A DNA stretch of 64,000 bases from NCBI RefSeq assembly GCF_029581395.1, contig NZ_CP121115.1, positions 186,001 to 250,000 on the forward strand. Reading direction: 5' to 3'. This DNA comes from Roseinatronobacter sp. S2. GTDB taxonomy: Bacteria; Pseudomonadota; Alphaproteobacteria; Rhodobacterales; Rhodobacteraceae. Of this stretch, positions 1 to 64,000 are shown in pieces. Numbering within the stretch: the first letter of the stretch is position 1; every line of letters starts with the position of its first letter. The notes beneath the pieces were generated by a model that saw nothing but the letters and a program-made list of their open reading frames with translations, ran no database searches and was not told the origin of the DNA. The translations under genes were made by a program, and so were the position numbers.

Positions 1-1
1 G

Positions 2-1321
2 GAACTGACGCATGATTTGCAGGACGGGCGCAACTGGCTGATGCTGTGCGTCAACAACACCCGCACGCTGGACCGCGTGCCCATGCGCAACACCGACTGG
101 TTCAACTATGGCGGCATATACCGCGAAACGCAGCTTTTTGACCTGCCCGCCGCGTTTATCAGTGACATGGGCCTGCGCCTTGGCGCGGATGGCGCGTCAA
201 TCGCGGTTGATCTGGAAATTGACGGCGGGGATAATGGCGATGTGCAACTAAGCATCCCCGAACTGGGGTTGGATCAGTCGATTCCTGTCACAAATGGGCG
301 GGCCAGCGCGGTCATTCCCGCGCGGCCCGAATTATGGTCGCCGGACAATCCCAAACTGTATGATGTTCACGCCCGTTTCGGCGATGACATGGTCACTGAC
401 CGCGTGGGCTTTCGCACCATCACACGGCAAGGCACCGAGATTTTGCTGAATGGCAAACCCGTCTGGCTGCGCGGCATTTCTGTTCATGAAGATGACCTGA
501 CCCTTGGCAAGGTCACGACCGAGGATGATCTGCGCGCGCGGTTCCAGCACGCCAAGGAACTGGGCTGCAATTTCCTGCGGCTGGCCCATTACCCCCACCA
601 TGAACGTGCAGCCCAACTGGCCGATGAATTGGGGTTCATGCTATGGCAGGAAATTCCGGTGTATTGGGCCGTCGCCTTTGACAACCCCGACACCTATGCT
701 GATGCGGAAAACCAGCTGCTGGAACTGATCCGGCGCGACCGCAACCGCGCCAGTGTCATCATATGGTCCATCGGCAACGAAAACCCCGACACGGATGCGC
801 GGCTGTCGTTCATGCGCGCGCTGGCCGATGCCGCGCGCCGCGCTGATGACACCCGCCTGATTGCGGCAGCTTGTCTGATAAACCACACACGCAACCGCAT
901 AGAGGACCGGCTGGCGGAACATCTGGACGTGATCGGTATCAATGAATATTACGGTTGGTATGACGAAAATATTACAGACCTGATCGAAATTGGCCGGAAT
1001 TCGGCACCAGACCGGCCTGTCGTCATCTCGGAAACAGGCGCAGACGGCGCAATCGGCAAAGGGGCGCCTGAAACGGGGCTGTTCAGTGAAGCTTATATGA
1101 CACAGGTTTACCGCCAACAAATCGAGATTCTGCGCGATCTGGACTATGTCAAAGGCATGTCACCCTGGATTTTGTATGATTTTCGCGTTGAACGGCGCCA
1201 GAATATTTTTCAGAACGGGTTCAACAAGAAGGGCCTGATTGCTGCTGACAAGCGCACAAAAAAATCCGCCTTCGGGGTGTTGGCGCAATTCTACCATGCC
1301 CGTGCCAGGGGGGAGATCTGA
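2..1321 (+). CDS. uidA: Glycoside hydrolase family 2, probable beta-glucuronidase (5' end outside window)
   Basis: Probably releases glucuronic acid from beta-glucuronides in the cytoplasm. The reading frame is open back to base 2, so the gene begins upstream and about 440 codons are visible (E. coli UidA has 603). The visible part holds the end of the sugar-binding domain, the immunoglobulin-like domain and the TIM barrel. GH2 hallmarks are present: NFLRLAHYPH, the acid/base glutamate in IWSIGNEN (bases 779-781) and the nucleophile glutamate in VISETGADG (1031-1033). It overlaps the next gene by one base (TGATG), and the GntR regulator and uxuA follow, so glucuronide use is the natural reading. 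A beta-galactosidase is a less likely alternative within GH2. Confidence 0.85.
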   Translation, partial: ELTHDLQDGRNWLMLCVNNTRTLDRVPMRNTDWFNYGGIYRETQLFDLPAAFISDMGLRLGADGASIAVDLEIDGGDNGDVQLSIPELGLDQSIPVTNGRASAVIPARPELWSPDNPKLYDVHARFGDDMVTDRVGFRTITRQGTEILLNGKPVWLRGISVHEDDLTLGKVTTEDDLRARFQHAKELGCNFLRLAHYPHHERAAQLADELGFMLWQEIPVYWAVAFDNPDTYADAENQLLELIRRDRNRASVIIWSIGNENPDTDARLSFMRALADAARRADDTRLIAAACLINHTRNRIEDRLAEHLDVIGINEYYGWYDENITDLIEIGRNSAPDRPVVISETGADGAIGKGAPETGLFSEAYMTQVYRQQIEILRDLDYVKGMSPWILYDFRVERRQNIFQNGFNKKGLIAADKRTKKSAFGVLAQFYHARARGEI

Positions 1322-2067
1322 TGGCGCGTGCAGCAAGACGCTATCAGGAAGTTGCCGAAGGTTTGCGCAAGCTGATCTTGCAGGGCGGCTACAGCCCCGG
1401 CGACCGCATCCTGACCGAACGCCAGATTGCCGAGCATTTGCGCGTTGGCCGTTCGGCGGCCCGCGAAGCCATCCTGCTGATGGAAATCGAAGGCGTGCTG
1501 GAAGTGCGCAAGGGATCCGGCATTTACCTGAAGGATGTGGGCACCACCGCCGCGCCCAAGGGGGACGCCAACGATATTGGCCCGTTTGAGTTGATTCAGG
1601 CGCGCCAGTTGTTGGAAAGCGCTGTGGCGGGGTTGGCTGCATCGACGGTGACCAAGGCCGATATCATGCGCATGCGCGACGCGCTGGAGTTGGAACGCAG
1701 CAGCATTGCCACCGGCGCACAGGATTATTCGGGCGATGAGTTGTTTCACCGCCTGATCGCCGAGGCGACCCAGAACAGCGTTCTGGTCGATACTGTGAAT
1801 GAATTGTGGGAAAAGCGCGAAGGCAGCCGTATGTGGGCACGCCTGCATGAACGCATATTTGTTACCGATTACCGGCTGCGCTGGCTGGATGACCACAGCG
1901 CCATTCTGGCCGCCCTGCAACGCCGTGACCCCGAAGCCGCACGCCGCGCCATGTGGCAGCATCTGGAAAATGTGCGCGTGACCTTGCTTGAATTGTCAGA
2001 TGACGAAGACCCCGGTTTTGACGGCTATCTGTTTGATTCAAGAGAAGTTTCCAAAGTGTTTCGCTGA
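1321..2067 (+). CDS. GntR-family regulator, FadR/FCD type (uronate regulator)
   Basis: 248 residues. The N-terminal winged helix-turn-helix spans about residues 5-75, with the GntR pattern ILTERQIAEHLRVGRSAARE. A helical FCD-type effector domain follows (about 85-235). It is translationally coupled to the glycosidase in front and lies 28 bp before uxuA, which fits a UxuR/ExuR-like repressor that responds to a glucuronate-pathway intermediate. The role comes from position; the family is clear from sequence. The start is the ATG within TGATG. Confidence 0.88.
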   Translation: MARAARRYQEVAEGLRKLILQGGYSPGDRILTERQIAEHLRVGRSAAREAILLMEIEGVLEVRKGSGIYLKDVGTTAAPKGDANDIGPFELIQARQLLESAVAGLAASTVTKADIMRMRDALELERSSIATGAQDYSGDELFHRLIAEATQNSVLVDTVNELWEKREGSRMWARLHERIFVTDYRLRWLDDHSAILAALQRRDPEAARRAMWQHLENVRVTLLELSDDEDPGFDGYLFDSREVSKVFR

Positions 2068-2095
2068 CTGGTTTTGACCCAGAGGATACCTGAAT

Positions 2096-3286
2096 ATGGA
2101 CTATACTTGGCGTTGGTTTGGCCCTGATGACCCTGTTTCGCTTGCCGATGTGCGGCAGGCGGGGGCAACAGGCATTGTAACCGCCCTTCATCAGATACCA
2201 AATGGCGCATTATGGCCACGCGATCAGATCATGGAGCGCCGCGCCATGATCGAAGCGGCGGGCTTGCGCTGGCAGGTGGTCGAAAGCATACCTGTGCCCG
2301 AAGCCATCAAGCTGGGCCAGGATGGCTGGCAGGAGCTGGCGGATACCTGGGCCGAGTCTGCGCTGAATCTGGCGAAATGCGGGATCACGACGATCTGTTA
2401 TAATTTCATGCCGGTTCTGGACTGGACGCGCACGCACCTGCGCCATGTCATGGATGACGGGGCCGAATGCCTGCGCTTTGACCGTGTTGAACTTGCATTG
2501 TTCGATCTGTTCATCCTGAAACGGATCGGTGCCGAGGGTGACTACAACGAAGATACCCGCGCTGAGGCCGCGCGCCGTTTCGCCACCATGGATGATGCCG
2601 CACGCACAGCGCTTGTCGATACCATCATCGCCGGGCTGCCAGGGTCTGAAGAAAGCTACACGCTGGACGGGTTCCGCGCCCAGATCGGCCAGTATCAGAG
2701 CATCAGCGCCGCACAGCTGCGCCAGCATCTGCACCAGTTTCTGGACCGTGTCATTCCCCAACTGGCAGGGTCCGGAGTCCGGCTGGCCATTCACCCCGAT
2801 GACCCGCCGCGCGCGTTGTTCGGCCTGCCGCGTGTTGTCTCCACCGCCGATGATCTGGATGCGATCGCACAGATGCACAGCGATCCGGCCAACGGGTTCA
2901 CATTTTGTGCAGGATCGCTGGGGGTTCGGGCCGATAATGACCTGCCTGCCATTTTGCGCAAACATGGCGCGCGCGTGTATTTCCTGCATCTGCGCAACAC
3001 GCTGCGCGACCCCGTTTCCCCCATAAGTGACGGGGCCACGGGCGAAAGCTTTCAGGAAGCGGCCCATCTGGCTGGCAATACAGACATGACCGCATTGGTG
3101 GCCGAGGTTTTGCGGATCGAGGACGCGCGCGGCCAGCCCCTGCCCTTCCGCCCCGACCATGGCCATGCGTTGCAAAGCGACCTGCGCAGCGACTACCGCC
3201 CCGGCTATTCCGCGGTTGGGCGGTTGCGCGGGATGGCAGAAATCCGCGGTCTGGAACACGCCCTGCGGTGGTCAGGCCGAAGCTGA
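2096..3286 (+). CDS. uxuA: Mannonate dehydratase UxuA
   Basis: Dehydrates D-mannonate to 2-keto-3-deoxygluconate in hexuronate catabolism. It is 396 residues, the usual UxuA length. The N-terminus (WRWFGPDDPVSLADVRQAGA) and the segments VVESIPVPEAIK, ICYNFMPVLDWTRT and PFRPDHGHALQSD near residue 350 are typical of the family; the last carries metal-binding His/Asp residues. It is the last gene of the glucuronide operon and is convergent with the LuxR-type gene at 3325. No frameshift or missing motif is seen. Confidence 0.95.
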   Translation: MDYTWRWFGPDDPVSLADVRQAGATGIVTALHQIPNGALWPRDQIMERRAMIEAAGLRWQVVESIPVPEAIKLGQDGWQELADTWAESALNLAKCGITTICYNFMPVLDWTRTHLRHVMDDGAECLRFDRVELALFDLFILKRIGAEGDYNEDTRAEAARRFATMDDAARTALVDTIIAGLPGSEESYTLDGFRAQIGQYQSISAAQLRQHLHQFLDRVIPQLAGSGVRLAIHPDDPPRALFGLPRVVSTADDLDAIAQMHSDPANGFTFCAGSLGVRADNDLPAILRKHGARVYFLHLRNTLRDPVSPISDGATGESFQEAAHLAGNTDMTALVAEVLRIEDARGQPLPFRPDHGHALQSDLRSDYRPGYSAVGRLRGMAEIRGLEHALRWSGRS

Positions 3287-3324
3287 AACAATTGCTGCAC
3301 CGCCTGCGCCATGGCGCGGGCGGG

Positions 3325-3846
3325 TTACGGTTCGGGAATTGCCGAAACCAGATCCTCAATGACATGCGACACAAGCTGCTGACGGCTGCTTAATTCGGAT
3401 TTCCGAAAGATCGACGACAATTGCGATTTGACGGTCGATTCTGTCGTGCCCCGCAGGCGCGCAATTTCGGCGTTCGAGAAGCCCTTGATCACCAGAATGG
3501 CGACATGGCGTTCGGTCGGTGTCAGTTTCCACACTTCAAACTGGCGGTCGACATAATCATAAAACTGGCCCGCCGCTGCCTGCAACTGGTCGTTGATGCG
3601 TGTGGCCCGCCGTGATCCGATGCTAAGCAATATGACGCTGCTGATAACCCCGAACAAAAGCCCGAAACTGGACAGGATTTCCAGCAATTCCTGAACTTCC
3701 CAAGGCACCCAAAGGAATTCGATCAGGAACAATTCTGACAGGATCTTGATAATAAAGAACCCGGCACTTGCAATTTGCACGAGCAGCACAAGAATAATTA
3801 TAACAACGACCTGCCAGCGGAAGCCATACATTACATACTGTCCCAC
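3325..3846 (-). CDS. Membrane-anchored LuxR-type transcriptional regulator
   Basis: 173 residues. Two hydrophobic helices (about 10-35 and 55-77) precede a short linker and a C-terminal LuxR/GerE DNA-binding domain (about 105-165) with the recognisable LTPTERHVAILVIKGFSNAEIA and TTESTVKSQLSSIFRKS. No receiver, autoinducer or PAS domain is present, so a sensory input, if any, would act through the membrane segments or a partner. It stands at the edge of the accessory region and may control the secreted-protein genes beyond it; that is inference from position only. The ATG start precedes the hydrophobic segment directly. Confidence 0.8.
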   Translation of the reverse strand: MGQYVMYGFRWQVVVIIILVLLVQIASAGFFIIKILSELFLIEFLWVPWEVQELLEILSSFGLLFGVISSVILLSIGSRRATRINDQLQAAAGQFYDYVDRQFEVWKLTPTERHVAILVIKGFSNAEIARLRGTTESTVKSQLSSIFRKSELSSRQQLVSHVIEDLVSAIPEP

Positions 3847-3867
3847 AAGTGACGAATGACGCTGTGC

Positions 3868-4266
3868 TCAGGGATTCGGAACAATCCTGATACCTCCAGA
3901 GTGATTTTCCAAAAGCTCTTCAATGGGAACGACAGGAATAACCTGTGGTGCAACCCCGTTTCGCGCGTAGGTTTCGACCACTGCATCGCGCAAAATGCGC
4001 CCATTCGCGCGGCTGACCACAACTTCGCGCTTGTGAACGTTGTTTTCTGCCCAAATCCTTAGCCTGTTCAACCACGTATTGGAGACTTCGACAATCGTAT
4101 AGCCACGTTGCTCCAGGGTCCGAAGAACTGCTGTGTAATGATTGCTTCCATCGCGACCAACAATGCGTTCGACATCCATGATACTTAGCCCACGCTGGGT
4201 TTCCCCGGCTGCTGTGGTTGCGCCAGCCAGAAATATCAACATCATCAGTGTGGAAAGATGCTTCAC
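3868..4266 (-). CDS. Secreted PepSY-like protein
   Basis: 132 residues with a cleavable signal peptide (MKHLSTLMMLIFLAGATTAAG). The mature part has a PepSY-like pattern: a helix with VLRTLEQRGYTIVEVS, a strand pair, and EVVVSRANGRILRDAV, resembling the reiyvdp-tGril core of PepSY domains. PepSY domains are thought to act as protease-inhibitory or accessory modules outside the cytoplasm. It sits 21 bp before the LuxR-type gene in the same direction, so the two may be cotranscribed. The family assignment rests on pattern only. Confidence 0.6.
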   Translation of the reverse strand: MKHLSTLMMLIFLAGATTAAGETQRGLSIMDVERIVGRDGSNHYTAVLRTLEQRGYTIVEVSNTWLNRLRIWAENNVHKREVVVSRANGRILRDAVVETYARNGVAPQVIPVVPIEELLENHSGGIRIVPNP

Positions 4267-4333
4267 TCAAGCCACTCCAGCGCAGGTAGGCAAGTCCGAC
4301 TGACCATATTCGACGCAGTCAAGGGACGCAAGC

Positions 4334-4921
4334 TCACGCTGCACGAAACCGCATAGTGCTATTGCCAACCGCGCTTTCGATAGCCAGTGCGACCGACACG
4401 CAATCGCATGGCAACCGCACGGATGCATCTGCGATAACCCCGCGGGCCATTGAAAAATCATGCCTTGCAAATGACCCGCTACCGATCACAACCGGCGTGT
4501 CAGGGAACTGCCGCCGGAAAGCGATAAGCGCCTCGACCGCGTCTGATGTGGTTCCAAGTGTGTCGATATCCAGCACCAACAGCGCCTTTTCATACTCGAA
4601 CCCTGCAATCGCACGCTCCGCATTTGCGAAGTTACCGACAGATACGATAGACATCGCGGGCGCCGCAATCCTGGAGACAAGCGAAAACAACGGGCGCGTC
4701 TTGCCTTCGACCACATAGATGCGGCGATCCTCGATCAGATGCGGCGCGACATAATCAAAGCTGACGGCAAACCCATGGGACCGGGCCCTGACCACGGTGC
4801 GCGGCTGGGGCGTGGGCGCCTTCACATACCCCAGACGTGCCAGCAGGCGGGACATCATCCCGGGGGCGGCTGTGCCGTTGCGGTATGCGCGGGGGCTGTA
4901 GGTGTCATGGAACAGGGTCAT
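4334..4921 (-). CDS. Receiver-like (CheY fold) protein, atypical
   Basis: 195 residues. The C-terminal part (about 85-190) follows a response-regulator alpha/beta pattern: MSIVSVGNFANAERAI, then KALLVLDIDTLG with an aspartate at the expected strand-3 end, then TPVVIGSGS at strand 4. The usual strand-5 lysine-proline (KP) is replaced by RLP, so phosphorylation-dependent signalling is doubtful. The first 60 residues are basic and unassigned. There is no output domain. It could pair with the LuxR-type protein encoded downstream on the same strand. The fold is inferred from sequence pattern. Confidence 0.5.
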   Translation of the reverse strand: MTLFHDTYSPRAYRNGTAAPGMMSRLLARLGYVKAPTPQPRTVVRARSHGFAVSFDYVAPHLIEDRRIYVVEGKTRPLFSLVSRIAAPAMSIVSVGNFANAERAIAGFEYEKALLVLDIDTLGTTSDAVEALIAFRRQFPDTPVVIGSGSFARHDFSMARGVIADASVRLPCDCVSVALAIESAVGNSTMRFRAA

Positions 4922-4951
4922 GCGTCACTCCGTATTATTGATGCGCTGGCG

Positions 4952-5185
4952 TCAGTCTTTGGAAAAAGCAAGAAACACCGTAAGCGCACCGGCAAGGTAG
5001 AACCCGCTGCCGCCGAATGCATAAGCAAGCAGGACCAGACCAAGGGAATGCCCCAACGCTAAGGCAGTTGCGGCGCTAAGGAATGCACCTGTAAGTGCAA
5101 ACAGGATCAGCACCAGAAAAACACGCCCGCGCAACGGTTGTTCGCGATGTTCAGGCTGTGTCTTATGCTCGGACAGTGTGATCAT
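4952..5185 (-). CDS. Small membrane protein, two predicted helices
   Basis: 77 residues from the ATG at 5185 (MITLSEHKTQ). The frame is open further upstream, but that extension is cysteine-rich and unlike a natural N-terminus. After a charged 25-residue N-terminus come two hydrophobic helices (about 27-47 and 52-72), and the protein ends FSKD. I do not recognise the family. It is the upstream member of a same-strand group with the receiver-like, PepSY-like and LuxR-type genes. Confidence 0.5.
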   Translation of the reverse strand: MITLSEHKTQPEHREQPLRGRVFLVLILFALTGAFLSAATALALGHSLGLVLLAYAFGGSGFYLAGALTVFLAFSKD

Positions 5186-5514
5186 GGTTGCACCCCACTT
5201 GGTTTTGACTGGCAGGCCATCGAACGGAAAACGCGGAAGACCTGATGTCCATACTGCTGGTGCACTGCCGCAAAGGAATACCCCGTTGGTATGATTGGGG
5301 TCTCGTAGCACTATAGTCAGGGGGGCATGGCGGATCTGTCCTGCACCAGCGGCAGGGCCCGCACACATGACGCAGCAACAAAACAATTCGGGGGCGGGAG
5401 CGTGGCACCCGAATGCCAGTATCACAGCGCCACGCCGCATAAGCGTGACGCATAGTCGCGTTCATTCGCATGTGCAAAAGCAGAAACTCTGTTCCTGCTT
5501 CTTCGCAGTATTCC
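5186..5514. other. Intergenic region, no gene seen
   Basis: About 330 bases separate the small membrane protein from the end of the secreted paralogue, both on the minus strand. The open frames here are arginine/cysteine-rich shadows without ribosome binding sites. It presumably carries the minus-strand promoter of the gene starting at 5185, but no convincing promoter pair was found. Confidence 0.4.
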
Positions 5515-6243
5515 CTAACGGGAAAGCGCCGCCTGAAGGCTGGCTTGCGTGGTGTTGATGACAATGCCCTGCGATGTGGCGCGCCCGCCCGCAGTTGTGT
5601 ATTCAACACAGCCACCGCCCGCAGCCGCGCCCGGATCGACCGAAACGCGCACGCGTGTCAGGTCAGTGCCGGTCACATATGCCCCCACAATAACGCCAAG
5701 ATAGGTGTTATTGGCATCCAGAACCGCAATGCCGTTCAACACGTCATAATTGCCCGCGCCAGAACATCTGCTGGCAGGTCTGCGCCGCTGTGTGACAGGG
5801 ATTACATTGATATCCAGAAAGGGCTGCCCCGGAATTGCGCCTGTTGGCGTGCCACCCGACGGCTGCCCCGGTGCCGGTGCACCCGGAGTGCCGGGGGCTG
5901 TGCTGTCCGTTGTCACACCCACCGATGCGAGGTTCCCTGAACCGCCAACATTGACATCCGCGTCAATGCTGCCGACGCTTGCATCGGCATCTACCAACCC
6001 GTCAGCACCGCCAACATCAGCGTTTGCAGATATACCTGACCCAACCTCCGCTTCGACACCGACAAGGCTGTCTCCTCCAACGCTGACACCCGCCGAAATA
6101 CCACCGACGCTGACCCCCAGACCCAGTTGCGCCTGCGCCCCTATCGGACACATAGCCGCCGTAAAAATAGCGGCTAATGCCGTGTTGCTGCACCATGTTC
6201 CACGGTGCGTTATGTGTGTTCTCTGACGCTTGATGACGTGCAT
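5515..6243 (-). CDS. Secreted protein with conserved two-cysteine C-terminal domain (paralogue A)
   Basis: 242 residues from the ATG at 6243, which has an AAGGA ribosome binding site about 8 bases upstream; the frame stays open to 6396 without such support. A signal peptide ends near GAQAQ (about residue 38). Residues 39-135 are a Gly/Val/Ser/Asp-rich region of alternating GVSVGG and DADV-like blocks. A Pro/Gly linker (about 125-155) leads to an 83-residue C-terminal domain starting at Cys160, with GNYDVLNG, GVIVGAY, RVRVSVDP, GGGCVEY (Cys212) and SQGIVINTT. By hand count, 55 of these 83 positions match the protein encoded at 7175-8029. Function unknown; extracellular or surface placement is inferred. 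Confidence 0.7.
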   Translation of the reverse strand: MHVIKRQRTHITHRGTWCSNTALAAIFTAAMCPIGAQAQLGLGVSVGGISAGVSVGGDSLVGVEAEVGSGISANADVGGADGLVDADASVGSIDADVNVGGSGNLASVGVTTDSTAPGTPGAPAPGQPSGGTPTGAIPGQPFLDINVIPVTQRRRPASRCSGAGNYDVLNGIAVLDANNTYLGVIVGAYVTGTDLTRVRVSVDPGAAAGGGCVEYTTAGGRATSQGIVINTTQASLQAALSR

Positions 6244-7174
6244 GTTTCTGATCCTTGCTCGCTTAATGTGTCTGTGTGCTTGCTGCACCGGCGCTGGCGG
6301 GCCGTGGAAAAACACCAGAGTTACTCCTTGAACGGCAATGGCGCTGCTGCGACCATTTACATCAGACATACGCTGGCATTTGCAGCCCCGCGCCACTGAT
6401 CATCACTCGAACGACATAAAGACAGGCTATACTTGTCTTTCCGCACTAATGGACTAAGCCCGCCCAAGCATATGTTCGTCAATAGTATTTTCTGAATGTA
6501 TATTTATAGCGGTGTCATGAACGTTCGCATATTCTGACTTGCTTTCGTATGTTCATCATCGCACGGCCCATGGTAATCACCAGAGACAGGCGCCACATGT
6601 TCCAGTTCATCTGTGCGTGAACTTCGGGCCTATAGCCGCTTATCCGCACTCTTGGTGTATTGAGTATCTGCCAGTTGCGCAAAATCATACAAACATGCGG
6701 CGGGCATCCGCCTTGTCTGCATCGGTGCCGGAATTCCACTATGCCCGAGCCGGTGAAGGACAACTCAGCCAAATTCCAGCCCGATCATACACCAAAGGTC
6801 GAGCATTGCGCTGATTCCCGCCATCTACACCTTTTGCCACAACTTCACCCAACTTTCATACATTCATGGGTGGGTTGCAGCGCATACATGACTGTCAACT
6901 ACGTCGGGCACGCGCTGTTTATGAGCAGGGCCTGTCGTCTGTTGGTATGATACGCATACACCTTCAGTGCTAAGTATGTTTAATATCAACATGTTGCAGT
7001 GGAACCGCCCTTTGCTGAAATAACCAAACTGTGTATCCCTGTTATCAGGGGTGATCGCCGGAAGGCGCTAAGGAGCGTTCGGTTCAGGTGGCGTAACTGC
7101 GTTATCACGACACTCCTGTGTCAGCTTTCTGGCTAGTCAAAAATTCAGATTTAGGACGGATCGGGAGATCGAAC
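6244..7174. promoter_or_regulatory. Long divergent intergenic region between two paralogous secreted-protein genes
   Basis: About 930 bases with only weak, cysteine- and histidine-rich open frames and no ribosome binding sites, so I see no gene here. It is visibly more AT-rich than the flanks (for example 6470-6560 and 6950-7030). It must hold the divergent promoters of both paralogues. TGCTAAGTA near 6968 resembles CGCTAAGTA near 10144, upstream of the third secreted-protein gene, a possible shared control element. A small RNA cannot be excluded. Confidence 0.4.
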
Positions 7175-8029
7175 ATGCTAAGTAAATTCTCAATAGTTAG
7201 GGGCAAAATGTCCAGCCCCCCGCGCCGGTATTGGATTGGTGTGGCAGCCCTGCTTGGCGCAACAGCGCTGATCCAGCCGGCACATGCGCAACTTGGTGGC
7301 TTGCTTGGTGGCGTTACCAGCACCGTTGATAGCGTTGTCGACACTGTCGGTGACGTGACCAGCGGGCTGACCGGCGGCACAGTGACCGCTACGGGCACAG
7401 GTGAATCGACCGGGAACACTGTCGGCGTGTCAATCGGAATAGGTGGGACGAATGTAGATGCCACTGTCGCAGGGGATGATGGTCTTGCCACCGTCGGCGT
7501 CGGCACCAGCGGCACATCCGGCACCAGTGGCACGTCGGGCACCAGCGGCACGTCGGGCACCAGTGGGACGTCCGGTACCAGCGGCACGTCCGGTACCAGT
7601 GGCACGTCGGGGACCAGCGGCACGTCGGGCACTAGCGGCACGTCCGGTACCAGCGGCACGTCCGGTACCAGCGGCACATCGGGCACAAGCGGAACATCGG
7701 GCACAAGCGGAACATCATCAGGTTTTCCGAATGTGAATACCATTCCCAATGCCCCCAGAACCGCAGCCGGAAGCCGTTGCCCTTCTGCGGGGAATTATGA
7801 TGTGCTAAACGGTGTTTCGGTGTTTGACCGTGACAATAGCTTGATCGGCACAATTGTTGGCGCCTATACCAATGGTTCTGACCTGATGCGCGTGCGCGTT
7901 GCTGTCGATCCGCAGGTTGTCGCAGGCGGCGGATGTGTGGAATACCCGACATCCGGCGGGCGGGCATCCTCGCAGGGGATCGTCGTGAACACAACGCGCG
8001 CCGTACTTACTTCAGCGTTGATGCGCTGA
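7175..8029 (+). CDS. Secreted protein with Gly-Thr-Ser repeat and two-cysteine C-terminal domain (paralogue B)
   Basis: 284 residues from the ATG at 7175 (GGGAGA six bases upstream); ATG 7208 is an alternative that gives a tighter signal peptide. The signal peptide ends at HAQ. Residues 40-75 contain LGGLLGGV and VDTVGDVTSGLTGG, which resemble the repeats of the protein at 9383-10072. Residues 110-181 are 24 uninterrupted GTS triplets. The 83-residue C-terminal domain runs from Cys202 to the end, with Cys254 in GGGCVEY, and matches paralogue A at about two thirds of positions. It likely forms an extended stalk carrying a disulfide-closed head, but the function is unknown. It is followed by a hairpin and the methyltransferase-like gene. 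Confidence 0.72.
   Translation: MLSKFSIVRGKMSSPPRRYWIGVAALLGATALIQPAHAQLGGLLGGVTSTVDSVVDTVGDVTSGLTGGTVTATGTGESTGNTVGVSIGIGGTNVDATVAGDDGLATVGVGTSGTSGTSGTSGTSGTSGTSGTSGTSGTSGTSGTSGTSGTSGTSGTSGTSGTSGTSGTSGTSGTSGTSGTSSGFPNVNTIPNAPRTAAGSRCPSAGNYDVLNGVSVFDRDNSLIGTIVGAYTNGSDLMRVRVAVDPQVVAGGGCVEYPTSGGRASSQGIVVNTTRAVLTSALMR
7502..7717 (+). repeat. In-frame 9-bp repeat tract encoding 24 Gly-Thr-Ser units
   Basis: 216 bases of GGC-ACC-AGC / GGC-ACG-TCC type codons, mostly as an 18-bp pair, giving 24 GTS triplets with no interruption. Third positions vary, so selection on the protein is likely. The tract can change length in 9- or 18-bp steps without losing frame. Confidence 0.95.
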
Positions 8030-8042
8030 GCATGCAAAGATA

Positions 8043-8069
8043 TCGGTCCGGTTGAAAACACCGGACCGA
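8043..8069 (+). terminator. Perfect hairpin between paralogue B and the methyltransferase-like gene
   Basis: TCGGTCCGGT, a 7-base loop, then ACCGGACCGA: a perfect 10-bp stem starting 14 bases after the stop of the secreted protein and ending 9 bases before the next ATG. There is no T-run, so it may be a partial terminator, an mRNA-stabilising end or a translation brake on the downstream gene. It leaves little room for a normal ribosome binding site. Confidence 0.6.
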
Positions 8070-8077
8070 CATTCATC

Positions 8078-9358
8078 ATGCCACCCAGCGCACACAGACA
8101 TTTCGGGGACTCCCCGCCTGCCTTGACGGGTGTGATCGGTGTGCTGGCGCTGATAGGTATGGTGCTGGCATGGCCGGTCAGTCTGAAATCCGGCACTATG
8201 CCGACTTTCTTGCTTTTCCTGACGCTTCTGTTTGTAGTGATGCTTGCCGCAGATTTTGGCGCTGGCGTCGCCCGTCAGATAGACTTTCGCCCCCGAAGGA
8301 CGCAGCGAATAGGGCGCACCGATTTGCAGCGTCTGGGCTATAAGGTTATCGGGTTATGCGCTGTTGTTGCCTTTTTGATTGGCTTTTATTCGATAGCCCC
8401 TATTTATAATGATATATGGTATCAAAGATTCCTTCAGCCAGCCTTCAGCTATCTGCCAGCAATTATTTTTGCCAGTCTGATCTACATCGTCGCAACTGAT
8501 ACCCTGCTTCAGGATCCTTATGATGGATTGTCTGATCTGGGACTGGCAATCTTGCGCGCAGAATATCCAGAAGACCGCCACCGGTTAAATAACTTTCTGG
8601 CGGCCATTCTGGTTAAGGCGTTTTTTCTACCGCTCATGTTCGGATTTGGTTACGATGACTGGATATACTTCCAGACCGTCGTTCCAGTATTCGATGACTT
8701 CCGCAGCCTTTTCGAATTCCTCTACAGGTTTCTGTTTTTCATTGATGTTGTTTTTGCCATTGTCGGATATGCCACAGCATCCAGACTATTGGGCAGCCAG
8801 GTCCGGCTGACAGAACACACATTCCGGGGCTGGGTGATGTGCGTTGTCTGCTATGCCCCGTTTTGGCAGGTGATTGGCCGGAATTACCTGCATTATGACA
8901 ATGACATTGTCTGGGGCACCGTCTTTGCCCATTCCCCGATTTTATATGCAATCTGGGGGACGCTGATTTTGGTCGTTATAACTGCATATGTCAGCGCTAC
9001 AGTCATGTTTGGTATACGCTTTTCCAACCTGACCTATCGCGGCACCATCTGGCGCGGGCCGTATGCGTTTGTTCGTCATCCTGCATATCTGTTCAAGATG
9101 ATGTCCTATGCAATGATAAGCCTGCCGTTTCTTGGGCATTCGACTTCTGAAATAGCGATGAATATGGCAGCTTTTTCTGGTCTTGGCGCAATTTATGCCG
9201 CGCGTGCCTGGCATGAGGAAAAATGCTGCAGCAGGGCGCGGGAGTACCGCTTGTATCGGCGGTACATGCAACGTTTCGGCCTGCTGGAGCGGCTGTTCAG
9301 AAGCATTTATCGCCGAAATGGCAAACAGCGCCCCGATGTCACTCGAAGCGCTGCCTGA
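8078..9358 (+). CDS. Polytopic membrane protein with ICMT/phospholipid-methyltransferase signature
   Basis: 426 residues with about nine or ten hydrophobic segments. The C-terminal part carries the hallmark of isoprenylcysteine carboxyl methyltransferase and related phospholipid methyltransferases: RGPYAFVRHPAY (GPY at 327-329), a helix, then HEEKCCSRAREYRLYRRY (about 379-396), which corresponds to the E...Y..Y S-adenosylmethionine-binding end. The N-terminal 250 residues are an unrelated multi-helix extension. Family members methylate a lipid or a membrane-embedded group at the membrane face; the substrate here is unknown. It is likely cotranscribed with the GTS-repeat protein and convergent with the repeat protein at 9383. 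Confidence 0.7.
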   Translation: MPPSAHRHFGDSPPALTGVIGVLALIGMVLAWPVSLKSGTMPTFLLFLTLLFVVMLAADFGAGVARQIDFRPRRTQRIGRTDLQRLGYKVIGLCAVVAFLIGFYSIAPIYNDIWYQRFLQPAFSYLPAIIFASLIYIVATDTLLQDPYDGLSDLGLAILRAEYPEDRHRLNNFLAAILVKAFFLPLMFGFGYDDWIYFQTVVPVFDDFRSLFEFLYRFLFFIDVVFAIVGYATASRLLGSQVRLTEHTFRGWVMCVVCYAPFWQVIGRNYLHYDNDIVWGTVFAHSPILYAIWGTLILVVITAYVSATVMFGIRFSNLTYRGTIWRGPYAFVRHPAYLFKMMSYAMISLPFLGHSTSEIAMNMAAFSGLGAIYAARAWHEEKCCSRAREYRLYRRYMQRFGLLERLFRSIYRRNGKQRPDVTRSAA

Positions 9359-9382
9359 CCAAATTCTTCGCAGTAGCGGGTC

Positions 9383-10072
9383 TTAGTTCAGCAGACCGCC
9401 GGTCAGCCCACCTGTCAGCCCGCCAACGGTATCAACAACCCCGCCGACAAGATCACCAGACCCGCCGCCGTTATCACCGCCGCCAAGCAAACCACCTGTC
9501 AGCCCGCCAACAGTATCAACAACCCCGCCAACCAGATCGCCAGACCCGCCGCCGTTATCACCGCCGCCAAGCAAACCACCTGTCAGCCCGCCAACAGTAT
9601 CAACAACTCCACCGACAAGATCACCTGATCCGCCACCGTTGTCACCACCGCCGGTCAAACCACCTGTCAGCCCACCGACTGTTTCAACAAGGCCGCCAAC
9701 CAGATCACCATCGCCGCCGCCAATGCCGTCACCCAGCAAGCCGCCAAGGTCCAGCGTTCCCAGCAGGTCATCAAGATCAATCAGATCATTGCCGCCCACT
9801 TTCACATCCGCAATCACCTGACCCGCGTCAGTCGGTGTATCCAGAACATTCGCGCTGATCAATGGATCGGCGTTTTCCGACGAAATCAACGTCGATCCAA
9901 GCAGCCCGACCTCTGCCAGCCCGTCCATAGGGATGCCCGTCTCGCCAACCAGCGGCAGACCCGCACCATTACCAAGGTCCACCGTGCCAAGTACATCATT
10001 CAGATCAAGGGCAAAAGCCGGTGAGGAAACACTTACGGCCGCAACCATAGCGAGCATCATTTTCTTACGCAT
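9383..10072 (-). CDS. Secreted glycine-rich tandem-repeat protein
   Basis: 229 residues with a clear signal peptide ending SPAFA and a good ribosome binding site (TAGGAG) before the ATG. Residues 22-120 are an acidic Leu/Asp/Gly region with LNDVLGTVDLG and LDDLLGTLDLGG. The C-terminal half is about three and a half copies of a 28-residue unit built on GDLVGGVVDTVGGLTGGL and a GGGDNGGGS spacer. It resembles the N-terminal part of the GTS protein (VDTVGDVTSGLTGG). There is no recognisable domain, so a structural or adhesive surface role is only inferred. It lacks the two-cysteine domain of its neighbours. Confidence 0.72.
   Translation of the reverse strand: MRKKMMLAMVAAVSVSSPAFALDLNDVLGTVDLGNGAGLPLVGETGIPMDGLAEVGLLGSTLISSENADPLISANVLDTPTDAGQVIADVKVGGNDLIDLDDLLGTLDLGGLLGDGIGGGDGDLVGGLVETVGGLTGGLTGGGDNGGGSGDLVGGVVDTVGGLTGGLLGGGDNGGGSGDLVGGVVDTVGGLTGGLLGGGDNGGGSGDLVGGVVDTVGGLTGGLTGGLLN
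9411..9746 (-). repeat. 84-bp coding tandem repeat, about 3.5 units
   Basis: Units begin at 9411, 9495, 9579 and 9663 with CCTGTCAGCCC(G/A)CC, an exact 84-bp spacing. The middle units are nearly identical at DNA level and the fourth diverges in its second half. The tract encodes the 28-residue units of the secreted repeat protein and could expand or contract in frame. Confidence 0.92.
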
Positions 10073-10468
10073 AGCGCGCTCCTAATTTCAGTTTCAATTT
10101 CATCGCGACAGTCAGGGGCCGTAGCCAGATTGTGACAATGATGCGCTAAGTACTAAACAGGTTGGGCCAAGCGGCATATCACCCGACAGACCTATCCCTT
10201 TACACCTTTAGTCGGATGCGGCCCGTGCGCCGCAAAAGGGGCATGGTTTAACGGCTTTGGTGATTTCAGTCTAAGGCCCTGCCCCGGCCGCACCACGCAT
10301 CCTGTGCCGTATCCGTTCTCAAATTGATGTTTTGTTGCGCGGCACTGGCCGGTGCAGGATGAAAATTTCAGCGCAGATCAAAAATTTTACCAATTGATAA
10401 ACTTTTAAGTCCGTGCTTTCCTGTCATTCCAGTTGACCGCCATTCTGCCAGCCACAAGGGGCCAGCCA
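10073..10468. other. Divergent intergenic region between the secreted repeat gene and preT
   Basis: About 396 bases without a convincing gene. It contains CGCTAAGTACTAAACAGG near 10144, just upstream of the repeat-protein gene, and the RutR-like box at 10386-10401. The AT-rich stretch 10370-10410 probably belongs to the preT promoter. Confidence 0.4.
10386..10401 (+). promoter_or_regulatory. RutR-like operator upstream of preT
   Basis: TTTACCAATTGATAAA matches the E. coli RutR consensus TTGACCANNTGGTCAA at 11 of 14 fixed positions and is a near-palindrome. It lies 67 bp before the preT ATG. The rutR gene is at the other end of preTA. Confidence 0.5.
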
Positions 10469-11812
10469 ATGACACACAGCACCACCACTCCCGGTATCGT
10501 CGCCGGCAGGTTGAATCCCGAAGATTATGCGCAGCATTTCGACGACCTTTATCCGGATTTTGACGCGCATGAAGCCATGGTTGCCGCAGACAGGTGCTAT
10601 TTCTGCCATGACGCGCCGTGCATCACTGCCTGCCCCACGGAAATCGACATTCCGCTGTTCATTCGCCAGATACAGGCGGGCCAGCCGGAAGCGGCGGCGC
10701 GCACCATCTTTGACCAGAACATCCTTGGCGGCATGTGCGCGCGGGTATGCCCGACTGAAACGCTGTGCGAAGGGGCTTGCGTGCGCGAAGCGGCCGAAGG
10801 CAAGCCTGTCGAGATCGGGCGGTTGCAGCGCTATGCCACGGAAACACTGATTGCGAAAAACTCCCACCCCTACACACGCGCGGCCCCGACCGGCAAACGC
10901 GTGGCCGTGGTGGGTGCGGGGCCTGCGGGGCTGGCCTGCGCACACCGGCTGGCGATGCATGGCCATGATGTCACCATTTTTGAACGGCGGGAAAAACCCG
11001 GCGGGCTGAATGAATATGGCATCGCGGCCTATAAGGCGGCGCACGGGTTTGCGCAGGCCGAAGTGGACTGGTTGCTGCAAATTGGTGGGGTCACGTTGCG
11101 GCAGGGCTGGACGCTGGGCCGCGATGGCACATTGGCCGATTTGCAGGAAATACATGATGCGGTGTTTCTGGGTATCGGCCTTGCCGGTGTGAATGCGCTG
11201 GGGCTGGACGGCGAAGATATACCAACTGCCCGCGATGCAGTGGATTTCATTGCCGAGTTGCGCCAGACGGATAATCTGGCCACATTGCCCATAGGCCGCC
11301 ATGTCGTCGTTATCGGTGGCGGCATGACTGCGGTTGACGCGGCAGTGCAATCGCGCCTGCTGGGGGCAGAGCATGTGACCATGGTGTACCGACGCGGGCG
11401 CGACGCGATGGGCGCGTCGGATTATGAGTTGAACCACGCCGCAAATGAAGGCGTGAAAATCATCACCAACGCCATGCCGATTGCAATTCACGCCAATGGC
11501 ACCCTGCGCGAGGTTGAATTTGCCTATACCCATGCGGGCGAGACGGGGCTGGAGCCCACTGGCGAAACCTTCCGCCTGCGCGCGGACCAGCTGTTCAAGG
11601 CCATCGGGCAAACGCTTGACGACGCGCCCGAAGGGCTGACACGCGACAAGCGCAAGATCGGCATTGACGGCACAGGGCGCGTATCGCGCGCGGGTGTCTG
11701 GGCGGGTGGCGATTGCACAGGCGGCGGCGAGGATCTGACCGTTACCGCAGTCGCGCAGGGCCGTGACGCGGCCGAAAGCATTCATGCAAGCCTGATGGGC
11801 AATGGTGCGTGA
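10469..11812 (+). CDS. preT: NAD-dependent dihydropyrimidine dehydrogenase subunit PreT
   Basis: Electron-transfer subunit of the enzyme that reduces uracil and thymine to their dihydro forms, the first step of reductive pyrimidine breakdown. 447 residues from the ATG at 10469, preceded by AAGGGG; the frame is open to an upstream TTG at 10433 with no support. The N-terminal iron-sulfur domain has Cys43/46/51/55 and Cys90/94/100/104. An FAD-binding GAGPAG (149-154) and an NAD(P)-binding GGGMTA (283-288) follow, as in the N-terminal half of mammalian DPD and in GltD-type proteins. preA follows after 27 bp. Confidence 0.94.
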   Translation: MTHSTTTPGIVAGRLNPEDYAQHFDDLYPDFDAHEAMVAADRCYFCHDAPCITACPTEIDIPLFIRQIQAGQPEAAARTIFDQNILGGMCARVCPTETLCEGACVREAAEGKPVEIGRLQRYATETLIAKNSHPYTRAAPTGKRVAVVGAGPAGLACAHRLAMHGHDVTIFERREKPGGLNEYGIAAYKAAHGFAQAEVDWLLQIGGVTLRQGWTLGRDGTLADLQEIHDAVFLGIGLAGVNALGLDGEDIPTARDAVDFIAELRQTDNLATLPIGRHVVVIGGGMTAVDAAVQSRLLGAEHVTMVYRRGRDAMGASDYELNHAANEGVKIITNAMPIAIHANGTLREVEFAYTHAGETGLEPTGETFRLRADQLFKAIGQTLDDAPEGLTRDKRKIGIDGTGRVSRAGVWAGGDCTGGGEDLTVTAVAQGRDAAESIHASLMGNGA

Positions 11813-11839
11813 TCCACGCACGCACAAGGAGTTAGCACA

Positions 11840-13141
11840 ATGGCAAACCTGACCACGAATTTCATCGGCATTAAATCCCCCAACCCCTACTGGCTGGCCT
11901 CTGCCCCGCCGACCGACAAGGCCTATAATGTGGAACGCGCCTTCAAGGCGGGTTGGGGCGGGGTTGTGTGGAAAACCCTGGGGTCCGAAGGGCCGCCCGT
12001 CGTCAATGTGAACGGCCCACGCTACGGGGCCATCTGGGGCGCGGACCGCCGCCTTCTGGGCCTGAACAATATCGAATTGATCACCGACCGCCCGCTGGAC
12101 GTAAACCTGCGCGAAATCAAGCAAGTGAAACGCGACTGGCCCGACCGGGCGCTTGTGGTGTCGCTGATGGTGCCCTGTGATGAGGAATCGTGGAAAGCCA
12201 TCCTGAAGCATGTCGAAGATACCGAAGCCGACGGGGTAGAGCTGAATTTCGGCTGCCCCCATGGCATGAGTGAACGCGGCATGGGTGCCGCCGTGGGCCA
12301 GGTGCCGGAATATATCGAAATGGTCACGCGCTGGGTAAAGCAGCATTCGCGCATGCCCTGCATTGTGAAACTGACGCCCAATATTGCCGATATCCGCAAA
12401 CCCGCCGAGGCCGCAAAACGTGGCGGCGCAGATGCGGTGTCACTGATCAACACCATCAATTCCATCACATCGGTCAATCTGGACACGTTCAGCCCCGAAC
12501 CCATGATTGACGGCAAGGGCGCGCATGGCGGCTATTGCGGGCCAGCAGTGAAACCCATTGCGCTGAACATGGTCGCGGAAATCGCACGGGATGCAGCAAC
12601 ACGCGGGTTGCCCATTTCCGGCATTGGCGGCGTGACAACATGGCGTGATGCTGCGGAATTTCTGACCCTTGGCGCAGGCAATGTGCAGGTGTGCACGGCG
12701 GCCATGACCTATGGGTTCGGCATCATCAAGGAACTGACAGCGGGCCTGTCGCATTACATGGACCAGAAGGGGTTTACATCTGTCGACCAACTGGTGGGCC
12801 GCGCGGTGCCCAATGTGACCGACTGGCAGTATCTGAACCTGAATTATGTCACCAAGGCAAAGATCGATCAGGAACTGTGCATCTCTTGTGGGCGGTGCTA
12901 TGCGGCGTGCGAAGACACATCGCATCAGGCAATTTCCATGTCACCCGACCGCAAGTTCGAAGTGATCGATGATGAATGCGTGGCGTGCAACCTGTGCATC
13001 AATGTCTGCCCCGTTGCCGATTGCATCACCATGGAGCAACTGCCCAAGGGTGCCACCGATCCGCGCACCGGCGATAAGGTGGGCGATTATGCGAACTGGA
13101 CCACCCATCCGAATAACCCGATGGCAAAAGCGGCTGAGTGA
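11840..13141 (+). CDS. preA: NAD-dependent dihydropyrimidine dehydrogenase subunit PreA
   Basis: Catalytic FMN subunit partnering PreT. 433 residues: a dihydroorotate-dehydrogenase-like barrel (about 5-310) with ELNFGCPHGMSERGMGAA, the family's active-site loop region, and a C-terminal ferredoxin domain with two 4Fe-4S motifs, Cys347/350/353/357 (CISCGRCYAAC) and Cys380/383/386/390 (CVACNLCINVC). The ribosome binding site AAGGAG precedes the ATG. It abuts the convergent rutR gene with no gap between the stop codons. Confidence 0.96.
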   Translation: MANLTTNFIGIKSPNPYWLASAPPTDKAYNVERAFKAGWGGVVWKTLGSEGPPVVNVNGPRYGAIWGADRRLLGLNNIELITDRPLDVNLREIKQVKRDWPDRALVVSLMVPCDEESWKAILKHVEDTEADGVELNFGCPHGMSERGMGAAVGQVPEYIEMVTRWVKQHSRMPCIVKLTPNIADIRKPAEAAKRGGADAVSLINTINSITSVNLDTFSPEPMIDGKGAHGGYCGPAVKPIALNMVAEIARDAATRGLPISGIGGVTTWRDAAEFLTLGAGNVQVCTAAMTYGFGIIKELTAGLSHYMDQKGFTSVDQLVGRAVPNVTDWQYLNLNYVTKAKIDQELCISCGRCYAACEDTSHQAISMSPDRKFEVIDDECVACNLCINVCPVADCITMEQLPKGATDPRTGDKVGDYANWTTHPNNPMAKAAE

Positions 13142-13792
13142 TCAGGGCGCAAGAAGGCGGGTATAAAGATGCTCCAGAAACGCCTCGGCGCCGTCCAACG
13201 GGTCATGCCCGTCCCCGCGGATCATCCCGATCTGGGCGGCGAAATCCGCGTAATGCTGCGTCAGCGCCCAGATCGAAAAGATCAGGTGGTAGGGGTCGGT
13301 TTTCGCAATGCGCCCCGCATCCGCCCATGCCTGCACCACACGCGCCTTGTCATCGACAAGGACGCGCAGATCATTGCGAATGAATTCCTCGACACGCGGC
13401 GCACCTTGCAGGACTTCATTGGCAAACAAGCGGCTTTCACGCGGAAAATCGCGCGACATTTGCAACTTGCGGCGCATATAGGCCATGATTTCGGTCTGCG
13501 GGTCGCCGCCGGCATCCAGCATGCGCAGTGGGTCCAGCCATGTGTCCAGCAAGCGCGTCAGCAATTCGCGGTGAATGGCATCCTTGCTGTCGAAATAATA
13601 CAGCAGGTTGGGCTTGGACAGCCCTGCCTGCACCGCAATCTGGTCAAGCGTTGCGCCACGAAACCCATGGGTCGAAAACACCTCCAGCGCGGCATCCAGT
13701 ATGATCTGGCGATTGCGCCGCTGAATGCGACTGCGCGGCGGCGTTTTCACACTGCCGGATTTTTCAGCGGGCGTAGCACGGGGTACGGACAT
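13142..13792 (-). CDS. rutR: TetR-family regulator RutR
   Basis: Uracil/thymine-responsive regulator of pyrimidine use. 216 residues: the TetR helix-turn-helix spans about 25-75 (ATLDQIAVQAGLSKPNLLYYF) and the ligand domain follows with the RutR-typical PRESRLFANEVLQGAP. It is convergent with preA and divergent from the amidohydrolase gene. The shared divergent region carries a good RutR box at 13808-13823, so it probably regulates both itself and the catabolic operon. Confidence 0.92.
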   Translation of the reverse strand: MSVPRATPAEKSGSVKTPPRSRIQRRNRQIILDAALEVFSTHGFRGATLDQIAVQAGLSKPNLLYYFDSKDAIHRELLTRLLDTWLDPLRMLDAGGDPQTEIMAYMRRKLQMSRDFPRESRLFANEVLQGAPRVEEFIRNDLRVLVDDKARVVQAWADAGRIAKTDPYHLIFSIWALTQHYADFAAQIGMIRGDGHDPLDGAEAFLEHLYTRLLAP

Positions 13793-13807
13793 GGGCGGAC
13801 AAGCTTC

Positions 13808-13823
13808 TTGACTGATTGGTCAA
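13808..13823 (+). promoter_or_regulatory. RutR box in the rutR/amidohydrolase divergent region
   Basis: TTGACTGATTGGTCAA matches TTGACCANNTGGTCAA at 12 of 14 fixed positions. It begins 16 bp upstream of the rutR ATG and lies about 130 bp upstream of the amidohydrolase ATG, a position suited to autorepression and operon control. Confidence 0.75.
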
Positions 13824-13950
13824 ACTTGATAGCGTCCGATTGGTTCAGGCGCAAGCGATGCAAACATGCGACAGGTGCACCCGGCTTGCCACCAAGACAA
13901 CCAAATACACAACAAGCGGCCATCAAGGCCGCAAACACAGGGAGCCGCGC

Positions 13951-15201
13951 ATGACCGCACCAGCCGCAAACATGAAAATCAACGCTGAACGCCTTTGGGA
14001 CAGCCTGATGGAAATGGCGCAGATCGGCCCCGGTGTTGCAGGCGGCAACAACCGCCAGACCGTAACCGATGAAGATGGCGAAGCGCGCCATCTGTTCCAG
14101 CACTGGTGCACGGATGCAGGCGGAACCATGGGCGTGGATGACATGGGCACCATGTTCGCGCGCTTTGATGGCACCGACCCCGATGCCCTGCCCGTCTATG
14201 TCGGCAGCCATCTGGACACCCAACCCACAGGCGGCAAATATGATGGCGTGCTGGGTGTGCTTGCAGGGCTGGAAATTATCCGCACCATGCGCGATCTGGG
14301 CATCAAAACCCGCCGCCCCATCGTTGTGACCAACTGGACCAATGAAGAAGGCACGCGTTTCGCGCCTGCGATGCTGGCATCGGGTGTGTTTGCCGGTGTG
14401 CTGGAACGCGACTGGGCTTACGACCGCGTTGACACACAGGGCAAGCGTTTCGGGGATGAGTTGGAACGCATCGGCTGGAAAGGCACCGAGCCTGTGGGCA
14501 AGCGCAAGATGCACAGCTTTTTCGAATTGCATATCGAACAAGGCCCGATACTGGAGGCCGAGGGCAAACAGGTCGGCGTTGTCACCCATGGCCAAGGGCT
14601 GCGCTGGATCGAATGCACCGTGACCGGCAAGGGCCAGCACACCGGATCAACGCCCATGTATATGCGCCGCAATGCAGGCCGCGGGCTGGCGCGCGTGACC
14701 GAACTGGTCCATGAAATAGCACTCAAACACCAGCCCAATGCCGTGGGTGCCATAGGGCAGATTGATGTCTATCCCAATTCGCGCAACGTAATCCCCGAAA
14801 AGGTGGTGTTCACTATCGATTTCCGGTCCCATGTGCTGGACACGCTGAACGCGATGGTGGCGGAACTTAACGCCCGCGCACCGGGCCTGTGTGCCGATAT
14901 CGGCGTGAAATTCTCGTCCGAGCTGGTGGGTTTCTTCGACCCGCCCGCCTTTGATGAAACACTGGTGGGCCGCGTGCGCGATGCCGCCGAACGGCTGGGC
15001 TACAGCCATATGGACATCATTTCGGGCGCAGGACATGACGCATGCTGGATCAACCGCCTGTACCCTACCACAATGGTCATGTGCCCCTGCGTAGACGGCC
15101 TGTCCCATAATGAAGCCGAAGAAATATTCCCCGAATGGGCCGAAGCGGGCGCAAATGTGCTGATGCATGCGGTTCTGGAAACAGCGGAGGTGGTGGGCTA
15201 A
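13951..15201 (+). CDS. Zinc-dependent N-carbamoyl-beta-alanine/amino acid amidohydrolase
   Basis: Hydrolyses the N-carbamoyl product of dihydropyrimidinase, giving beta-alanine (or beta-aminoisobutyrate), CO2 and ammonia. 416 residues from the ATG at 13951 (GGGAG seven bases upstream); the open frame back to 13816 has no ribosome binding site. M20-type metal-binding features are present: VGSHLDTQPTGGKYDGVLG (His87, Asp98), NEEGTRF (Glu132/133), HIEQGPILE and a C-terminal SGAGHDA. The dimerisation domain includes GQHTGSTPM. In pyrimidine catabolism this is the beta-ureidopropionase step; it is also related to HyuC/AmaB L-carbamoylases. Confidence 0.9.
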   Translation: MTAPAANMKINAERLWDSLMEMAQIGPGVAGGNNRQTVTDEDGEARHLFQHWCTDAGGTMGVDDMGTMFARFDGTDPDALPVYVGSHLDTQPTGGKYDGVLGVLAGLEIIRTMRDLGIKTRRPIVVTNWTNEEGTRFAPAMLASGVFAGVLERDWAYDRVDTQGKRFGDELERIGWKGTEPVGKRKMHSFFELHIEQGPILEAEGKQVGVVTHGQGLRWIECTVTGKGQHTGSTPMYMRRNAGRGLARVTELVHEIALKHQPNAVGAIGQIDVYPNSRNVIPEKVVFTIDFRSHVLDTLNAMVAELNARAPGLCADIGVKFSSELVGFFDPPAFDETLVGRVRDAAERLGYSHMDIISGAGHDACWINRLYPTTMVMCPCVDGLSHNEAEEIFPEWAEAGANVLMHAVLETAEVVG

Positions 15202-15259
15202 TCGCCCGCACCGGACATAAAACCCGCACAATGCGGCAGATGAAACAGGGAGAAATCAC

Positions 15260-16711
15260 ATGAGCACCGTCATCAAGAACGGCACCATTGTCACCCATGA
15301 CCTGACCTATAAGGCCGATATCCGCATTGACGGTGGCAAAATTCTTGAAATCGGCCCCAACCTGTCGGGCGACACGGAACTGGACGCCACAGGCGCCTAT
15401 GTCATGCCCGGCGGCATCGACCCGCACACACATCTGGAAATGCCTTTCATGGGCACTTATTCCAGCGATGATTTCGAATCCGGCACCCGCGCGGCCCTGT
15501 CGGGCGGCACCACCATGGTGATCGACTTCGCCCTGCCCTCGCCCGGTCAGGGGCTGCTGGACGCGCTGAAGATGTGGGACAACAAATCGGGGCGCGCGCA
15601 TTGCGACTATTCCTATCACATGGCGGTCACATGGTGGTCGCAACAGGTCTTTGATGAAATGCCTGAAGTGGTCGCGCGCGGCATCACCAGCTTCAAGCAT
15701 TTCCTCGCCTATAAGGGCGCGCTGATGGTCAATGATGACGAATTGTTCGCATCCTTCCAGCGCCTGCGCGAATTGGGTGCCATTGCCATGGTCCATGCCG
15801 AAAACGGCGATGTGGTGGCGGAACTGTCCGCCCGACTGCTGGCCGAGGGCAATACCGGCCCCGAAGCGCATGCCTATTCCCGCCCCACGCAGGTAGAAGG
15901 CGAAGCCACTAACCGCGCCATCATGATCGCCGATATGGCGGGCGTGCCCCTTTATGTCGTCCACACATCCTGCGAGGAATCGCACGAAGCGATCCGGCGC
16001 GCACGTCAGGCAGGAAAACGTGTCTGGGGCGAGCCGCTGATCCAGCACCTGACGCTGGACGAGTCCGAATATTTCAACCCCGACTGGGACCATGCGGCGC
16101 GCCGCGTCATGTCGCCGCCGTTCCGCAACAAAATGCATCAGGACAGCCTGTGGAACGGTCTGGCCAGCGGCAGCCTGTCGGTTGTGGCCACTGACCATTG
16201 CGCCTTCAGCACCGACCAGAAACGCTATGGCGTGGGCGATTTCACCAAAATCCCCAACGGCACCGGCGGGCTGGAAGATCGCATGCCCATGCTGTGGACC
16301 TATGGCGTGCGCACGGGCCGGCTGACAATGAACGAATTTGTCGCCGTCACCTCGACCAATGTTGCCAAGATTTTCGGGATGTATCCGCGCAAGGGCGCTG
16401 TGGCCGTGGGCGCGGACGCCGATCTGGTGGTCTGGGACCCTGAAAAATCGAAAACCATCACGGCGACAGCGCAACAATCCGCCATCGATTACAACGTCTT
16501 TGAAGGGCATGAAGTCACCGGCCTGCCCCGCTATGTTCTGTCGCGCGGGCGCGTCATGGTGAATGATGGCCGCTTTGACGGGCACGAAGGGCATGGGCAA
16601 TTTGTCGAACGCGCCGCGGGCGGGCCGGTCAATCAGGCCCTGTCGACATGGAAAGACCTGACCGCCCCGCGCCCTGTCGCGCGCGCTGGCATTCCGGCAA
16701 CGGGGGTATGA
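15260..16711 (+). CDS. hydA: Dihydropyrimidinase
   Basis: Opens the ring of dihydrouracil/dihydrothymine to the N-carbamoyl beta-amino acid. 483 residues, the normal family length. Metal-site features: GGIDPHTHLE (His56/His58), the carboxylated lysine in FLAYKGAL (Lys152), His179 region MVHAENGD, VHTSCEES, and the aspartate in VVATDHCAF. It follows the amidohydrolase by 58 bp with a GGGAGAA ribosome binding site. Its stop overlaps the next small gene by ATGA, so the small protein and the ABC transporter belong to the same transcript. Confidence 0.95.
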   Translation: MSTVIKNGTIVTHDLTYKADIRIDGGKILEIGPNLSGDTELDATGAYVMPGGIDPHTHLEMPFMGTYSSDDFESGTRAALSGGTTMVIDFALPSPGQGLLDALKMWDNKSGRAHCDYSYHMAVTWWSQQVFDEMPEVVARGITSFKHFLAYKGALMVNDDELFASFQRLRELGAIAMVHAENGDVVAELSARLLAEGNTGPEAHAYSRPTQVEGEATNRAIMIADMAGVPLYVVHTSCEESHEAIRRARQAGKRVWGEPLIQHLTLDESEYFNPDWDHAARRVMSPPFRNKMHQDSLWNGLASGSLSVVATDHCAFSTDQKRYGVGDFTKIPNGTGGLEDRMPMLWTYGVRTGRLTMNEFVAVTSTNVAKIFGMYPRKGAVAVGADADLVVWDPEKSKTITATAQQSAIDYNVFEGHEVTGLPRYVLSRGRVMVNDGRFDGHEGHGQFVERAAGGPVNQALSTWKDLTAPRPVARAGIPATGV

Positions 16712-16893
16712 ATATGTCGCAATGCGAGTGCGGATGTGGCGGAACACCTAAAGGTGGCTCTTTTTGTCCCGGTCATGATCAACGACTAAGATCAGAAATC
16801 GAGAAAGTTGCAGGCGGTATTTTGAAGCTCCGTGAGCTGGTAGAGCGCGAGACCGGTAAACAAATAATCTGCGCAGCGAAGGGCGGAAAATGA
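16708..16893 (+). CDS. Small CxCxCG putative zinc-binding protein
   Basis: 61 residues from ATG 16708, or 59 from ATG 16714 (MSQCECGCGG). The start overlaps the dihydropyrimidinase stop (ATGA) and the stop overlaps the ABC ATPase start (ATGA), so it is tightly coupled on both sides and very likely translated. CECGCGG and the later Cys/His in FCPGHDQRLR form a plausible zinc knuckle; a helix with EIEKVAGGILKLRELVE follows. I have seen similar short CxCxCG...PGHD sequences annotated as hypothetical, but I know no function. A role in transport or assembly of a pyrimidine enzyme is speculation. Confidence 0.75.
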   Translation: MNMSQCECGCGGTPKGGSFCPGHDQRLRSEIEKVAGGILKLRELVERETGKQIICAAKGGK

Positions 16894-17675
16894 TCTCATC
16901 AGATCCGGTCATTTCCGCGCGCGACCTCAGCCTGACCTTCCAGACAGGGGACGGCCCTGTCCACGCCCTCAAGGATGTCACGCTCGACATCACCAAGGGC
17001 GAATTTGTCAGCTTCATCGGCCCGTCAGGCTGCGGCAAGACCACATTCCTGCGTGTCATCGCCGATCTGGAACAGCCCACCTCGGGCAGCATTACCGTCA
17101 ATGGCATGTCAGCGGACGCCGCGCGCCGTGCGCGTGCCTATGGCTATGTGTTTCAGGCAGCGGGACTCTATCCATGGCGCACAATCGCGGGCAATATCAA
17201 ACTGCCGCTTGAAATCATGGGCTATTCGGCGGCTGATCAGAAATCCCGCGTCGAAAAGGTGCTGGATCTGGTGGAACTGTCGGGCTTTGCGCGCAAATTC
17301 CCATGGCAGCTCTCGGGGGGCATGCAGCAACGCGCATCCATCGCGCGCGCACTGGCTTTTGACGCCGACATCCTCTTGATGGACGAACCTTTCGGGGCGT
17401 TGGACGAAATCGTGCGCGACCGCCTGAATGAACAACTACTGGAGTTGTGGGCGCGCACCGAAAAGACCATCGGCTTCGTCACCCATTCCATCCCCGAAGC
17501 GGTGTATCTGTCCACAAAGATCGTCGTCATGTCGCCCCGCCCGGGGCGCATCACCGACATTATCGACAGCCCGCTGCCGCGCGAACGTCCGCTGGATATC
17601 CGCGACAGTCCCGAATTCATCGCCATCGCACACCGTGTGCGCGACGGCTTGCGCGCGGGGCATCTGGATGACTAG
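16890..17675 (+). CDS. ABC transporter ATP-binding protein (nitrate/sulfonate/pyrimidine class)
   Basis: 261 residues. Walker A GPSGCGKTT, signature LSGGMQQR, Walker B ILLMDEPFGALDE and the switch histidine in VTHSIPEAV are all intact; the extended DEPFGALDE is typical of the SsuB/TauB/ThiZ class. It pairs with the two permeases and the NMT1-type binding protein downstream. Context (dihydropyrimidinase, PreTA, RutR) suggests uptake of a pyrimidine or pyrimidine-like compound. Confidence 0.9.
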   Translation: MISSDPVISARDLSLTFQTGDGPVHALKDVTLDITKGEFVSFIGPSGCGKTTFLRVIADLEQPTSGSITVNGMSADAARRARAYGYVFQAAGLYPWRTIAGNIKLPLEIMGYSAADQKSRVEKVLDLVELSGFARKFPWQLSGGMQQRASIARALAFDADILLMDEPFGALDEIVRDRLNEQLLELWARTEKTIGFVTHSIPEAVYLSTKIVVMSPRPGRITDIIDSPLPRERPLDIRDSPEFIAIAHRVRDGLRAGHLDD

Positions 17676-17676
17676 G

Positions 17677-17757
17677 CCCTTTTCATTCTGGCCCAAATAT
17701 CCCGGGGGTGGCGCGCACGCGCGCGCCGGGGGCAGCGCCCCCTGCAACAGGGGGGCA
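17677..17757. repeat. Palindrome-rich extragenic element
   Basis: The 83-base gap between the ATPase and permease genes holds GCCCAAATATCCCGGGGGTG followed by two hairpins, GGCGCGC-ACGC-GCGCGCC (17710-17727) and GGGGGC-AGC-GCCCCC (17728-17742). From general knowledge, the CCCAAATATCCCGGGGG theme recurs between genes in Rhodobacteraceae genomes. It may act as a transcript-stabilising or attenuating element inside the operon. Confidence 0.6.
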
Positions 17758-17758
17758 T

Positions 17759-18655
17759 ATGCGTAACCTTGGCCCTGTTCTGGCGGTCACGGCGGCATTG
17801 ATCGCCCTGTGGTATATTGCCGTCATTCCCATGAACCAGCAATGGGCGCAGGATCAGGCGCGCCGCGCGGGGCAGGATCTTGGCTTTGCTGCCCTTGTTG
17901 CCGACACCATGTCGCAACAGCGCCCCCGCCTGCCCGCGCCCCATCAGGTGGCTGCGGAATTGTGGAATTCCACTGTCGTTGAAGAACTGACAGGGCGGCG
18001 CGGTATCGTCAACACAGGCAGCCTGTCCAACCGCAGCCTGATCTATCACGGCTGGGTCACATTATCGGCCACGCTGTTGGGGTTTGCCATCGGGTCGGTG
18101 TTGGGCATATCGCTGGCCATTGGCATTGTGCATAACCGCGCGATGGATGCCAGCATCATGCCCTGGGCCATTGCCAGCCAGACCATCCCCATTCTGGCCA
18201 TCGCACCCATGATCATCGTGGTTCTGAACGCGGTGGGTATTACCGGACTGGTCCCCAAGGCGATCATTTCAACCTATCTGTCATTCTTTCCGGTGGTTGT
18301 GGGTATGGTCAAAGGGTTGCGCGCGCCTGATCACATGCAGCTTGATCTGATGAAAACCTATTATGCCAGCGGGCCACAAGTGCTTGTGAAACTACGCCTG
18401 CCATCTTCCATGCCGTATCTGTTTGCCTCGCTGAAGGTCGCGATTGCCGCAGCCCTTGTCGGCGCAATCGTGGCCGAGTTGCCCACTGGGGCGGTTGCGG
18501 GGCTGGGCGCGCGTCTGCTGTCTGGCAGCTATTACGGCCAGACCGTACAGATCTGGTCCGCGCTATTTGCGGCGGCCATTCTGGCGGCCAGCATGGTGGC
18601 CCTGATCAGCATCCTTCAACGTGTGACGCTGAAACGCATGGGAATGGCGACATGA
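17759..18655 (+). CDS. ABC transporter permease 1
   Basis: 298 residues from the ATG at 17759 (AGGGGGG just upstream); the frame extends into the extragenic element without support. One N-terminal helix and a periplasmic stretch (about 25-90) precede a BPD_transp_1 core of five to six helices with the ABC-coupling EAA-type loop near LMKTYYASGPQVLVKLRLPS. Its stop overlaps the second permease by ATGA. It is the partner of the ATPase at 16890 and the binding protein at 19792. Confidence 0.88.
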   Translation: MRNLGPVLAVTAALIALWYIAVIPMNQQWAQDQARRAGQDLGFAALVADTMSQQRPRLPAPHQVAAELWNSTVVEELTGRRGIVNTGSLSNRSLIYHGWVTLSATLLGFAIGSVLGISLAIGIVHNRAMDASIMPWAIASQTIPILAIAPMIIVVLNAVGITGLVPKAIISTYLSFFPVVVGMVKGLRAPDHMQLDLMKTYYASGPQVLVKLRLPSSMPYLFASLKVAIAAALVGAIVAELPTGAVAGLGARLLSGSYYGQTVQIWSALFAAAILAASMVALISILQRVTLKRMGMAT

Positions 18656-19746
18656 TGGTTTTGCGAAATACCGGCGGGGTGCAATGGGTGGGCATGGTGC
18701 TGGCCGTGGCCGTAGCGGTTGCCCTTGGTGGCACTGGCACACTGCCCTTAGCCGCAGTGATTACGACCCTTGCGATTGCCGTGATCTTTCTGGTGCCAAG
18801 GGGGCGGTTGGGCGGGCTTTTGATCCTGCTTATTGCCGCCAGCGTTGCTGTTGCGGCCTTGGCATTGCTGCCGTCTGCGCAGTCCACCCTGCCCTTCTGG
18901 GCCATGATTGTGGCGGTGTGGCTGGGGGCGTGGTTACTGGTGGCGCTGGTCGCGGAAAGCCCGCGCTGGCCCGGCTTGCCGGGGCGTGTCCAGTCCCTGC
19001 TGGCGCCGCTTGCCTTTGGGGCTACGCTTTTGTGGTTATGGGAAGTGACCGTGCGCACGCTTGATGTGCCGCGCGTTATCCTGCCTGCGCCCTCGTTGAT
19101 TTGGGACAGGTTGATCCGGTCCACAGATATCCTTTGGGTGGATTTCGTGCAAACCTTCGTCAAGGGCGCGCTGTCTGGCTATGCCATCGGCGTGGGTGCG
19201 GCGCTGGTCTTTGCGCTGCTGGTCGACCGCAGCGATTTCCTGCGCCGTGGCCTGCTGCCGGTGGGCAATTTTCTGGCGGCCCTGCCCATCATCGGCACCG
19301 CCCCCATCATGGTCATGTGGTTCGACTTTGACTGGCCATCCAAGGCGGCGGTGGTGGTGGCGATGGTATTTTTCCCCATGCTGGTCAATACTGTGCAGGG
19401 TCTGGCGTCCACCGATGCCATGCAACGCGACCTGATGCGCACCTATAGTGCCAGCTGGACGCAATCGCTTTTGAAACTGCGGCTTCCGGCAGCGATGCCC
19501 TTCATTTTCAACGGGCTCAAAATTGCATCAACGCTTGCCTTGATCGGGGCCATTGTTGCTGAATTTTTCGGCTCTCCCACACGCGGAATGGGCTTTCGCA
19601 TCTCAACCGAGGTGGGACGGTTGCAACTGGACATGGTCTGGGCAGAAATTGCCGTAGCAGCCCTCGCGGGGTCGCTGTTTTACGGTATTCTTGCGCTTGC
19701 AGAACGCGGAGTCACTTTCTGGCACCCGTCACAACGCAAGCGTTAA
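18652..19746 (+). CDS. ABC transporter permease 2
   Basis: 364 residues. About four extra N-terminal hydrophobic segments (1-115) precede the standard permease core (about 160-350), whose coupling loop is DLMRTYSASWTQSLLKLRLPA, very like that of permease 1. The two permeases probably form a heterodimer. The start overlaps permease 1 (ATGATG). The N-terminal extension is unusual for the SsuC/TauC class. Confidence 0.87.
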   Translation: MMVLRNTGGVQWVGMVLAVAVAVALGGTGTLPLAAVITTLAIAVIFLVPRGRLGGLLILLIAASVAVAALALLPSAQSTLPFWAMIVAVWLGAWLLVALVAESPRWPGLPGRVQSLLAPLAFGATLLWLWEVTVRTLDVPRVILPAPSLIWDRLIRSTDILWVDFVQTFVKGALSGYAIGVGAALVFALLVDRSDFLRRGLLPVGNFLAALPIIGTAPIMVMWFDFDWPSKAAVVVAMVFFPMLVNTVQGLASTDAMQRDLMRTYSASWTQSLLKLRLPAAMPFIFNGLKIASTLALIGAIVAEFFGSPTRGMGFRISTEVGRLQLDMVWAEIAVAALAGSLFYGILALAERGVTFWHPSQRKR

Positions 19747-19791
19747 TCCCTGTGCCCCAGCCAAGGGCCAGGCAACACGGAGGTGATAAAA

Positions 19792-20781
19792 ATGAAAAAG
19801 GTAATCGTTGGGTCAGTCGCGGCCCTCGGTCTGGGGCTTGCGCCTGCGGCGTGGGCGCTGGATGATGTGACCATTCAGCTGAAATGGGTCACGCAGGCGC
19901 AGTTTGCGGGCTATTATGTGGCGCTGGAAAACGGCTTTTATGAAGAAGAAGGGCTGAATGTCACTGTGCGCGCAGGCGGGCCGGACATTGCACCGCCGCA
20001 GGTTATTGCGGGCGGTGGCGCGGATGTCATCGTCGAATGGATGCCCGCTGCCTTGGCCGCGCGTGAAAATGGCCTGCCGCTGGTCAATATCGCGCAACCC
20101 TTCAAGGAATCGGGGATGATGCTGACCTGTCTGGCCGAAACCGGCGTGACCGGACCAGAGGATTTTCCCGGTCGCACCTTGGGCGTTTGGTTCTTTGGCA
20201 ATGAATACCCGTTCCTGAGCTGGATGAGCACCCTTGGCATTCCCACCGATGGTGGCGATGAAGGCGTCGAAGTGCTGCGTCAGGGTTTCAACGTGGACCC
20301 GCTTCTGCAACGTCAGGCCGATTGCATCAGCACCATGACCTATAACGAATACTGGCAGGTCATTGATGCAGGCATCAGCGAAGACGAGTTGGTGACCTTC
20401 AAATATGAGGATCAGGGCGTCGCCACACTGGAAGACGGGCTGTATGTGCTGGAGTCGAATCTGGAAGACCCGGAGTTCGTGGACAAGATGGCGCGTTTCG
20501 TGCGGGCCTCGATGCGCGGATGGGAATGGGCGTCCGAGAATGTCGAAGAAGCGGCCATGATTGTGCTGGAATATGACGACACCGGCGCGCAAACCGAAGA
20601 GCACCAGATCCGCATGATGGGTGAAGTGGCCAAGCTGATCGAAGGGTCCGATGGCACGCTGGACATGGATGATTATGCCCGCACTGTTGAAACCCTGCTG
20701 GGTGGCGGGTCCGACCCTGTCATCACGTCCGAACCCGTGGGCGCCACCACCACGGCCGTCACGGACGCAGCGTTCAACTGA
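19792..20781 (+). CDS. NMT1/THI5-type periplasmic substrate-binding protein
   Basis: 329 residues from the ATG at 19792 (GGAGG eight bases upstream). The signal peptide ends AAWA. The mature protein opens VTIQLKWVTQAQFAGYYVAL and has EGLNVTVRAGGPDI and QVIAGGGADVIVEWMP, the pattern of the NMT1/ThiY group that binds thiamine-pyrimidine precursors and related rings. It supplies the ligand to the ABC transporter encoded upstream. Pyrimidine ligand is inferred from family plus operon. A terminator follows 50 bases after the stop. Confidence 0.88.
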   Translation: MKKVIVGSVAALGLGLAPAAWALDDVTIQLKWVTQAQFAGYYVALENGFYEEEGLNVTVRAGGPDIAPPQVIAGGGADVIVEWMPAALAARENGLPLVNIAQPFKESGMMLTCLAETGVTGPEDFPGRTLGVWFFGNEYPFLSWMSTLGIPTDGGDEGVEVLRQGFNVDPLLQRQADCISTMTYNEYWQVIDAGISEDELVTFKYEDQGVATLEDGLYVLESNLEDPEFVDKMARFVRASMRGWEWASENVEEAAMIVLEYDDTGAQTEEHQIRMMGEVAKLIEGSDGTLDMDDYARTVETLLGGGSDPVITSEPVGATTTAVTDAAFN

Positions 20782-20830
20782 TCACGCGTCACAAATCGCG
20801 CGTGCTTTAACCCGCGCGCACCTAAATCTT

Positions 20831-20859
20831 GGGCGCATCTTCGGATGCGCCCTTTTTTT
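20831..20859 (+). terminator. Rho-independent terminator of the pyrimidine operon
   Basis: GGGCGCATC-TTCG-GATGCGCCC followed by seven T residues: a perfect 9-bp stem with a stable UUCG tetraloop, 50 bases after the binding-protein stop. The clearest intrinsic terminator in the window. Confidence 0.95.
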
Positions 20860-21025
20860 GCTGCACAGGTGGAAAGTAAGGAATTGCATCTGTTAACGAT
20901 TAATGGAAGGAATAGGGCCAATCCCTGAGTGCCACATAATCGACCCCGCGCATCCCGCGCACCGAAGGCATGGCCACCCCTACGCTGCGTGCCCCCCGCC
21001 GCAGCCCGACACTTGAAGAAGTCTG

Positions 21026-22246
21026 ATGTTTCTTAGAAAAAACCTGCGCTGGCTTTCGGCCGGATTCGTGCTGACATTCGTCTCCGCCTTCGGGCAAACA
21101 TGGTTTATCTCGTTGTTTGCGGGCGCCATCAAGGCCGAACACGGGCTGACAGATGGCAGCTGGGGCAGCCTTTATACCCTTGCCACCCTAAGCGCCGCCG
21201 CCTTGATGTTCTGGCGCGGGTCACTGGCGGATACGATCGCATTGTCGCGCCTTGCACCCGCCATTACGGGCGTTTTCGCATTGGCGGCCTTGGGCATGGC
21301 GCTGGCGCAGAATGTCTGGGTTTTGGGTGTTGCCTTGTTCCTGCTGCGGTTTTGTGGTCAGGGCATGTTCAGCCATATGGCCATGACCGCAATGGGCCGC
21401 TGGTTTCAGGCGCAGCGCGGCAAGGCTGTGTCGGTGGCCAATCTGGGCCACCCCGCAGGTGAAATTGTGGTGCCGCTGCTGACTGTTCTGGCCATCGCAA
21501 TAATTGGCTGGCGGCTGTCATGGGCCGGGGTCGCGCTGATCCTGGCCTTGGGCGTCGCACCGCTGATCTGGGGCTTGCTGCGCAATGACCGCACCCCCCA
21601 AGGGCATGGACAGGTGACGCTGGCCACCGGTCTTGCTGGGCGTCAGTGGACCAGACAGGATGCCGCCCGTCACTGGTTGCTGCCCGCCTTGTTGCCCATT
21701 TTGCTGACGCCCGGATTTATTTCGACAGTGGTGTTCTTCCATCAGGTCCATATCGCAGAGGTCAAGGGCTGGACCCTGACCGCGATGGCACCGGGGTATT
21801 CGGCCTTTGCCACAACGACTGTTATGGCAGCCCTTGCGGCGGGCTGGGCGGCCGACAGGTTTGGCGCGCAGCGCCTGCTGACGATCCTGCTGCTGCCCAT
21901 GGGCATAGGGGTGGCGCTGATCGGGCCTGCGCAACAGGTGGCGGGCTGGTATCTGGCGCTAGGCTTCATTGGCATGACACAGGGAACGGCAAGTGCGCTA
22001 TGGGGCGTGCTGCTGCCCACCGCCTATGGCACCAAAAATCTGGGGGCGATCCGGTCGCTGGCAACAACCATCATGGTTATTTCCACGGCCATCGGGCCGG
22101 GCATTACCGGCATATTGATTGACCGCGGCATTGATTTCCCCACGCAAAGCCTGTGGATGGGGGCGTGGTGCATTATGCTGATGGTGGGGTGTTTTGTCAT
22201 TGACCGCAAACTGACACGCGAACTGAACGCGGTTCCAGTGCGTTAG
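21026..22246 (+). CDS. MFS transporter
   Basis: 406 residues with about twelve hydrophobic helices in two halves and a central loop near residues 190-215. The motif WRGSLADTIALSR occupies the loop 2-3 position where MFS proteins carry GxLaDrxGrr, and GWAADRFGAQRLL is its counterpart in the second half. The substrate cannot be told from sequence. It lies alone on the plus strand after the terminator, and a GntR-family gene converges on it, so regulation by that protein is possible. Confidence 0.85.
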   Translation: MFLRKNLRWLSAGFVLTFVSAFGQTWFISLFAGAIKAEHGLTDGSWGSLYTLATLSAAALMFWRGSLADTIALSRLAPAITGVFALAALGMALAQNVWVLGVALFLLRFCGQGMFSHMAMTAMGRWFQAQRGKAVSVANLGHPAGEIVVPLLTVLAIAIIGWRLSWAGVALILALGVAPLIWGLLRNDRTPQGHGQVTLATGLAGRQWTRQDAARHWLLPALLPILLTPGFISTVVFFHQVHIAEVKGWTLTAMAPGYSAFATTTVMAALAAGWAADRFGAQRLLTILLLPMGIGVALIGPAQQVAGWYLALGFIGMTQGTASALWGVLLPTAYGTKNLGAIRSLATTIMVISTAIGPGITGILIDRGIDFPTQSLWMGAWCIMLMVGCFVIDRKLTRELNAVPVR

Positions 22247-22271
22247 GCCAGCGCGACACGCCGCTTGAATA

Positions 22272-22961
22272 TCATTTCGCAAAATACTGCGGATGCTGCT
22301 CCTTCAGCGTGCCCCCGATCACGAAGGATTGCGACAAATGGCGGCGCATGGCCGCGCGCGCGGCGGGCGCATCGTGGTTGTGCAAGGCGTCGGTAATGGC
22401 GGTGTGGTCATCAAGGATCTGCACCCCCTTGCCATGCATGGGCAGGTGCAGCGCCCGAATCCGGTCAATATGGCCGCTTTCACGCCGGATAAAATGGTAA
22501 ACTGTGTCATGCCCGCTGGCCGTGAAAAGCTGCTGATGGAATGCCAGATCAAGCTGCCGGAACCCCGCCAGGTCCTGCTGATCAAGGCAGGCGCGCTGCA
22601 AATCCAGCATATACCGAAGCTGTTCGATCAGGTGCTTGTCATGGGCCTGCGCCAGGTCTTCAACAATCGTTTGCTCTACACTGCTGCGCAAGAAATGGAT
22701 TTGCGTTGCGTGGTGCAGGTCGATCAGACTGACACGCGTGCGGGCCTGCGCGCGTATATCAACCAGCCCGTCATCTTTCAGGCGCAGAAATGCGTCGCGC
22801 AACGGTGTGGTGCTGATCCGATAGTGCTGCATCAGGGCATTGCGTGACAGCACTATTCCCGGTGCCAGCTCCAATGACAGGATGCGCGCGCGCAAATCCC
22901 CGACGATATCAAGATCGGTGTGATACCTTTCCGACACTACCAAGACATTGCCCCCACGCAT
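22272..22961 (-). CDS. GntR-family regulator, FCD type
   Basis: 229 residues from the ATG at 22961; the frame runs back to a TTG at 22970. The winged helix-turn-helix (about 15-80, LSRNALMQHYRISTTPLRDAF) and FCD domain (about 90-220) are intact, with conserved metal-binding-type positions DLAFHQQLF and the final MRRHLSQS. It is convergent with the MFS gene and one of two adjacent FCD regulators. An ATATATTAGCGT motif lies immediately upstream of the start. Confidence 0.85.
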   Translation of the reverse strand: MRGGNVLVVSERYHTDLDIVGDLRARILSLELAPGIVLSRNALMQHYRISTTPLRDAFLRLKDDGLVDIRAQARTRVSLIDLHHATQIHFLRSSVEQTIVEDLAQAHDKHLIEQLRYMLDLQRACLDQQDLAGFRQLDLAFHQQLFTASGHDTVYHFIRRESGHIDRIRALHLPMHGKGVQILDDHTAITDALHNHDAPAARAAMRRHLSQSFVIGGTLKEQHPQYFAK

Positions 22962-23022
22962 CGCATTCAAATATATTAGCGTAGCAGTATGAAGCAGTCT
23001 GATCGGAAATCAAGTGCGATCT

Positions 23023-23715
23023 TCAGCACAGATTTGCGCCATTTTCCGCATCGAACAATTCGGGGCGGGTCAGCAAGATCTGCTCCATATAGCCCACCGA
23101 CCCTGACACATGCGCCCGAACCAGTTCTTCGGCACCAAGGCGCGACCGGCGCGAGATTGCATCTACAATAGCCTCGTGCTGGCGCGTCAGGCTTTCCAAC
23201 TCGCTGCGCTCGGCGGCCTTCAGAAAGCGGATACGATCAAGATGGGCCTTCTTGGTATGGATAACCTGCCACACACTTCCCAATTCTGCCAATTCAAACA
23301 AGGATTGGTGGAAACGGTCGTCCAGTGGCATGAAAACCGCATAGGAATTCTGCTGCGCTGCAAGCTTCTGTTCCAACAAAATCGCCTTTGGCGCTGACAA
23401 ATCCAGCCCCGGCGTGTCGCACAGCTTCAGCACAACAGGGATTTCCAGATTGACGCGCAGAAAATGCGCCTGCCGGACCGCATTCGGGCTGATCCCGGAC
23501 ACGAAGGTTCCATGCTGGGGCGCAATGGTGACCAGCCCGTGTTCGGCCAGCCGCAACAATGCCTCGCGCACGGGGGTGCGGCTTACGCCGAATCGGTCGC
23601 ACAATTCCTTTTCGTGCAGCACTTCCTTCGGTGACAATTCCAGCGTGACGATCAGCTTGCGCAGGGCGTCATATATTTCGCTGGCGCGCGATTTTTTGCG
23701 GGGGAAGGCGTGCAT
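23023..23715 (-). CDS. GntR-family regulator, FCD type (likely regulator of the tct/pentonate operon)
   Basis: 230 residues: basic N-terminus, winged helix-turn-helix (about 20-75, KELCDRFGVSRTPVREALLR) and FCD domain (about 85-220, with DRFHQSLFELAELG). It is divergent from tctC, with 165 bp between them, so it is the natural candidate to control the transporter and the dehydratase genes behind it. The effector would be a pentonate or a keto-deoxy acid; this is inference. Confidence 0.86.
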   Translation of the reverse strand: MHAFPRKKSRASEIYDALRKLIVTLELSPKEVLHEKELCDRFGVSRTPVREALLRLAEHGLVTIAPQHGTFVSGISPNAVRQAHFLRVNLEIPVVLKLCDTPGLDLSAPKAILLEQKLAAQQNSYAVFMPLDDRFHQSLFELAELGSVWQVIHTKKAHLDRIRFLKAAERSELESLTRQHEAIVDAISRRSRLGAEELVRAHVSGSVGYMEQILLTRPELFDAENGANLC

Positions 23716-23823
23716 GTAGTCAAAAATCCCGTTTTATCCCATGATAATAGCAATCAGATCAGGTTTCCATAGACCAATGCGCCCACAGACCAAAATAGAT
23801 TAGCGGTTGATAACGGCTTATTG

Positions 23824-23857
23824 ATATATTAGTGTTTCGCGAATGACCAACAGGTCA
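23824..23857 (+). promoter_or_regulatory. Candidate GntR operator region upstream of tctC
   Basis: ATATATTAGTGT (23824-23835) matches ATATATTAGCGT (22971-22982) at 11 of 12 positions; the latter lies directly before the neighbouring GntR gene. TGACC-AACA-GGTCA (23844-23857) is a short inverted repeat just before the tctC ribosome binding site. Both are plausible binding sites for the divergent FCD regulators. Confidence 0.35.
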
Positions 23858-23880
23858 GACCATCTAGTGGAGGAACACTT

Positions 23881-24846
23881 ATGACTTTCAGATTTTCAGC
23901 ATTGGCCGCAGCCAGCGCGCTTGCACTGTCATCCGGCGCAGCGCTTGCCGACACGGATTGGCCCACGCGCACGATCAATGTCATCATTGGCGCAGGACCG
24001 GGCGGCGATACCGATTTCAATTCCCGCACGATGGCGCGCTATTTTGAACAGATTACCGGCGGGTCCATGGTTATCACCAACATGCCGGGCGGCGGCGCGA
24101 CCATCGCGACATCAGCGGTCAGGGACGCCGACCCCGATGGCTACACCATGCTGTTCGGCCATACTGGTCACATGATTGTCACCGAAGTGTCGGGCCTTGC
24201 CGATTACGGCATTGATGATTTCGAGATTTGCTGCATTCCCGCCATCGATCAGGGCGCGGTGTTTGTGGCCAGCGCCCAATCGGGCATCACCAGCGTCGAA
24301 GATCTGGTTGCGCGCACCGATGCAGACCCGCAAAGCGTTGTGTTCGGCACCGAATTCGGCGGCTATTCGCACCTTCAAGGCACCATCTTCCAGCGTGAAA
24401 CCGGCGCGGACATGCGTGTGGTCGACACTGGGTCCGCATCCGACAAGATCGCGGCCCTGCTGGGCGGGCGTATCGATGTGGGCGGCATTGCTTACGGCGC
24501 TATTCAGGATTACCACGCCGCAGGGCAGATGGTGGTTCTGGGCCAGCCCAATGAAACCCGCAACGAGTTGCTGGGCGACATTCCCACCTTCGCCGAACAG
24601 GGCGTCGATTTCGTGATGAACAACCCCTATATCATCGCGTTTCCCAAAGGCACCGACCCCACGATTGTGGCCAAGATGGAAGATGTCATGCGCCAGATCA
24701 CTGAAATCCCGGAATATGCAGCCGATCTGGAACAGGGGTTCAAACAACCCGTCTCCTTCCTGCCGCAGGACGAGGCGCTGGAGCGGCTGAACACGATCCG
24801 CGACACCTACATGCCGTATCGCGAAATCCTGCAATCCGCACGCTAA
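23881..24846 (+). CDS. tctC: Tripartite tricarboxylate transporter binding protein TctC
   Basis: 321 residues with a signal peptide ending ALAD and a GGAGGA ribosome binding site. The Bug/TctC pattern is clear: WPTRTINVIIGAGPGGDTDFNSR at the N-terminus, NMPGGGATIATSAV and a C-terminal module with the typical spacing. It delivers an organic or sugar acid to TctAB. Followed by tctB, tctA and a pentonate pathway, so a sugar acid such as arabinonate is the likely ligand. Confidence 0.9.
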   Translation: MTFRFSALAAASALALSSGAALADTDWPTRTINVIIGAGPGGDTDFNSRTMARYFEQITGGSMVITNMPGGGATIATSAVRDADPDGYTMLFGHTGHMIVTEVSGLADYGIDDFEICCIPAIDQGAVFVASAQSGITSVEDLVARTDADPQSVVFGTEFGGYSHLQGTIFQRETGADMRVVDTGSASDKIAALLGGRIDVGGIAYGAIQDYHAAGQMVVLGQPNETRNELLGDIPTFAEQGVDFVMNNPYIIAFPKGTDPTIVAKMEDVMRQITEIPEYAADLEQGFKQPVSFLPQDEALERLNTIRDTYMPYREILQSAR

Positions 24847-24937
24847 GGCCAACTGGCCGACGACAGGCCGGCAGACAGGCCCCGCAGAACGGGCCATCTG
24901 CCGGCCGCTTTCTACTGGCAGCAAAGGGGGGCGCGTG

Positions 24938-25414
24938 ATGTCGCGAAACAAGGAACTGGTTGTGGGGCTTGCCATGCTGGGCTTGGGCATCGGCTATCTG
25001 TATATGACCATGCAACTGCCGCGCAGGGGCGCGGTTGATGCAACATTTTTCCCCTATATGCTGGCCTGGGCCATGATCGGGCTGGGCGCGCTGCAATGTC
25101 TGGTAACATGGCGGCGCGGTGCCACCGCGATGGGCAAGGGCGACAAGCTGCAACCGCTTCAAGCCCTGACGGTGCTGGCCACGCTGGGCCTTGTGGCGGG
25201 GTTTATCGCCGCATTGCGGCCCTTGGGCTTTCCAATCGCGGCGACGGTGTTTTTGTTTGCGCAGTTCATTGTCCTGACCCCCAACGGCCAACGCCCGCGA
25301 CTGGTGCTGTATGCCGCATTGGCGGTGGTCAGCACGGCGGTCATTTTCGTGACCTTCCGCTACGGGTTCCGGCTGATGCTGCCCGCAGGCCCCCTAACCC
25401 CCTATCTGCCGTAA
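24938..25414 (+). CDS. tctB: Tripartite tricarboxylate transporter small membrane subunit TctB
   Basis: 158 residues with four hydrophobic helices, as expected for TctB. ATG 24938 was chosen over the overlapping GTG 24935; AAGGGGGG lies upstream. Typical features are the N-terminal helix with GIGYLYMTMQLPRRG and the FPYMLAWAMIGLGALQ segment. It lies between tctC and tctA. Confidence 0.88.
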   Translation: MSRNKELVVGLAMLGLGIGYLYMTMQLPRRGAVDATFFPYMLAWAMIGLGALQCLVTWRRGATAMGKGDKLQPLQALTVLATLGLVAGFIAALRPLGFPIAATVFLFAQFIVLTPNGQRPRLVLYAALAVVSTAVIFVTFRYGFRLMLPAGPLTPYLP

Positions 25415-25426
25415 GGAACGCCGCTG

Positions 25427-26947
25427 ATGCTTGATATGCTTCTCCAAGGCTTCGCGGCGGTCCTGTCCCCGCAGATTTTTATCCTGATCACCATCGGTGT
25501 GGCCGTGGGCATTGTGTTCGGGGCGGTGCCGGGGCTGACGGCGGTGATGGCCATCGCGCTGACCTTGCCCATGACCTACAGCCTTGGGGCTTCGGCGGGT
25601 ATTTCACTGCTGATTGCGCTGTTTGTGGGGGCAACATCGGGGGCGCTGATTTCGGCAATCTTGCTGAAAATTCCCGGCACACCGTCATCTATTGCCACCA
25701 CATTTGACGGCGCGCCCATGATGGAAAAGGGCGAAGGTGCGAAAGCGCTGGGGGTGGGGATTGTGTTTTCCTTCCTTGGCACCATCATGTCAATCGCAGC
25801 GCTGATGTTCATTGCGCCGTCATTGGCGCGGGTGGCGCTGTCTTTTGGTCCGCATGAATATTTCGCCATCGCCGTATTTTCACTGACCTTGATTGCAACC
25901 CTGTCGTCAGGGTCCATGATCAAGGGCATATTTGCCGGTGTCGCGGGGTTTGCCGTATCCACTGTGGGCATCGCGCCGGTGGATGCGATCACACGCTACA
26001 CATTCGGGCGGGTTGAAATTAACGCGGGCTTTTCCATTCTGACGGTTCTGGTGGGCATGTTCGCCATTGCCGAAGTCATCCGCGTGGCCGAACAGGCGCG
26101 CAAGCGTGGCGACATGCCGACCGTCGCGCCGCTGATGGTCAAGATCAAGGGCTTCGGGTTTTCCATGGCGGAATTTCTGGGCCAGATCCCCAATGCCATC
26201 CGGTCGGGGCTGATCGGCATTTCCATTGGCATTCTGCCCGGTATCGGGGCGGGCACGTCGAATATCATTTCCTATATCGCCGCCAAGAAACGGTCCAAAA
26301 CGCCTGAAAAATTCGGCAAGGGCACGATTGAAGGGGTGGTTGCCAGTGAAACCGCAAATAACGCAGGCATTGGCGGCGCAATGATCCCGCTGCTGACACT
26401 GGGCATTCCGGGCGATGCGGTTACGGCCATTTTGCTGGGCGGGCTGATGATCCATGGCATCCAGCCTGGCCCCATGCTGTTCATCACCCAAGGGGCGCTG
26501 GTCTATACCATCTTTGCGGCGCTGATCGTGTCGGCCTTCATGATGCTGGTGCTGGAATTTCTGGGCCTGCGCGTCTTTATCCGGTTGCTGGCCATTCCCA
26601 AGCATATCCTGTTGCCGGTCATTCTGGTTCTGTGCGCTGTGGGGGCGTTTGGCCTGTCCAGCCGTGTGTTCGATGTCTGGACCATCCTTGCCTTCGGTGT
26701 GCTGGGCTATGCCTTCGTCAAGGCGGGCATTCCGGCCGCGCCCTTCATCATCGGGTTTATCCTTGGCCCCATGGCGGAAACCAATTTCCGGCGCGGATTG
26801 CAGCTGTCGGCGGGCGATTTCACCGGCTTCATAACAAACCCCATCGCGGGAACCTTCCTTGGTTTGGCGGCGCTGTCGATCCTGTGGCAGATCTATTCTG
26901 CCCTGCGCCCCAAACCCGTCAAGACACTCTCGGATATTGTCGACTGA
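25427..26947 (+). CDS. tctA: Tripartite tricarboxylate transporter large membrane subunit TctA
   Basis: 506 residues with about twelve hydrophobic segments. The conserved TctA stretches are present: VFGAVPGLTAVMAIAL near residue 30, ILLKIPGTPSSIATTFDG near 80, GILPGIGAGTSNIISY near 270 and TLGIPGDAVTAILLGG near 325. It forms the transport channel with TctB. The stop is 31 bases before the dehydratase start, so transport and catabolism share a transcript. Confidence 0.93.
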   Translation: MLDMLLQGFAAVLSPQIFILITIGVAVGIVFGAVPGLTAVMAIALTLPMTYSLGASAGISLLIALFVGATSGALISAILLKIPGTPSSIATTFDGAPMMEKGEGAKALGVGIVFSFLGTIMSIAALMFIAPSLARVALSFGPHEYFAIAVFSLTLIATLSSGSMIKGIFAGVAGFAVSTVGIAPVDAITRYTFGRVEINAGFSILTVLVGMFAIAEVIRVAEQARKRGDMPTVAPLMVKIKGFGFSMAEFLGQIPNAIRSGLIGISIGILPGIGAGTSNIISYIAAKKRSKTPEKFGKGTIEGVVASETANNAGIGGAMIPLLTLGIPGDAVTAILLGGLMIHGIQPGPMLFITQGALVYTIFAALIVSAFMMLVLEFLGLRVFIRLLAIPKHILLPVILVLCAVGAFGLSSRVFDVWTILAFGVLGYAFVKAGIPAAPFIIGFILGPMAETNFRRGLQLSAGDFTGFITNPIAGTFLGLAALSILWQIYSALRPKPVKTLSDIVD

Positions 26948-26978
26948 CCGTCGCAATACCCCAGTAACGGAGCACCAT

Positions 26979-28715
26979 ATGACCCGCATCAAAACCCCTG
27001 AAACTCTGCGCAGTGCGCGCTGGTTTGGCCCTGACGATCTGCGCAGTTTCGGCCACCGCTCGCGCCTGATGCAACTGGGCTATTCCGAGGCGGATTTCAA
27101 AGACAAGCCCATCATCGGCATTCTGAACACATGGTCGGAACTGAATTCATGCCACGCGCATTTCCGCGAACGCGCCAAGGATGTGAAACGCGGGGTGTTT
27201 CAGGCGGGCGGCTTTGCGGTTGAACTGCCATCGCTGTCGGTGGATGAAAGCTTCACCAAACCCACATCGATGCTGTACCGCAACATGCTGGCCATGGAAA
27301 CGGAAGAGATGATACGCTCGCATCCCCTCGACGGGGTGGTGCTGATGGGCGGGTGCGACAAGACCACACCGGGGCTGGTCATGGGCGCGCTGACAGCGGG
27401 CGTGCCAATGATTTATTTGCCTGCGGGGCCAATGCTGCGGGGCAATTTTGCAGGGCGTGCGCTGGGGTCGGGGTCGGATGCGTGGAAATACTGGGACGAA
27501 CGGCGCGCAGGCAATATCCCGGATGATGAATGGCAGGGGTTGCAGGGCGGGATCGCACGTTCGGCGGGGGTGTGCATGACCATGGGCACCGCCAGCACCA
27601 TGACCGCAATTACCGACGCCATGGGCCTGACCCTGCCGGGCGCGTCATCGGTGCCTGCGGTAGACAGCGGTCATCAGCGTATGGCCGCCGATTGCGGGCG
27701 GCGCATTGTCGATATGGTCTGGGAAGACCTGACGCCGGACCAGATCGTAACCGAAGCGGCAGTTAAAAACGCCGCCATCGTGGCCATGGCCACGGGTTGT
27801 TCCACCAATGCGGTGGTGCACCTGATCGCCATGGCGCGGCGCGCAGGCGTGAACCTGACGCTTGATGATCTGGACGCGCTGGGGCGCACGACACCCCTGA
27901 TCGCCAATGTCCGCCCCGCAGGCAAAGACTACCTGATGGAGGATTTCTTCTACGCGGGCGGCTTGCGTGCCTTGATGAAACAGATTGAAGAACGCCTTGA
28001 TACATCCTGCCTGACCGTCACCGGCAAGACGATGGGCGAAAACCTGATTGGCGCGCAGGTCTTCAATGACGATGTGATCCGCCCACTGTCTAACCCTGTC
28101 TATCATGAAGGGTCGCTGGCGGTGCTGCGCGGCAATCTGTGCCCTGATGGCGCGGTCATCAAACCTGCGGCCTGCGACCCCAGATTTCATACCCATGAAG
28201 GGCCTGCGCTGGTCTTCGACAGCTACCCCGACATGAAAGCCGCGATTGACGATGAAACCCTTGATGTCACGCCCGACCATGTTCTGGTTTTGCGCAATGC
28301 AGGCCCCCTTGGCGGGCCGGGGTTTCCGGAATGGGGCATGCTGCCGATCCCCAAGGCGCTGATCAAACAAGGCCACCGCGATATGCTGCGCATTTCAGAT
28401 GCGCGCATGTCGGGCACATCCTACGGGGCCTGCGTGCTGCATGTGGCGCCTGAATCGTTCGTGGGCGGGCCGCTGGCACTCTTGAAAACAGGTGACATCG
28501 TGCGGCTGGACCTGCCTGCGCGCAGGCTGGATATGCTGGTGGATGATGCCGAACTGGACGCGCGCCGCGCAGCCCTGCCCGCCCCCGAACCCCGGTTCGA
28601 ACGCGGCTGGGGCTGGATGTTCTCGAAACATGTTACACAAGCAGACACGGGCTGTGATTTCGACTTTCTGGAACGCGATTTTGGCCGCACTGCCGGCGAG
28701 CCGGACATTTTCTGA
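26979..28715 (+). CDS. IlvD/Edd-family dehydratase, probable L-arabinonate dehydratase
   Basis: 578 residues from the ATG at 26979; the open frame back into tctA is a shadow. The iron-sulfur cysteines of the family are seen in MGGCDKTTPG, SAGVCMTMGTAS and ATGCSTN, and the C-terminal SDARMSGTSYGACVLH is the substrate-binding end. The length and the N-terminal RSARWFGPDDLRSFGHRSR fit the sugar-acid dehydratase branch (L-arabinonate dehydratase about 579 aa) rather than IlvD. It converts an aldonate to a 2-keto-3-deoxy acid. Xylonate cannot be excluded. Confidence 0.85.
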   Translation: MTRIKTPETLRSARWFGPDDLRSFGHRSRLMQLGYSEADFKDKPIIGILNTWSELNSCHAHFRERAKDVKRGVFQAGGFAVELPSLSVDESFTKPTSMLYRNMLAMETEEMIRSHPLDGVVLMGGCDKTTPGLVMGALTAGVPMIYLPAGPMLRGNFAGRALGSGSDAWKYWDERRAGNIPDDEWQGLQGGIARSAGVCMTMGTASTMTAITDAMGLTLPGASSVPAVDSGHQRMAADCGRRIVDMVWEDLTPDQIVTEAAVKNAAIVAMATGCSTNAVVHLIAMARRAGVNLTLDDLDALGRTTPLIANVRPAGKDYLMEDFFYAGGLRALMKQIEERLDTSCLTVTGKTMGENLIGAQVFNDDVIRPLSNPVYHEGSLAVLRGNLCPDGAVIKPAACDPRFHTHEGPALVFDSYPDMKAAIDDETLDVTPDHVLVLRNAGPLGGPGFPEWGMLPIPKALIKQGHRDMLRISDARMSGTSYGACVLHVAPESFVGGPLALLKTGDIVRLDLPARRLDMLVDDAELDARRAALPAPEPRFERGWGWMFSKHVTQADTGCDFDFLERDFGRTAGEPDIF

Positions 28716-28726
28716 TGGGGACGCAT

Positions 28727-29626
28727 ATGACACTGACACTGGAGCAAGCACTTAGCGGTATTTCCGGCATTCTGGTTACGCCCTATGACGATGGCGGCGA
28801 TATTGCCCCCGACCGACTGGCCCCGATTGTGGACCGTGCGCTTGATGCGGGCCTGCATATGCCGGTGGTCAATGGCAATACCGGCGAATTCTATGCCCTG
28901 ACCACGAGTGAGGCCTGCGCCATGGCGCGCGAAGTCGTCGCATTGGTGGATGGCCGCGCGCCGGTTCTGGCCGGTGTGGGGCGGGGCCTGCGCGACGCGG
29001 TGGCGCTTGCGCGTGCATCCGCCGATGCAGGCGCGACCGCGCTAATGGTCCACCAGCCCCCCGACCCGTTTGTCGCCCCGCGCGGCGTGGTCGATTACCT
29101 GCATGCGATCAATGATGCATCTGGCGGGTTGCCGATGATGCTGTATCTGCGCAACGATGCCATTGGCACGCGCGCCATTGCCGATTTATGCGCCGTGCCC
29201 AATGTGCGCGGCGTCAAATGGGCCACCCCCAACCCCCTGAAACTGGCCGAGGCGATTGCCGCCTGCGACCCCGCCATCACATGGGTGGGGGGCTTGGCCG
29301 AAGTCTGGGCGCCGGTCTTCTATGCCGTAGGCGCGCGCGGCTTCACATCGGGGCTGATCAATGTGTGGCCCGAACGGTCGCTGGCCATTCATGCAGCACT
29401 GGAGTCCGGCGATTACCGCACCGCCAACACCCTGATTGCGGGCATGCGCGCGTTTGAAGATATCCGCGCCGAGGAAATGAACGGCACCAATGTCACCGGC
29501 GTCAAGGCCGCGTTGCAGGCCACCGGCCATGATTGCGGCCCCACGCGCCCCCCTTCGGCATGGCCACTAACCGACAGCCAGCAAACGCGCCTTGCGCAGT
29601 TTCTGACCAAGAACAACCTGATCTGA
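28727..29626 (+). CDS. DapA-family enzyme, probable 2-keto-3-deoxy-pentonate dehydratase
   Basis: 299 residues from ATG 28727, which has GGGGAC five bases upstream; ATG 28715, overlapping the dehydratase stop (TGATG), is the alternative. The barrel is of the dihydrodipicolinate-synthase type: GILVTPYDDGGD, the GNTGEFYALT substrate loop, and the Schiff-base lysine in VRGVKWATPN. In the non-phosphorylating pentose route such an enzyme dehydrates 2-keto-3-deoxy-L-arabonate to 2-oxoglutarate semialdehyde; an aldolase activity is the alternative. The operon's downstream semialdehyde dehydrogenase supports the first. Confidence 0.82.
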   Translation: MTLTLEQALSGISGILVTPYDDGGDIAPDRLAPIVDRALDAGLHMPVVNGNTGEFYALTTSEACAMAREVVALVDGRAPVLAGVGRGLRDAVALARASADAGATALMVHQPPDPFVAPRGVVDYLHAINDASGGLPMMLYLRNDAIGTRAIADLCAVPNVRGVKWATPNPLKLAEAIAACDPAITWVGGLAEVWAPVFYAVGARGFTSGLINVWPERSLAIHAALESGDYRTANTLIAGMRAFEDIRAEEMNGTNVTGVKAALQATGHDCGPTRPPSAWPLTDSQQTRLAQFLTKNNLI

Positions 29627-29638
29627 CAGGATATCACA

Positions 29639-30364
29639 ATGACTGAATACACCCTTTCCGACAGCACGCGCGCGGCCCTGAAAAAAGTGTCCACCGCATC
29701 CGTGGCAACCGCGCTTTACAAACGCGGCCTGCGCAACCAGTTCATTCAGGGCGTGCGCGCAGTTGCACCCAAATCCGACACCATGGTCGGGCAGGCATTC
29801 ACCCTGCGCTACATTCCCGCGCGCGAAGACCGCAACCCCATTACTGCCTTTCGCGACCCAAAACACCCGCAGCGCGTGGCAATAGAAACCTGCCCCGCCG
29901 GGCATGTGCTGGTGATGGATGCGCGCGGCGACGCGCGTGCCGCCACGGCAGGGTCCATCCTGATCACGCGGCTGGCACTGCGCGGGGCGGCGGGCGTTGT
30001 GTCCGACGGGGGCTTTCGCGACATGGCAGGCATAGGCGCGCTGGACATGCCCGCCTATTGCGCCGGTCCGTCCGCGCCCACAAACCTGACCCTGCATGAA
30101 GCTCTCGACATCAACATCCCCGTCGCCTGCGGCGGCGTGGCCGTCTTTCCCGGTGATGTGCTGCTGGGCGACGGCGATGGCGTGATGGTCATTCCCGCCC
30201 ATCTGGCCGACGACATCGCCATCGAATGCGCCGAGATGGAAGTGTTTGAGGAATTTGTTCTGCAACAGGTCGAAGCAGGCGCGGGTGTCATCGGGCTGTA
30301 TCCGCCCACGGACGAGGCCAACTTGAACAAATTCGCCGAATGGCGCACACAAACCAGACGTTGA
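29639..30364 (+). CDS. RraA-like family protein
   Basis: 241 residues of the RraA/MenG-like fold (family also includes HMG/CHA aldolases). Conserved parts: STASVATALYKRGL near the N-terminus, GQAFTLRYIP, GDARAATAGSILITRLALRGAAGVVSDGGFRD around residues 100-125, and VFPGDVLLGDGDGVMVIP, with the Arg/Asp metal-binding pair of the aldolase branch. It is not annotated in the textbook arabinonate pathway, so it may act on a 2-keto acid intermediate as an aldolase or decarboxylase. The name 'ribonuclease regulator' should not be assumed. Confidence 0.8.
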   Translation: MTEYTLSDSTRAALKKVSTASVATALYKRGLRNQFIQGVRAVAPKSDTMVGQAFTLRYIPAREDRNPITAFRDPKHPQRVAIETCPAGHVLVMDARGDARAATAGSILITRLALRGAAGVVSDGGFRDMAGIGALDMPAYCAGPSAPTNLTLHEALDINIPVACGGVAVFPGDVLLGDGDGVMVIPAHLADDIAIECAEMEVFEEFVLQQVEAGAGVIGLYPPTDEANLNKFAEWRTQTRR

Positions 30365-30375
30365 AAGGCACTGAT

Positions 30376-31890
30376 ATGACGCATATTCCGCATGGGATGC
30401 ATTTGATTGCAGGTGAACGGGTTGATGATGGGGCGCGGTTTGCGTCTGCTCCGGCGTCCGGTCCGGCGCATGAATTTGCGGTGGGCACGCCGGATCTGGT
30501 GGACCGCGCCTGCAAAGCCGCCGAAGACGCGTTTGAAACCTATGGCTACTCCGCCCGCGCGGACCGCGCGGCGTTTCTGGACGCCATCGCGGATGAGATT
30601 GACGCGCGCGGCGATGCCATCACCGCGATGGGCTGCGCCGAATCCGGCCTGCCGGAAGCGCGGCTGGTGGGCGAGCGGGGGCGCACCACAGGCCAGTTGC
30701 GCCTGTTTGCAGAGCATATCCGCAAGGGCGATTATCTGGACCGCCGCCATGACGCGGCCCTGCCCGACCGCCAGCCCGCCCCGCGCCCCGAATTGCACAT
30801 GATCCAGCGCCCCATCGGCCCTGTGGCGGTGTTTGGCGCGTCGAACTTTCCATTGGCCTTTTCGGTGGGCGGCGGCGACACGGCCGCCGCACTCGCCGCA
30901 GGCTGTCCCGTTGTCGTCAAGGGCCATTCCGCCCATCCGGGCACCGGCGAATTGGTGGGCGATGCGATCACGGCAGCGGCCAAATCCTGCGGCCTGCATC
31001 CGGGCGTGTTTTCGCTGATACAAGGCGGCAACCGCGAGGTTGGCGCGGCACTGGTCACCCACCCGCTGATCCGCGCTGTGGGCTTCACCGGATCGCTGGG
31101 CGGCGGGCGCGCGCTGTTTGATCTGTGCGCGCAACGCGCTGATCCCATTCCCTTCTTTGGCGAATTGGGCAGCGTGAACCCCATGTTCATCCTGCCCAAA
31201 GCACTGGGCGCACGCGGGGCCGACATCGCCAAAGGCTGGGCCGCCAGCCTGACCATGGGCGCGGGCCAGTTCTGCACCAATCCCGGCATCGCCGTGGTGC
31301 TGGAGGGGCCGCAGGCCGATGAATTTGCCGCGACCGCCAAGGGTGCGCTGGCGGGCGTGGGCGCGCAGACCATGCTGACGGATGGCATGGCCGAGGCCTA
31401 CCGCGCGGGCCGCGACCGTGTGGCTGCCAGCGCGGGCGTGCGCGAAGTGCTGGCCACCAGCTGCGACGGGCGCGCAGCCACGCCGTATCTGTATGAAACC
31501 ACCGCCGATGCATGGCTGGGCAACCATGCCTTGGGCGAGGAGGTGTTCGGTCCCCTTGGCCTGATCATCCGCGCCCGCGATGAGGGGCAGATGCTGGATC
31601 TGGCACGCGCGTTGCAAGGCCAGCTGACCTGCACCCTGCATCTGGATGATGGCGACACGGGCCTGGGCCAGCGCCTGATGCCGGTTCTGGAACGCAAGGC
31701 CGGGCGCATTCTGGCCAATGGGTTCCCCACAGGGGTCGAGGTGGCCGACAGCATGGTCCATGGCGGCCCCTACCCCGCCTCGACCAATTTCGGCGCCACA
31801 TCCGTGGGCACCCTGTCCATCCGCCGCTTTCTGCGACCGGTGTGCTACCAAAACCTGCCAGCCGCCCTGCGCCCAGACGATCTGCAATAA
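30376..31890 (+). CDS. 2-oxoglutarate semialdehyde (2,5-dioxovalerate) dehydrogenase
   Basis: 504 residues from ATG 30376 (AAAGG upstream). Aldehyde dehydrogenase family: VAVFGASNFPLAFS, GFTGSLGGGR, the catalytic glutamate in FFGELGSVNP and the catalytic cysteine in GQFCTNPG (about residue 299). The FGASNFP and ELGSVNP patterns are typical of the ketoglutarate semialdehyde dehydrogenase branch. It oxidises the pathway product to 2-oxoglutarate, feeding the TCA cycle. It is the last gene of the operon and ends in a hairpin. Confidence 0.9.
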   Translation: MTHIPHGMHLIAGERVDDGARFASAPASGPAHEFAVGTPDLVDRACKAAEDAFETYGYSARADRAAFLDAIADEIDARGDAITAMGCAESGLPEARLVGERGRTTGQLRLFAEHIRKGDYLDRRHDAALPDRQPAPRPELHMIQRPIGPVAVFGASNFPLAFSVGGGDTAAALAAGCPVVVKGHSAHPGTGELVGDAITAAAKSCGLHPGVFSLIQGGNREVGAALVTHPLIRAVGFTGSLGGGRALFDLCAQRADPIPFFGELGSVNPMFILPKALGARGADIAKGWAASLTMGAGQFCTNPGIAVVLEGPQADEFAATAKGALAGVGAQTMLTDGMAEAYRAGRDRVAASAGVREVLATSCDGRAATPYLYETTADAWLGNHALGEEVFGPLGLIIRARDEGQMLDLARALQGQLTCTLHLDDGDTGLGQRLMPVLERKAGRILANGFPTGVEVADSMVHGGPYPASTNFGATSVGTLSIRRFLRPVCYQNLPAALRPDDLQ

Positions 31891-31898
31891 TACCAACA

Positions 31899-31924
31899 CA
31901 GGGGGGCGGGCGCACGCCCCCCTG
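31899..31924. terminator. Perfect GC hairpin between convergent genes
   Basis: CAGGGGGGCG, a 6-base loop, then CGCCCCCCTG: a perfect 10-bp stem 8 bases after the dehydrogenase stop and 45 bases before the stop of the convergent gene at 31969. There is no T-run on either strand, but the location suggests a bidirectional terminator. Confidence 0.65.
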
Positions 31925-31968
31925 CCGTCGCAATCATCATGCAGGGCGACAGGTTTTTTCGCGCGCGC

Positions 31969-33021
31969 TCACACCGCCGCGCGCCACATGCGAAACCGCC
32001 CCTGCCCTGTCATTTCGCGGATCAGACCGTGATCTTCCATCCATGCAAGGTTGCGCTGCACCGCAGCGCGGCTGGCCCCTGTCAGGGCCTCGGCCATGGG
32101 CGCTGACAATACCGGCCAATCCGACAGGGCGGCCCGCAAGGCAGGCGGTGTGCGCCCCGACAGCCGCGCCATTGCCGCATCTGCACGCACACTCCAGGCG
32201 TCGATCTGGTCCAGATGGCGCTGCGCACTTAATGTGGCGCTGTCCATGCTGTCATACCACCGCTTCAGCCGCGCATCGGGGGCACCTTGGGCGCGCAACC
32301 CCCCTGCCCCGCCCATGGCCAGCGGCGCGAAAACCGCGCCCTGCCCATCGCCTGCGGCGATACGCGCTGCGGTGACGGCGGCTTCCAGCGCGCCGCCCTG
32401 ATGCGCCAACCCCGCCAGTGACCACAGATGATATCCCATGCAGGCGCGTGTCACGGGGTGCAGATGCGCGCCCGCTTGCATCAACTCCTGCCATGCGCTG
32501 GCACGTTCGGTGAAGCGTTCGGATGCATCATCCAAAGCGCCTGCATCATGGCGGCCAAGGAATTCAGGCAATCCCGCCTGTGGCCCCGGCCCGCCAGCCA
32601 GCCGCCGCACGGCCCAGCCAAGGGCGGACAATACCTGCGTGTCGTCCTGCACACCGGACACACGCAGCGCCACCCAAAGCGCCAGCCTGTCGGGGGCCAC
32701 CCTGTTGCCATTAACCCAGCTTAATTCCACCGCTTCCAGAAGCGCCAGCCGCTGCCGCCAGCCATCCGGTCCACGTTTCAGCCGCTCATCCAGCGCGCCC
32801 AGCCGACCCGCAACCCGCGCAAGCCGCGCGGCGTGGCGGGCTTCGGCGCGGGTCCATTCATCGAGAACCGATGCTTCTGTCGGTTCGTGTTCGGGACCCG
32901 GTGACAGGAAATCGGGTTCATCTTCCGGGGGGCCGGGCAGAAACCACAAATCTTCCTGCGCGCCTTCGCGGTCATAGGGGCCGGTGGGTTCGTCCTGTGG
33001 GGCAGATGGGGGCTTTCTCAT
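31969..33021 (-). CDS. HTH protein of the DUF1612/RHE_PE00001 type
   Basis: 350 residues from ATG 33021 (MRKPPSAPQD); the frame continues to 33087, but that extension is unnatural. The N-terminal 60 residues are acidic and proline-rich. The middle is helical (GRLGALDERLKRGP, ALLEAVELSWVNGNRV). The C-terminal 65 residues hold a winged helix-turn-helix (AEALTGASRAAVQRNLAWME, LIREMTGQGRFRMW). This matches my memory of the RHE_PE00001 family, common on plasmids of Rhizobiales and Rhodobacterales, of unknown function. A near-perfect palindrome at the start suggests autoregulation. Confidence 0.65.
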   Translation of the reverse strand: MRKPPSAPQDEPTGPYDREGAQEDLWFLPGPPEDEPDFLSPGPEHEPTEASVLDEWTRAEARHAARLARVAGRLGALDERLKRGPDGWRQRLALLEAVELSWVNGNRVAPDRLALWVALRVSGVQDDTQVLSALGWAVRRLAGGPGPQAGLPEFLGRHDAGALDDASERFTERASAWQELMQAGAHLHPVTRACMGYHLWSLAGLAHQGGALEAAVTAARIAAGDGQGAVFAPLAMGGAGGLRAQGAPDARLKRWYDSMDSATLSAQRHLDQIDAWSVRADAAMARLSGRTPPALRAALSDWPVLSAPMAEALTGASRAAVQRNLAWMEDHGLIREMTGQGRFRMWRAAV

Positions 33022-33024
33022 ATG

Positions 33025-33046
33025 TGCAAAATATTGACATTTCGCA
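33025..33046 (-). promoter_or_regulatory. Inverted repeat at the start of the DUF1612-like gene
   Basis: TGCAAAAT-N6-ATTTCGCA: 8-bp arms with one mismatch, ending 4 bases before the ATG at 33021. A protein bound here would block initiation of transcription or translation. It also argues for the 33021 start, because it would lie inside the coding region if 33087 were used. Confidence 0.5.
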
Positions 33047-33174
33047 AATTGTTCAAGGAAATCCGGCGCCGCACGGAGCCTGCACATGAATAAACAATAC
33101 CACCTTTAGCGCCTGATATTGAACCAGCGGAAACGACCGCGCCTGATCACACGGCAAGTGGACCGGGCACAAAC

Positions 33175-33201
33175 AAAAGGGGGGCCGAAAACACGGCCCC
33201 C
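33175..33201 (-). terminator. Terminator of the small periplasmic protein gene
   Basis: Read on the minus strand: GGGGGCCG, a 6-base loop, CGGCCCCC then CTTTTG. The stem is 8 bp with a short T-run, 35 bases after the stop of the gene at 33236-33727. Confidence 0.8.
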
Positions 33202-33235
33202 AATCTGTTCCCTATGCGGTTTTCCGCAACGCAGC

Positions 33236-33727
33236 TTAGTCCAGACGCGTGACCACACCTTCTGCAAATGCGGTGATCAACGTCTGATAGGCAAGTTCGG
33301 CTTCGACACTTTCGAAAGTCAGCGGATCGCCATCTTCATCAACTGCCGTGACGCCGGACAAGGAAACGCTAAGTTCATAGGAATTGAAGTTCGCGTTGTT
33401 GGTCTCATCGGTCACATTAACCTGACCCACAAGAATCGACTGCTCCAGATCGAAGCTGCGTTCAAACGCGCTGGCAAGTGCGACTTCTTCCAGACGCACG
33501 GAAATACGGGCACCTTCATCTTCGATCCGTTCCACGATGCGCGCAAGGATGGCATTTTCCAGATCTTCTGCAATTGTGGACCAGAATTGCGCGGCCTCTT
33601 CATTGCTGATGGCGGTGATATCTGCTTTGACCGTAACCTCGGACACTTGGTCAACACCAGCCAGTGCAGTGCTGGACGCCAGCGCAAAAATGGCAGGGGC
33701 AAGAATGCGGGAAAGTTTCATGTTCAT
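33236..33727 (-). CDS. Small secreted/periplasmic protein, unknown
   Basis: 163 residues with a clear signal peptide (ending STALAG). The mature part alternates strands and one amphipathic helix (EEAAQFWSTIAEDLENAILARIV) and is acidic. Pairs of Glu/Asp-rich strands (ISVRLEEVALASAFE, ELSVSLSGVTAVDEDGDPL) suggest a beta-rich domain. I do not recognise the family. It stands alone with its own terminator, between the HTH gene and a decayed gene. Confidence 0.65.
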   Translation of the reverse strand: MNMKLSRILAPAIFALASSTALAGVDQVSEVTVKADITAISNEEAAQFWSTIAEDLENAILARIVERIEDEGARISVRLEEVALASAFERSFDLEQSILVGQVNVTDETNNANFNSYELSVSLSGVTAVDEDGDPLTFESVEAELAYQTLITAFAEGVVTRLD

Positions 33728-33831
33728 TTTCCTTCGTTTAATCGGCCCTCAGTCGGACCTATTGAACTTACAACAATCACAGCCGCCTTATGGTTCCGGC
33801 GCACCACCTTGGGCGGCGGAACGCCGCGCAT

Positions 33832-35029
33832 TTAGCACGCCGAAAGATGAAGCGCCCTGCAACCCGATCCGGCACGCATACAAGCACCATGACCACGAAC
33901 CTTGACGGATGCGCGGGCCGCAAGCACACCATCATCGACGCGGATTTCGCAGCCCGGTTCAGGGCAATCTGGCGTTGTAAGGGCTGTGCCCGCACCCCGG
34001 TCGCCGCCAACGCGTTGCGGCACATCGCGCTGACCATACGTTACGGTTAAATCCCCGCCGCCACCAATGACCAGATATCGAATCCCGCGGTTGCGCAACA
34101 ACTCGAAAGTGAAGGTTCCCGAAGTGGTAGACTGATGGGCGCAGTAGAATTGCCCGCCATCCCCAACAAGACTGACAGCTCCCCCGCCGCCACGTCAGCG
34201 CAGCGCGATACTGCCAAGGCTACGCCAGTGGACAGATGCAACGCCATGACTGACACACCAAAGCTACTGGTCATGCACCCTGTGCGCGCGGCATGCATCA
34301 TGGTGCCATGCAGCCCGATATCGCGTGTGTTGGTCATGTCGCGGCGGTATTCCGCACCTACAAGGTTCAGCACGTCCCGCACCTTGCCGGTGCGCAAGCG
34401 CGCCTGATCATATTTCAGCCCGTAGCGCAGCTTCAGAAATTCCGTATCGGACAAATAGCGCGAATGATAGACTGACGCGATAGCGACAAGGCTTGCAATT
34501 CCGCCCTGATCACGTTGGCGCAATTCGCCTTGCAACAGGGCAATCGGGTCGCGCGGGCCAGCACCCAAGGATTGTTGGCCGCCGAAACCGTCACATGCAA
34601 ATTCAGGTCACGGTCGCTGACGCGGCATGCTTAGCCGCGCTGTGCCCCCTTCAAGCACAGGCACCAGCACCACCAGGATCGGCCATCATCCTGCACAGTG
34701 GCAGTGACCGTGCTTTGCGGCGCGCGTTCCGACGCGGGCGAAGAGCGGCGCACCGTTCCTGTGGGCGCAAAACCAAACGGGCGCTCCACCAAGACGGGGC
34801 GCAGTTCCACAAATTGCGAAACTGCACTGCGCGTCGACGCATAACACAACACTGGCCGCGCACCGGGCAGCAGGGTGGTCACATCCATCTGCACAACGCG
34901 CGGGCGGCGATAGATATCGCGAAAACGAAAGCGCCCGTCACTGCCGGTGATGGCATAAACAAAGTGGATGCGCGCAAAATTCTTGACACGAATCACCCCT
35001 TCACCTAACAAAAATGAAACATGAACCAT
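33832..35029 (-). pseudogene. Decayed gene with multiple frameshifts and stops
   Basis: No single frame covers this 1.2 kb, but protein-like segments occur in succession on the minus strand in different frames: VIRVKNFARIHFVYAITG and DVTTLLPGARPVLCYAS (34730-34990), SDRDLNLHVTVSAANNPWVL (34560-34620), DPIALLQGELRQRDQGGI through YLSDTEFLKLRYGLKYD and NLVGAEYRRDMTNTRDIGLHG (34290-34560), then VGDGGQFYCAHQ and RNRGIRYLVIGGGGDLTVTYG (34030-34170). Stops (for example near 34188 and 34610) separate the parts. It looks like a former secreted or cell-surface protein gene; the family was not identified. Confidence 0.6.
34984..35012 (+). promoter_or_regulatory. Sigma-70 promoter of the LIV/acyl-CoA operon
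   Basis: TTGACA (34984-34989), 17 bases, TAACAA (35007-35012). The -35 is perfect and the spacing ideal. The predicted transcription start falls inside the inverted repeat at 35018-35041. Confidence 0.7.
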
Positions 35030-35041
35030 ATGTCATGTTTT
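35018..35041 (+). promoter_or_regulatory. TetR-type operator overlapping the transcription start
   Basis: AAACATGA-N8-TCATGTTT: perfect 8-bp arms. It lies between the -10 element and the ribosome binding site of the first gene, where repressor binding would block transcription. The TetR-family gene of the same operon (40740) is the obvious ligand-controlled candidate. Confidence 0.7.
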
Positions 35042-35054
35042 GAGGGAGGAAATC

Positions 35055-36236
35055 ATGTCACTTAAATCTGCCGTCCTTGTGACGGCCCTGTTGGGCTGGT
35101 CTGCGCCAGCATTTGCGGAAATCCGCATCGCCCATATTTACGACCGCACCGGCGCATTGGAAGCCTATGCCGCGCAAAGCCAGGTGGGGCTGATGATGGG
35201 CCTTGAATATGCCACTGGCGGCACAATGGAAATTGACGGCCAGCCGCTTGTCGTCATCGAAAAGGACAGCCAGCTGCGCCCTGATCTGGGCCGCGCCCTG
35301 CTTGCCGAAGCGTTCGGTGATGATGATGCCCATATCGCTGTCGGCCCGACCAGTTCCGGCGTTGCGCTGGCCATGTTGCCCGTCGCCGAGGAATTCGAGC
35401 GCGTGCTGATCGTTGAACCTGCGGTGGCCGACAGCATTACCGGCAGCGACTGGAACCGCTACATCTTCCGCACCGGGCGCAATTCCAGCCAGGACGCCAT
35501 TTCCAACGCGGTCGCACTTGGGCGTGAAAACGTGATGATTGCGACATTGGCGCAAGATTACGCGTTCGGGCGCGATGGCGTTGCCGCCTTCCGCGAGGCA
35601 TTGGCCGACACGCCCGCGCAACTGGTTCATGAAGAATATGTCCCCACGGATACAACCGATTTCACCGCCGCCGCAGAACGTATTTTCAACGCATTGGCGC
35701 AACATGACGGCGAAAAGCGGCTGTTCGTTATCTGGGCGGGGGGCAATAACCCCATTGGCCGGATTCAGGCCATGGACCCGTCGCGCCACGGGATCGAAAT
35801 TGCGACAGGCGGCAACATTCTGCCCGCAATGGGCGCATATCGCGACCTGCCGGGTATGGAAGGGGCCACATATTACTACTATGAGATCCCGCAAAACCCC
35901 GTAAACGACTGGTTGGTGGAACAGCATTTCGAACGCTACGGCACCCCGCCGGATTTCTTCACCGCCGGTGGCATGACCGCGGGTCTGGCCGTTGTCGAGG
36001 CCATTCGCAACGCCGGTGGTGCCGATGATTCCGAGGCATTGATCGAAGCGATGGCCGGAATGGAATGGGAAACCCCCAAAGGCACCATGCAATTCCGCGC
36101 GCAGGACCATCAGGCAATGCAGGAAATGTATCATTTCCGCATTCGGGTCGAAAATGATGTGGCATGGGGCATTCCCGAACTGGTGCGGGTGCTGGGAATT
36201 GACGACATGGACATTCCCGTTCGCAACCAACGCTGA
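35055..36236 (+). CDS. LIV-type ABC transporter substrate-binding protein
   Basis: 393 residues from ATG 35055 (GGGAGGA upstream); the upstream TTG at 35040 lies in the operator. The signal peptide ends APAFAE. Periplasmic-binding-protein type 1 fold (Peripla_BP_6): EIRIAHIYDRTGALEAYAAQ, AVGPTSSGVALAMLP, FRTGRNSSQDAIS, and DFFTAGGMTAGLAVVEA. It presumably binds the carboxylate later activated by the operon's CoA ligase. First gene of an eleven-gene operon. Confidence 0.9.
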   Translation: MSLKSAVLVTALLGWSAPAFAEIRIAHIYDRTGALEAYAAQSQVGLMMGLEYATGGTMEIDGQPLVVIEKDSQLRPDLGRALLAEAFGDDDAHIAVGPTSSGVALAMLPVAEEFERVLIVEPAVADSITGSDWNRYIFRTGRNSSQDAISNAVALGRENVMIATLAQDYAFGRDGVAAFREALADTPAQLVHEEYVPTDTTDFTAAAERIFNALAQHDGEKRLFVIWAGGNNPIGRIQAMDPSRHGIEIATGGNILPAMGAYRDLPGMEGATYYYYEIPQNPVNDWLVEQHFERYGTPPDFFTAGGMTAGLAVVEAIRNAGGADDSEALIEAMAGMEWETPKGTMQFRAQDHQAMQEMYHFRIRVENDVAWGIPELVRVLGIDDMDIPVRNQR

Positions 36237-36341
36237 CGCGACATCAACACCGGTTCGGGCGCGGCGGATGCGCGCGCCCGGACCAGCCATGCCCGCCCTA
36301 GATGGCGCGGCACCTGTGTCCCCAACCCCAAGGCGGCCCTG

Positions 36342-37106
36342 ATGAGTGAACCATCCCTTGAAACCCGCGATCTGACTGTGCGCTTTGGCGGGCATGTTGC
36401 TGTCGATCAGGTCAGCTGTGCTTTTCGCGCGGGCGAGCTGACAGCCATTGTCGGCCCCAACGGGGCAGGCAAGACAACCTATTTCAACCTGATCTCGGGA
36501 CAGATTGCCGCCTCCGCGGGCCGCGTCCTGCTGGGCGGGGCCGACATCACCACCATGACCGTGTCGGCGCGCACGGCAAACGGGCTGGGGCGGGCGTTCC
36601 AGCTGACCAATCTGTTCCCGAAACTGACCGTGCTGGAAAATGTGCGTCTGGTGGTTCAGGCCCGCAGGAACCGCGGCTTCAACATCTGGACAACCGCCTT
36701 CAGCCACCATGAACTGATCGACGAGGCGCAGGCGGTGTTGCAGCGCGTGCGCCTGTCGCATCTGGCGCAGCAGACCGTTGCGGCCCTGCCCCATGGCGAC
36801 CAGCGCAAGCTGGAAGTTGCAACACTGATCGCGATGATGCCGAAGGTGTTCATGTTTGACGAACCAACCGCTGGCATGTCCGTCGATGAAGCGCCTGTCA
36901 TTCTGGACCTGATTGCCGAAATCAAACGCGACACGACAGCGACGGTTTTGCTGGTTGAACACAAGATGGACGTCATCCGCAGCCTGGCCGACCGCATTAT
37001 CGTGCTGCATAACGGCGCACTTGTTGCGGATGGCGCGCCTGAAACGGTCATGTCATCTGCGGTCGTGCAAGAAGCCTATATGGGCAAGGAACTTACCGAT
37101 GTCTGA
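36342..37106 (+). CDS. LIV-type ABC transporter ATP-binding protein (LivG type)
   Basis: 254 residues. Walker A GPNGAGKTT (38-46), the LivG-style signature LPHGDQRKLE, Walker B VFMFDEPTAGMS and switch VEHKMDV are present. The gap of 105 bases from the binding-protein gene holds no evident terminator. The stop lies 8 bases inside the second ATPase gene. It energises uptake with its LivF-type partner. Confidence 0.93.
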   Translation: MSEPSLETRDLTVRFGGHVAVDQVSCAFRAGELTAIVGPNGAGKTTYFNLISGQIAASAGRVLLGGADITTMTVSARTANGLGRAFQLTNLFPKLTVLENVRLVVQARRNRGFNIWTTAFSHHELIDEAQAVLQRVRLSHLAQQTVAALPHGDQRKLEVATLIAMMPKVFMFDEPTAGMSVDEAPVILDLIAEIKRDTTATVLLVEHKMDVIRSLADRIIVLHNGALVADGAPETVMSSAVVQEAYMGKELTDV

Positions 37107-37821
37107 TCCGATCCTGCAACTGTCGGGTGTCAAAACCGACATCGCACAATATCACATCCTGCATGGTGTCGACCTGACAGTGCCGCGCGGGCAGGTGACC
37201 ATGCTGCTGGGGCGCAATGGCGCAGGAAAAACCACAACCCTGCGGTCCATCATGGGGCTGTGGCGGCCGCGCGCAGGCAGCATTCATTTCGATGGCACCG
37301 ACATCGCAGGGCTTGCCCCCCCGCAGATCGCACAGCGCGGCATCGGGTTTGTCCCTGAAGATATGGGCATTTTCGCCGATCTGACGGTCGAGGAAAACCT
37401 GATCCTTGCTGCAATTTCCGGCCCTATCCGGCGCGACAGGCTGGATTGGGTATTCCGCGCGTTCCCCGCATTGTCCACCTTCTGGAAAATGCCCGCAGGC
37501 AACCTGTCGGGCGGGCAGAAACAAATGCTGGCCATCGCGCGGGCGGTCATCGAAAAGCGCGGGCTTTATCTGATTGACGAGCCGTCCAAGGGGCTGGCCC
37601 CTGCGATTGTGTCCACCATGGCGCGCGCGCTGAAAGACCTGAAAAGCGATGGTGCCTCGATCCTGATGGTAGAGCAGAACTTCTCGTTGGCGCGCGCATT
37701 GGGCGATCATGCGGCGGTCATGGATGAAGGCCGGATTATCTGGACCGGCGCAATGGCAGAACTGGCCGCAGATGCCGCTTTGCAAGAACGCCTTATGGGC
37801 CTGAAAATGGAGGTTGCATGA
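37099..37821 (+). CDS. LIV-type ABC transporter ATP-binding protein (LivF type)
   Basis: 240 residues from the ATG at 37099, which overlaps the previous gene by 8 bases; the longer open frame from 36913 is a shadow. Walker A GRNGAGKTT (38-46), signature LSGGQKQM, Walker B LYLIDEPSKGLAP and VEQNFSLA switch region are intact. The DEPSKGLAP wording is typical of LivF. The stop overlaps the permease start (ATGA). Confidence 0.93.
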   Translation: MSDPILQLSGVKTDIAQYHILHGVDLTVPRGQVTMLLGRNGAGKTTTLRSIMGLWRPRAGSIHFDGTDIAGLAPPQIAQRGIGFVPEDMGIFADLTVEENLILAAISGPIRRDRLDWVFRAFPALSTFWKMPAGNLSGGQKQMLAIARAVIEKRGLYLIDEPSKGLAPAIVSTMARALKDLKSDGASILMVEQNFSLARALGDHAAVMDEGRIIWTGAMAELAADAALQERLMGLKMEVA

Positions 37822-38861
37822 CACTCTCAACCGAACACGCGCCCGAACACGCCCCGAAAATGGCGCGCCTGTCGCTGTCGGAACGGCTGCAACCATGGCT
37901 TCCGGTCTTGCTTGTGCCCGCGCTGGTTCTTGCGGGGTATCTGATGATTTCCTCGCCGTCCTCATGGCTGACGCTGACAGTTTCGGGGCTGGCCATGGGT
38001 ATGATGATCTTCGTCATTGCATCGGGCATGACGCTGGTTTTCGGGCTTATGGATGTCATCAACTTTGGCCACGGGGCGTTTGTGTCCTTTGGCGCATTTG
38101 TGGGCGTAAGTGTCCTGCTGGCGCTGTCGGGCATGACGGGTGCGCCCTCGCTGATGCTGAACCTGCTGGCGGTCGGGGCCGCGATGCTTGCGGCCATGGC
38201 CGTAACCGGTGTTCTGGGCCTTGGGTTTGAACGCATTATTGTGCGTCCCGTCTATGGCAGCCATCTGAAACAGATTCTGGTGACGATGGGTGGCCTGATC
38301 GTGGCCGAACAGCTTATTCATGTGATCTGGGGCGGCGAGGAAATATTCATCGGGCGTCCCGAAATGCTGAAAGGGTCGGTGACCGTATTCGGGGCCACGC
38401 TGGAAAAATACCGGCTTGTCGCCGTGGGGCTGGGGTTGGTGCTGTTCGTCATCATGCGCGCGGTGCTGCGCAACACCAAACTGGGGCTGATTGTGCGTGC
38501 AGGGGTGGAAAACCCCGAAATGGTGCAGGCGATGGGCTATCACATTCGCCGTGTTTTCGTGCTGGTGTTTGTGGCCGGTTCGGCGCTGGCGGGTTTGGGC
38601 GGCGTGATGTGGGCGCTCTATCAGGAAATGATCACCGCACATATGGGCATGGAAATCATGATCCTTGTGTTCATCGTGGTCATCATCGGCGGGCTTGGTT
38701 CGGTCGAAGGGTGCTTTATCGGCGCGCTTCTGGTGGGGTTGATGCAGAATTACACGGCCTTTCTGGAACCCAAACTGGCGCTGATTTCGAACATCGCGCT
38801 GATGGTCGCGATCCTGATGTGGCGGCCACAGGGCATGATGCCCGTGATCAAGGCGAAGTAA
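37818..38861 (+). CDS. LIV-type ABC transporter permease (LivH type)
   Basis: 347 residues; a 35-residue cytoplasmic start, then eight to nine hydrophobic segments. The LivH landmarks are GLMDVINFGHGAFVSFGAF (second helix region), GFERIIVRPVYGSHL and the C-terminal VVIIGGLGSVEGCFIGALL with MWRPQGMMPV at the end. It pairs with the LivM-type permease 11 bp downstream. Confidence 0.93.
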   Translation: MTLSTEHAPEHAPKMARLSLSERLQPWLPVLLVPALVLAGYLMISSPSSWLTLTVSGLAMGMMIFVIASGMTLVFGLMDVINFGHGAFVSFGAFVGVSVLLALSGMTGAPSLMLNLLAVGAAMLAAMAVTGVLGLGFERIIVRPVYGSHLKQILVTMGGLIVAEQLIHVIWGGEEIFIGRPEMLKGSVTVFGATLEKYRLVAVGLGLVLFVIMRAVLRNTKLGLIVRAGVENPEMVQAMGYHIRRVFVLVFVAGSALAGLGGVMWALYQEMITAHMGMEIMILVFIVVIIGGLGSVEGCFIGALLVGLMQNYTAFLEPKLALISNIALMVAILMWRPQGMMPVIKAK

Positions 38862-38872
38862 GGGGATAACAG

Positions 38873-39931
38873 ATGATACGGTTTTTCCTGTCCGGCGACC
38901 ATCCGCAAAGCCGCGTTCTGACCGCGCTGTTGCTGGTTATTCTTGTCACCCTTGCGCTTGCACCATTCCTGTTTCCCGGCACGCGCAGTCTGGAAACGGC
39001 GGCCCGCATCTGCATTTTCATTGTGCTGGTGGCCAGCTATGATCTGTTGCTGGGCTATGCGGGGATTGTCAGTTTCGCGCATACCATGTTTTTTGGCATG
39101 GGGGCTTATGGGGTGGCCATTGCCACGCAGCGCATGGGCACCGGCTATGATGCAATGATTGTGGGCACGGTTGCGGGCACGGCCCTTGCTGCCGTGTTCG
39201 CATTGGGCATTGCGCTGTTTTCATTGCGGGTGCGCGCGATCTTCTTTGCCATGATCACACTGGCCATCGCGTCGGCGGTGGGTGTTCTGGTCAGCCAGCT
39301 TTCGGGCATAACGGGGGGCGAGGATGGGATGAATATTCGCATACCCCGCGAGTTGACACCTGCGTTCCGCCCGTTTGATGAGCCGGTGCTGGGCTTGCGC
39401 ATTACAGGGCGGCATCTGAACTACTACCTTGTGTTCTTTTCATGCCTTATCATGTTTCTGGTATTGCTGCGCGTCGTGAACTCCCCGTTCGGGCGGGTTT
39501 TGCAAGCGATCCGCGAAAACGCCTTCCGCGCCGAGGCAATCGGCTACCGTGTTGTCTATTATCGTGCCATGGCCACGGTGCTGTCGGCGGCGGTTGCGGC
39601 GCTGGCAGGGGCGGTTTTCGCAATCTGGTTGCGCTATGTCGGGCCGGCCACGACCCTTGGTGTGGAAATCATGCTGGATATTTTGCTGATCGTGGTCATC
39701 GGCGGCATGGGCACGATGTATGGCGCAGTCATCGGCACCGTTGTGTTTGTGCTGGCGCAGAATTACCTGAAGGACTGGATGGGCGGCGCATCGGATGCGA
39801 CATCATTCCTGCCACTTGTGCCGGATCTGCTGAACCCCGACCGCTGGTTGATGTGGCTGGGCATATTGTTCATTCTGTCGGTCTATTTCTTTCCCAGCGG
39901 GGTTGTGGGGCGGTTGCGGGGCAAGGCATGA
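38873..39931 (+). CDS. LIV-type ABC transporter permease (LivM type)
   Basis: 352 residues with about nine hydrophobic segments; GYAGIVSFAHTMFFGMGAY, AIRENAFRAEAIGYRV and IGGMGTMYGAVIGTVVF are the LivM markers. The stop overlaps the hydrolase gene by ATGA, showing that the catabolic genes are part of the transporter operon. Confidence 0.93.
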   Translation: MIRFFLSGDHPQSRVLTALLLVILVTLALAPFLFPGTRSLETAARICIFIVLVASYDLLLGYAGIVSFAHTMFFGMGAYGVAIATQRMGTGYDAMIVGTVAGTALAAVFALGIALFSLRVRAIFFAMITLAIASAVGVLVSQLSGITGGEDGMNIRIPRELTPAFRPFDEPVLGLRITGRHLNYYLVFFSCLIMFLVLLRVVNSPFGRVLQAIRENAFRAEAIGYRVVYYRAMATVLSAAVAALAGAVFAIWLRYVGPATTLGVEIMLDILLIVVIGGMGTMYGAVIGTVVFVLAQNYLKDWMGGASDATSFLPLVPDLLNPDRWLMWLGILFILSVYFFPSGVVGRLRGKA

Positions 39932-40740
39932 CGCGGCCCGCCGCGCGCTATATCCATGTGCACCGCCATGGCAGCGGTCCTGCGCTGGTGTTCCTGCATG
40001 GCTGGACAATGGCGGGGGACATCTTCGCCGATGCCTTCCGGCGTCTGGGCGACAGGTTCAGCTGCATCGCGCCCGACCTGCCCGGCCATGGCCGCACCGA
40101 AGGGTATGCCCCCGATGTGCACGGGGCCACGGAAATGCTGGCGGATCTGTTGCAAGCCGAAGATCTGCGCAATGTCACACTGATAGGCTGGTCGCTGGGC
40201 GCATTGGTGGGCTGGTCCCATTTGCGGCACGGCGGCGGGGCGCGCATCGGCGCAATGGTCAGCCTGGATATGAGTCCCCGACCCTTGAATGGCGGGGACT
40301 GGTCGCTGGGCTTGCATGGCCAGACCGCGCAGCAGGCCCGCGCCAAGGGGCAATGGTTCCGCGATGACTGGGCCAGCGCTGCAAATGTCATTGCGCGCAG
40401 CATGTTTGCAGGTCCTCAGGGTGCCCCCGGTCTGGACATCGCGCAGGCCAGCGCGCGCATATCCGCGCAAGACCCGCAGCTTATGGCAGGGTTATGGGAC
40501 AGCCTTGTGGCGTGTGATTGCCGCGACACCATCCGCCGCCTGCCTGTGCCGCTGCTGGCCATTCACGGCGCCGCCAGTCGCGCCTACCCGCAGGAAACAG
40601 CGCATTGGCTTGCAAACTCCGCACCGCGCGGGGCATTTTCGATTATGCCGCAAGCGGGCCATTCGCCGCTTCTGGAACAGCCTGATGCCACCTGCGCCGA
40701 AATCGCGCAATTTGCCCTGAACCCCGAGAGTCGTTGCTGA
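39928..40740 (+). CDS. Alpha/beta-fold hydrolase
   Basis: 270 residues from the ATG overlapping the LivM-type stop; the frame open since 39442 is a shadow of the permease. Oxyanion FLHGWTMAGD, nucleophile elbow GWSLGA (serine near residue 91) and the catalytic histidine in AGHSPLLEQP are visible. It is a carboxylesterase, lactonase or thioesterase; in this operon it may release the acid before or after CoA chemistry. The stop overlaps the TetR gene (TGATG). Confidence 0.87.
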   Translation: MTRPAARYIHVHRHGSGPALVFLHGWTMAGDIFADAFRRLGDRFSCIAPDLPGHGRTEGYAPDVHGATEMLADLLQAEDLRNVTLIGWSLGALVGWSHLRHGGGARIGAMVSLDMSPRPLNGGDWSLGLHGQTAQQARAKGQWFRDDWASAANVIARSMFAGPQGAPGLDIAQASARISAQDPQLMAGLWDSLVACDCRDTIRRLPVPLLAIHGAASRAYPQETAHWLANSAPRGAFSIMPQAGHSPLLEQPDATCAEIAQFALNPESRC

Positions 40741-41333
40741 TGGAAAAACCTGCCGCCACCCGTATTCCCCGCACCCGCCGTGGCCGCGAAACCCGCGAAG
40801 CTATCCTGCGCGCCGCTGAATCCGAGATTGGCGCGCAAGGGTATGCGGCCGCGTCCATCAACGACATCACCCGCGCAGCAGGCATCGCGCAGGGCACATT
40901 CTATATCTACTTTGACAGCAAAGAGCATGTGTTTCGCGAACTTGTCGCCGAAATGGGGCGGTTCACGCGCAAAACCCTGTCGGACGCAGTGGCCAGCGCG
41001 CCTGACCGCCTTGGGGCCGAACGCCTTGGCCTGCGCGCCTTTCTTGACATCGCAGCTACCCGACCCACGCTTTACAACATTGTCGAAGAAGCGCGTTTTG
41101 TCGATCCCGACAGCTATAACAGCTACTTCAAATCTTTTGCGCGCGGATATGCGAACAATCTGGCCGCCGCCGCGCGCGAGGGCGAAATCAGGCCCGGAAA
41201 TGCCGAAATTCGCGCATGGGCCTTGATGGGCATGGCGGTGACACTGGGCGAACGTTTCGGGCTGACAGGGGCCGACCCTGATGAAGTCGTGGCCGAAGTG
41301 TTCGACATGCTGGAAAACGGTCTGCGGCCATGA
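40740..41333 (+). CDS. TetR-family repressor of the LIV/acyl-CoA operon
   Basis: 197 residues from ATG 40740 (TGATG). Helix-turn-helix about 15-62 with INDITRAAGIAQGTFYIYFDS, followed by an all-helical ligand domain. It is inside the operon whose promoter carries a perfect inverted repeat, so autoregulated repression with a CoA-thioester or acid effector is likely. The stop overlaps the next gene by ATGA. Confidence 0.87.
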   Translation: MEKPAATRIPRTRRGRETREAILRAAESEIGAQGYAAASINDITRAAGIAQGTFYIYFDSKEHVFRELVAEMGRFTRKTLSDAVASAPDRLGAERLGLRAFLDIAATRPTLYNIVEEARFVDPDSYNSYFKSFARGYANNLAAAAREGEIRPGNAEIRAWALMGMAVTLGERFGLTGADPDEVVAEVFDMLENGLRP

Positions 41334-42085
41334 CTGCGGTAACACTGACCCATGATGCGGGCATTGCCACGCTGACACTGAACCGCCCCGACCGGTGCAA
41401 CGCGCTTGACGACAGCCTGCTGGCGGGTCTGCATGCCGCGCTTGACACTTTGGGACAGCCCCGCGCCGTGGTGCTGCGCGCGGCGGGGCGGCATTTTTCG
41501 ACAGGGGGCGATGTGGCGCGCTTCGCCCAAGAAGTTGCGGCGGGCAATGGCGCGCGCTACGGCGATGCAGTCGTGGGCGGGCTGAACCGCGCCATATTGC
41601 GCATCGCAGCCCTGCCCTGCCCCGTTATTGCCGAAGTGCAGGGCGCACTGACGGGCGGGGCGCTGGGGCTGGTTCTGGCCACAGACATGATTGCCATGAA
41701 CCGCACGGCATTTGTCCAGCCCTTCTACAGCGTCGTGGGTTTTGCGCCCGATGGCGGCTGGACGGCACTGCTGCCCGACCGCATAGGCCCGGCCCGCGCC
41801 CGCAGCATTTTGCTGTTGAACCAACGCCTTGGCGCGCAGGACCTGGCTGCACTGGGACTGGCGCAGGCGGTTGCCGATGACACCGCGCCGGTGGTTGCGC
41901 AATGGCTGGCCACGCTGGACACGCATCTGGCAGGGTCCATGACCGCGACCAAGGCGTTGCTGCACGACCAGCCACGTTTGCAGCGCGCCCTTGACGCCGA
42001 ACGCGCCGCATTTATCGCCCGCCTGAACACCGACGAGGTCCGTTACGGCATGGCGCGTTTTCTTGCCCAGTTGAAAGGATCATGA
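41330..42085 (+). CDS. Enoyl-CoA hydratase/isomerase family protein
   Basis: 251 residues of the crotonase fold. The oxyanion segments HFSTGGDVARFA and VQGALTGGALGLVLA are present. Where hydratases carry a catalytic glutamate (PE), this protein has QPFYSVVGFAPDGGW: the first glutamate is missing and an aspartate follows, a pattern seen in PaaG-type isomerases. So an isomerase on a CoA ester is more likely than a classical hydratase. Coupled to TetR (ATGA). Confidence 0.87.
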   Translation: MTAVTLTHDAGIATLTLNRPDRCNALDDSLLAGLHAALDTLGQPRAVVLRAAGRHFSTGGDVARFAQEVAAGNGARYGDAVVGGLNRAILRIAALPCPVIAEVQGALTGGALGLVLATDMIAMNRTAFVQPFYSVVGFAPDGGWTALLPDRIGPARARSILLLNQRLGAQDLAALGLAQAVADDTAPVVAQWLATLDTHLAGSMTATKALLHDQPRLQRALDAERAAFIARLNTDEVRYGMARFLAQLKGS

Positions 42086-42086
42086 C

Positions 42087-43562
42087 ATGGGATTTGCCCC
42101 CGACATGGCCGCCAAGCGGGCCGAACTGACACCCGATGCGCTGGCCTTCCTTGACCACAGCACAGGGCGCAACTGGACATTTGCGCAGGTAAATGCCGAA
42201 GCCGCCGCAGTTGCGGGCGGGCTTTTGGGGCTGGGGCTGGAACAGGGCGCGCGGGTCGCCATCCTGTGCCATAACCGCGCCGAATTCTTCATCGCGCTGT
42301 TTGCCTGCCAGAAAGCGGGCCTGATCCTGTGCCCATTGAACTGGCGTCAGCCCGATGCGGAGCTTCGCCCTCTTCTGGCAAGTGTGGGGTGCAGCGCCAT
42401 TTTGCATGACGCCGCCCATGCGACACTTGCGCAGGCGCTGTCGGACGGGCAGCCTTGCATCGGTTTTGCCGCGCAGGGCGGGTTCGATCTGCATGGCCCA
42501 CCGCCACCACCGCGCCAGATTGACGATGATGCGCCATGGTATCTGCTGTTCACATCCGGCACGACGGGCCTGCCAAAGGCCGTGATCCAGACCCCGCGCA
42601 TGGCCATGGGGAACGCTGTGAATATTGCGCAGCACCTTGGCCTGTCATCGCACGACAGCACTGCGTGTTTCCTGCCGCTGTTTCATACGGCGGGCATCAA
42701 CCTGTTTACATTGCCGGTGTTCCTGTGGGGTGGGCACAGCCATGTTCTGGCGAAATTCCAGCCCGATGACCTGTTCGATCTGATTGCCACGGGCCGGATT
42801 TCGCATTTCTTCGGGGTGCCTGCGATTTATCAGGCGTTCAGCCTGCACCCTGCCATCGATGATGTGGATCTGACACGCCTGCGCAGCTATGCCTGTGGCG
42901 GTGCCGCCCTGCCCGCAGAGGTGATCCGGTTCTTTGCGGACCGCGGCGCGGTCATCTGCAACGGCTACGGCATGACGGAAACAGGGCCAACGGGATTTTT
43001 GCTTGATCCCGCCGCCGCGCTGGCGCGGATCGGGTCCATTGGCAAACCCCAGACCATGACCGAAGCGCGCCTGTCCGGCGTGCCAGACGGCCAGCCGGGA
43101 GAGGGAGAGTTGGAAATGCGCGGCGCAACCGTGACGCCGGGGTATTTTGGCGACCCCGATGCCACAGCAAGCGCCTTTACCCCCGATGGCTGGCTGAAAT
43201 CCGGCGATGTTGCGGCGCGCGATGCGGCGGGGTATTACACCATCATCGACCGCATCAAGGACATGTATATTTCCGGCGGCGAAAACGTCTATCCCGCTGA
43301 GGTGGAGCGCGTTCTGATAACCCATCCCGCCATACTGGAAGCCGCCGTCATCGGCATCCCCCACCCGAAATGGGGCGAAGTTGGCGCGGCGTTCATAATC
43401 GCGCGACCCGGTCATGACTGCGACACGGACACATTGACCGACTGGTGCCGTGCGCGTCTGGCGGGCTACAAGACCCCGAAATCCTTTCATCTGATCGACG
43501 ATTTTCCCCGCACCGCCGCTGGCAAGGTGCGCAAACCCCTGTTGCGAAAGATGCTGCCATGA
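42087..43562 (+). CDS. AMP-dependent acyl-CoA synthetase
   Basis: 491 residues. The adenylation motif LLFTSGTTGLPKAV, A5 NGYGMTETGP, A8-like IKDMYISGGENVYPAEVE and the C-terminal lysine in GKVRKPLLRK are all intact. It activates an imported carboxylic acid to its CoA thioester. The substrate is unknown; medium-chain or arylalkanoic acids are plausible. It begins one base after the isomerase stop and ends in ATGA with the MaoC gene. Confidence 0.93.
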   Translation: MGFAPDMAAKRAELTPDALAFLDHSTGRNWTFAQVNAEAAAVAGGLLGLGLEQGARVAILCHNRAEFFIALFACQKAGLILCPLNWRQPDAELRPLLASVGCSAILHDAAHATLAQALSDGQPCIGFAAQGGFDLHGPPPPPRQIDDDAPWYLLFTSGTTGLPKAVIQTPRMAMGNAVNIAQHLGLSSHDSTACFLPLFHTAGINLFTLPVFLWGGHSHVLAKFQPDDLFDLIATGRISHFFGVPAIYQAFSLHPAIDDVDLTRLRSYACGGAALPAEVIRFFADRGAVICNGYGMTETGPTGFLLDPAAALARIGSIGKPQTMTEARLSGVPDGQPGEGELEMRGATVTPGYFGDPDATASAFTPDGWLKSGDVAARDAAGYYTIIDRIKDMYISGGENVYPAEVERVLITHPAILEAAVIGIPHPKWGEVGAAFIIARPGHDCDTDTLTDWCRARLAGYKTPKSFHLIDDFPRTAAGKVRKPLLRKMLP

Positions 43563-43915
43563 CCCCCCTGATCCGTATGGAATGGGTGCCCACCCAGGAA
43601 GAATTTGACCGCTTCGCCCATATCTCGGGCGATGATAACCCCATTCATGTTGATCCCGAATTTTCGGCGCGCACGCGCTTTGGGCGGACTGTCAGCCATG
43701 GGATGCTGATCTATACCAAGCTGTGGGGCATGGTCAGCCGCACCTTTCCGGCACGGGCGCACAGGTTTCAGTCGATGATGTTCCCCAACCCCGCCTATGC
43801 GGGCGAGGCGCTGATACTTGAAATCAGCGAAACCCCCGAAGGGCAGTTGTCGGTCATAGCCTTGCGCAAGGCGGATGAAAAAATCGTATTTCAGGGACAG
43901 GCACAGGTGGCATAA
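43559..43915 (+). CDS. MaoC-like (R)-specific enoyl-CoA hydratase
   Basis: 118 residues from the ATG overlapping the synthetase stop; the frame open from 43445 is a shadow. Single hot-dog fold with the hydratase 2 motif SGDDNPIHVDPEFS (Asp and His of the catalytic dyad), then RFGRTVSHGML. It is coupled by TAATG to a second hot-dog protein. It may hydrate an enoyl-CoA formed from the activated acid. Confidence 0.9.
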   Translation: MTPLIRMEWVPTQEEFDRFAHISGDDNPIHVDPEFSARTRFGRTVSHGMLIYTKLWGMVSRTFPARAHRFQSMMFPNPAYAGEALILEISETPEGQLSVIALRKADEKIVFQGQAQVA

Positions 43916-44271
43916 TGCAGATCGGACAATTTTCGGAAACCACGCGCAGCTACAGTGCCGATGATCTGGACGCATTAGCAGATCTGGCAGGCATGGACGT
44001 GGGGGACACAATCCCCGAACCCCTGATCGGGGCGCTGTTTTCCTATTTGCTGGGCGTGCATTTGCCGGGTTCGGGGACCAATTATCTGAAGCAGGAATTG
44101 TGCTTTCTTGCGCCTGCGCCACTGGACCAGACACTGACTGCGCGTGTCGAAATCACACGCCTGCGCCCCGAAAAGCATCTGGCCGATCTGGCAACCACAT
44201 GCCGCACCGAAAACGGCACACTGGTCTGCGAAGGGCGCGCACTGGTTCTGATCCGCGATGTGGGCGCATAG
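43915..44271 (+). CDS. Second MaoC-like hot-dog protein lacking the dyad motif
   Basis: 118 residues, the same length as its upstream partner, with the later hot-dog pattern GTNYLKQELCFLAPAPLDQ, TARVEITRLRPEKHL and VCEGRALVLIRD. In place of the SGDxNPIH segment it has DLAGMDVGDTIPEPLIG, so the catalytic Asp/His are absent. It probably forms a heterodimer with the upstream catalytic subunit, or is a thioesterase-type relative. Last gene of the operon. Confidence 0.8.
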   Translation: MQIGQFSETTRSYSADDLDALADLAGMDVGDTIPEPLIGALFSYLLGVHLPGSGTNYLKQELCFLAPAPLDQTLTARVEITRLRPEKHLADLATTCRTENGTLVCEGRALVLIRDVGA

Positions 44272-44350
44272 ATCCGGCCACAAGGCGCGCTTCACAGGCG
44301 TATACGTTGCATCTGACACGCCTGCCTGGGCCTGCCGCCCGCCCCCTTGA

Positions 44351-45802
44351 TCAGGCGACCATTGCTTTGCCGCTGTCCCTAAGTCCGGCGGTATCGGGGC
44401 GGGGTTGCGCAAATTGCAGCATGTCATCCGCAACCTTTGCGATCAGCGCTGCGTCATGGCTGACCAATGTGATTGACAGCCCTTCTTCGCGGGCAAGACC
44501 CGCCAGCATCATGATCACATCGCGCTGGGTGATCGGATCAAGGCGCGATGTCGGTTCATCCGCGAATAGAAAACGCGGGCGTGCCAGCATCGCGCGCAGC
44601 AGCGCCAGCCTTTGCAATTCCCCACCCGACACGGCATCGGGGCGGCGCGACAAAAGCGCCGGATCAAGCCGCAGGCGGGCCAGCAGTGTTTCGATCTGCC
44701 CTGCGGGCGCGCGATGCAGCCGCGCGACATCTGCAAGGGTCTGGCCAAGGGTGCGTTTGCGCGCAAAGGCAGCGACAGGGTCCTGATACAGCTTCTGGCA
44801 CGCGGTCGGGGCAAGTTCCGGCGCGCGGACGACCTGTCCCGCATCAGGGGGCAGCAGGCCCAGCAGCGCATCGCCAAGGCTGGACTTCCCGCATCCTGAT
44901 GGTCCTGTGACCCCAAGAATGCGCCCGCGTTGCAGTGTCAGATCCAGCCCGTCAATCAGCACCTGTCCCCGCCGGGACAATGTCAGCCCTTGGGTGCGCA
45001 ACACGGTCTCCCCGACACTTGCCGCCGTTTCCCGTTCGGGCCAGTGTTCGGGGTCGGCCGCAATCAGATCGCGGGTATATGCGGCCTGCGGGTTGGCAAA
45101 GACATCCGCCGTCGTGCCGGTTTCCACCACCGCCCCTTCGCGCAGCACAATCAGCCGCCCGCCGATCATGCGCGCAAGCGCAAGGTCATGGGTGATGACC
45201 ATCAGCCCGCCCCCTTGCCCCAGTTCACCCAGCAACAGGGCCGCAACATCATTGCGGCGCGCGGCATCCAGCCCCTTGGTCGGTTCATCGGCGATGACGA
45301 TGGGCGCACCACCTGCGCGCGCGGCGGCAATGGCCACGCGCTGCGCCATGCCGCCCGACAATTCATGCGGGTAACTTGCGATTGCCGCGCCGCCCAAGCC
45401 GAAAGCCACCAGATCGGTGCTTGCCTGCTGGCGGGCCTGTGCGCGGGGCAGTCCACGAACCAGCCTGTGCGCATCGGCCACCTGTGCGCCCGCACGCATC
45501 AGCGGGTCCAGCGACAGCCACGGTTCTTGTGGCAACACTGCTATTTCGCGACCCCATAGCCTGCGGAATGCGGCGCGGTCGGCCCCCGCGCGCAAATGGC
45601 GCGTCCCAATGCTGACCTGCCCTGCGGCGTTCAGACTGTCCGGCAACGTGCCCATGATGGCCTGCGCCAGCAGGCTTTTGCCGGACCCCGTTTCGCCCAG
45701 AATGATCAATGGCTCGCCCGGTTCCAACCGTAATGAGACAGGATCAAGCAGCCGTGTCGCGCCATCGGATACCGAAATATCAGTCGCATGCAGAAGTGTC
45801 AT
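44351..45802 (-). CDS. ABC transporter, two fused ATP-binding domains (DppD-DppF/NikDE type)
   Basis: 483 residues from ATG 45802. The first nucleotide-binding domain (about 1-225) has Walker A GETGSGKS, signature LSGGMAQR and Walker B IVIADEPTKGLD; the second (about 240-480) has GPSGCGKS, VSGGELQRLALLR and FLFADEPTSRLD. It is the energising subunit of the permease pair encoded upstream in the operon, to which it is coupled by ATGA. Fusion of the two ATPases is unlike the separate OppD/OppF genes at 51.7-53.7 kb. Confidence 0.9.
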   Translation of the reverse strand: MTLLHATDISVSDGATRLLDPVSLRLEPGEPLIILGETGSGKSLLAQAIMGTLPDSLNAAGQVSIGTRHLRAGADRAAFRRLWGREIAVLPQEPWLSLDPLMRAGAQVADAHRLVRGLPRAQARQQASTDLVAFGLGGAAIASYPHELSGGMAQRVAIAAARAGGAPIVIADEPTKGLDAARRNDVAALLLGELGQGGGLMVITHDLALARMIGGRLIVLREGAVVETGTTADVFANPQAAYTRDLIAADPEHWPERETAASVGETVLRTQGLTLSRRGQVLIDGLDLTLQRGRILGVTGPSGCGKSSLGDALLGLLPPDAGQVVRAPELAPTACQKLYQDPVAAFARKRTLGQTLADVARLHRAPAGQIETLLARLRLDPALLSRRPDAVSGGELQRLALLRAMLARPRFLFADEPTSRLDPITQRDVIMMLAGLAREEGLSITLVSHDAALIAKVADDMLQFAQPRPDTAGLRDSGKAMVA

Positions 45803-46611
45803 TGCTTTTGCCCTCCGGCCAGCAGGGTCAGCCCCAGCAGCAGTGTGAATGTGGCCAGCACCGGTGTCAGCAGCGCCATGGGGGCCTCGCGCCAATAGGG
45901 CAGCAGTTCCACCATCATCAGCCCCAGTTCCGGCGTGGGCGCACGCATGCCGACGCTGACAAACCCAAGGGCTGCGATGCCCATGATCGCGGTGGCGGTG
46001 CCAAAAGCGGCGGCAGTCAGCATCAAGGGCGCGATTTCAGGCCACAGATGGGTGCGAAACACATAAGCCGCGCGAAAGCCCAGCAAGCGCGACGCCTGCA
46101 CCGCAGGGCTGGCCAGCGTGGCGCGTGTGGCCGCACGGGTCAGGCGAAAGAACTCCACCCACAGCACCAGTGACAGCCCCGCCCAGAACCCCAGCGCCGT
46201 GCCCGGCATAATCGCCAGCACAATCAGCACCAGCAACAGCCCCGGCAGCGCCATCAGCGCATCGGCCAGAATGACCAGCACCCGTTCAACCCAGCCGCCG
46301 CGCGCCGCCGCCAGCGTGCCAAGGACCAGCCCTGCCGCGCCCGCCGTGGCCACCGCCGCCAGCGCAATCGCAGGCGACAGGCGCAGCGCATGGGCCAGCC
46401 GGTGCCACAGTGACCGGCCCAGATGGTCATAGCCGAAGGGCGCGCCTGCATCCGGCCCCGCAAGCGACTTCATCAGCGATTGCGCAAATGGATCACCGGG
46501 CACCAGAACCGGACCAAGAAGCGCAAACCCCGCAACCAGCGCCAGCACCACAGCCCCGATTGCGCGGCCCAGCGGCATGTTTAGCGGCGGATTATTGGCT
46601 AATGTCGTCAT
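45799..46611 (-). CDS. ABC transporter permease, DppC/NikC type
   Basis: 270 residues; an N-terminal helix and periplasmic part, then a five-helix permease core with LALLTPVLATFTLLLGL near the C-terminus. The FGYDDHLGRS-like FGYDHLGRSLWHRLAHA segment after the first helix is typical of DppC/NikC. It overlaps both neighbours, so assembly with NikB-type and fused ATPase is expected. Confidence 0.9.
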   Translation of the reverse strand: MTTLANNPPLNMPLGRAIGAVVLALVAGFALLGPVLVPGDPFAQSLMKSLAGPDAGAPFGYDHLGRSLWHRLAHALRLSPAIALAAVATAGAAGLVLGTLAAARGGWVERVLVILADALMALPGLLLVLIVLAIMPGTALGFWAGLSLVLWVEFFRLTRAATRATLASPAVQASRLLGFRAAYVFRTHLWPEIAPLMLTAAAFGTATAIMGIAALGFVSVGMRAPTPELGLMMVELLPYWREAPMALLTPVLATFTLLLGLTLLAGGQKQ

Positions 46612-47537
46612 CTTGCCCCCCTTGGGTCAATCCGCGTGACCGCAAGATCAATCAGCGCGTTGACCAGCACGAAGCCCAGCCCCAGCATCAGCGCGGTGCC
46701 CTGCACCATTGGCACATCGCGCGCGAAGACCGCATGCACCAGCGCATGCCCGATGCCGGGCCAGCCAACGATGGATTCAATAACAACAACCCCTTCAACC
46801 AGCATAACAAATTGCAACCCCAGATAGGTCAGCAACGGGACGGAAACATTGCGCAGCCCGTGCCGCCACAGAACCTGCCTGCGCGACAGCCCTTTCCATT
46901 GGGCAAACTGATAGAAGGGCATTGCCGCAATGCTGGCCATGGCATCGCGCGCAATGCGGGCATTCACTGCCGCCAGTCCCAGCGCCAGCGCCAGCGCGGG
47001 CAAAATGAAATGCCGCCCCGCGCCATAGCCTGCGGCGGGTAGCCAGCCAAACTGCACCGACAGGATAAGGATCAGGATCAGCGCCATCAGAAATTGCGGG
47101 ATGGCCTTGACGCCCGTGGACACGACCAGCAGCCCCCGGTCCAGCCAGCCACCCGGACGCAGGCCCGCCAATATACCCAGCGGCGGGCCAATCAGCAACG
47201 ACAAGCCAATTGCCGCCAGCGCCAGCCATAGCGAAGCCCCCAGTTGATGGCCGATTTCCGCGATCACCGGTTGCCCCGACACCAGCGACACGCCGAAATC
47301 GAACCGCAGCAGATCGCCCATCCATTGCACGAAGGCGGGGAACCAATGGCCGCCAAGCCCCAGTTCTTCGCGCACCGCATCGGCGGCGGCGGTGTTGACA
47401 TTGTCATACCCGTAGCGCCCCGCCGCGATGCGCCAAGCGGCGTCCCCCGGCAGGCTGCGCATCATCGCAAATGTTGCCGCCCCCACAAGAAGCGCCACAG
47501 TGGCGGCCTGTATCAGTCGTGAAATCAGCATATTCAT
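46608..47537 (-). CDS. ABC transporter permease, DppB/NikB type
   Basis: 309 residues with six helices; the periplasmic loop after helix 1 and the QFGWLPAAGYG and VEGVVVIESIVGWPGIG segments are typical of DppB/NikB permeases. Coupled by short overlaps to the binding protein upstream and the second permease downstream. Confidence 0.9.
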   Translation of the reverse strand: MNMLISRLIQAATVALLVGAATFAMMRSLPGDAAWRIAAGRYGYDNVNTAAADAVREELGLGGHWFPAFVQWMGDLLRFDFGVSLVSGQPVIAEIGHQLGASLWLALAAIGLSLLIGPPLGILAGLRPGGWLDRGLLVVSTGVKAIPQFLMALILILILSVQFGWLPAAGYGAGRHFILPALALALGLAAVNARIARDAMASIAAMPFYQFAQWKGLSRRQVLWRHGLRNVSVPLLTYLGLQFVMLVEGVVVIESIVGWPGIGHALVHAVFARDVPMVQGTALMLGLGFVLVNALIDLAVTRIDPRGAR

Positions 47538-49042
47538 TGGGCAAACCGCAGCCCTGCCAGACCGAAATTACGTTCCCACGGGTCGATTACAGCGCCTTCA
47601 ATGCCGGATTTGACCGCCAGCGTCTGCTGATACCATGCAATCGGGATCACCGGCAGTTCGGCCTGAAGAATGGCACCGATCCGGGCGCGGTCGGCATCTG
47701 TGCCGTCGCCGCGTGCCAGCGTCCGGGCCAGATTCACCAATTCAGGGCTGTCCCATCCCATCGCGCCCCAGTCGCCAGTCGGGGCGAAATCCGACAGCAC
47801 GGTGCCGATCGGGTCGGGGATCAGGGCGAAATTGCGCGCCAGCAGGCCCAGTTCCAGCGTGCCCGCCTGATGGCCTGCCGGAATTTCAGACGAATTGGTG
47901 CTGTTGATTGTCATATCCACCCCGATGGCGCGCAATTGCTGTTCCAGCACAGCCGCCACCAGCGGCAGTTCCGGCCGGTCGGGATAGGTGGTCAGCGTCA
48001 GGGCAAAGCGCTGCCCGTCACGCGCCAGAATACCATCCGCACCGGGCGTCCAGCCCTGTTCGGCCAGCAGCGCTTGTGCGGCGTCAATGTCATATTGCAA
48101 CGGGTCAATATCGTCATTGTGCCATACGCCCATCGCAGGCGGGAACAACTGGTCCGCCCCTTCGGGATAGCGCAGCACCGCCTGCGCGATGCCCGCGCGG
48201 TCAATCGCAAGGCTAAGGGCCTGCCGTGTTTGCGGGGTGTTCAGGAACGGGTGCGCTGCATTGACCTTGATCAGCAAGGTGCGCGGGATCGCCACGGACA
48301 TGACCTGCACCGCATCAGATTGCGACAGCCGCGTCACGCTCGCGGGATCGAGGTTGAAAACGAAATCCGCATCGCCCGATTCCGCCATCAGTGCCCGTGT
48401 TTCGGCACGGCTGACTGCGGTATAGCTAACATCGGGCACATGGGGCTGTTCGCCCCAATAGTCAGCGAATGCTGTGGCGCGCAGCGACAGGGGCGGGGTC
48501 AGTTCGGTGATCTGGTAAGGGCCCGTGCCAATGACGGCCACTGCCTGCCCGTCCGGGCCATAGGCTGCGGGCGCCAGAATTTGACCACGGCTTTCGGCAA
48601 GGAACGCGGGCAGTGCCGCGCGCGGTTCCGTCAGGGTGATGACAACGGCGTCCTGATCAGCGGTGATTGCCGCAATGGGTAGCCCGCTGATGGGGCCGGG
48701 TTTTCCTTTGGCGATTTCCAATGCGTTGACCACCGCCGCAGCGGACATCGCGCTGCCATCATGAAACAGCACATCTTCGCGCAGGTTAAAGCGCCATGTC
48801 AAACCGTCATCGGACACATGCCAGTCCGTGGCAAGCCCCGGCAACAAACGGCCCTGCGGGTCGGCATCCACAAGCGTTTCCGAAATACCCATGCGCATAA
48901 AGATATGGCCGCTGGTCGATGGTTCGGGGGACTGAATTTCAAACGGGGCGGCCACGTCGATCCTGTTATCGGCAAGCGCGGGCGCGCCAAACGACAGAAC
49001 GAACAAAGCGGCGACGAGGGGGCGTTTCAAAAGTATCATCAT
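47534..49042 (-). CDS. Family 5 extracellular solute-binding protein (Nik/CntA/Opp type)
   Basis: 502 residues with a signal peptide ending PALAD. SBP family 5 pattern: LLPGLATDWHVSDDGLTWRF, VLFHDGSAMSAAAVV, IGTGPYQITEL and a C-terminal lobe with EIPAGHQAGTLELGLLARNF. This subgroup resembles binding proteins for nickel or metal-opine complexes more than oligopeptide carriers, and a Zur-like box lies about 140 bp upstream, pointing to a metal chelate. First gene of a four-gene operon. Confidence 0.8.
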   Translation of the reverse strand: MMILLKRPLVAALFVLSFGAPALADNRIDVAAPFEIQSPEPSTSGHIFMRMGISETLVDADPQGRLLPGLATDWHVSDDGLTWRFNLREDVLFHDGSAMSAAAVVNALEIAKGKPGPISGLPIAAITADQDAVVITLTEPRAALPAFLAESRGQILAPAAYGPDGQAVAVIGTGPYQITELTPPLSLRATAFADYWGEQPHVPDVSYTAVSRAETRALMAESGDADFVFNLDPASVTRLSQSDAVQVMSVAIPRTLLIKVNAAHPFLNTPQTRQALSLAIDRAGIAQAVLRYPEGADQLFPPAMGVWHNDDIDPLQYDIDAAQALLAEQGWTPGADGILARDGQRFALTLTTYPDRPELPLVAAVLEQQLRAIGVDMTINSTNSSEIPAGHQAGTLELGLLARNFALIPDPIGTVLSDFAPTGDWGAMGWDSPELVNLARTLARGDGTDADRARIGAILQAELPVIPIAWYQQTLAVKSGIEGAVIDPWERNFGLAGLRFAQ

Positions 49043-49112
49043 GATATCCTAAAGTCAGATCTTCGCTGCAAGCCAAAGTGCCGCGTCACTGGAGGATGTC
49101 ACCGGATGGCAA

Positions 49113-49132
49113 GACCGGCTGGGGGACCGGTC
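49113..49132 (-). promoter_or_regulatory. Hairpin in the leader of the Nik/Opp-type operon
   Basis: GACCGG-N8-CCGGTC forms a 6-bp stem about 70 bases upstream of the binding-protein ATG, between it and the Zur-like box. It may just be leader structure. No riboswitch family was recognised. Confidence 0.3.
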
Positions 49133-49179
49133 GCTACAGTTTCAACCCAACGACATACCGGGGCTTCGGGCAGAAGCTG

Positions 49180-49199
49180 TTATGTTATAAGATAACACT
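49180..49199 (-). promoter_or_regulatory. Zur-like operator
   Basis: ATGTTATAAGATAACACT is identical at 16 of 18 positions to the E. coli znuA Zur site as I recall it, and contains TGTTAT-AAG-ATAACA, a perfect palindrome apart from the centre. It lies 140 bp upstream of the family 5 binding protein, in a 319-bp intergenic region where the upstream gene reads the same way. Confidence 0.6.
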
Positions 49200-49361
49200 A
49201 CACAAGAGGAAAAGAGTGCATGCGTCGTGCAAAAAATGCGCGCGCCCGCATTTTGCACAAGCAGGTTGCACAAAAAGCGGGGCGCAGCGCAGATGATCTA
49301 GCTGATTGATATTGCCCACAAACCGACAGAAATCAGGAATTGTGCCTGTGGGCGTTGGTTG

Positions 49362-51605
49362 TCACTGCGCTGTAATCGTCAGCTCGGCGCTACCGAAACG
49401 TGGGCTGGACACGACGATACGCGCATCCCCTGTCTGGCCGGTGGTGCGCAGCCAGAACCCGGCCATGCCACCGCATAGCGTAACATGGTCGGGGCCAATC
49501 AGGCGGACAGGGCCGCTGGCGCGGATCTGGACCGTCTCGTTCAGAAAACGCAGCGGGTTGCCTGCCTGATCCAGCCCACGCAGCACAACGCGCGTTTCAT
49601 CCTGTGTTGCCGCATTCAGTTTTGTTGTATCAGCCAGCATTTCCAGCCGCGTTGGCACCGGATCAGCAACGAAATGGCGTTGCGCGACCTGCTTGCCTGC
49701 CAGCCAGCCCGTCAGAACCCCGTCCTTCCATGCCATCCCCCAGCGCCCCAGCGCATCGGGTGACAAATGCCGCTGCTCAATGATGACAGGCGGATAGGGC
49801 AGATGCGGAAAACGCGCGTGATCCGGGCCGACGCGGGTTGTGCTGCCGCCATAGGTCAATTCGACCGCGTCGCAATTTGTCAGCACAATCAGGGGCAGCA
49901 CACCGCCGATATTGCGCTCTCCGCGCGCCCAGCAGGTCACGGGTTCAAACACAATGCGCGCAGCAGGGTCTTGTTGCGATGCATAGACATATCCCGCCGG
50001 TTTCAGGTTGCGGAACATGTCGGTCACGCCGTGGTGGCAGATGCGGTCACCCGACCCGAAATCCTTGTGGGTGTTGTAATCGGCAAAGCACCATCCGATT
50101 GCCCCCGCGATGCCCGGATCGCCGAAAGCTGCGTTCAGCACCTCCAGATGGCGGATGGCGTGTTCGGCGTGGCGTTGTTCTGGATCACCCGCCTTGGTCG
50201 GGAACATATGCCCATTATACTCGGTCACAAGATACGGCACCGGATGGCGCAGGCCCGTCGTCTCGGTTATCGGACGCAGGGGCGTGCGCGGGCGGTTGGA
50301 GTCGGTTTTTTCAAAATCGCCCAGTATGAAATCATTCATCGTATAGACATCTTCCAGCATTTCGCTGTCGGTGATGCAGCGCACACCGCCGGTCTGGCGT
50401 GTCGGGTCCAGTTCGCGCGCAATGCGGTTGGCCTCGGAATAAAAATCATGGTCATCGGCGCTTTCGTTGATACGCACCCCCCACAGGATAACAGAGGGGT
50501 GGTTCCAGTCCCGCCGGATCATCGCAGCGACATTCGCGACCGCGCGTGTTTTCCATTTCGCGTCGCCAATATGTTGCCAGCCGGGAATTTCTTCGAACAC
50601 CAGCAGGCCGATCCGGTCGCAATGGTCCAGAAACCACGGTGATTGCGGATAATGCGACGTGCGCACAATATTGCACCCCAGATCGTATTTCAGGATTTCG
50701 GCGTCGCGTTCCTGACTGCGGCGGCCCTGTGCATAGCCGCTATAGGGAAAGCTCTGGTGCCGGTTCAGGCCACGCAGCTTGACCGGTCTGCCGTTCAGCA
50801 TGAACCCCTGCGGCGTGAATTCCGCGTGGCGTATGCCGAAATCCGTGCGGTGACAGTCAGTCCCCGCCGGGGTCTGCAAGGTCAGTTCCAGCGTATACAA
50901 AACCGGATTGTCCATATCCCACAGCGACAAATCCTTCAGCCCGTCAAACCGGATACCCAGATCCGTGCCGTTCACGGGCACCGTTTGCGTGGCGATCTCA
51001 GCGCCGCTGGCATCCAGAATCCGCGCAATCACGGTGCCGGATTGCACCCCGTCCGCAGCCACAAGGATTACCCGCGCCAAGACCGTTTTTTGTGCACCCA
51101 GCGGGTCGGGTGTTTCGATTTTGACCTGCGCGATCCGAACAGATGGCGCGCTGCGCAGCCATACATCACGGTAAATTCCGGCATAGGTCAGATAGTCGAT
51201 CTGCCCGCCAAAGGGCGGGATTTCCGGGTTTTCCGCCCCGCTAAGTGTGACGGTTACAATATTGCTGCCCTTGACCAGATGCGGGGTCAGGGGCGCATCA
51301 AAGGGTGTATAGCCGTCATGGTGGCGCGCGACCTCTACGCCGTTGATCTGCACGCACGCATCAGCCATCACGCCATCAAACCGCAGCCAGACATCGCGCC
51401 CCTGCATGTCAGGGGTCCAGTCGATACGCCGCTGATAGGTGAAACTGCGCTGATAGATGGTTTCGTCAAAATAGTTCAGCGGCAGGTCCACCGCGCTGTG
51501 CGGCAGCGTCACCAGTTGTGTCCCACTTGTCGGGTCTGCGTCGTCGGGACAAAACTGCCAGCCTTCGTTCAGGGCAATCCGGTGCGGCATTGCGGTGCGT
51601 TCCAT
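49362..51605 (-). CDS. Glycoside hydrolase family 2 protein
   Basis: 747 residues from ATG 51605 (AGGAG 10 bases upstream); no signal peptide, so cytoplasmic. GH2 organisation: sugar-binding domain (1-175), Ig-like domain (175-285), barrel (about 285-590) with the acid/base glutamate in VILWGVRINES and the nucleophile in LVTEYNGHMFP, then C-terminal beta domains. It acts on oligosaccharides brought in by the adjacent Opp-type transporter; beta-galactosidase or beta-glucuronidase activity is likely, and linkage to arabinofuranosidase suggests arabinogalactan or similar. Confidence 0.88.
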   Translation of the reverse strand: MERTAMPHRIALNEGWQFCPDDADPTSGTQLVTLPHSAVDLPLNYFDETIYQRSFTYQRRIDWTPDMQGRDVWLRFDGVMADACVQINGVEVARHHDGYTPFDAPLTPHLVKGSNIVTVTLSGAENPEIPPFGGQIDYLTYAGIYRDVWLRSAPSVRIAQVKIETPDPLGAQKTVLARVILVAADGVQSGTVIARILDASGAEIATQTVPVNGTDLGIRFDGLKDLSLWDMDNPVLYTLELTLQTPAGTDCHRTDFGIRHAEFTPQGFMLNGRPVKLRGLNRHQSFPYSGYAQGRRSQERDAEILKYDLGCNIVRTSHYPQSPWFLDHCDRIGLLVFEEIPGWQHIGDAKWKTRAVANVAAMIRRDWNHPSVILWGVRINESADDHDFYSEANRIARELDPTRQTGGVRCITDSEMLEDVYTMNDFILGDFEKTDSNRPRTPLRPITETTGLRHPVPYLVTEYNGHMFPTKAGDPEQRHAEHAIRHLEVLNAAFGDPGIAGAIGWCFADYNTHKDFGSGDRICHHGVTDMFRNLKPAGYVYASQQDPAARIVFEPVTCWARGERNIGGVLPLIVLTNCDAVELTYGGSTTRVGPDHARFPHLPYPPVIIEQRHLSPDALGRWGMAWKDGVLTGWLAGKQVAQRHFVADPVPTRLEMLADTTKLNAATQDETRVVLRGLDQAGNPLRFLNETVQIRASGPVRLIGPDHVTLCGGMAGFWLRTTGQTGDARIVVSSPRFGSAELTITAQ

Positions 51606-51696
51606 TTGAGTACTGCTCCTATGCAAACCCGAAGATTATGCGGTTTAGGCCGCCCCGTGTCAGAATCTGGCCTGTCTCAGGTCTTGGTGGCGCGTG

Positions 51697-52638
51697 TCAT
51701 GCGTCTGCGGTCAATGGTGTCGATTTGGTCGCGCGCCGCACCATGCGCCCGTCTGGTCTTTCGACCAGTTGGCCCGTGCCCGTGTCGTTCCATGCGGCTT
51801 CGGCCAGTGTGCGGTCGGCCCGTTTCAGGTTGCCCATGCCCGCATCATCCACCGACAGGATCGAAGCCCGCAAAAGTTGCGAATAGGGATGCTCCGGCGC
51901 TTCCAGCACCGCGCGCGCCGGACCCATTTCGACGACATGCCCGCGTTGCATGATGATAAGCCGGTCCGAAATGTAATATGCGGTCGCAAGATCATGCGTG
52001 ATGTAAATCACCGACACGCCGTAAGTGTCGCGCAGGTCGCGCAGCAGGTTCACAATGGACATCCTAAGCGACGCATCCACCATCGAAACCGGTTCATCCG
52101 CGATCAGCAGCGCGGGGTTCGGGATCAGCGCGCGGGCGATGGCCACGCGCTGCAACTGCCCGCCCGACAATTCATGCGCATACCTGCCCTTGATCTCGGC
52201 AAGGCTAAGGCCGACCTTTTGCAAGGCATCATCCATCGCCTTGTCGATTTCGTCTTCCGTGGTGGCACCAAGCAGTGCACGGGCGGTGGAAACAAGGTAG
52301 CGATCAACCTGTTTCAAAGGGTTGAATGCTTCGAACGGGTTTTGAAACACCGGCTGCACGCGTTTCATAAAACCCAGCCGCGCCGCCCTGCCCCGCCTTT
52401 CGCGCGCGCCCTGATTGTCAAACAGAATATCGCCGTTTGTTGGCACTTCCAGCCCCAGGATCATGCGCGCCAGCGTCGTCTTGCCAGAACCGGATTCGCC
52501 GATGATGGTGAATATTTCCGGGGTGTCGTTGTGCAACGTGAAGCTGACATCAACAACCGCCTGCACCTTCTCGCGCGAGAGGATGCCGCCGGAGCTGAAT
52601 TCCTTGGATACGGATTTTACATCAAGCAGCGCGGTCAT
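51697..52638 (-). CDS. Opp-type ABC transporter ATP-binding protein (OppF type)
   Basis: 313 residues. Walker A GESGSGKTT, signature LSGGQLQR, Walker B LLIADEPVSMVD and the C-terminal oligopeptide-type extension (about 255-313) are present. The ATG overlaps the OppD-type gene by 4 bases. It works with the OppD-type ATPase encoded just upstream to import oligosaccharides, judging from the neighbouring glycosidases. Confidence 0.92.
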   Translation of the reverse strand: MTALLDVKSVSKEFSSGGILSREKVQAVVDVSFTLHNDTPEIFTIIGESGSGKTTLARMILGLEVPTNGDILFDNQGARERRGRAARLGFMKRVQPVFQNPFEAFNPLKQVDRYLVSTARALLGATTEDEIDKAMDDALQKVGLSLAEIKGRYAHELSGGQLQRVAIARALIPNPALLIADEPVSMVDASLRMSIVNLLRDLRDTYGVSVIYITHDLATAYYISDRLIIMQRGHVVEMGPARAVLEAPEHPYSQLLRASILSVDDAGMGNLKRADRTLAEAAWNDTGTGQLVERPDGRMVRRATKSTPLTADA

Positions 52639-53681
52639 ACTCCGGCCTCCTGCGGTTTTCCGATTGTCGTCAGCGGGCGCACCTCATCCGCGCGCCAGCA
52701 CGCTGATCGGTGGTCAGGGCCTATGGTTTCCATTGGCGGAACTTCGGTTGCGCATTTCGCAACAGCCATCGGGCAGCGTGGATGGAAGCGGCAGCCTTTG
52801 GGCGGGTCGGCAAGGTTCGGCGGGCGACCGTCAAGGGATGGTTTCTTGCTCAGATCCCCTATCCGCGGCAGGCTTGCGACAAGATGCGCCGTATAGGGGT
52901 GGCGCGGTGCGGTGAACAAGGTGCGCGTCGGCCCTTCCTCGACCAGCCTGCCCGCGTAAACGATGCCAATCCGGTCGGCGATATTGGCATGCACGCTCAT
53001 GTCATGGGTGACAAACACCACCGAAGATCCGATCTCGCGCTGCACATCGCGGATCATGGCCAGCACGTCCTTTTGCACAACCACATCCAGCGCTGTTGTC
53101 GGTTCATCCGCGATGATGAATTGCGGCCTGCACACTGTGGCCAGCGCAATGGTAACCCGCTGGCGCATCCCGCCCGACAATTCATGCGGATAGGAGTTCA
53201 AGACACGTTCGGGCAGGTTCAGCCGTTCCAGATGCTCACTGACCGCCAACCAGAACTGACGCTCGTTCAGGCCCATCGGGCGCAGGGCGAAATCACGAAA
53301 CGCCCGCCGGATTTTGCGCACCGGGTTCAGCACGCTCATGGACCCTTGCATGATATAGGACATGTTCTTCCAGCGGATTGCATCGACCTGTGCCTTGGTT
53401 GCGGCATAGGGATCGATGATCTTGTCGCCGAAACGGTAGGTCATGGAGCCGCCGACGATTTGCAATGGCGGTCTGATAGCGGCCGCGAAGGTCTTGATCA
53501 GCGATGTTTTGCCCGACGAACTTTCGCCAGCAATGCCATAGATTTCATTGCGGCGGATCGACATGGTCACATCATCCACCGCGCGCACTTCGCGTTCAAT
53601 CCCGAAATACCCCATTTTGTAATAGGCTTTCAGGCCTTTTACCGTCAGGACATCATCTGTTTGCGTTGTGGTCATGATCAT
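52635..53681 (-). CDS. Opp-type ABC transporter ATP-binding protein (OppD type)
   Basis: 348 residues. Walker A GESSSGKTS, signature LSGGMRQR, Walker B FIIADEPTTALD and the C-terminal oligopeptide motif with CRFHPRCP-type cysteines (KGCRFHPRCPMAVAKC) near residue 300, as in OppD/DppD. Coupled to OppC-type and OppF-type genes by 4-base overlaps. Confidence 0.93.
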   Translation of the reverse strand: MIMTTTQTDDVLTVKGLKAYYKMGYFGIEREVRAVDDVTMSIRRNEIYGIAGESSSGKTSLIKTFAAAIRPPLQIVGGSMTYRFGDKIIDPYAATKAQVDAIRWKNMSYIMQGSMSVLNPVRKIRRAFRDFALRPMGLNERQFWLAVSEHLERLNLPERVLNSYPHELSGGMRQRVTIALATVCRPQFIIADEPTTALDVVVQKDVLAMIRDVQREIGSSVVFVTHDMSVHANIADRIGIVYAGRLVEEGPTRTLFTAPRHPYTAHLVASLPRIGDLSKKPSLDGRPPNLADPPKGCRFHPRCPMAVAKCATEVPPMETIGPDHRSACWRADEVRPLTTIGKPQEAGV

Positions 53682-54535
53682 AGCCCCATTCTGCGCAACC
53701 GGCTGCGCGGGTCGATATATTCATTCAGCGACACGGCCAGCAGGAACAGCCCGATAAAGGTCATCACGATAAGGATCACCGGAATCACCAGCCACCACCA
53801 CACACCAACAACCATGGCGGAATGATTATTCGCCCAATACAGCGTCGTGCCGACCGTCGGGATGTTGATATTGGTGAAGCCCAGAACAGCCAGTGTCACT
53901 TCCAGCCCGATGGCCCAGATCATATTGGCCATCGCCGTCGAGAAAATGATAGGCATAACATAGGGCAGATGTTCCTGAAACATGATCTTGGGCGAACTCA
54001 TGCCCGAAAACACCGCGTGGCGGGTGAATTCGCGGTATCGCAGCCCCAACGCCACAGACCGGATCAGCCGCGCATCATAGGCCCAGCCAAGGCACGCCAT
54101 AAGGATCGCAAGATTAACTGTGTTCAGATCGTTGCGCATCACGAAATAGAACAACACAAGGATCGGAAAAATCGGCAGGGCCACGAAGATGTCGTTGAAA
54201 AACATCAAAATACGGTCGACCGGCCCGCCAAGATACCCCGACAAAAGCCCGATAGCGATCGAAATCATGCGGCTGAGAACCGCAACGGTCAACCCGAACA
54301 GCAGCGTGTTGCGAAAGGCAAAGGACAATTGCCAGAACATATCCTGACCACGCGAATTGGTGCCAAACCAATAATCCCGTGACGGCGGCTGATCAGGCGG
54401 CGCAACATAGATCATCGAGGGGTCGACAGGCGAGAATGCGGACAGGCACGCGAAGAACACCACAATCCCGACCAGTATCAGGCCAATTGCAAATTCGATA
54501 TTGAAGCGGATGAGGTCGCGGATGATGACGAACAT
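53678..54535 (-). CDS. Opp-type ABC transporter permease (OppC type)
   Basis: 285 residues: one N-terminal helix, then a periplasmic segment with WFGTNSRGQDMFWQLSFAF, the OppC/DppC hallmark, then five helices ending in an acidic-basic tail. It pairs with the OppB-type permease 4 bp upstream. Confidence 0.92.
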   Translation of the reverse strand: MFVIIRDLIRFNIEFAIGLILVGIVVFFACLSAFSPVDPSMIYVAPPDQPPSRDYWFGTNSRGQDMFWQLSFAFRNTLLFGLTVAVLSRMISIAIGLLSGYLGGPVDRILMFFNDIFVALPIFPILVLFYFVMRNDLNTVNLAILMACLGWAYDARLIRSVALGLRYREFTRHAVFSGMSSPKIMFQEHLPYVMPIIFSTAMANMIWAIGLEVTLAVLGFTNINIPTVGTTLYWANNHSAMVVGVWWWLVIPVILIVMTFIGLFLLAVSLNEYIDPRSRLRRMGL

Positions 54536-54539
54536 TTAT

Positions 54540-55550
54540 CTACTCCACCGTGATGCGAGGGTCGAGGATGGGATGCAACAGATCGACGATGAAGATTGCA
54601 CCGGCCACCGCCGTGATCGCAACCGTGGCCACCGCCAGCACCAGCGCATAATCGCCCGCATTCACTGCCGCGATCAGAAGCGAGCCAAGGCCCGGATAAC
54701 TGAACACCTCCTCGGTGATGACGGTGCCCGAGAAGATCGCGCCAAGGGTCATTGCAAGGGCCGTCAGTTGCGGGACCGCGGCATTGCGGATCACATAAGA
54801 CGCAACGATCGTGCGCTTGTTGACGCCCGCCAGTTCGGCATAGGTGACGTAATCTTCCGAAATGATATTGGACACCAGCGCGCGCATACCCAGAAACCAT
54901 GTGCCCAGCCCCACCAACACCAGCGACAGCGCCGGCAGAATTGCGTGCGACAGAACCGATCCGATGAAAGGCCAGTTCCAGCCGGGACGCACATTCATGG
55001 CAAACCCGCCAGAGATTGGCAGCACAGGCCAGACAAACCCAAAGACAATAAGCAAGATGAACGCGACAATGTAATACGGGATCGGCTGCAACCCCATCGC
55101 CACGATACCGACACCCTTGAGCACGCGGTTATTCTGGTAATACCCCGCAAGCCCGCCCAGAATGTTGCCAATCAGCCATGTGAACACGACCGCAGTTGCC
55201 AGCAGGCCCACTGTCCATGGCAGCGCGCGCATGACCAGCGTTGTGGCTGGCGTGGGAAAGGCAATCAGCGACGGGCCAAGATCAAGAACAACAATCCGGC
55301 GCCAGAAGTTGATAAACTTGCTCCAAAGCGGTTCTTCAATTCCGTAAAGCGCGGTCAGTGCGGCGCGCATATCGGCCACAGCCTCGGGGCTGAAATTCGA
55401 CCTGCCGGTGATCCGGTTGATGGCCTGTTCGACGGGATTGATCGGCGAAAGATGGGTGATCAGAAACGCGGCAGACACGCCAAAGAATATCACCGCAAGC
55501 AGTTGAACCGCTCTTTTGGTCACAAACAACAGGTAATTCTGCATTCTCAT
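54540..55550 (-). CDS. Opp-type ABC transporter permease (OppB type)
   Basis: 336 residues with six to seven helices; TVITEEVFSYPGLGSLLIAAV and the YPGLG loop are standard for OppB/DppB. There is a hairpin of 12 bp between it and the binding-protein gene, probably setting a lower expression for the membrane parts than for the binding protein. Confidence 0.92.
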   Translation of the reverse strand: MRMQNYLLFVTKRAVQLLAVIFFGVSAAFLITHLSPINPVEQAINRITGRSNFSPEAVADMRAALTALYGIEEPLWSKFINFWRRIVVLDLGPSLIAFPTPATTLVMRALPWTVGLLATAVVFTWLIGNILGGLAGYYQNNRVLKGVGIVAMGLQPIPYYIVAFILLIVFGFVWPVLPISGGFAMNVRPGWNWPFIGSVLSHAILPALSLVLVGLGTWFLGMRALVSNIISEDYVTYAELAGVNKRTIVASYVIRNAAVPQLTALAMTLGAIFSGTVITEEVFSYPGLGSLLIAAVNAGDYALVLAVATVAITAVAGAIFIVDLLHPILDPRITVE

Positions 55551-55608
55551 CCCTCTCGCACGACGCGCGGCCGATCAGGTGCAAGGCCGCCTTGGGGTGG
55601 GGGTGCAA

Positions 55609-55637
55609 ACCCGGACCGTTACACAAACGGTCCGGGT
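55609..55637 (-). terminator. Intra-operon hairpin downstream of the binding-protein gene
   Basis: ACCCGGACCGTT, a 5-base loop, AACGGTCCGGGT: a perfect 12-bp stem 23 bp past the binding-protein stop and 59 bp before the permease start. With no long T-run, it likely protects the binding-protein message or attenuates the permease genes. Confidence 0.75.
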
Positions 55638-55659
55638 CAGTTGGGGTGATCTGGCAGGG

Positions 55660-57561
55660 TCAGTTCCCTGCCCGCTCCAGCTGCGTCAGGATATACCGCG
55701 AATTCGACCAGTTGTTGACCGGGTTCGCATAGGGATTGTCCGCCGAAGGATATCCCGTCCAGTATCGTTCCGACATGACAGCAAAGACATTGTAGCTCAT
55801 CACCGGAATGATCGGCATTTCTTCGACCATCAGGCGCACGAATTCCAGTCCAAGCTCCAGATTGCGTGGATCGTCAAAGCCCGTGACACGCACTTCTTCA
55901 ATGATCCGGTCAAGTTCAGGGTGCTGCCAGCGCTGCCAGTTGCGCGCAGGCTGGATTTCGCCGGGGTCTGCCACATATTGCGAATGCCAGCTGTCCAGGA
56001 AATAGGACAGATCAGGGTGACCGCCCCATGTTTCCACACTCCACCAGATATAGCTGTCGTAATTCCCGGCATTGCGCTGGTCTGCATGGTCAGAGGCCAC
56101 GACAACATCGACCGCCACACCCGCCTGTGTCCAGTTCTGGGCGACCATTGTGCCAAGACGGTTGATCACGCCATCACCGGGGATCATCAGGGAAAACGCG
56201 AAGGGTTCGCCATTCGGCATGATCCAGTTATTGCCCTGACGGGTAAACCCCGCATTGGTCAGCAATTCGGTGGCCGCGTCAATGTCCTGGCGCCACCAGC
56301 CCTGACCAAACGCCGCGCGGATTTCCGCAGGATCACTTGGCACGGCATCGCCATATTGCGGGCGCACCATATCGGCAATGCCCAGCGTCAGGTCGGGATC
56401 ATAGGGCCGGATTACCGATGTGCCTGTATCAAGCTCGAACTCTGTCAGCCATTCGTTCATCGGGATGTGGTAATCCGTGGGGTGCGTCCCGGTTGGCGGG
56501 ATGGCGATGGCCGACATTGTCGCTGCACCACGATAGGACGCCATCGATATCGCGCGCCCGTCCAGCATCAGCGCCAGCGCCCAGCGGACATTGCGATCCT
56601 GAAACTTCTCGTTCTGGTGGTTGAAGATCACACTTGGAAGTGTCGGGTCCGGATGGGCGTAAGGAAAGCCCTCAAACCAGCCGCGCGCTGTCTCATCCTG
56701 CTGAACGATCGAAAACATGCCTTCGGGCGTCAGATCGTGGATCATATCCAGATTGCCGTTGCGCATCTCGATCAACCGGCGGTCTGTGGGGCCGCCGTCG
56801 CGGTAGATCACATATTGCGGGGCGGGTTCGCCAAATTCAGCCATGGCTGTGCGGTCCCAATCCTCGCGCTTTTCCCAGATATACCACGATCCGTTCGGGT
56901 CGTAGCTGTGCAGCGTATATGGCCCAAGCCCGACGGGCGGGTTGTTGTCGAAGGACAGCACGTCCTCGACATCCTCAAATATGTGCTTGGGCATGATCCA
57001 GGCCGCGTTCCAGCGCACCTTGAACACCGAATCAAACCGCGAATTGGGGGCCTGTAGCGTGAAATGGACGGTATAGTCATCAACCGCCTCGACGGTTTCA
57101 ACCTGCTGCGAGAACACGCCACTCCAGTTCATGCCGGGCGTGTCTGCCTGTTTTTCTACGGTGAAAACTACGTCATGCGCCGTGAATTCTACGCCATCAC
57201 TCCAGTACACACCGGGGCGCAGTTCTACCGTCATTTCCGTGTAATCATCATTGTAGATCGCAGGTCCGGTGGCCAGCGAATTATAGGTCACACCGTCGAT
57301 CCCTTCATTGGGGTCGATATACCAGAACGTGTCCATACTCAGCTGATGCAGCCCCGTGGTCCAGCCACCGCCCGCAGGCACCCAGATGTTGAACCACCCC
57401 GGATTTCGGATTGTGCCTTCGGGGTTTTGCAAGATCAGTGTCTGATCTCTCGGAATATCTTGCAGCGGTGGTGCTGCAGGTTCGTCTTGCGCCAGCACAG
57501 GTGTGCCAAGCAACGCAGCGGCAACGCCGGCGGACGCCAGAAACGCTTTCCAGTTACGCAT
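55660..57561 (-). CDS. Family 5 solute-binding protein of the Opp-type sugar transporter
   Basis: 633 residues from the second of two adjacent ATGs (57561), four to five bases from GGGAGGA; the first ATG is at 57564 and the frame opens to 57600. Signal peptide ends PVLAQ. SBP_bac_5 pattern: LRPGVYWSDGVEFTAHDVVFT, VGLGPYTLHSY and a long C-terminal lobe. It is longer than typical peptide-binding proteins (about 500-540), as in related binding proteins for oligosaccharides. It lies between GH51 and the Opp-type permeases. Confidence 0.9.
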   Translation of the reverse strand: MRNWKAFLASAGVAAALLGTPVLAQDEPAAPPLQDIPRDQTLILQNPEGTIRNPGWFNIWVPAGGGWTTGLHQLSMDTFWYIDPNEGIDGVTYNSLATGPAIYNDDYTEMTVELRPGVYWSDGVEFTAHDVVFTVEKQADTPGMNWSGVFSQQVETVEAVDDYTVHFTLQAPNSRFDSVFKVRWNAAWIMPKHIFEDVEDVLSFDNNPPVGLGPYTLHSYDPNGSWYIWEKREDWDRTAMAEFGEPAPQYVIYRDGGPTDRRLIEMRNGNLDMIHDLTPEGMFSIVQQDETARGWFEGFPYAHPDPTLPSVIFNHQNEKFQDRNVRWALALMLDGRAISMASYRGAATMSAIAIPPTGTHPTDYHIPMNEWLTEFELDTGTSVIRPYDPDLTLGIADMVRPQYGDAVPSDPAEIRAAFGQGWWRQDIDAATELLTNAGFTRQGNNWIMPNGEPFAFSLMIPGDGVINRLGTMVAQNWTQAGVAVDVVVASDHADQRNAGNYDSYIWWSVETWGGHPDLSYFLDSWHSQYVADPGEIQPARNWQRWQHPELDRIIEEVRVTGFDDPRNLELGLEFVRLMVEEMPIIPVMSYNVFAVMSERYWTGYPSADNPYANPVNNWSNSRYILTQLERAGN

Positions 57562-57651
57562 CATTTCCTCCCATTTTAATGGACGCCCCTCCGCATCCAT
57601 AGTGCAGTGTTACGTTCGATGGTTACTCTGTCAAATTATTTGGCGATATTC

Positions 57652-57712
57652 ACCCGATAATCTGATATGAAAAAACCTACGCTATTTTTACTGCTACCAG
57701 ACCCGATTATTG
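57652..57712. promoter_or_regulatory. ACCCGAT motif cluster upstream of the binding-protein gene
   Basis: ACCCGATAATC (57652-57662) and ACCCGATTATTG (57701-57712) on the plus strand, 49 bp apart. The second is identical over 12 bases to a minus-strand sequence at 59329-59340 in the GH51 promoter. A TTGACA (57634-57629, minus strand) lies between the first copy and the gene. Confidence 0.5.
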
Positions 57713-57736
57713 TGACATCGGGGCAAATAATTTTTA

Positions 57737-57775
57737 CCAAAACACCCCGCAAGCAGCTTGTTTCTGCCTGCGGGG
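57737..57775 (-). terminator. Terminator of the GH51 gene
   Basis: On the minus strand, CCCCGCAGGCAG, a 7-base loop, CTGCTTGCGGGG: a 12-bp stem with one wobble pair, followed by TGTTTTGG. It sits 10 bases after the arabinofuranosidase stop. Confidence 0.8.
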
Positions 57776-57785
57776 CGGACAAGAT

Positions 57786-59297
57786 TTACCGTCCCAGCCG
57801 GATCATCTGGTAGGAATAGGGTGCCAGCGCCGCTGTCAGCGTATCGCCATCAACTGCTGCACCCGCCCCTGCCTTCGGCGCAACCTCCTTCTGGTTGTCC
57901 GCGACATTTACCGCGCGCAGGTCATCATGTGTCATGACCTGATGGTCAATGACCTTCAGCCCGTCAAACCCTTGCAGGCTGATCGCAAGATCAACCGTTT
58001 CCGTGGCGTGGCGGTTGATTGCAAACACAGTCACCGTTCCGTCATCTTCATTATGGACGGCGGATACATCGGCAAAGGTCACGCCCTTGTAATTTTCGGT
58101 ATCATATGTCGGGCAATCGAAGGTCAGTTGCAGCGCCGTTCCCCGCCCGAAACGCGAGGCAAAATAATAGGGGTAGTAGATCGTCTGGCGCCAGGCATCC
58201 CCGCCTTTTTCGGTCATGATCGGCGCAATGACATTCACAAGCTGCGCGATGCAGGCAATTTTCACCACGTCGGAACGGCGGATAAACGTATTCAGAATCA
58301 GGCCAACCTGAAGCACATCCTCAAAGTTATAAATATCCTCCAGCAAGGCGGGCGCATGCGGCCAGCCCTGTTGCCCTTCAAGGATTTTGCGGTCCTGTTC
58401 GCGCGAATGATACCAGACATTCCATTCATCAAAGCAGATATAAATGTCCTTTTTCGAGCGCTTCTTGGCCTTGATAAAGTTGATCACACCCTGCACAGCA
58501 ACGATGTAATCATCAAGTTTATGGTTTAATGCCAGATAGTTGGCAGCATTGCCTTCGGGGTTACCAAAATACATGTGCAGTGAAATGTAATCGACAACAT
58601 CATAGGTGTGTTCCAGAACCGTCGCTTCCCATTGCGGGTAGGTCGGCATGTTGGAATGACTTGATCCGCACACGATCAGTTCCAGATCCTTGTCGAAGGC
58701 CCGCATGGCCTTGGCGGTTTCTGCGGCCAGTTTGCCGTATTCCACCGCGTCCTTATGGCCGATCTGCCAGGGGCCATCCATTTCATTGCCAAGGCACCAC
58801 ATCCGCACGTTCCACGGATCTTCGCGGCCATTGGCACGGCGCAGATCACTCCAGTAACTGCCGCCCGGATGGTTGACATATTCGACAAAATTGCGCGCTT
58901 CATCCAACCCGCGCGACCCAAGGTTCACCGCAAGCATCATCTGCGTATTGGTGCTGGCGCACCATTCGGCAAATTCGTGGATGCCCACCTCGTTGCTGTC
59001 CGACGTGTGCCACGCCAAATCCAGCCTGACGGGGCGGTTTTCTTTCGGCCCGATCCCGTCTTCCCAGTTATAGGCAGAAACAAAGTTGCCCCCCGGATAG
59101 CGCACGACCGGCACATCCAGCTCTTTCACCAGATCGATCACATCTTGCCGCATGCCGTTTTCATCGGCGGTCGGATGGTCCGGTTCATAAATGCCGGTAT
59201 AAATCGCCCGGCCCAAATGTTCGAGAAATGCCCCATACAGGCGGTCATCAATCTGCGCGACCTTGAACTGGCGATGCGCGATACCTGTGGCTTCCAT
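57786..59297 (-). CDS. abfA: Alpha-L-arabinofuranosidase, GH51
   Basis: Releases L-arabinose from arabino-oligosaccharides in the cytoplasm. 503 residues, typical GH51 length, no signal peptide. The acid/base glutamate is Glu172 in CLGNEMDGPW and the nucleophile Glu291 in ICFDEWNVWYHSR; VVRYPGGNFVSAYNWEDGIG and the C-terminal beta domain (DVSAVHNEDDGTVTVFAINR) are also as in characterised enzymes. The ribosome binding site is AAGGGGGG. An ArsR-like regulator precedes it, and the Opp-type importer follows. Confidence 0.96.
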   Translation of the reverse strand: MEATGIAHRQFKVAQIDDRLYGAFLEHLGRAIYTGIYEPDHPTADENGMRQDVIDLVKELDVPVVRYPGGNFVSAYNWEDGIGPKENRPVRLDLAWHTSDSNEVGIHEFAEWCASTNTQMMLAVNLGSRGLDEARNFVEYVNHPGGSYWSDLRRANGREDPWNVRMWCLGNEMDGPWQIGHKDAVEYGKLAAETAKAMRAFDKDLELIVCGSSHSNMPTYPQWEATVLEHTYDVVDYISLHMYFGNPEGNAANYLALNHKLDDYIVAVQGVINFIKAKKRSKKDIYICFDEWNVWYHSREQDRKILEGQQGWPHAPALLEDIYNFEDVLQVGLILNTFIRRSDVVKIACIAQLVNVIAPIMTEKGGDAWRQTIYYPYYFASRFGRGTALQLTFDCPTYDTENYKGVTFADVSAVHNEDDGTVTVFAINRHATETVDLAISLQGFDGLKVIDHQVMTHDDLRAVNVADNQKEVAPKAGAGAAVDGDTLTAALAPYSYQMIRLGR

Positions 59298-59326
59298 AAC
59301 TTCCCCCCTTATCGCCCCGAATAAAA

Positions 59327-59380
59327 CCCAATAATCGGGTGCATATCAGTTTTATGCGATACAAACAGAAGACCTGTCAA
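59327..59380 (-). promoter_or_regulatory. GH51 promoter with overlapping operator
   Basis: On the minus strand, TTGACA (59380-59375), an 18-base spacer, then CATAAA (59356-59351). The sequence ACCCGATTATTGGGT (59340-59326) lies just past the expected transcription start and is a short inverted repeat. It shares 12 bases with 57701-57712. A repressor bound here would block the promoter. Confidence 0.55.
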
Positions 59381-59427
59381 GAACTCTCTTGAAAGGTCGG
59401 GCGCGCAGGGGGGTTGGGGGGGGCGTG

Positions 59428-60357
59428 CTACGAGGCCGTTTCAAGCCGCATGACAATGTCCTGATCGTAATTGCCAAAACCGCGCCCGAAAATATTGATG
59501 CCACCCGGATGACGCGCATCATTGCTGATGCCCACGCGCAGACGTATCGAATGATGATCTGCCACATCCAGATCATCGAGGGTGACATCTGAAATCCGCA
59601 TCCCGTCGACAAACGTGCCCTGCCCGTTCACAGTGAAGGTCTTCAGCTTGCCATATTGCGAACCTTTCAGCTTCCACCAGTCGGGGGTGTAGACACCGCG
59701 CTTGTCACCGTAATCCCCCGGCGATGTCCATGTGCCCACTTCGGTGCTGTTCACCCAGACCGAAATATCCGAAGGCCAGTCCGCACTGGTTCCCGGCACT
59801 TCCGAACTAAGTTCCATCGAGAAGCTGACAGATTTAAGCGTGTCATGCATAAGGTTGACGTTATTGGGAAACTGATATTCGACATATCCGCGCGTGAACC
59901 AGATCAACCCCGCCCGCATGCGCCCCGGGTCCAGAAATGTTTCAGGCACATCCAGCAGCCCGATAATTCCGTCGGTGGTGCACAACCCGCAAGGTGCACT
60001 GACGGCGCAGCCCGTATACAGACCGATGGGCATCGCCACCTCGATTGCCGCTGTATCGACGGGCGCTTCCTCCGGTTTGAACGCGACAAGTATTTCATCA
60101 TAGACCATAAAACACATCTTCTGATTGCCCTTGCGCGCCTTATGCGTTTCGGTGCGCAACAGCCCCGCATCTTCCAGAATGGCAACATTCGATGACACGG
60201 TCGATTGCGGCAATGACAATGCTGTTGCAATGTCATTCACGTTCATTCCGCGTGATTTCTGGATAAGCTTCAGAATATTGACCCGCACATTCGATGCCAG
60301 CCCCTTCAGAACAGCCATGTCCTGCAACGGGTCGATCATGAGAAAATTACGTGCCAT
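59428..60357 (-). CDS. ArsR-like transcriptional regulator with large C-terminal domain
   Basis: 309 residues. N-terminal winged helix-turn-helix (about 10-80): LKGLASNVRVNILKLIQKS, MNVNDIATALSLPQSTVSSNVAILEDAGLL. The C-terminal 220 residues contain cysteines in GLYTGCAVSAPCGLC and a beta-rich part with SDISVWVNSTEVGTWTSPGDYGD that looks like a carbohydrate-binding jelly roll, so it may sense an arabinoside or another sugar. It is upstream of GH51 in the same direction. Confidence 0.82.
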   Translation of the reverse strand: MARNFLMIDPLQDMAVLKGLASNVRVNILKLIQKSRGMNVNDIATALSLPQSTVSSNVAILEDAGLLRTETHKARKGNQKMCFMVYDEILVAFKPEEAPVDTAAIEVAMPIGLYTGCAVSAPCGLCTTDGIIGLLDVPETFLDPGRMRAGLIWFTRGYVEYQFPNNVNLMHDTLKSVSFSMELSSEVPGTSADWPSDISVWVNSTEVGTWTSPGDYGDKRGVYTPDWWKLKGSQYGKLKTFTVNGQGTFVDGMRISDVTLDDLDVADHHSIRLRVGISNDARHPGGINIFGRGFGNYDQDIVMRLETAS

Positions 60358-60518
60358 TCAAATTTCCCGGTTCACTGTCAATATTGATGCTGAAAGCCAA
60401 GCCCGAAAGCCGTGACGACTTGATCAGGCGGCGGATAGCAAGGTGCTTGATCGCGTCCCTGATTGCAATCCCTTAAAGAATTGCCGCCCCGCAGCCGCGG
60501 CAGGCCCGCCTCATACCA

Positions 60519-60908
60519 TCACGGGCAGGACGTATGCCGCCATCTGGCCATGCACCCCTGTTCATCGAACCCGATATAGGCCGCGTTTTCCGCATCGGTC
60601 GAAAACGGCAACGGGGGCGACACCTCAATATGCAGCCAGCCTGACAGTCCGGCCGGCGCATGGCACCACGAAACCCCGTCAAGCGCGCCCCTATACCATC
60701 CGCGCGCGTCCGCCGCAGCAATCACCGCATCGCGCGATATGCAGCCATCATAGGCCAGATCCGCGAAGAAATCCGCCCGCGCAAGGGTATGGGCTTCGGT
60801 TGACGCATCCAGCGCGAAGAAATCCATCTGGCGAATTTCACGCCAGACAAGCAGCGCCAACAAGACCCACGGCACGGCAATCAGCGACAGCTTCAGCGCG
60901 CGCCACAT
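60519..60908 (-). CDS. Small membrane-anchored protein, unknown
   Basis: 129 residues from the ATG overlapping the M48 gene's stop (MWRALKLSL); the upstream frame to 60986 is a shadow. One N-terminal helix (about 5-22) and a soluble part with four cysteines (AYDGCISRDAV, GVSWCHAPAG, DEQGCMARW and the C-terminal SCP), likely outside the cytoplasm. Translational coupling to the metalloprotease suggests a partner or substrate. Confidence 0.65.
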   Translation of the reverse strand: MWRALKLSLIAVPWVLLALLVWREIRQMDFFALDASTEAHTLARADFFADLAYDGCISRDAVIAAADARGWYRGALDGVSWCHAPAGLSGWLHIEVSPPLPFSTDAENAAYIGFDEQGCMARWRHTSCP

Positions 60909-61930
60909 CAGTGCGCGCCGATCATGCGTATTTGTTCGCGGATCACCTCGACCCGTCGTTCGTGGCTGGGGTGCGAACTGCCCCATGATGGCAGCGGATC
61001 GTTTAGCCCCATTTCGGTCAGGTGATCGAAGAACCGCACAAGACCATGCGGATCGAACCCCGCGCGATGCACGATATCAACCGCGAAGGCATCCGCTTCG
61101 AATTCATGTTCGCGCGAATAGGCAAGCTGCAACAGCAGGTTGCCTTCCAGCAGCAGCGATTCCAGCACCGGTCCGGTATCGCCCGCAAGAAACCCTACCA
61201 CGGCATAGATGCCAAGCGCACGGTAGATCTGTCGCAGGCTGTGGCGGTGGGTAACATGGCCGATTTCATGCCCCATCACGCCCGCGATCATGTCGGGATC
61301 ATCTGACAGGCGCACCAGTTCATCGGTCAGCACGATGGTCCCCCCCGGCATCGCGAAGGCATTCGGCCCCATTGGACCGCTGCGGAATTTCAGCCGCATG
61401 GGGGTGTGCCCCTCGTCCGCGGTCAGCGCGTTGGTCAGGCGGTCAAAGTCATTCTGCAATGCGGCTTGTTCGTCAGTGGCAAGGCTGGTTGGTTCCAGCA
61501 CGAAGCGGTCCATGCTGCGCAGGGTATGCTCGTCCAGTATGCGCGCCAGATTGGGCGGTGTCAGCCAGACAGCCACCGCCACCAGCACCCCCACGCCATA
61601 GCGCCACACGACCCATACGGCCAGCATCGTGGCCAGCACAAACCCTGCCAGCCGTGGGCGGAAGGCTTCGGCGCGGTGCAGCGTGTTGTCTGCGGGGTTC
61701 AACGCGTCCAGCGCATCCAGCTGGTCCGTTTCAAACAGCGCCCCGTCCGGCAGCGTCACGCGGCGCGGCGTGCGCCCGACAGGGGCCGCAAAACGAAAGT
61801 CTGACACCGCACCTGTGGCAATATCCGTGCCGTCCGCCGCCAACAGCCTGAAGCGATCCCCTTTGCACACAAGGATCGCTTCATGCATGCGAGAGCTGCC
61901 CGCATAGGTCAGCCGACCCTTTATCGTCAT
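60908..61930 (-). CDS. M48-family zinc metalloprotease
   Basis: 340 residues. N-terminal SH3-like half (1-90), a hydrophobic segment (about 96-123), then the peptidase domain with HEIGH at 221-225 and the third ligand glutamate in EHEFEADAFAVD. The pattern is of HtpX/Oma1-type membrane proteases. It overlaps the DUF898 gene upstream and the small membrane protein downstream; DUF898-M48 pairs are common in proteobacteria. Confidence 0.92.
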   Translation of the reverse strand: MTIKGRLTYAGSSRMHEAILVCKGDRFRLLAADGTDIATGAVSDFRFAAPVGRTPRRVTLPDGALFETDQLDALDALNPADNTLHRAEAFRPRLAGFVLATMLAVWVVWRYGVGVLVAVAVWLTPPNLARILDEHTLRSMDRFVLEPTSLATDEQAALQNDFDRLTNALTADEGHTPMRLKFRSGPMGPNAFAMPGGTIVLTDELVRLSDDPDMIAGVMGHEIGHVTHRHSLRQIYRALGIYAVVGFLAGDTGPVLESLLLEGNLLLQLAYSREHEFEADAFAVDIVHRAGFDPHGLVRFFDHLTEMGLNDPLPSWGSSHPSHERRVEVIREQIRMIGAH

Positions 61931-63000
61931 GCAGGCAGCCCCAGATCAATCGCCTCCATATCGGTGTAGGCATCGCCGAATGCCCCACCTTCGGGCAGGA
62001 TATCCCCGATAAAGGCGTCCAGATCACCCGCAATCATCACCTGTGTATGCGCGGCAAGAAAGCGCGCCATGCGCACCTTGGCCCAAGGCAGCATCAGGCC
62101 CAATGTCATGATCACCACCACTGCATTCGAAAGGCCAACCCAGACATACCCCCCGACCGGCATATTAGAATGCAGCGCATGCCCCCCGTCGATTTTGGTG
62201 CCGCAATAGATGATGTTGCGCATCATCGCGGCATAGACCATCCCGCCCAGCACAAATGCCACGGCAGCCCCGATATAGGCGCGCACCAAAATCCAGACGA
62301 AGGATTCCATGCCGTCGAACCCGCGATTTGCGCGAAAACTCCCGTCGCTAAAAAGCTGCATTAATGTCGGGATCGTGCCCGCGAATGTCAGCGCAAGGGT
62401 AACAAGAACAACCCCGACAAAGGCCAGCATGGCCATGTAGAATGGCCCGATACTGCTGTCGAAACTTAACCGCGACCGCCCAATCAGGTGATGGCCGACA
62501 ACAAACCGCCGCCGCGCACGATCCGCAAAAGGATAGGCCAGATACAGCGTCAGCGCACTCAGCACCGGATAAAGCAGATAGACCAGAAAGGCCCGCCACG
62601 GTTTGCCGTCGAAATTAAAACGCACATTGGCCCATGTTGTCACCCGCGCGTTAAACCGCAGCGACCGCGTTACCAGCCACGGAAACAGGAACAAAAACCC
62701 GATTATCACCAAAAGCAGCGCCAGCGGCACAAGGGCCAGAAGCTGGAAGATGATGAAGCCCGCGACGATAATGATCCGCCCGATCAGAATTTGCATGCCC
62801 GTGGCGTGATAGTCGAACCGGCGGTCCGCTATTTCGGTATTTTGGTAAAAATACTTGTTGGTCCGCACCTTGGCCCATGCCGAATAGATACCGAGTGTCA
62901 CGATCGACAGCAGCAGGTTAACGATCCAGATGCCAAAGTATTCGCGGGCATTGCCATGAAACAGAACGCGCCGGGGGCGCAAGGAGGAAGGGTCGTGCAC
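61927..63000 (-). CDS. DUF898 (YjgN-type) membrane protein
   Basis: 357 residues from GTG 63000 (AAGGAA eight bases upstream); the frame opens to 63072. Two repeats of a hydrophobic module with VLFHGNAREYFGIWIVN and LGIYSAWAKVRTNKYFYQNT, then LGLMLPWAKVRMARFLAAHT in the second half: the DUF898 signature. Function unknown; it probably acts with the downstream M48 protease. It has about seven to eight transmembrane segments. Confidence 0.9.
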   Translation of the reverse strand: MHDPSSLRPRRVLFHGNAREYFGIWIVNLLLSIVTLGIYSAWAKVRTNKYFYQNTEIADRRFDYHATGMQILIGRIIIVAGFIIFQLLALVPLALLLVIIGFLFLFPWLVTRSLRFNARVTTWANVRFNFDGKPWRAFLVYLLYPVLSALTLYLAYPFADRARRRFVVGHHLIGRSRLSFDSSIGPFYMAMLAFVGVVLVTLALTFAGTIPTLMQLFSDGSFRANRGFDGMESFVWILVRAYIGAAVAFVLGGMVYAAMMRNIIYCGTKIDGGHALHSNMPVGGYVWVGLSNAVVVIMTLGLMLPWAKVRMARFLAAHTQVMIAGDLDAFIGDILPEGGAFGDAYTDMEAIDLGLPA

Positions 63001-63144
63001 GTGGGAATTCCTTGTGATGTGTCGATGCTGGCGGCAAGCTGCTGGCGGAGTTGTTAACCCCTCGTTACGCATTTCTCAAGCCGGTCGCCGGGACTGCACG
63101 CCCGCGCTGCCTTCGAGACAGCATTTGGCGCGCATATCCAGCCG

Positions 63145-63307
63145 TCATGCGGGGTCTGCGCGGGCAACCGTCCTGAACTGCACCTGCGATGGGTGGCAGG
63201 GGACCAGCTTGACGCCCACTTGTGGCAGCGGACCGTTCAGTGTGGCCCCCCCCAACGCCATCAGCCGCGCGCAGGGTAATCCTGTCACCGGGGCGGAACA
63301 CCATCAT
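63145..63307 (-). pseudogene. Small coupled ORF with a G8 tract, possibly frameshifted
   Basis: An ATG at 63307 overlaps the spike-base stop (ATGA) and starts MMVFRPGDRITLRAADGVG, a plausible protein. At eight consecutive G residues (63246-63253 region) a one-base deletion would switch to a second frame reading ATLNGPLPQVGVKLVPCHPS and on to a stop near 63145, which looks more natural than the current frame's arginine-rich end. It could be a broken companion gene or a phase-variable one. Confidence 0.3.
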
Positions 63308-63567
63308 GCAATCACCAATGCATGAATTCCGGTTGCTGTCGTACCCGTTGCCCGCACCCGGCAAATTCCAACAGGCAAAAGCGCCAGATCACCTACGACA
63401 ACCGTGCGTGTTTGGTTGCGGATCGTGACAACACTCAGCGTGCCGCCTTCTTCAACATAAAGCGCCGAGGCCGCAAGCGGCAGATCATCGGCGTCATTGG
63501 GGATAACAGGCAGAATATCTGTTGCAGGACCTGCGGCGGTCAGCGCATGCGACTTGAAAATGTCCAT
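63304..63567 (-). CDS. Gene transfer agent spike-base protein (RCAP_Rcc01079 family)
   Basis: 87 residues beginning MDIFKSHALTAAGPATDILPV and ending TGTTATGIHALVIA, as in the Rcc01079-type proteins of the Rhodobacter capsulatus GTA tail tip. In that system these genes are unlinked to the main GTA cluster, as here: no head or tail genes are nearby. The small fold is all-beta. It implies that a GTA (or a remnant) is encoded elsewhere in the genome. Confidence 0.82.
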   Translation of the reverse strand: MDIFKSHALTAAGPATDILPVIPNDADDLPLAASALYVEEGGTLSVVTIRNQTRTVVVGDLALLPVGICRVRATGTTATGIHALVIA

Positions 63568-63836
63568 CTGGGCAGCCTTTCATATAAGAGCATTCTCTTG
63601 CGTCAATCCCAACGCTAAGATTGACCCCATGTTCACTGTTTTCGCTTAGGAATGGCCAAACAAGGCGCACGCTGCGCGATGCAACGCCGTGTATGATCTT
63701 GGCTATTGCTGCATCGCGCATCAGAAAAGCGCACCTTCTTTGGGCAGCACTGGAAAAACACGGTGTTACGGGTTTCACCCCGGTCGCGTTTTCCCTATGG
63801 TGGTATATGCTTTGAACCTGAATGGGAGAGTGTTTC
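63568..63836. other. Intergenic region, no gene seen
   Basis: About 270 bases between the spike-base gene and a small plus-strand ORF. Overlapping frames on both strands are cysteine- and arginine-rich and lack ribosome binding sites. It presumably carries the divergent promoters. Confidence 0.35.
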
Positions 63837-63962
63837 ATGACATTTTCATCAGCGACCTACACCAAGATCGCGGCGTCAGTTTGCTTGTTTCTGGTCGCGC
63901 GGCCTGGTGACAGTTTGGGTTCAATCGCTCAAGCGCAGCGGGGCAATGCGCGTGCTGTGTAA
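63837..63962 (+). CDS. Short ORF with signal-peptide-like start, possibly frameshifted
   Basis: 41 codons after GGGAGAG, starting MTFSSATYTKIAASVCLFLV and ending shortly after AQAQ, like a signal peptide followed at once by a stop. A second frame (from about 63900) is open to the end of the window with GLVTVWVQSLKRSGAMRV. So it may be a short secreted peptide, a broken gene, or the start of a gene cut by the window edge. Confidence 0.3.
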   Translation: MTFSSATYTKIAASVCLFLVARPGDSLGSIAQAQRGNARAV

Positions 63963-64000
63963 CCTGAACACCGACAGGCTGGAGGGTCGCAACAGAGTCT

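Follow-up and report, generated by a model that had tools for sequence, protein, structure and literature searches.

The closest described systems are collagen-like proteins of Burkholderia. BCAM0695, a protein with the Collagen_mid domain (PF15984), adjoins the ICMT-like BCAM0694, and its lipidation by this neighbour has been floated (PMC10224339). Bucl3 is a GTS-rich collagen-like protein of Burkholderia (PMC4565658). The adjacency of a GTS-protein gene and a gene of the type that we call G below was noted in 2023 for one case in B. cenocepacia, and our literature search found no wider description of the pairing of GTS arrays with ICMT-like proteins.

We analysed a stretch of 64,000 nucleotides from Roseinatronobacter sp. 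S2 (hereafter the window), which contains an island of eight genes, A to H. Protein F of the island is exported and carries a (GTS)n array, as do these collagen-like proteins of Burkholderia, and it is directly followed by a gene of the G family, as in many Burkholderia and Paraburkholderia loci. However, its partner domain is predicted to be PRC-barrel-like and is not Collagen_mid. Relative to the Burkholderia systems, only the present locus has a linked LuxR/PepSY-like/receiver-like unit, paralogues without GTS repeats and an exchangeable cassette. On balance, and with slightly better than even confidence, we regard the locus as a regulated, modular island of secreted repeat proteins, in which the GTS arrays come with G and G would either modify the array or methylate a lipid-linked precursor. 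Its products may serve as a surface layer, an adhesin or a matrix.

Gene content and control-type genes of the island

A sequence-only reading of this DNA had listed eight genes, and all eight ORFs were found at the positions given below. The island genes other than F are mildly low in GC (0.553, versus 0.599 for six flanking genes), a property for which a comparison with the flanks had been proposed. Scanning the window for Rfam families and tRNAs yielded no match, no inverted repeats were detected in the two stretches searched, and we counted 7 promoter-like sites (4.9 expected) and 3 terminator-like sites (7.9 expected). The block is not a chance arrangement, since its gene order and orientation are conserved in Roseinatronobacter alkalisoli (locus L005), at a different site.

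Gene A (3325..3846, reverse strand) codes for a LuxR-type regulator of 173 residues. Its membrane anchoring, suspected earlier, is consistent with two N-terminal hydrophobic segments (3-49 and 53-79), and its GerE helix-turn-helix domain scored 37.6 bits (Pfam cut-off 23.5). The protein is 99% identical to its homologue in locus L219 of a congener. The top NCBIfam match was the LIC13292 family (E 4.9e-15), with CsgD (2.8e-6) and FimW (7e-4) also detected; A has the GerE domain in common with these LuxR-type proteins but differs from them by its N-terminal membrane segments, and it scores far under the cut-offs of those models. A CARF assignment from a PADLOC match was rejected, as the match spans the HTH only.

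Gene B (3868..4266, reverse strand) codes for an exported small protein of 132 residues. We describe it as PepSY/YpeB-like on the basis of its locus linkage and of the UniRef name of its R. monicus relative, 'YpeB-like', which agrees with the first reading; Pfam PepSY was not matched by five members up to E 0.5. The C protein (195 residues; 4334..4921, reverse strand) is an atypical receiver-like protein. Pfam gave no informative match for it, and its receiver-like character, proposed before, agrees with a weak NCBIfam match to NtrX (E 0.036) and with matches of its profile A2, across ~80 positions at E about 1e-5, to frames of ~470-530 residues that are presumably response regulators. DID, Ser and (R/K)LP positions are present in the C alignment. 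Gene D (reverse strand) codes for a small membrane protein of 77 residues with two hydrophobic segments; its start was refined to 5185, the more likely position, giving coordinates 4952..5185. Pfam and NCBIfam were uninformative for B, D, E and H, and PHROGs and PADLOC searches gave no result for B, C, G and H.

C, B and A may together form a control unit. A would act as a LuxR-type activator tethered to the membrane and B as its periplasmic PepSY/YpeB-like partner, possibly controlling the stability or release of A; C would be a receiver-like accessory in which the usual phosphorylation is unlikely. The putative targets of this unit are paralogous exported proteins in which a signal peptide and glycine-rich repeats are joined to a PRC-barrel-like domain that has two conserved cysteines. 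Their destination is probably the cell surface or a matrix.

Secreted T-domain proteins and the GTS array

E (242 residues; 5515..6243, reverse strand) and F (284 residues; 7175..8029, forward strand) had been described as two paralogous secreted proteins, and indeed they have in common a C-terminal domain of ~95 residues, 63% identical, which we call the T domain. Position 6243 is the more likely start of E and 7175 that of F, because relatives begin at these positions; for E, the same Met is the start of the L219 relative. The longest G[TS]S run of E is 0. F harbours 24 perfect GTS units, encoded by a tandem array (7498..7710, forward strand) with periods of 18 and 72 bp according to Tandem Repeats Finder. 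The array is fixed at the protein level while its codons vary: 14 distinct 9-mers encode the units with zero amino-acid changes, and the Gly and Thr codons vary at third positions only.

With its long Gly-X-Y array, F matched the Pfam Collagen family at 46.3 bits (cut-off 27.2). The array is proline-free; collagen triple helices are proline-rich as a rule. Neither E nor F matched Collagen_mid (PF15984) at E values up to 1. PHROGs matches of F to phage tail fibres were discarded as collagen-repeat matches.

The T domain is predicted to adopt a PRC-barrel-like fold. The 50 Foldseek rows shown were reaction-centre H subunits and PRC-type proteins (3htr, 8onw, 8qzo), at probability 1.00 and E values from 8e-4 to 1.4e-2, one of them <0.001, for a query model with a pLDDT of only 73.5. 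We take reaction-centre H subunits and CdpB to carry PRC barrels. The common ground with the PRC-barrel proteins of PF05239 (reaction-centre H subunit, 3htr) consists of this predicted fold and of weak Pfam matches, obtained for 6 of 25 T members (best E 0.0043) and with none listed for the F domain of the window. Unlike those proteins, T-domain proteins are exported, have two conserved cysteines and are fused to Gly-rich repeats.

Linkage across loci

The genes A, B, C and T stay linked in 12 loci, in differing settings; these come from Roseinatronobacter, Frigidibacter, Nioella and other Rhodobacteraceae. Among the 12, G is present in the window, L005, L007, L008, L009, L128 and L129, and absent from L133, L145, L219, L220 and L221. 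The sequence-only reading had proposed one system, to be abandoned if the genes were unlinked in other genomes and differed in their distributions. Its proposal holds for A, B, C and T. D was found in 3 of the 14 loci searched (the window, L005 and L219, all Roseinatronobacter), and H also in 3 of 14 (the window, L005 and L129), beside G each time. In one set of 40 loci, 36 had neither B nor T. That these are ordinary, unlinked genes of a variable region would agree with the wide occurrence of C-like and B-like proteins without the rest of the island and with the fact that just 5 of 37 genomes from the genus have T; nevertheless, the linkage of A, B, C and T across several genera, in 12 loci, argues against it, and we find this explanation hardly credible.

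G and the ICMT superfamily

Gene G (8078..9358, forward strand) codes for a polytopic membrane protein of 426 residues with the motifs KAFFLPLM, RFSNLTxRG, HPxY and RAxxEE. An ICMT signature had been attributed to it at first. The window protein scored below the Pfam ICMT cut-off (PF04140; 19.8 bits, cut-off 24), or 24.3 bits with its neighbours in the genome frame, whereas its relatives of L009 (25.9 bits) and L080 (31.7 bits) are above, and 23 of 31 family members matched at E<=0.01. The residues H, P, Y, E and E of HPxY...EE, which we take to be SAM-site residues of the ICMT superfamily, are invariant in all 31 aligned rows. ICMT proteins were the best rows of a structure comparison, with modest Z, and Foldseek against the PDB gave nothing significant. 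Two efflux pumps found by a PDB sequence search with the G profile were rejected (E 0.28 and 0.54). Although HPxY...EE and these best structural rows link G to ICMT/Ste14 (PF04140), G is set apart by its length of about 430 residues, its long N-terminal membrane half and the family motifs KAFFLPLM and RFSNLTxRG.

The invariant motif, the structural rows and the Pfam matches speak for G being a true ICMT. It would then methylate a cysteine at the C-terminus of the repeat protein, prenylated or carrying another lipid, and so promote membrane attachment. Unlike ICMT substrates, however, the tested G partners have no CaaX-type cysteine: none of 44 same-strand partner proteins, the only proteins considered, has a Cys within its last 8 residues, and T proteins have C-terminal tails such as ALMR or ALSR. 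Prenylcysteine methylation of the partners is therefore unlikely, which also argues against the lipid modification envisaged at first, as far as the classical ICMT kind is concerned, and we give a true ICMT very little credence. A lipobox pattern proved too strict (it misses LYGC), and no result was taken from it.

Association of G with the G[TS]S array

Each of the 7 T loci that have G contains a G[TS]S run, 16-42 units long, and in the 13 T loci lacking G no run exceeds 1 (Fisher p 1.3e-5, kinship ignored). These counts leave out the T match of G360 (E 6e-4) and, on the G-absent side, L196 and L197, whose weak T matches are doubtful or unrelated and whose G[TS]S runs are 0. One genome has two T loci, L128 with G and the array and L191 without either. 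In this family, G tracks the G[TS]S array rather than the T domain. The co-occurrence of the 83-residue domain with the ICMT-like gene thus did not hold as first proposed, T being present without G in those 13 loci. The idea of a dedicated modification gained support.

Among G loci picked by similarity (best 80 of 560 matches listed), a G/S/T-rich ORF, defined by a threshold of 65% G+S+T over 60 residues on which the outcome depends, occupies the upstream flank of G in 45 of 90 cases and the downstream flank in 3 of 88. At 5-6.5 kb from G the frequency is 1/70 on each side, and it is 0/30 in other ICMT-family loci. Half of the G-family loci tested have no G/S/T-rich partner. Distant G genes of Burkholderia and Paraburkholderia lie, in many loci, directly downstream of GTS proteins whose partner domain is Collagen_mid, unrelated to the T domain (tested in L080 and L055). 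Among the loci matching Collagen_mid, L206 was set aside because it scored below the cut-off. Paraburkholderia xenovorans LB400 has four Collagen_mid proteins, and GTS repeats occur only in the one beside G, as a 46-unit run. A tree was built from 69 G proteins, and 22 of 91 G loci, nearly all of them Burkholderia/Paraburkholderia, were left out of it; here the array-bearing Rhodobacteraceae and Burkholderia groups are separate, and the array label requires 10 changes, at least 7 of them forced by starred branches.

Alternatively, G might resemble PEMT and have a lipid of the membrane or a lipid carrier as its substrate, thereby anchoring or exporting the repeat protein, with the array as a mere spacer tolerated in that state of the envelope. 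Nevertheless, the partner domains differ (T domain, Collagen_mid and others) and the repeat chemistry alone is common to them, and array-less T paralogues exist in the same cells and also where G is absent. We deem such a lipid target unlikely, if worth keeping in mind. According to the reading that we favour, G would be an ICMT-superfamily methyltransferase that spans the inner membrane several times, depends on SAM and accompanies Gly-Thr/Ser-Ser arrays. It might modify the Ser/Thr-rich array during export; more likely, since SAM is cytoplasmic, it would methylate a lipid-linked precursor (that of an O-glycan, for instance) which is later placed on the array.

Probable exchange of the F-G-H cassette

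In the congener locus L219, the island occupies the same site, F has Gly-Ser-Asp-type repeats, and G and H are absent. The cassette F-G-H (7175..10315) differs between the two: over 7020-7179 identity is 95-100%, and from about 10325 it is 90-100%, versus about 40-80% inside F. The repeat region is probably swappable between alleles. Such a block difference is also compatible with hitch-hiking, F, G and H being gained or lost jointly with no functional tie between G and the array. This we consider improbable, given that the same pairing recurs in G clades that are far apart and whose partner domains are not homologous, and that it singles out the GTS paralogue within one genome.

We tentatively propose, at somewhat less than even confidence, that the pairing represents a new post-translational modification system of Alpha- and Betaproteobacteria, in which an ICMT-superfamily enzyme is dedicated to exported Gly-Thr/Ser-Ser arrays, and enzyme and repeat are swapped as one allelic cassette behind a constant upstream region. 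This proposal would suggest a concrete function for some members of a large, so far unassigned branch of the ICMT superfamily and would connect an unexplained bacterial GTS repeat to a dedicated enzyme. If it is true, some proteobacterial collagen-like proteins bear a modification that we did not find described in the literature searched. The window and L219 form a natural matched pair for testing the prediction.

Gene H (9383..10072, reverse strand) codes for an exported protein of 229 residues. It is Gly-rich with an 84-bp tandem repeat, as the glycine-rich repeat protein of the first description should be, and its repeat DNA is 67-75% identical, over short stretches, to the repeat DNA of F in L219.

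Gene content of the block

Between genes resembling uidA, GntR and uxuA on the left and pyrimidine-catabolism-type genes on the right (10433-13141; all named by resemblance), the window carries the eight ORFs, A to H, that the sequence-only reading had correctly placed there. A (3325-3846, minus strand) codes for a LuxR-type protein in which two hydrophobic segments at the N-terminus accompany a GerE domain. B (3868-4266, minus) codes for a small, exported protein with no Pfam PepSY match, whose R. monicus relative bears the name YpeB-like. The receiver-like protein C (4334-4921, minus) has a weak NtrX match, and its profile also picks up frames of ~470-530 residues, presumably response regulators. 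Receivers usually have a Lys before the last proline and an acidic pair in the first strand. In the alignment of C, Leu rather than Lys precedes that proline and the acidic pair is lost, which makes phosphorylation in the usual way doubtful. D (4952-5185, minus) is a small membrane protein whose start was chosen at an internal Met.

E (5515-6243, minus) and F (7175-8029, plus), the latter with GTS units, are exported paralogues whose starts were set from relatives, correcting the longest ORFs. They share a C-terminal domain, T, with two Cys residues that are invariant in a 25-row alignment. All 50 Foldseek matches shown for its structural model (pLDDT 73.5) were reaction-centre H subunits or PRC-type proteins (probability 1.00, best E-value 8e-4). 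G (8078-9358, plus) has seven hydrophobic segments and a C-terminal ICMT-type region; by this protein, the Roseinatronobacter-like genome that contains the window has R. alkalisoli as its closest named relative (76% identity). H (9383-10072, minus) is a Gly-rich repeat protein.

Distribution of the module in Rhodobacteraceae

In R. alkalisoli (locus L005), genes A to H are all present in unchanged order and orientation, with different flanking genes. A, B, C, T and G occur together in Frigidibacter sp. (L007), Nioella nitratireducens (L008), Rhodobacterales HKCCE4037 (L009) and loci L128 (genome G263) and L129 (genome G382). L133, L145, L219, L220 and L221 carry the same set except for G. Partial sets comprise T and A (L188), T, A and B (L189) or T only (L190-L195). 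Of 394 Rhodobacteraceae genomes, 14 matched the T profile and 11 (two weakly) the G profile; T is missing from six of the nine genomes with a strong G match, in which the G genes belong to other branches of the tree. Within the genus, T is found in 5 of 37 genomes and G in two of those five (G000, that of the window, and G018).

Directly after the Nioella module, genes resembling Tad/Flp pilus ATPases were seen by eye (L008:10007-12866); an flp pilus operon that adjoins two collagen-like genes has been described (PMC10224339). C-like receiver proteins are also found outside the module in many Rhodobacteraceae genomes, at times several per genome (loci apart from the module: L130-L132, L134-L144, L146-L147 and L154-L167).

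Association of G with Gly-Thr/Ser-Ser arrays

The eight genes had been proposed to form one surface, adhesin or matrix system. The one-system part of this proposal holds for A, B, C and T, which are linked across loci, whereas G belongs with the Gly-Thr/Ser-Ser array. The suggested pairing of the ICMT-like gene with the 83-residue domain fails, as T is also found at 13 loci devoid of G. All 17 T proteins of those loci have a longest G[TS]S run of 0 or 1, while among the 14 T proteins of the seven G-bearing loci the run is 16-42 in eight and 0 or 1 in six. Counted by locus, 7/7 with G and 0/13 without it harbour an array (Fisher p 1.3e-5, kinship ignored); four of the seven were found via G, so that their G status, not their array status, results from selection. 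The array gene directly precedes G in six of the seven loci, another T gene lying in between in L129. The G-less loci have no repeats or other ones, for instance GTPGAPG (L133), GGSN (L145), GTPG (L191), DGS (L219), NGGG (L220) and NGG (L221). In these comparisons, G tracks the array, not the T domain.

The array peptide itself is kept more than its DNA. The 24 perfect GTS units of F are encoded by 14 different 9-mers with no amino-acid change across the units: the Gly and Thr codons vary at the third position only, whereas roughly every second pair of units differs at the first two positions of the Ser codon (AGY versus TCN). Ser codon switching was found in four of nine examined arrays (the window, L005, L008 and L009); in the all-GSS array of L129 it affects the middle residue. 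In L008, L009, L128 and L040, Thr and Ser replace each other as the middle residue. The examined Burkholderia and Paraburkholderia arrays are more uniform, as would be expected after recent expansion.

Difference from a congener

At the same chromosomal site, the congener locus L219 harbours A to F and, immediately after them, the same pyrimidine-type genes; G and H are absent. Overall, the DNA of the two loci is 88% identical on the left side and 95% on the right. Near the edges, identity is 95-100% over 7020-7179, drops to roughly 40-80% at the F start codon and beyond, and returns to 90-100% from about 10325. At the protein level, A, B, C and E are 99%, 86%, 90% and 88% identical, and F 69% in the T domain (66/95) and 55% at the N-terminus (22/40). 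By these identities, F, G and H differ together as a single block of roughly 3.1 kb, the region upstream of which is constant; the change may have gone in either direction. Over short stretches, the repeats of H are 67-75% identical to the repeat DNA of L219 F; this may reflect an exchange of repeat modules among the island's genes or simply the Gly-rich composition of both proteins.

A second low-GC stretch of the window (56500-60000; 3-kb windows from 0.537) encodes, as judged by eye, a peptide-binding-type transporter protein and an arabinofuranosidase-like protein.

G-family loci beyond the T group

Scanning genome contigs with the G alignment yielded 560 confirmed matches, the best 80 of which, combined with the loci of the genome searches, gave 90 whose upstream flank could be assessed. 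A G/S/T-rich ORF lies within 1.5 kb upstream of G at 45/90 of these loci, mostly non-independent ones from Burkholderia and Paraburkholderia. In the same best-80-based set, the frequency is 3/88 downstream and, at a distance of 5-6.5 kb, 1/70 on either side. No such ORF was present at any of 30 Rhodobacteraceae loci with other ICMT-family matches. Among 44 same-strand partners, 30 contain a G[TS]S run of at least 8, and the longest run is 1-4 in the other 14; part of the G family therefore goes with looser G/S/T-rich sequences. In Burkholderia and Paraburkholderia, most partners are (GTS)n proteins, with Collagen_mid in both of those subjected to Pfam searches (L080 and L055). Ser/Gly-rich partners of different make are found in Ralstonia ASV6, Burkholderia lig30 and a Rhodospirillaceae MAG, and the Taklimakanibacter partner has GGTS repeats.

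A tree was made by a quick method from 69 G proteins, after 22 of 91 had been dropped as near-copies, and has some long branches. On it, the partner label requires 10 changes, of which starred branches force at least seven. The Rhodobacteraceae group (7/7 with arrays) is well apart from the Burkholderia group (9/9 sampled).

In LB400, GTS repeats are present in one of four Collagen_mid proteins, the one encoded beside G. Among the 11 Collagen_mid proteins of the Burkholderiales sample, which includes LB400, it alone combines array and G. G is missing from the sample's four other genomes with above-cut-off Collagen_mid proteins; one of them (L205) has GST-phase repeats, and thus similar repeats can exist without G.

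Five collagen-like proteins are described in B. cenocepacia, where the ICMT-like BCAM0694 adjoins BCAM0695 and lipidation has been suggested (PMC10224339). Bucl3 has been reported to contain GTS repeats, as have unrelated proteins from other Burkholderia (PMC4565658). In an efflux double mutant, BCAM0695, a putative lipoprotein, was lower and three flagellar genes were higher (PMC3079749). Among the open-licence papers listed in searches for the wider G/array pairing, no other was judged to describe it. The most likely role is a modification, tied to the array, of an exported protein at the surface or in a matrix; we infer its chemistry, location and regulation.

In Neomegalonema (L083:1794-3011), the G-family ORF overlaps by a few bases the gene of a membrane protein with a weak, sub-cut-off EAL match (E 2e-5), and a c-di-GMP link of this other G branch is possible. 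Similar overlaps were seen by eye at L047, L050, L062 and L075. In two Burkholderiales MAGs, a PEP-CTERM-type exported protein is encoded just before the G-family gene (L031:196-978, by Pfam; L086:3452-4189, by eye). Lastly, in Microbulbifer (L025 and, by eye, L039) the G-family gene follows that of a secreted protein with a G/S/T-rich stretch. Pfam finds GH18 together with a chitin-binding-type module in the L025 protein, so the G family may also have linker-rich secreted enzymes among its partners.
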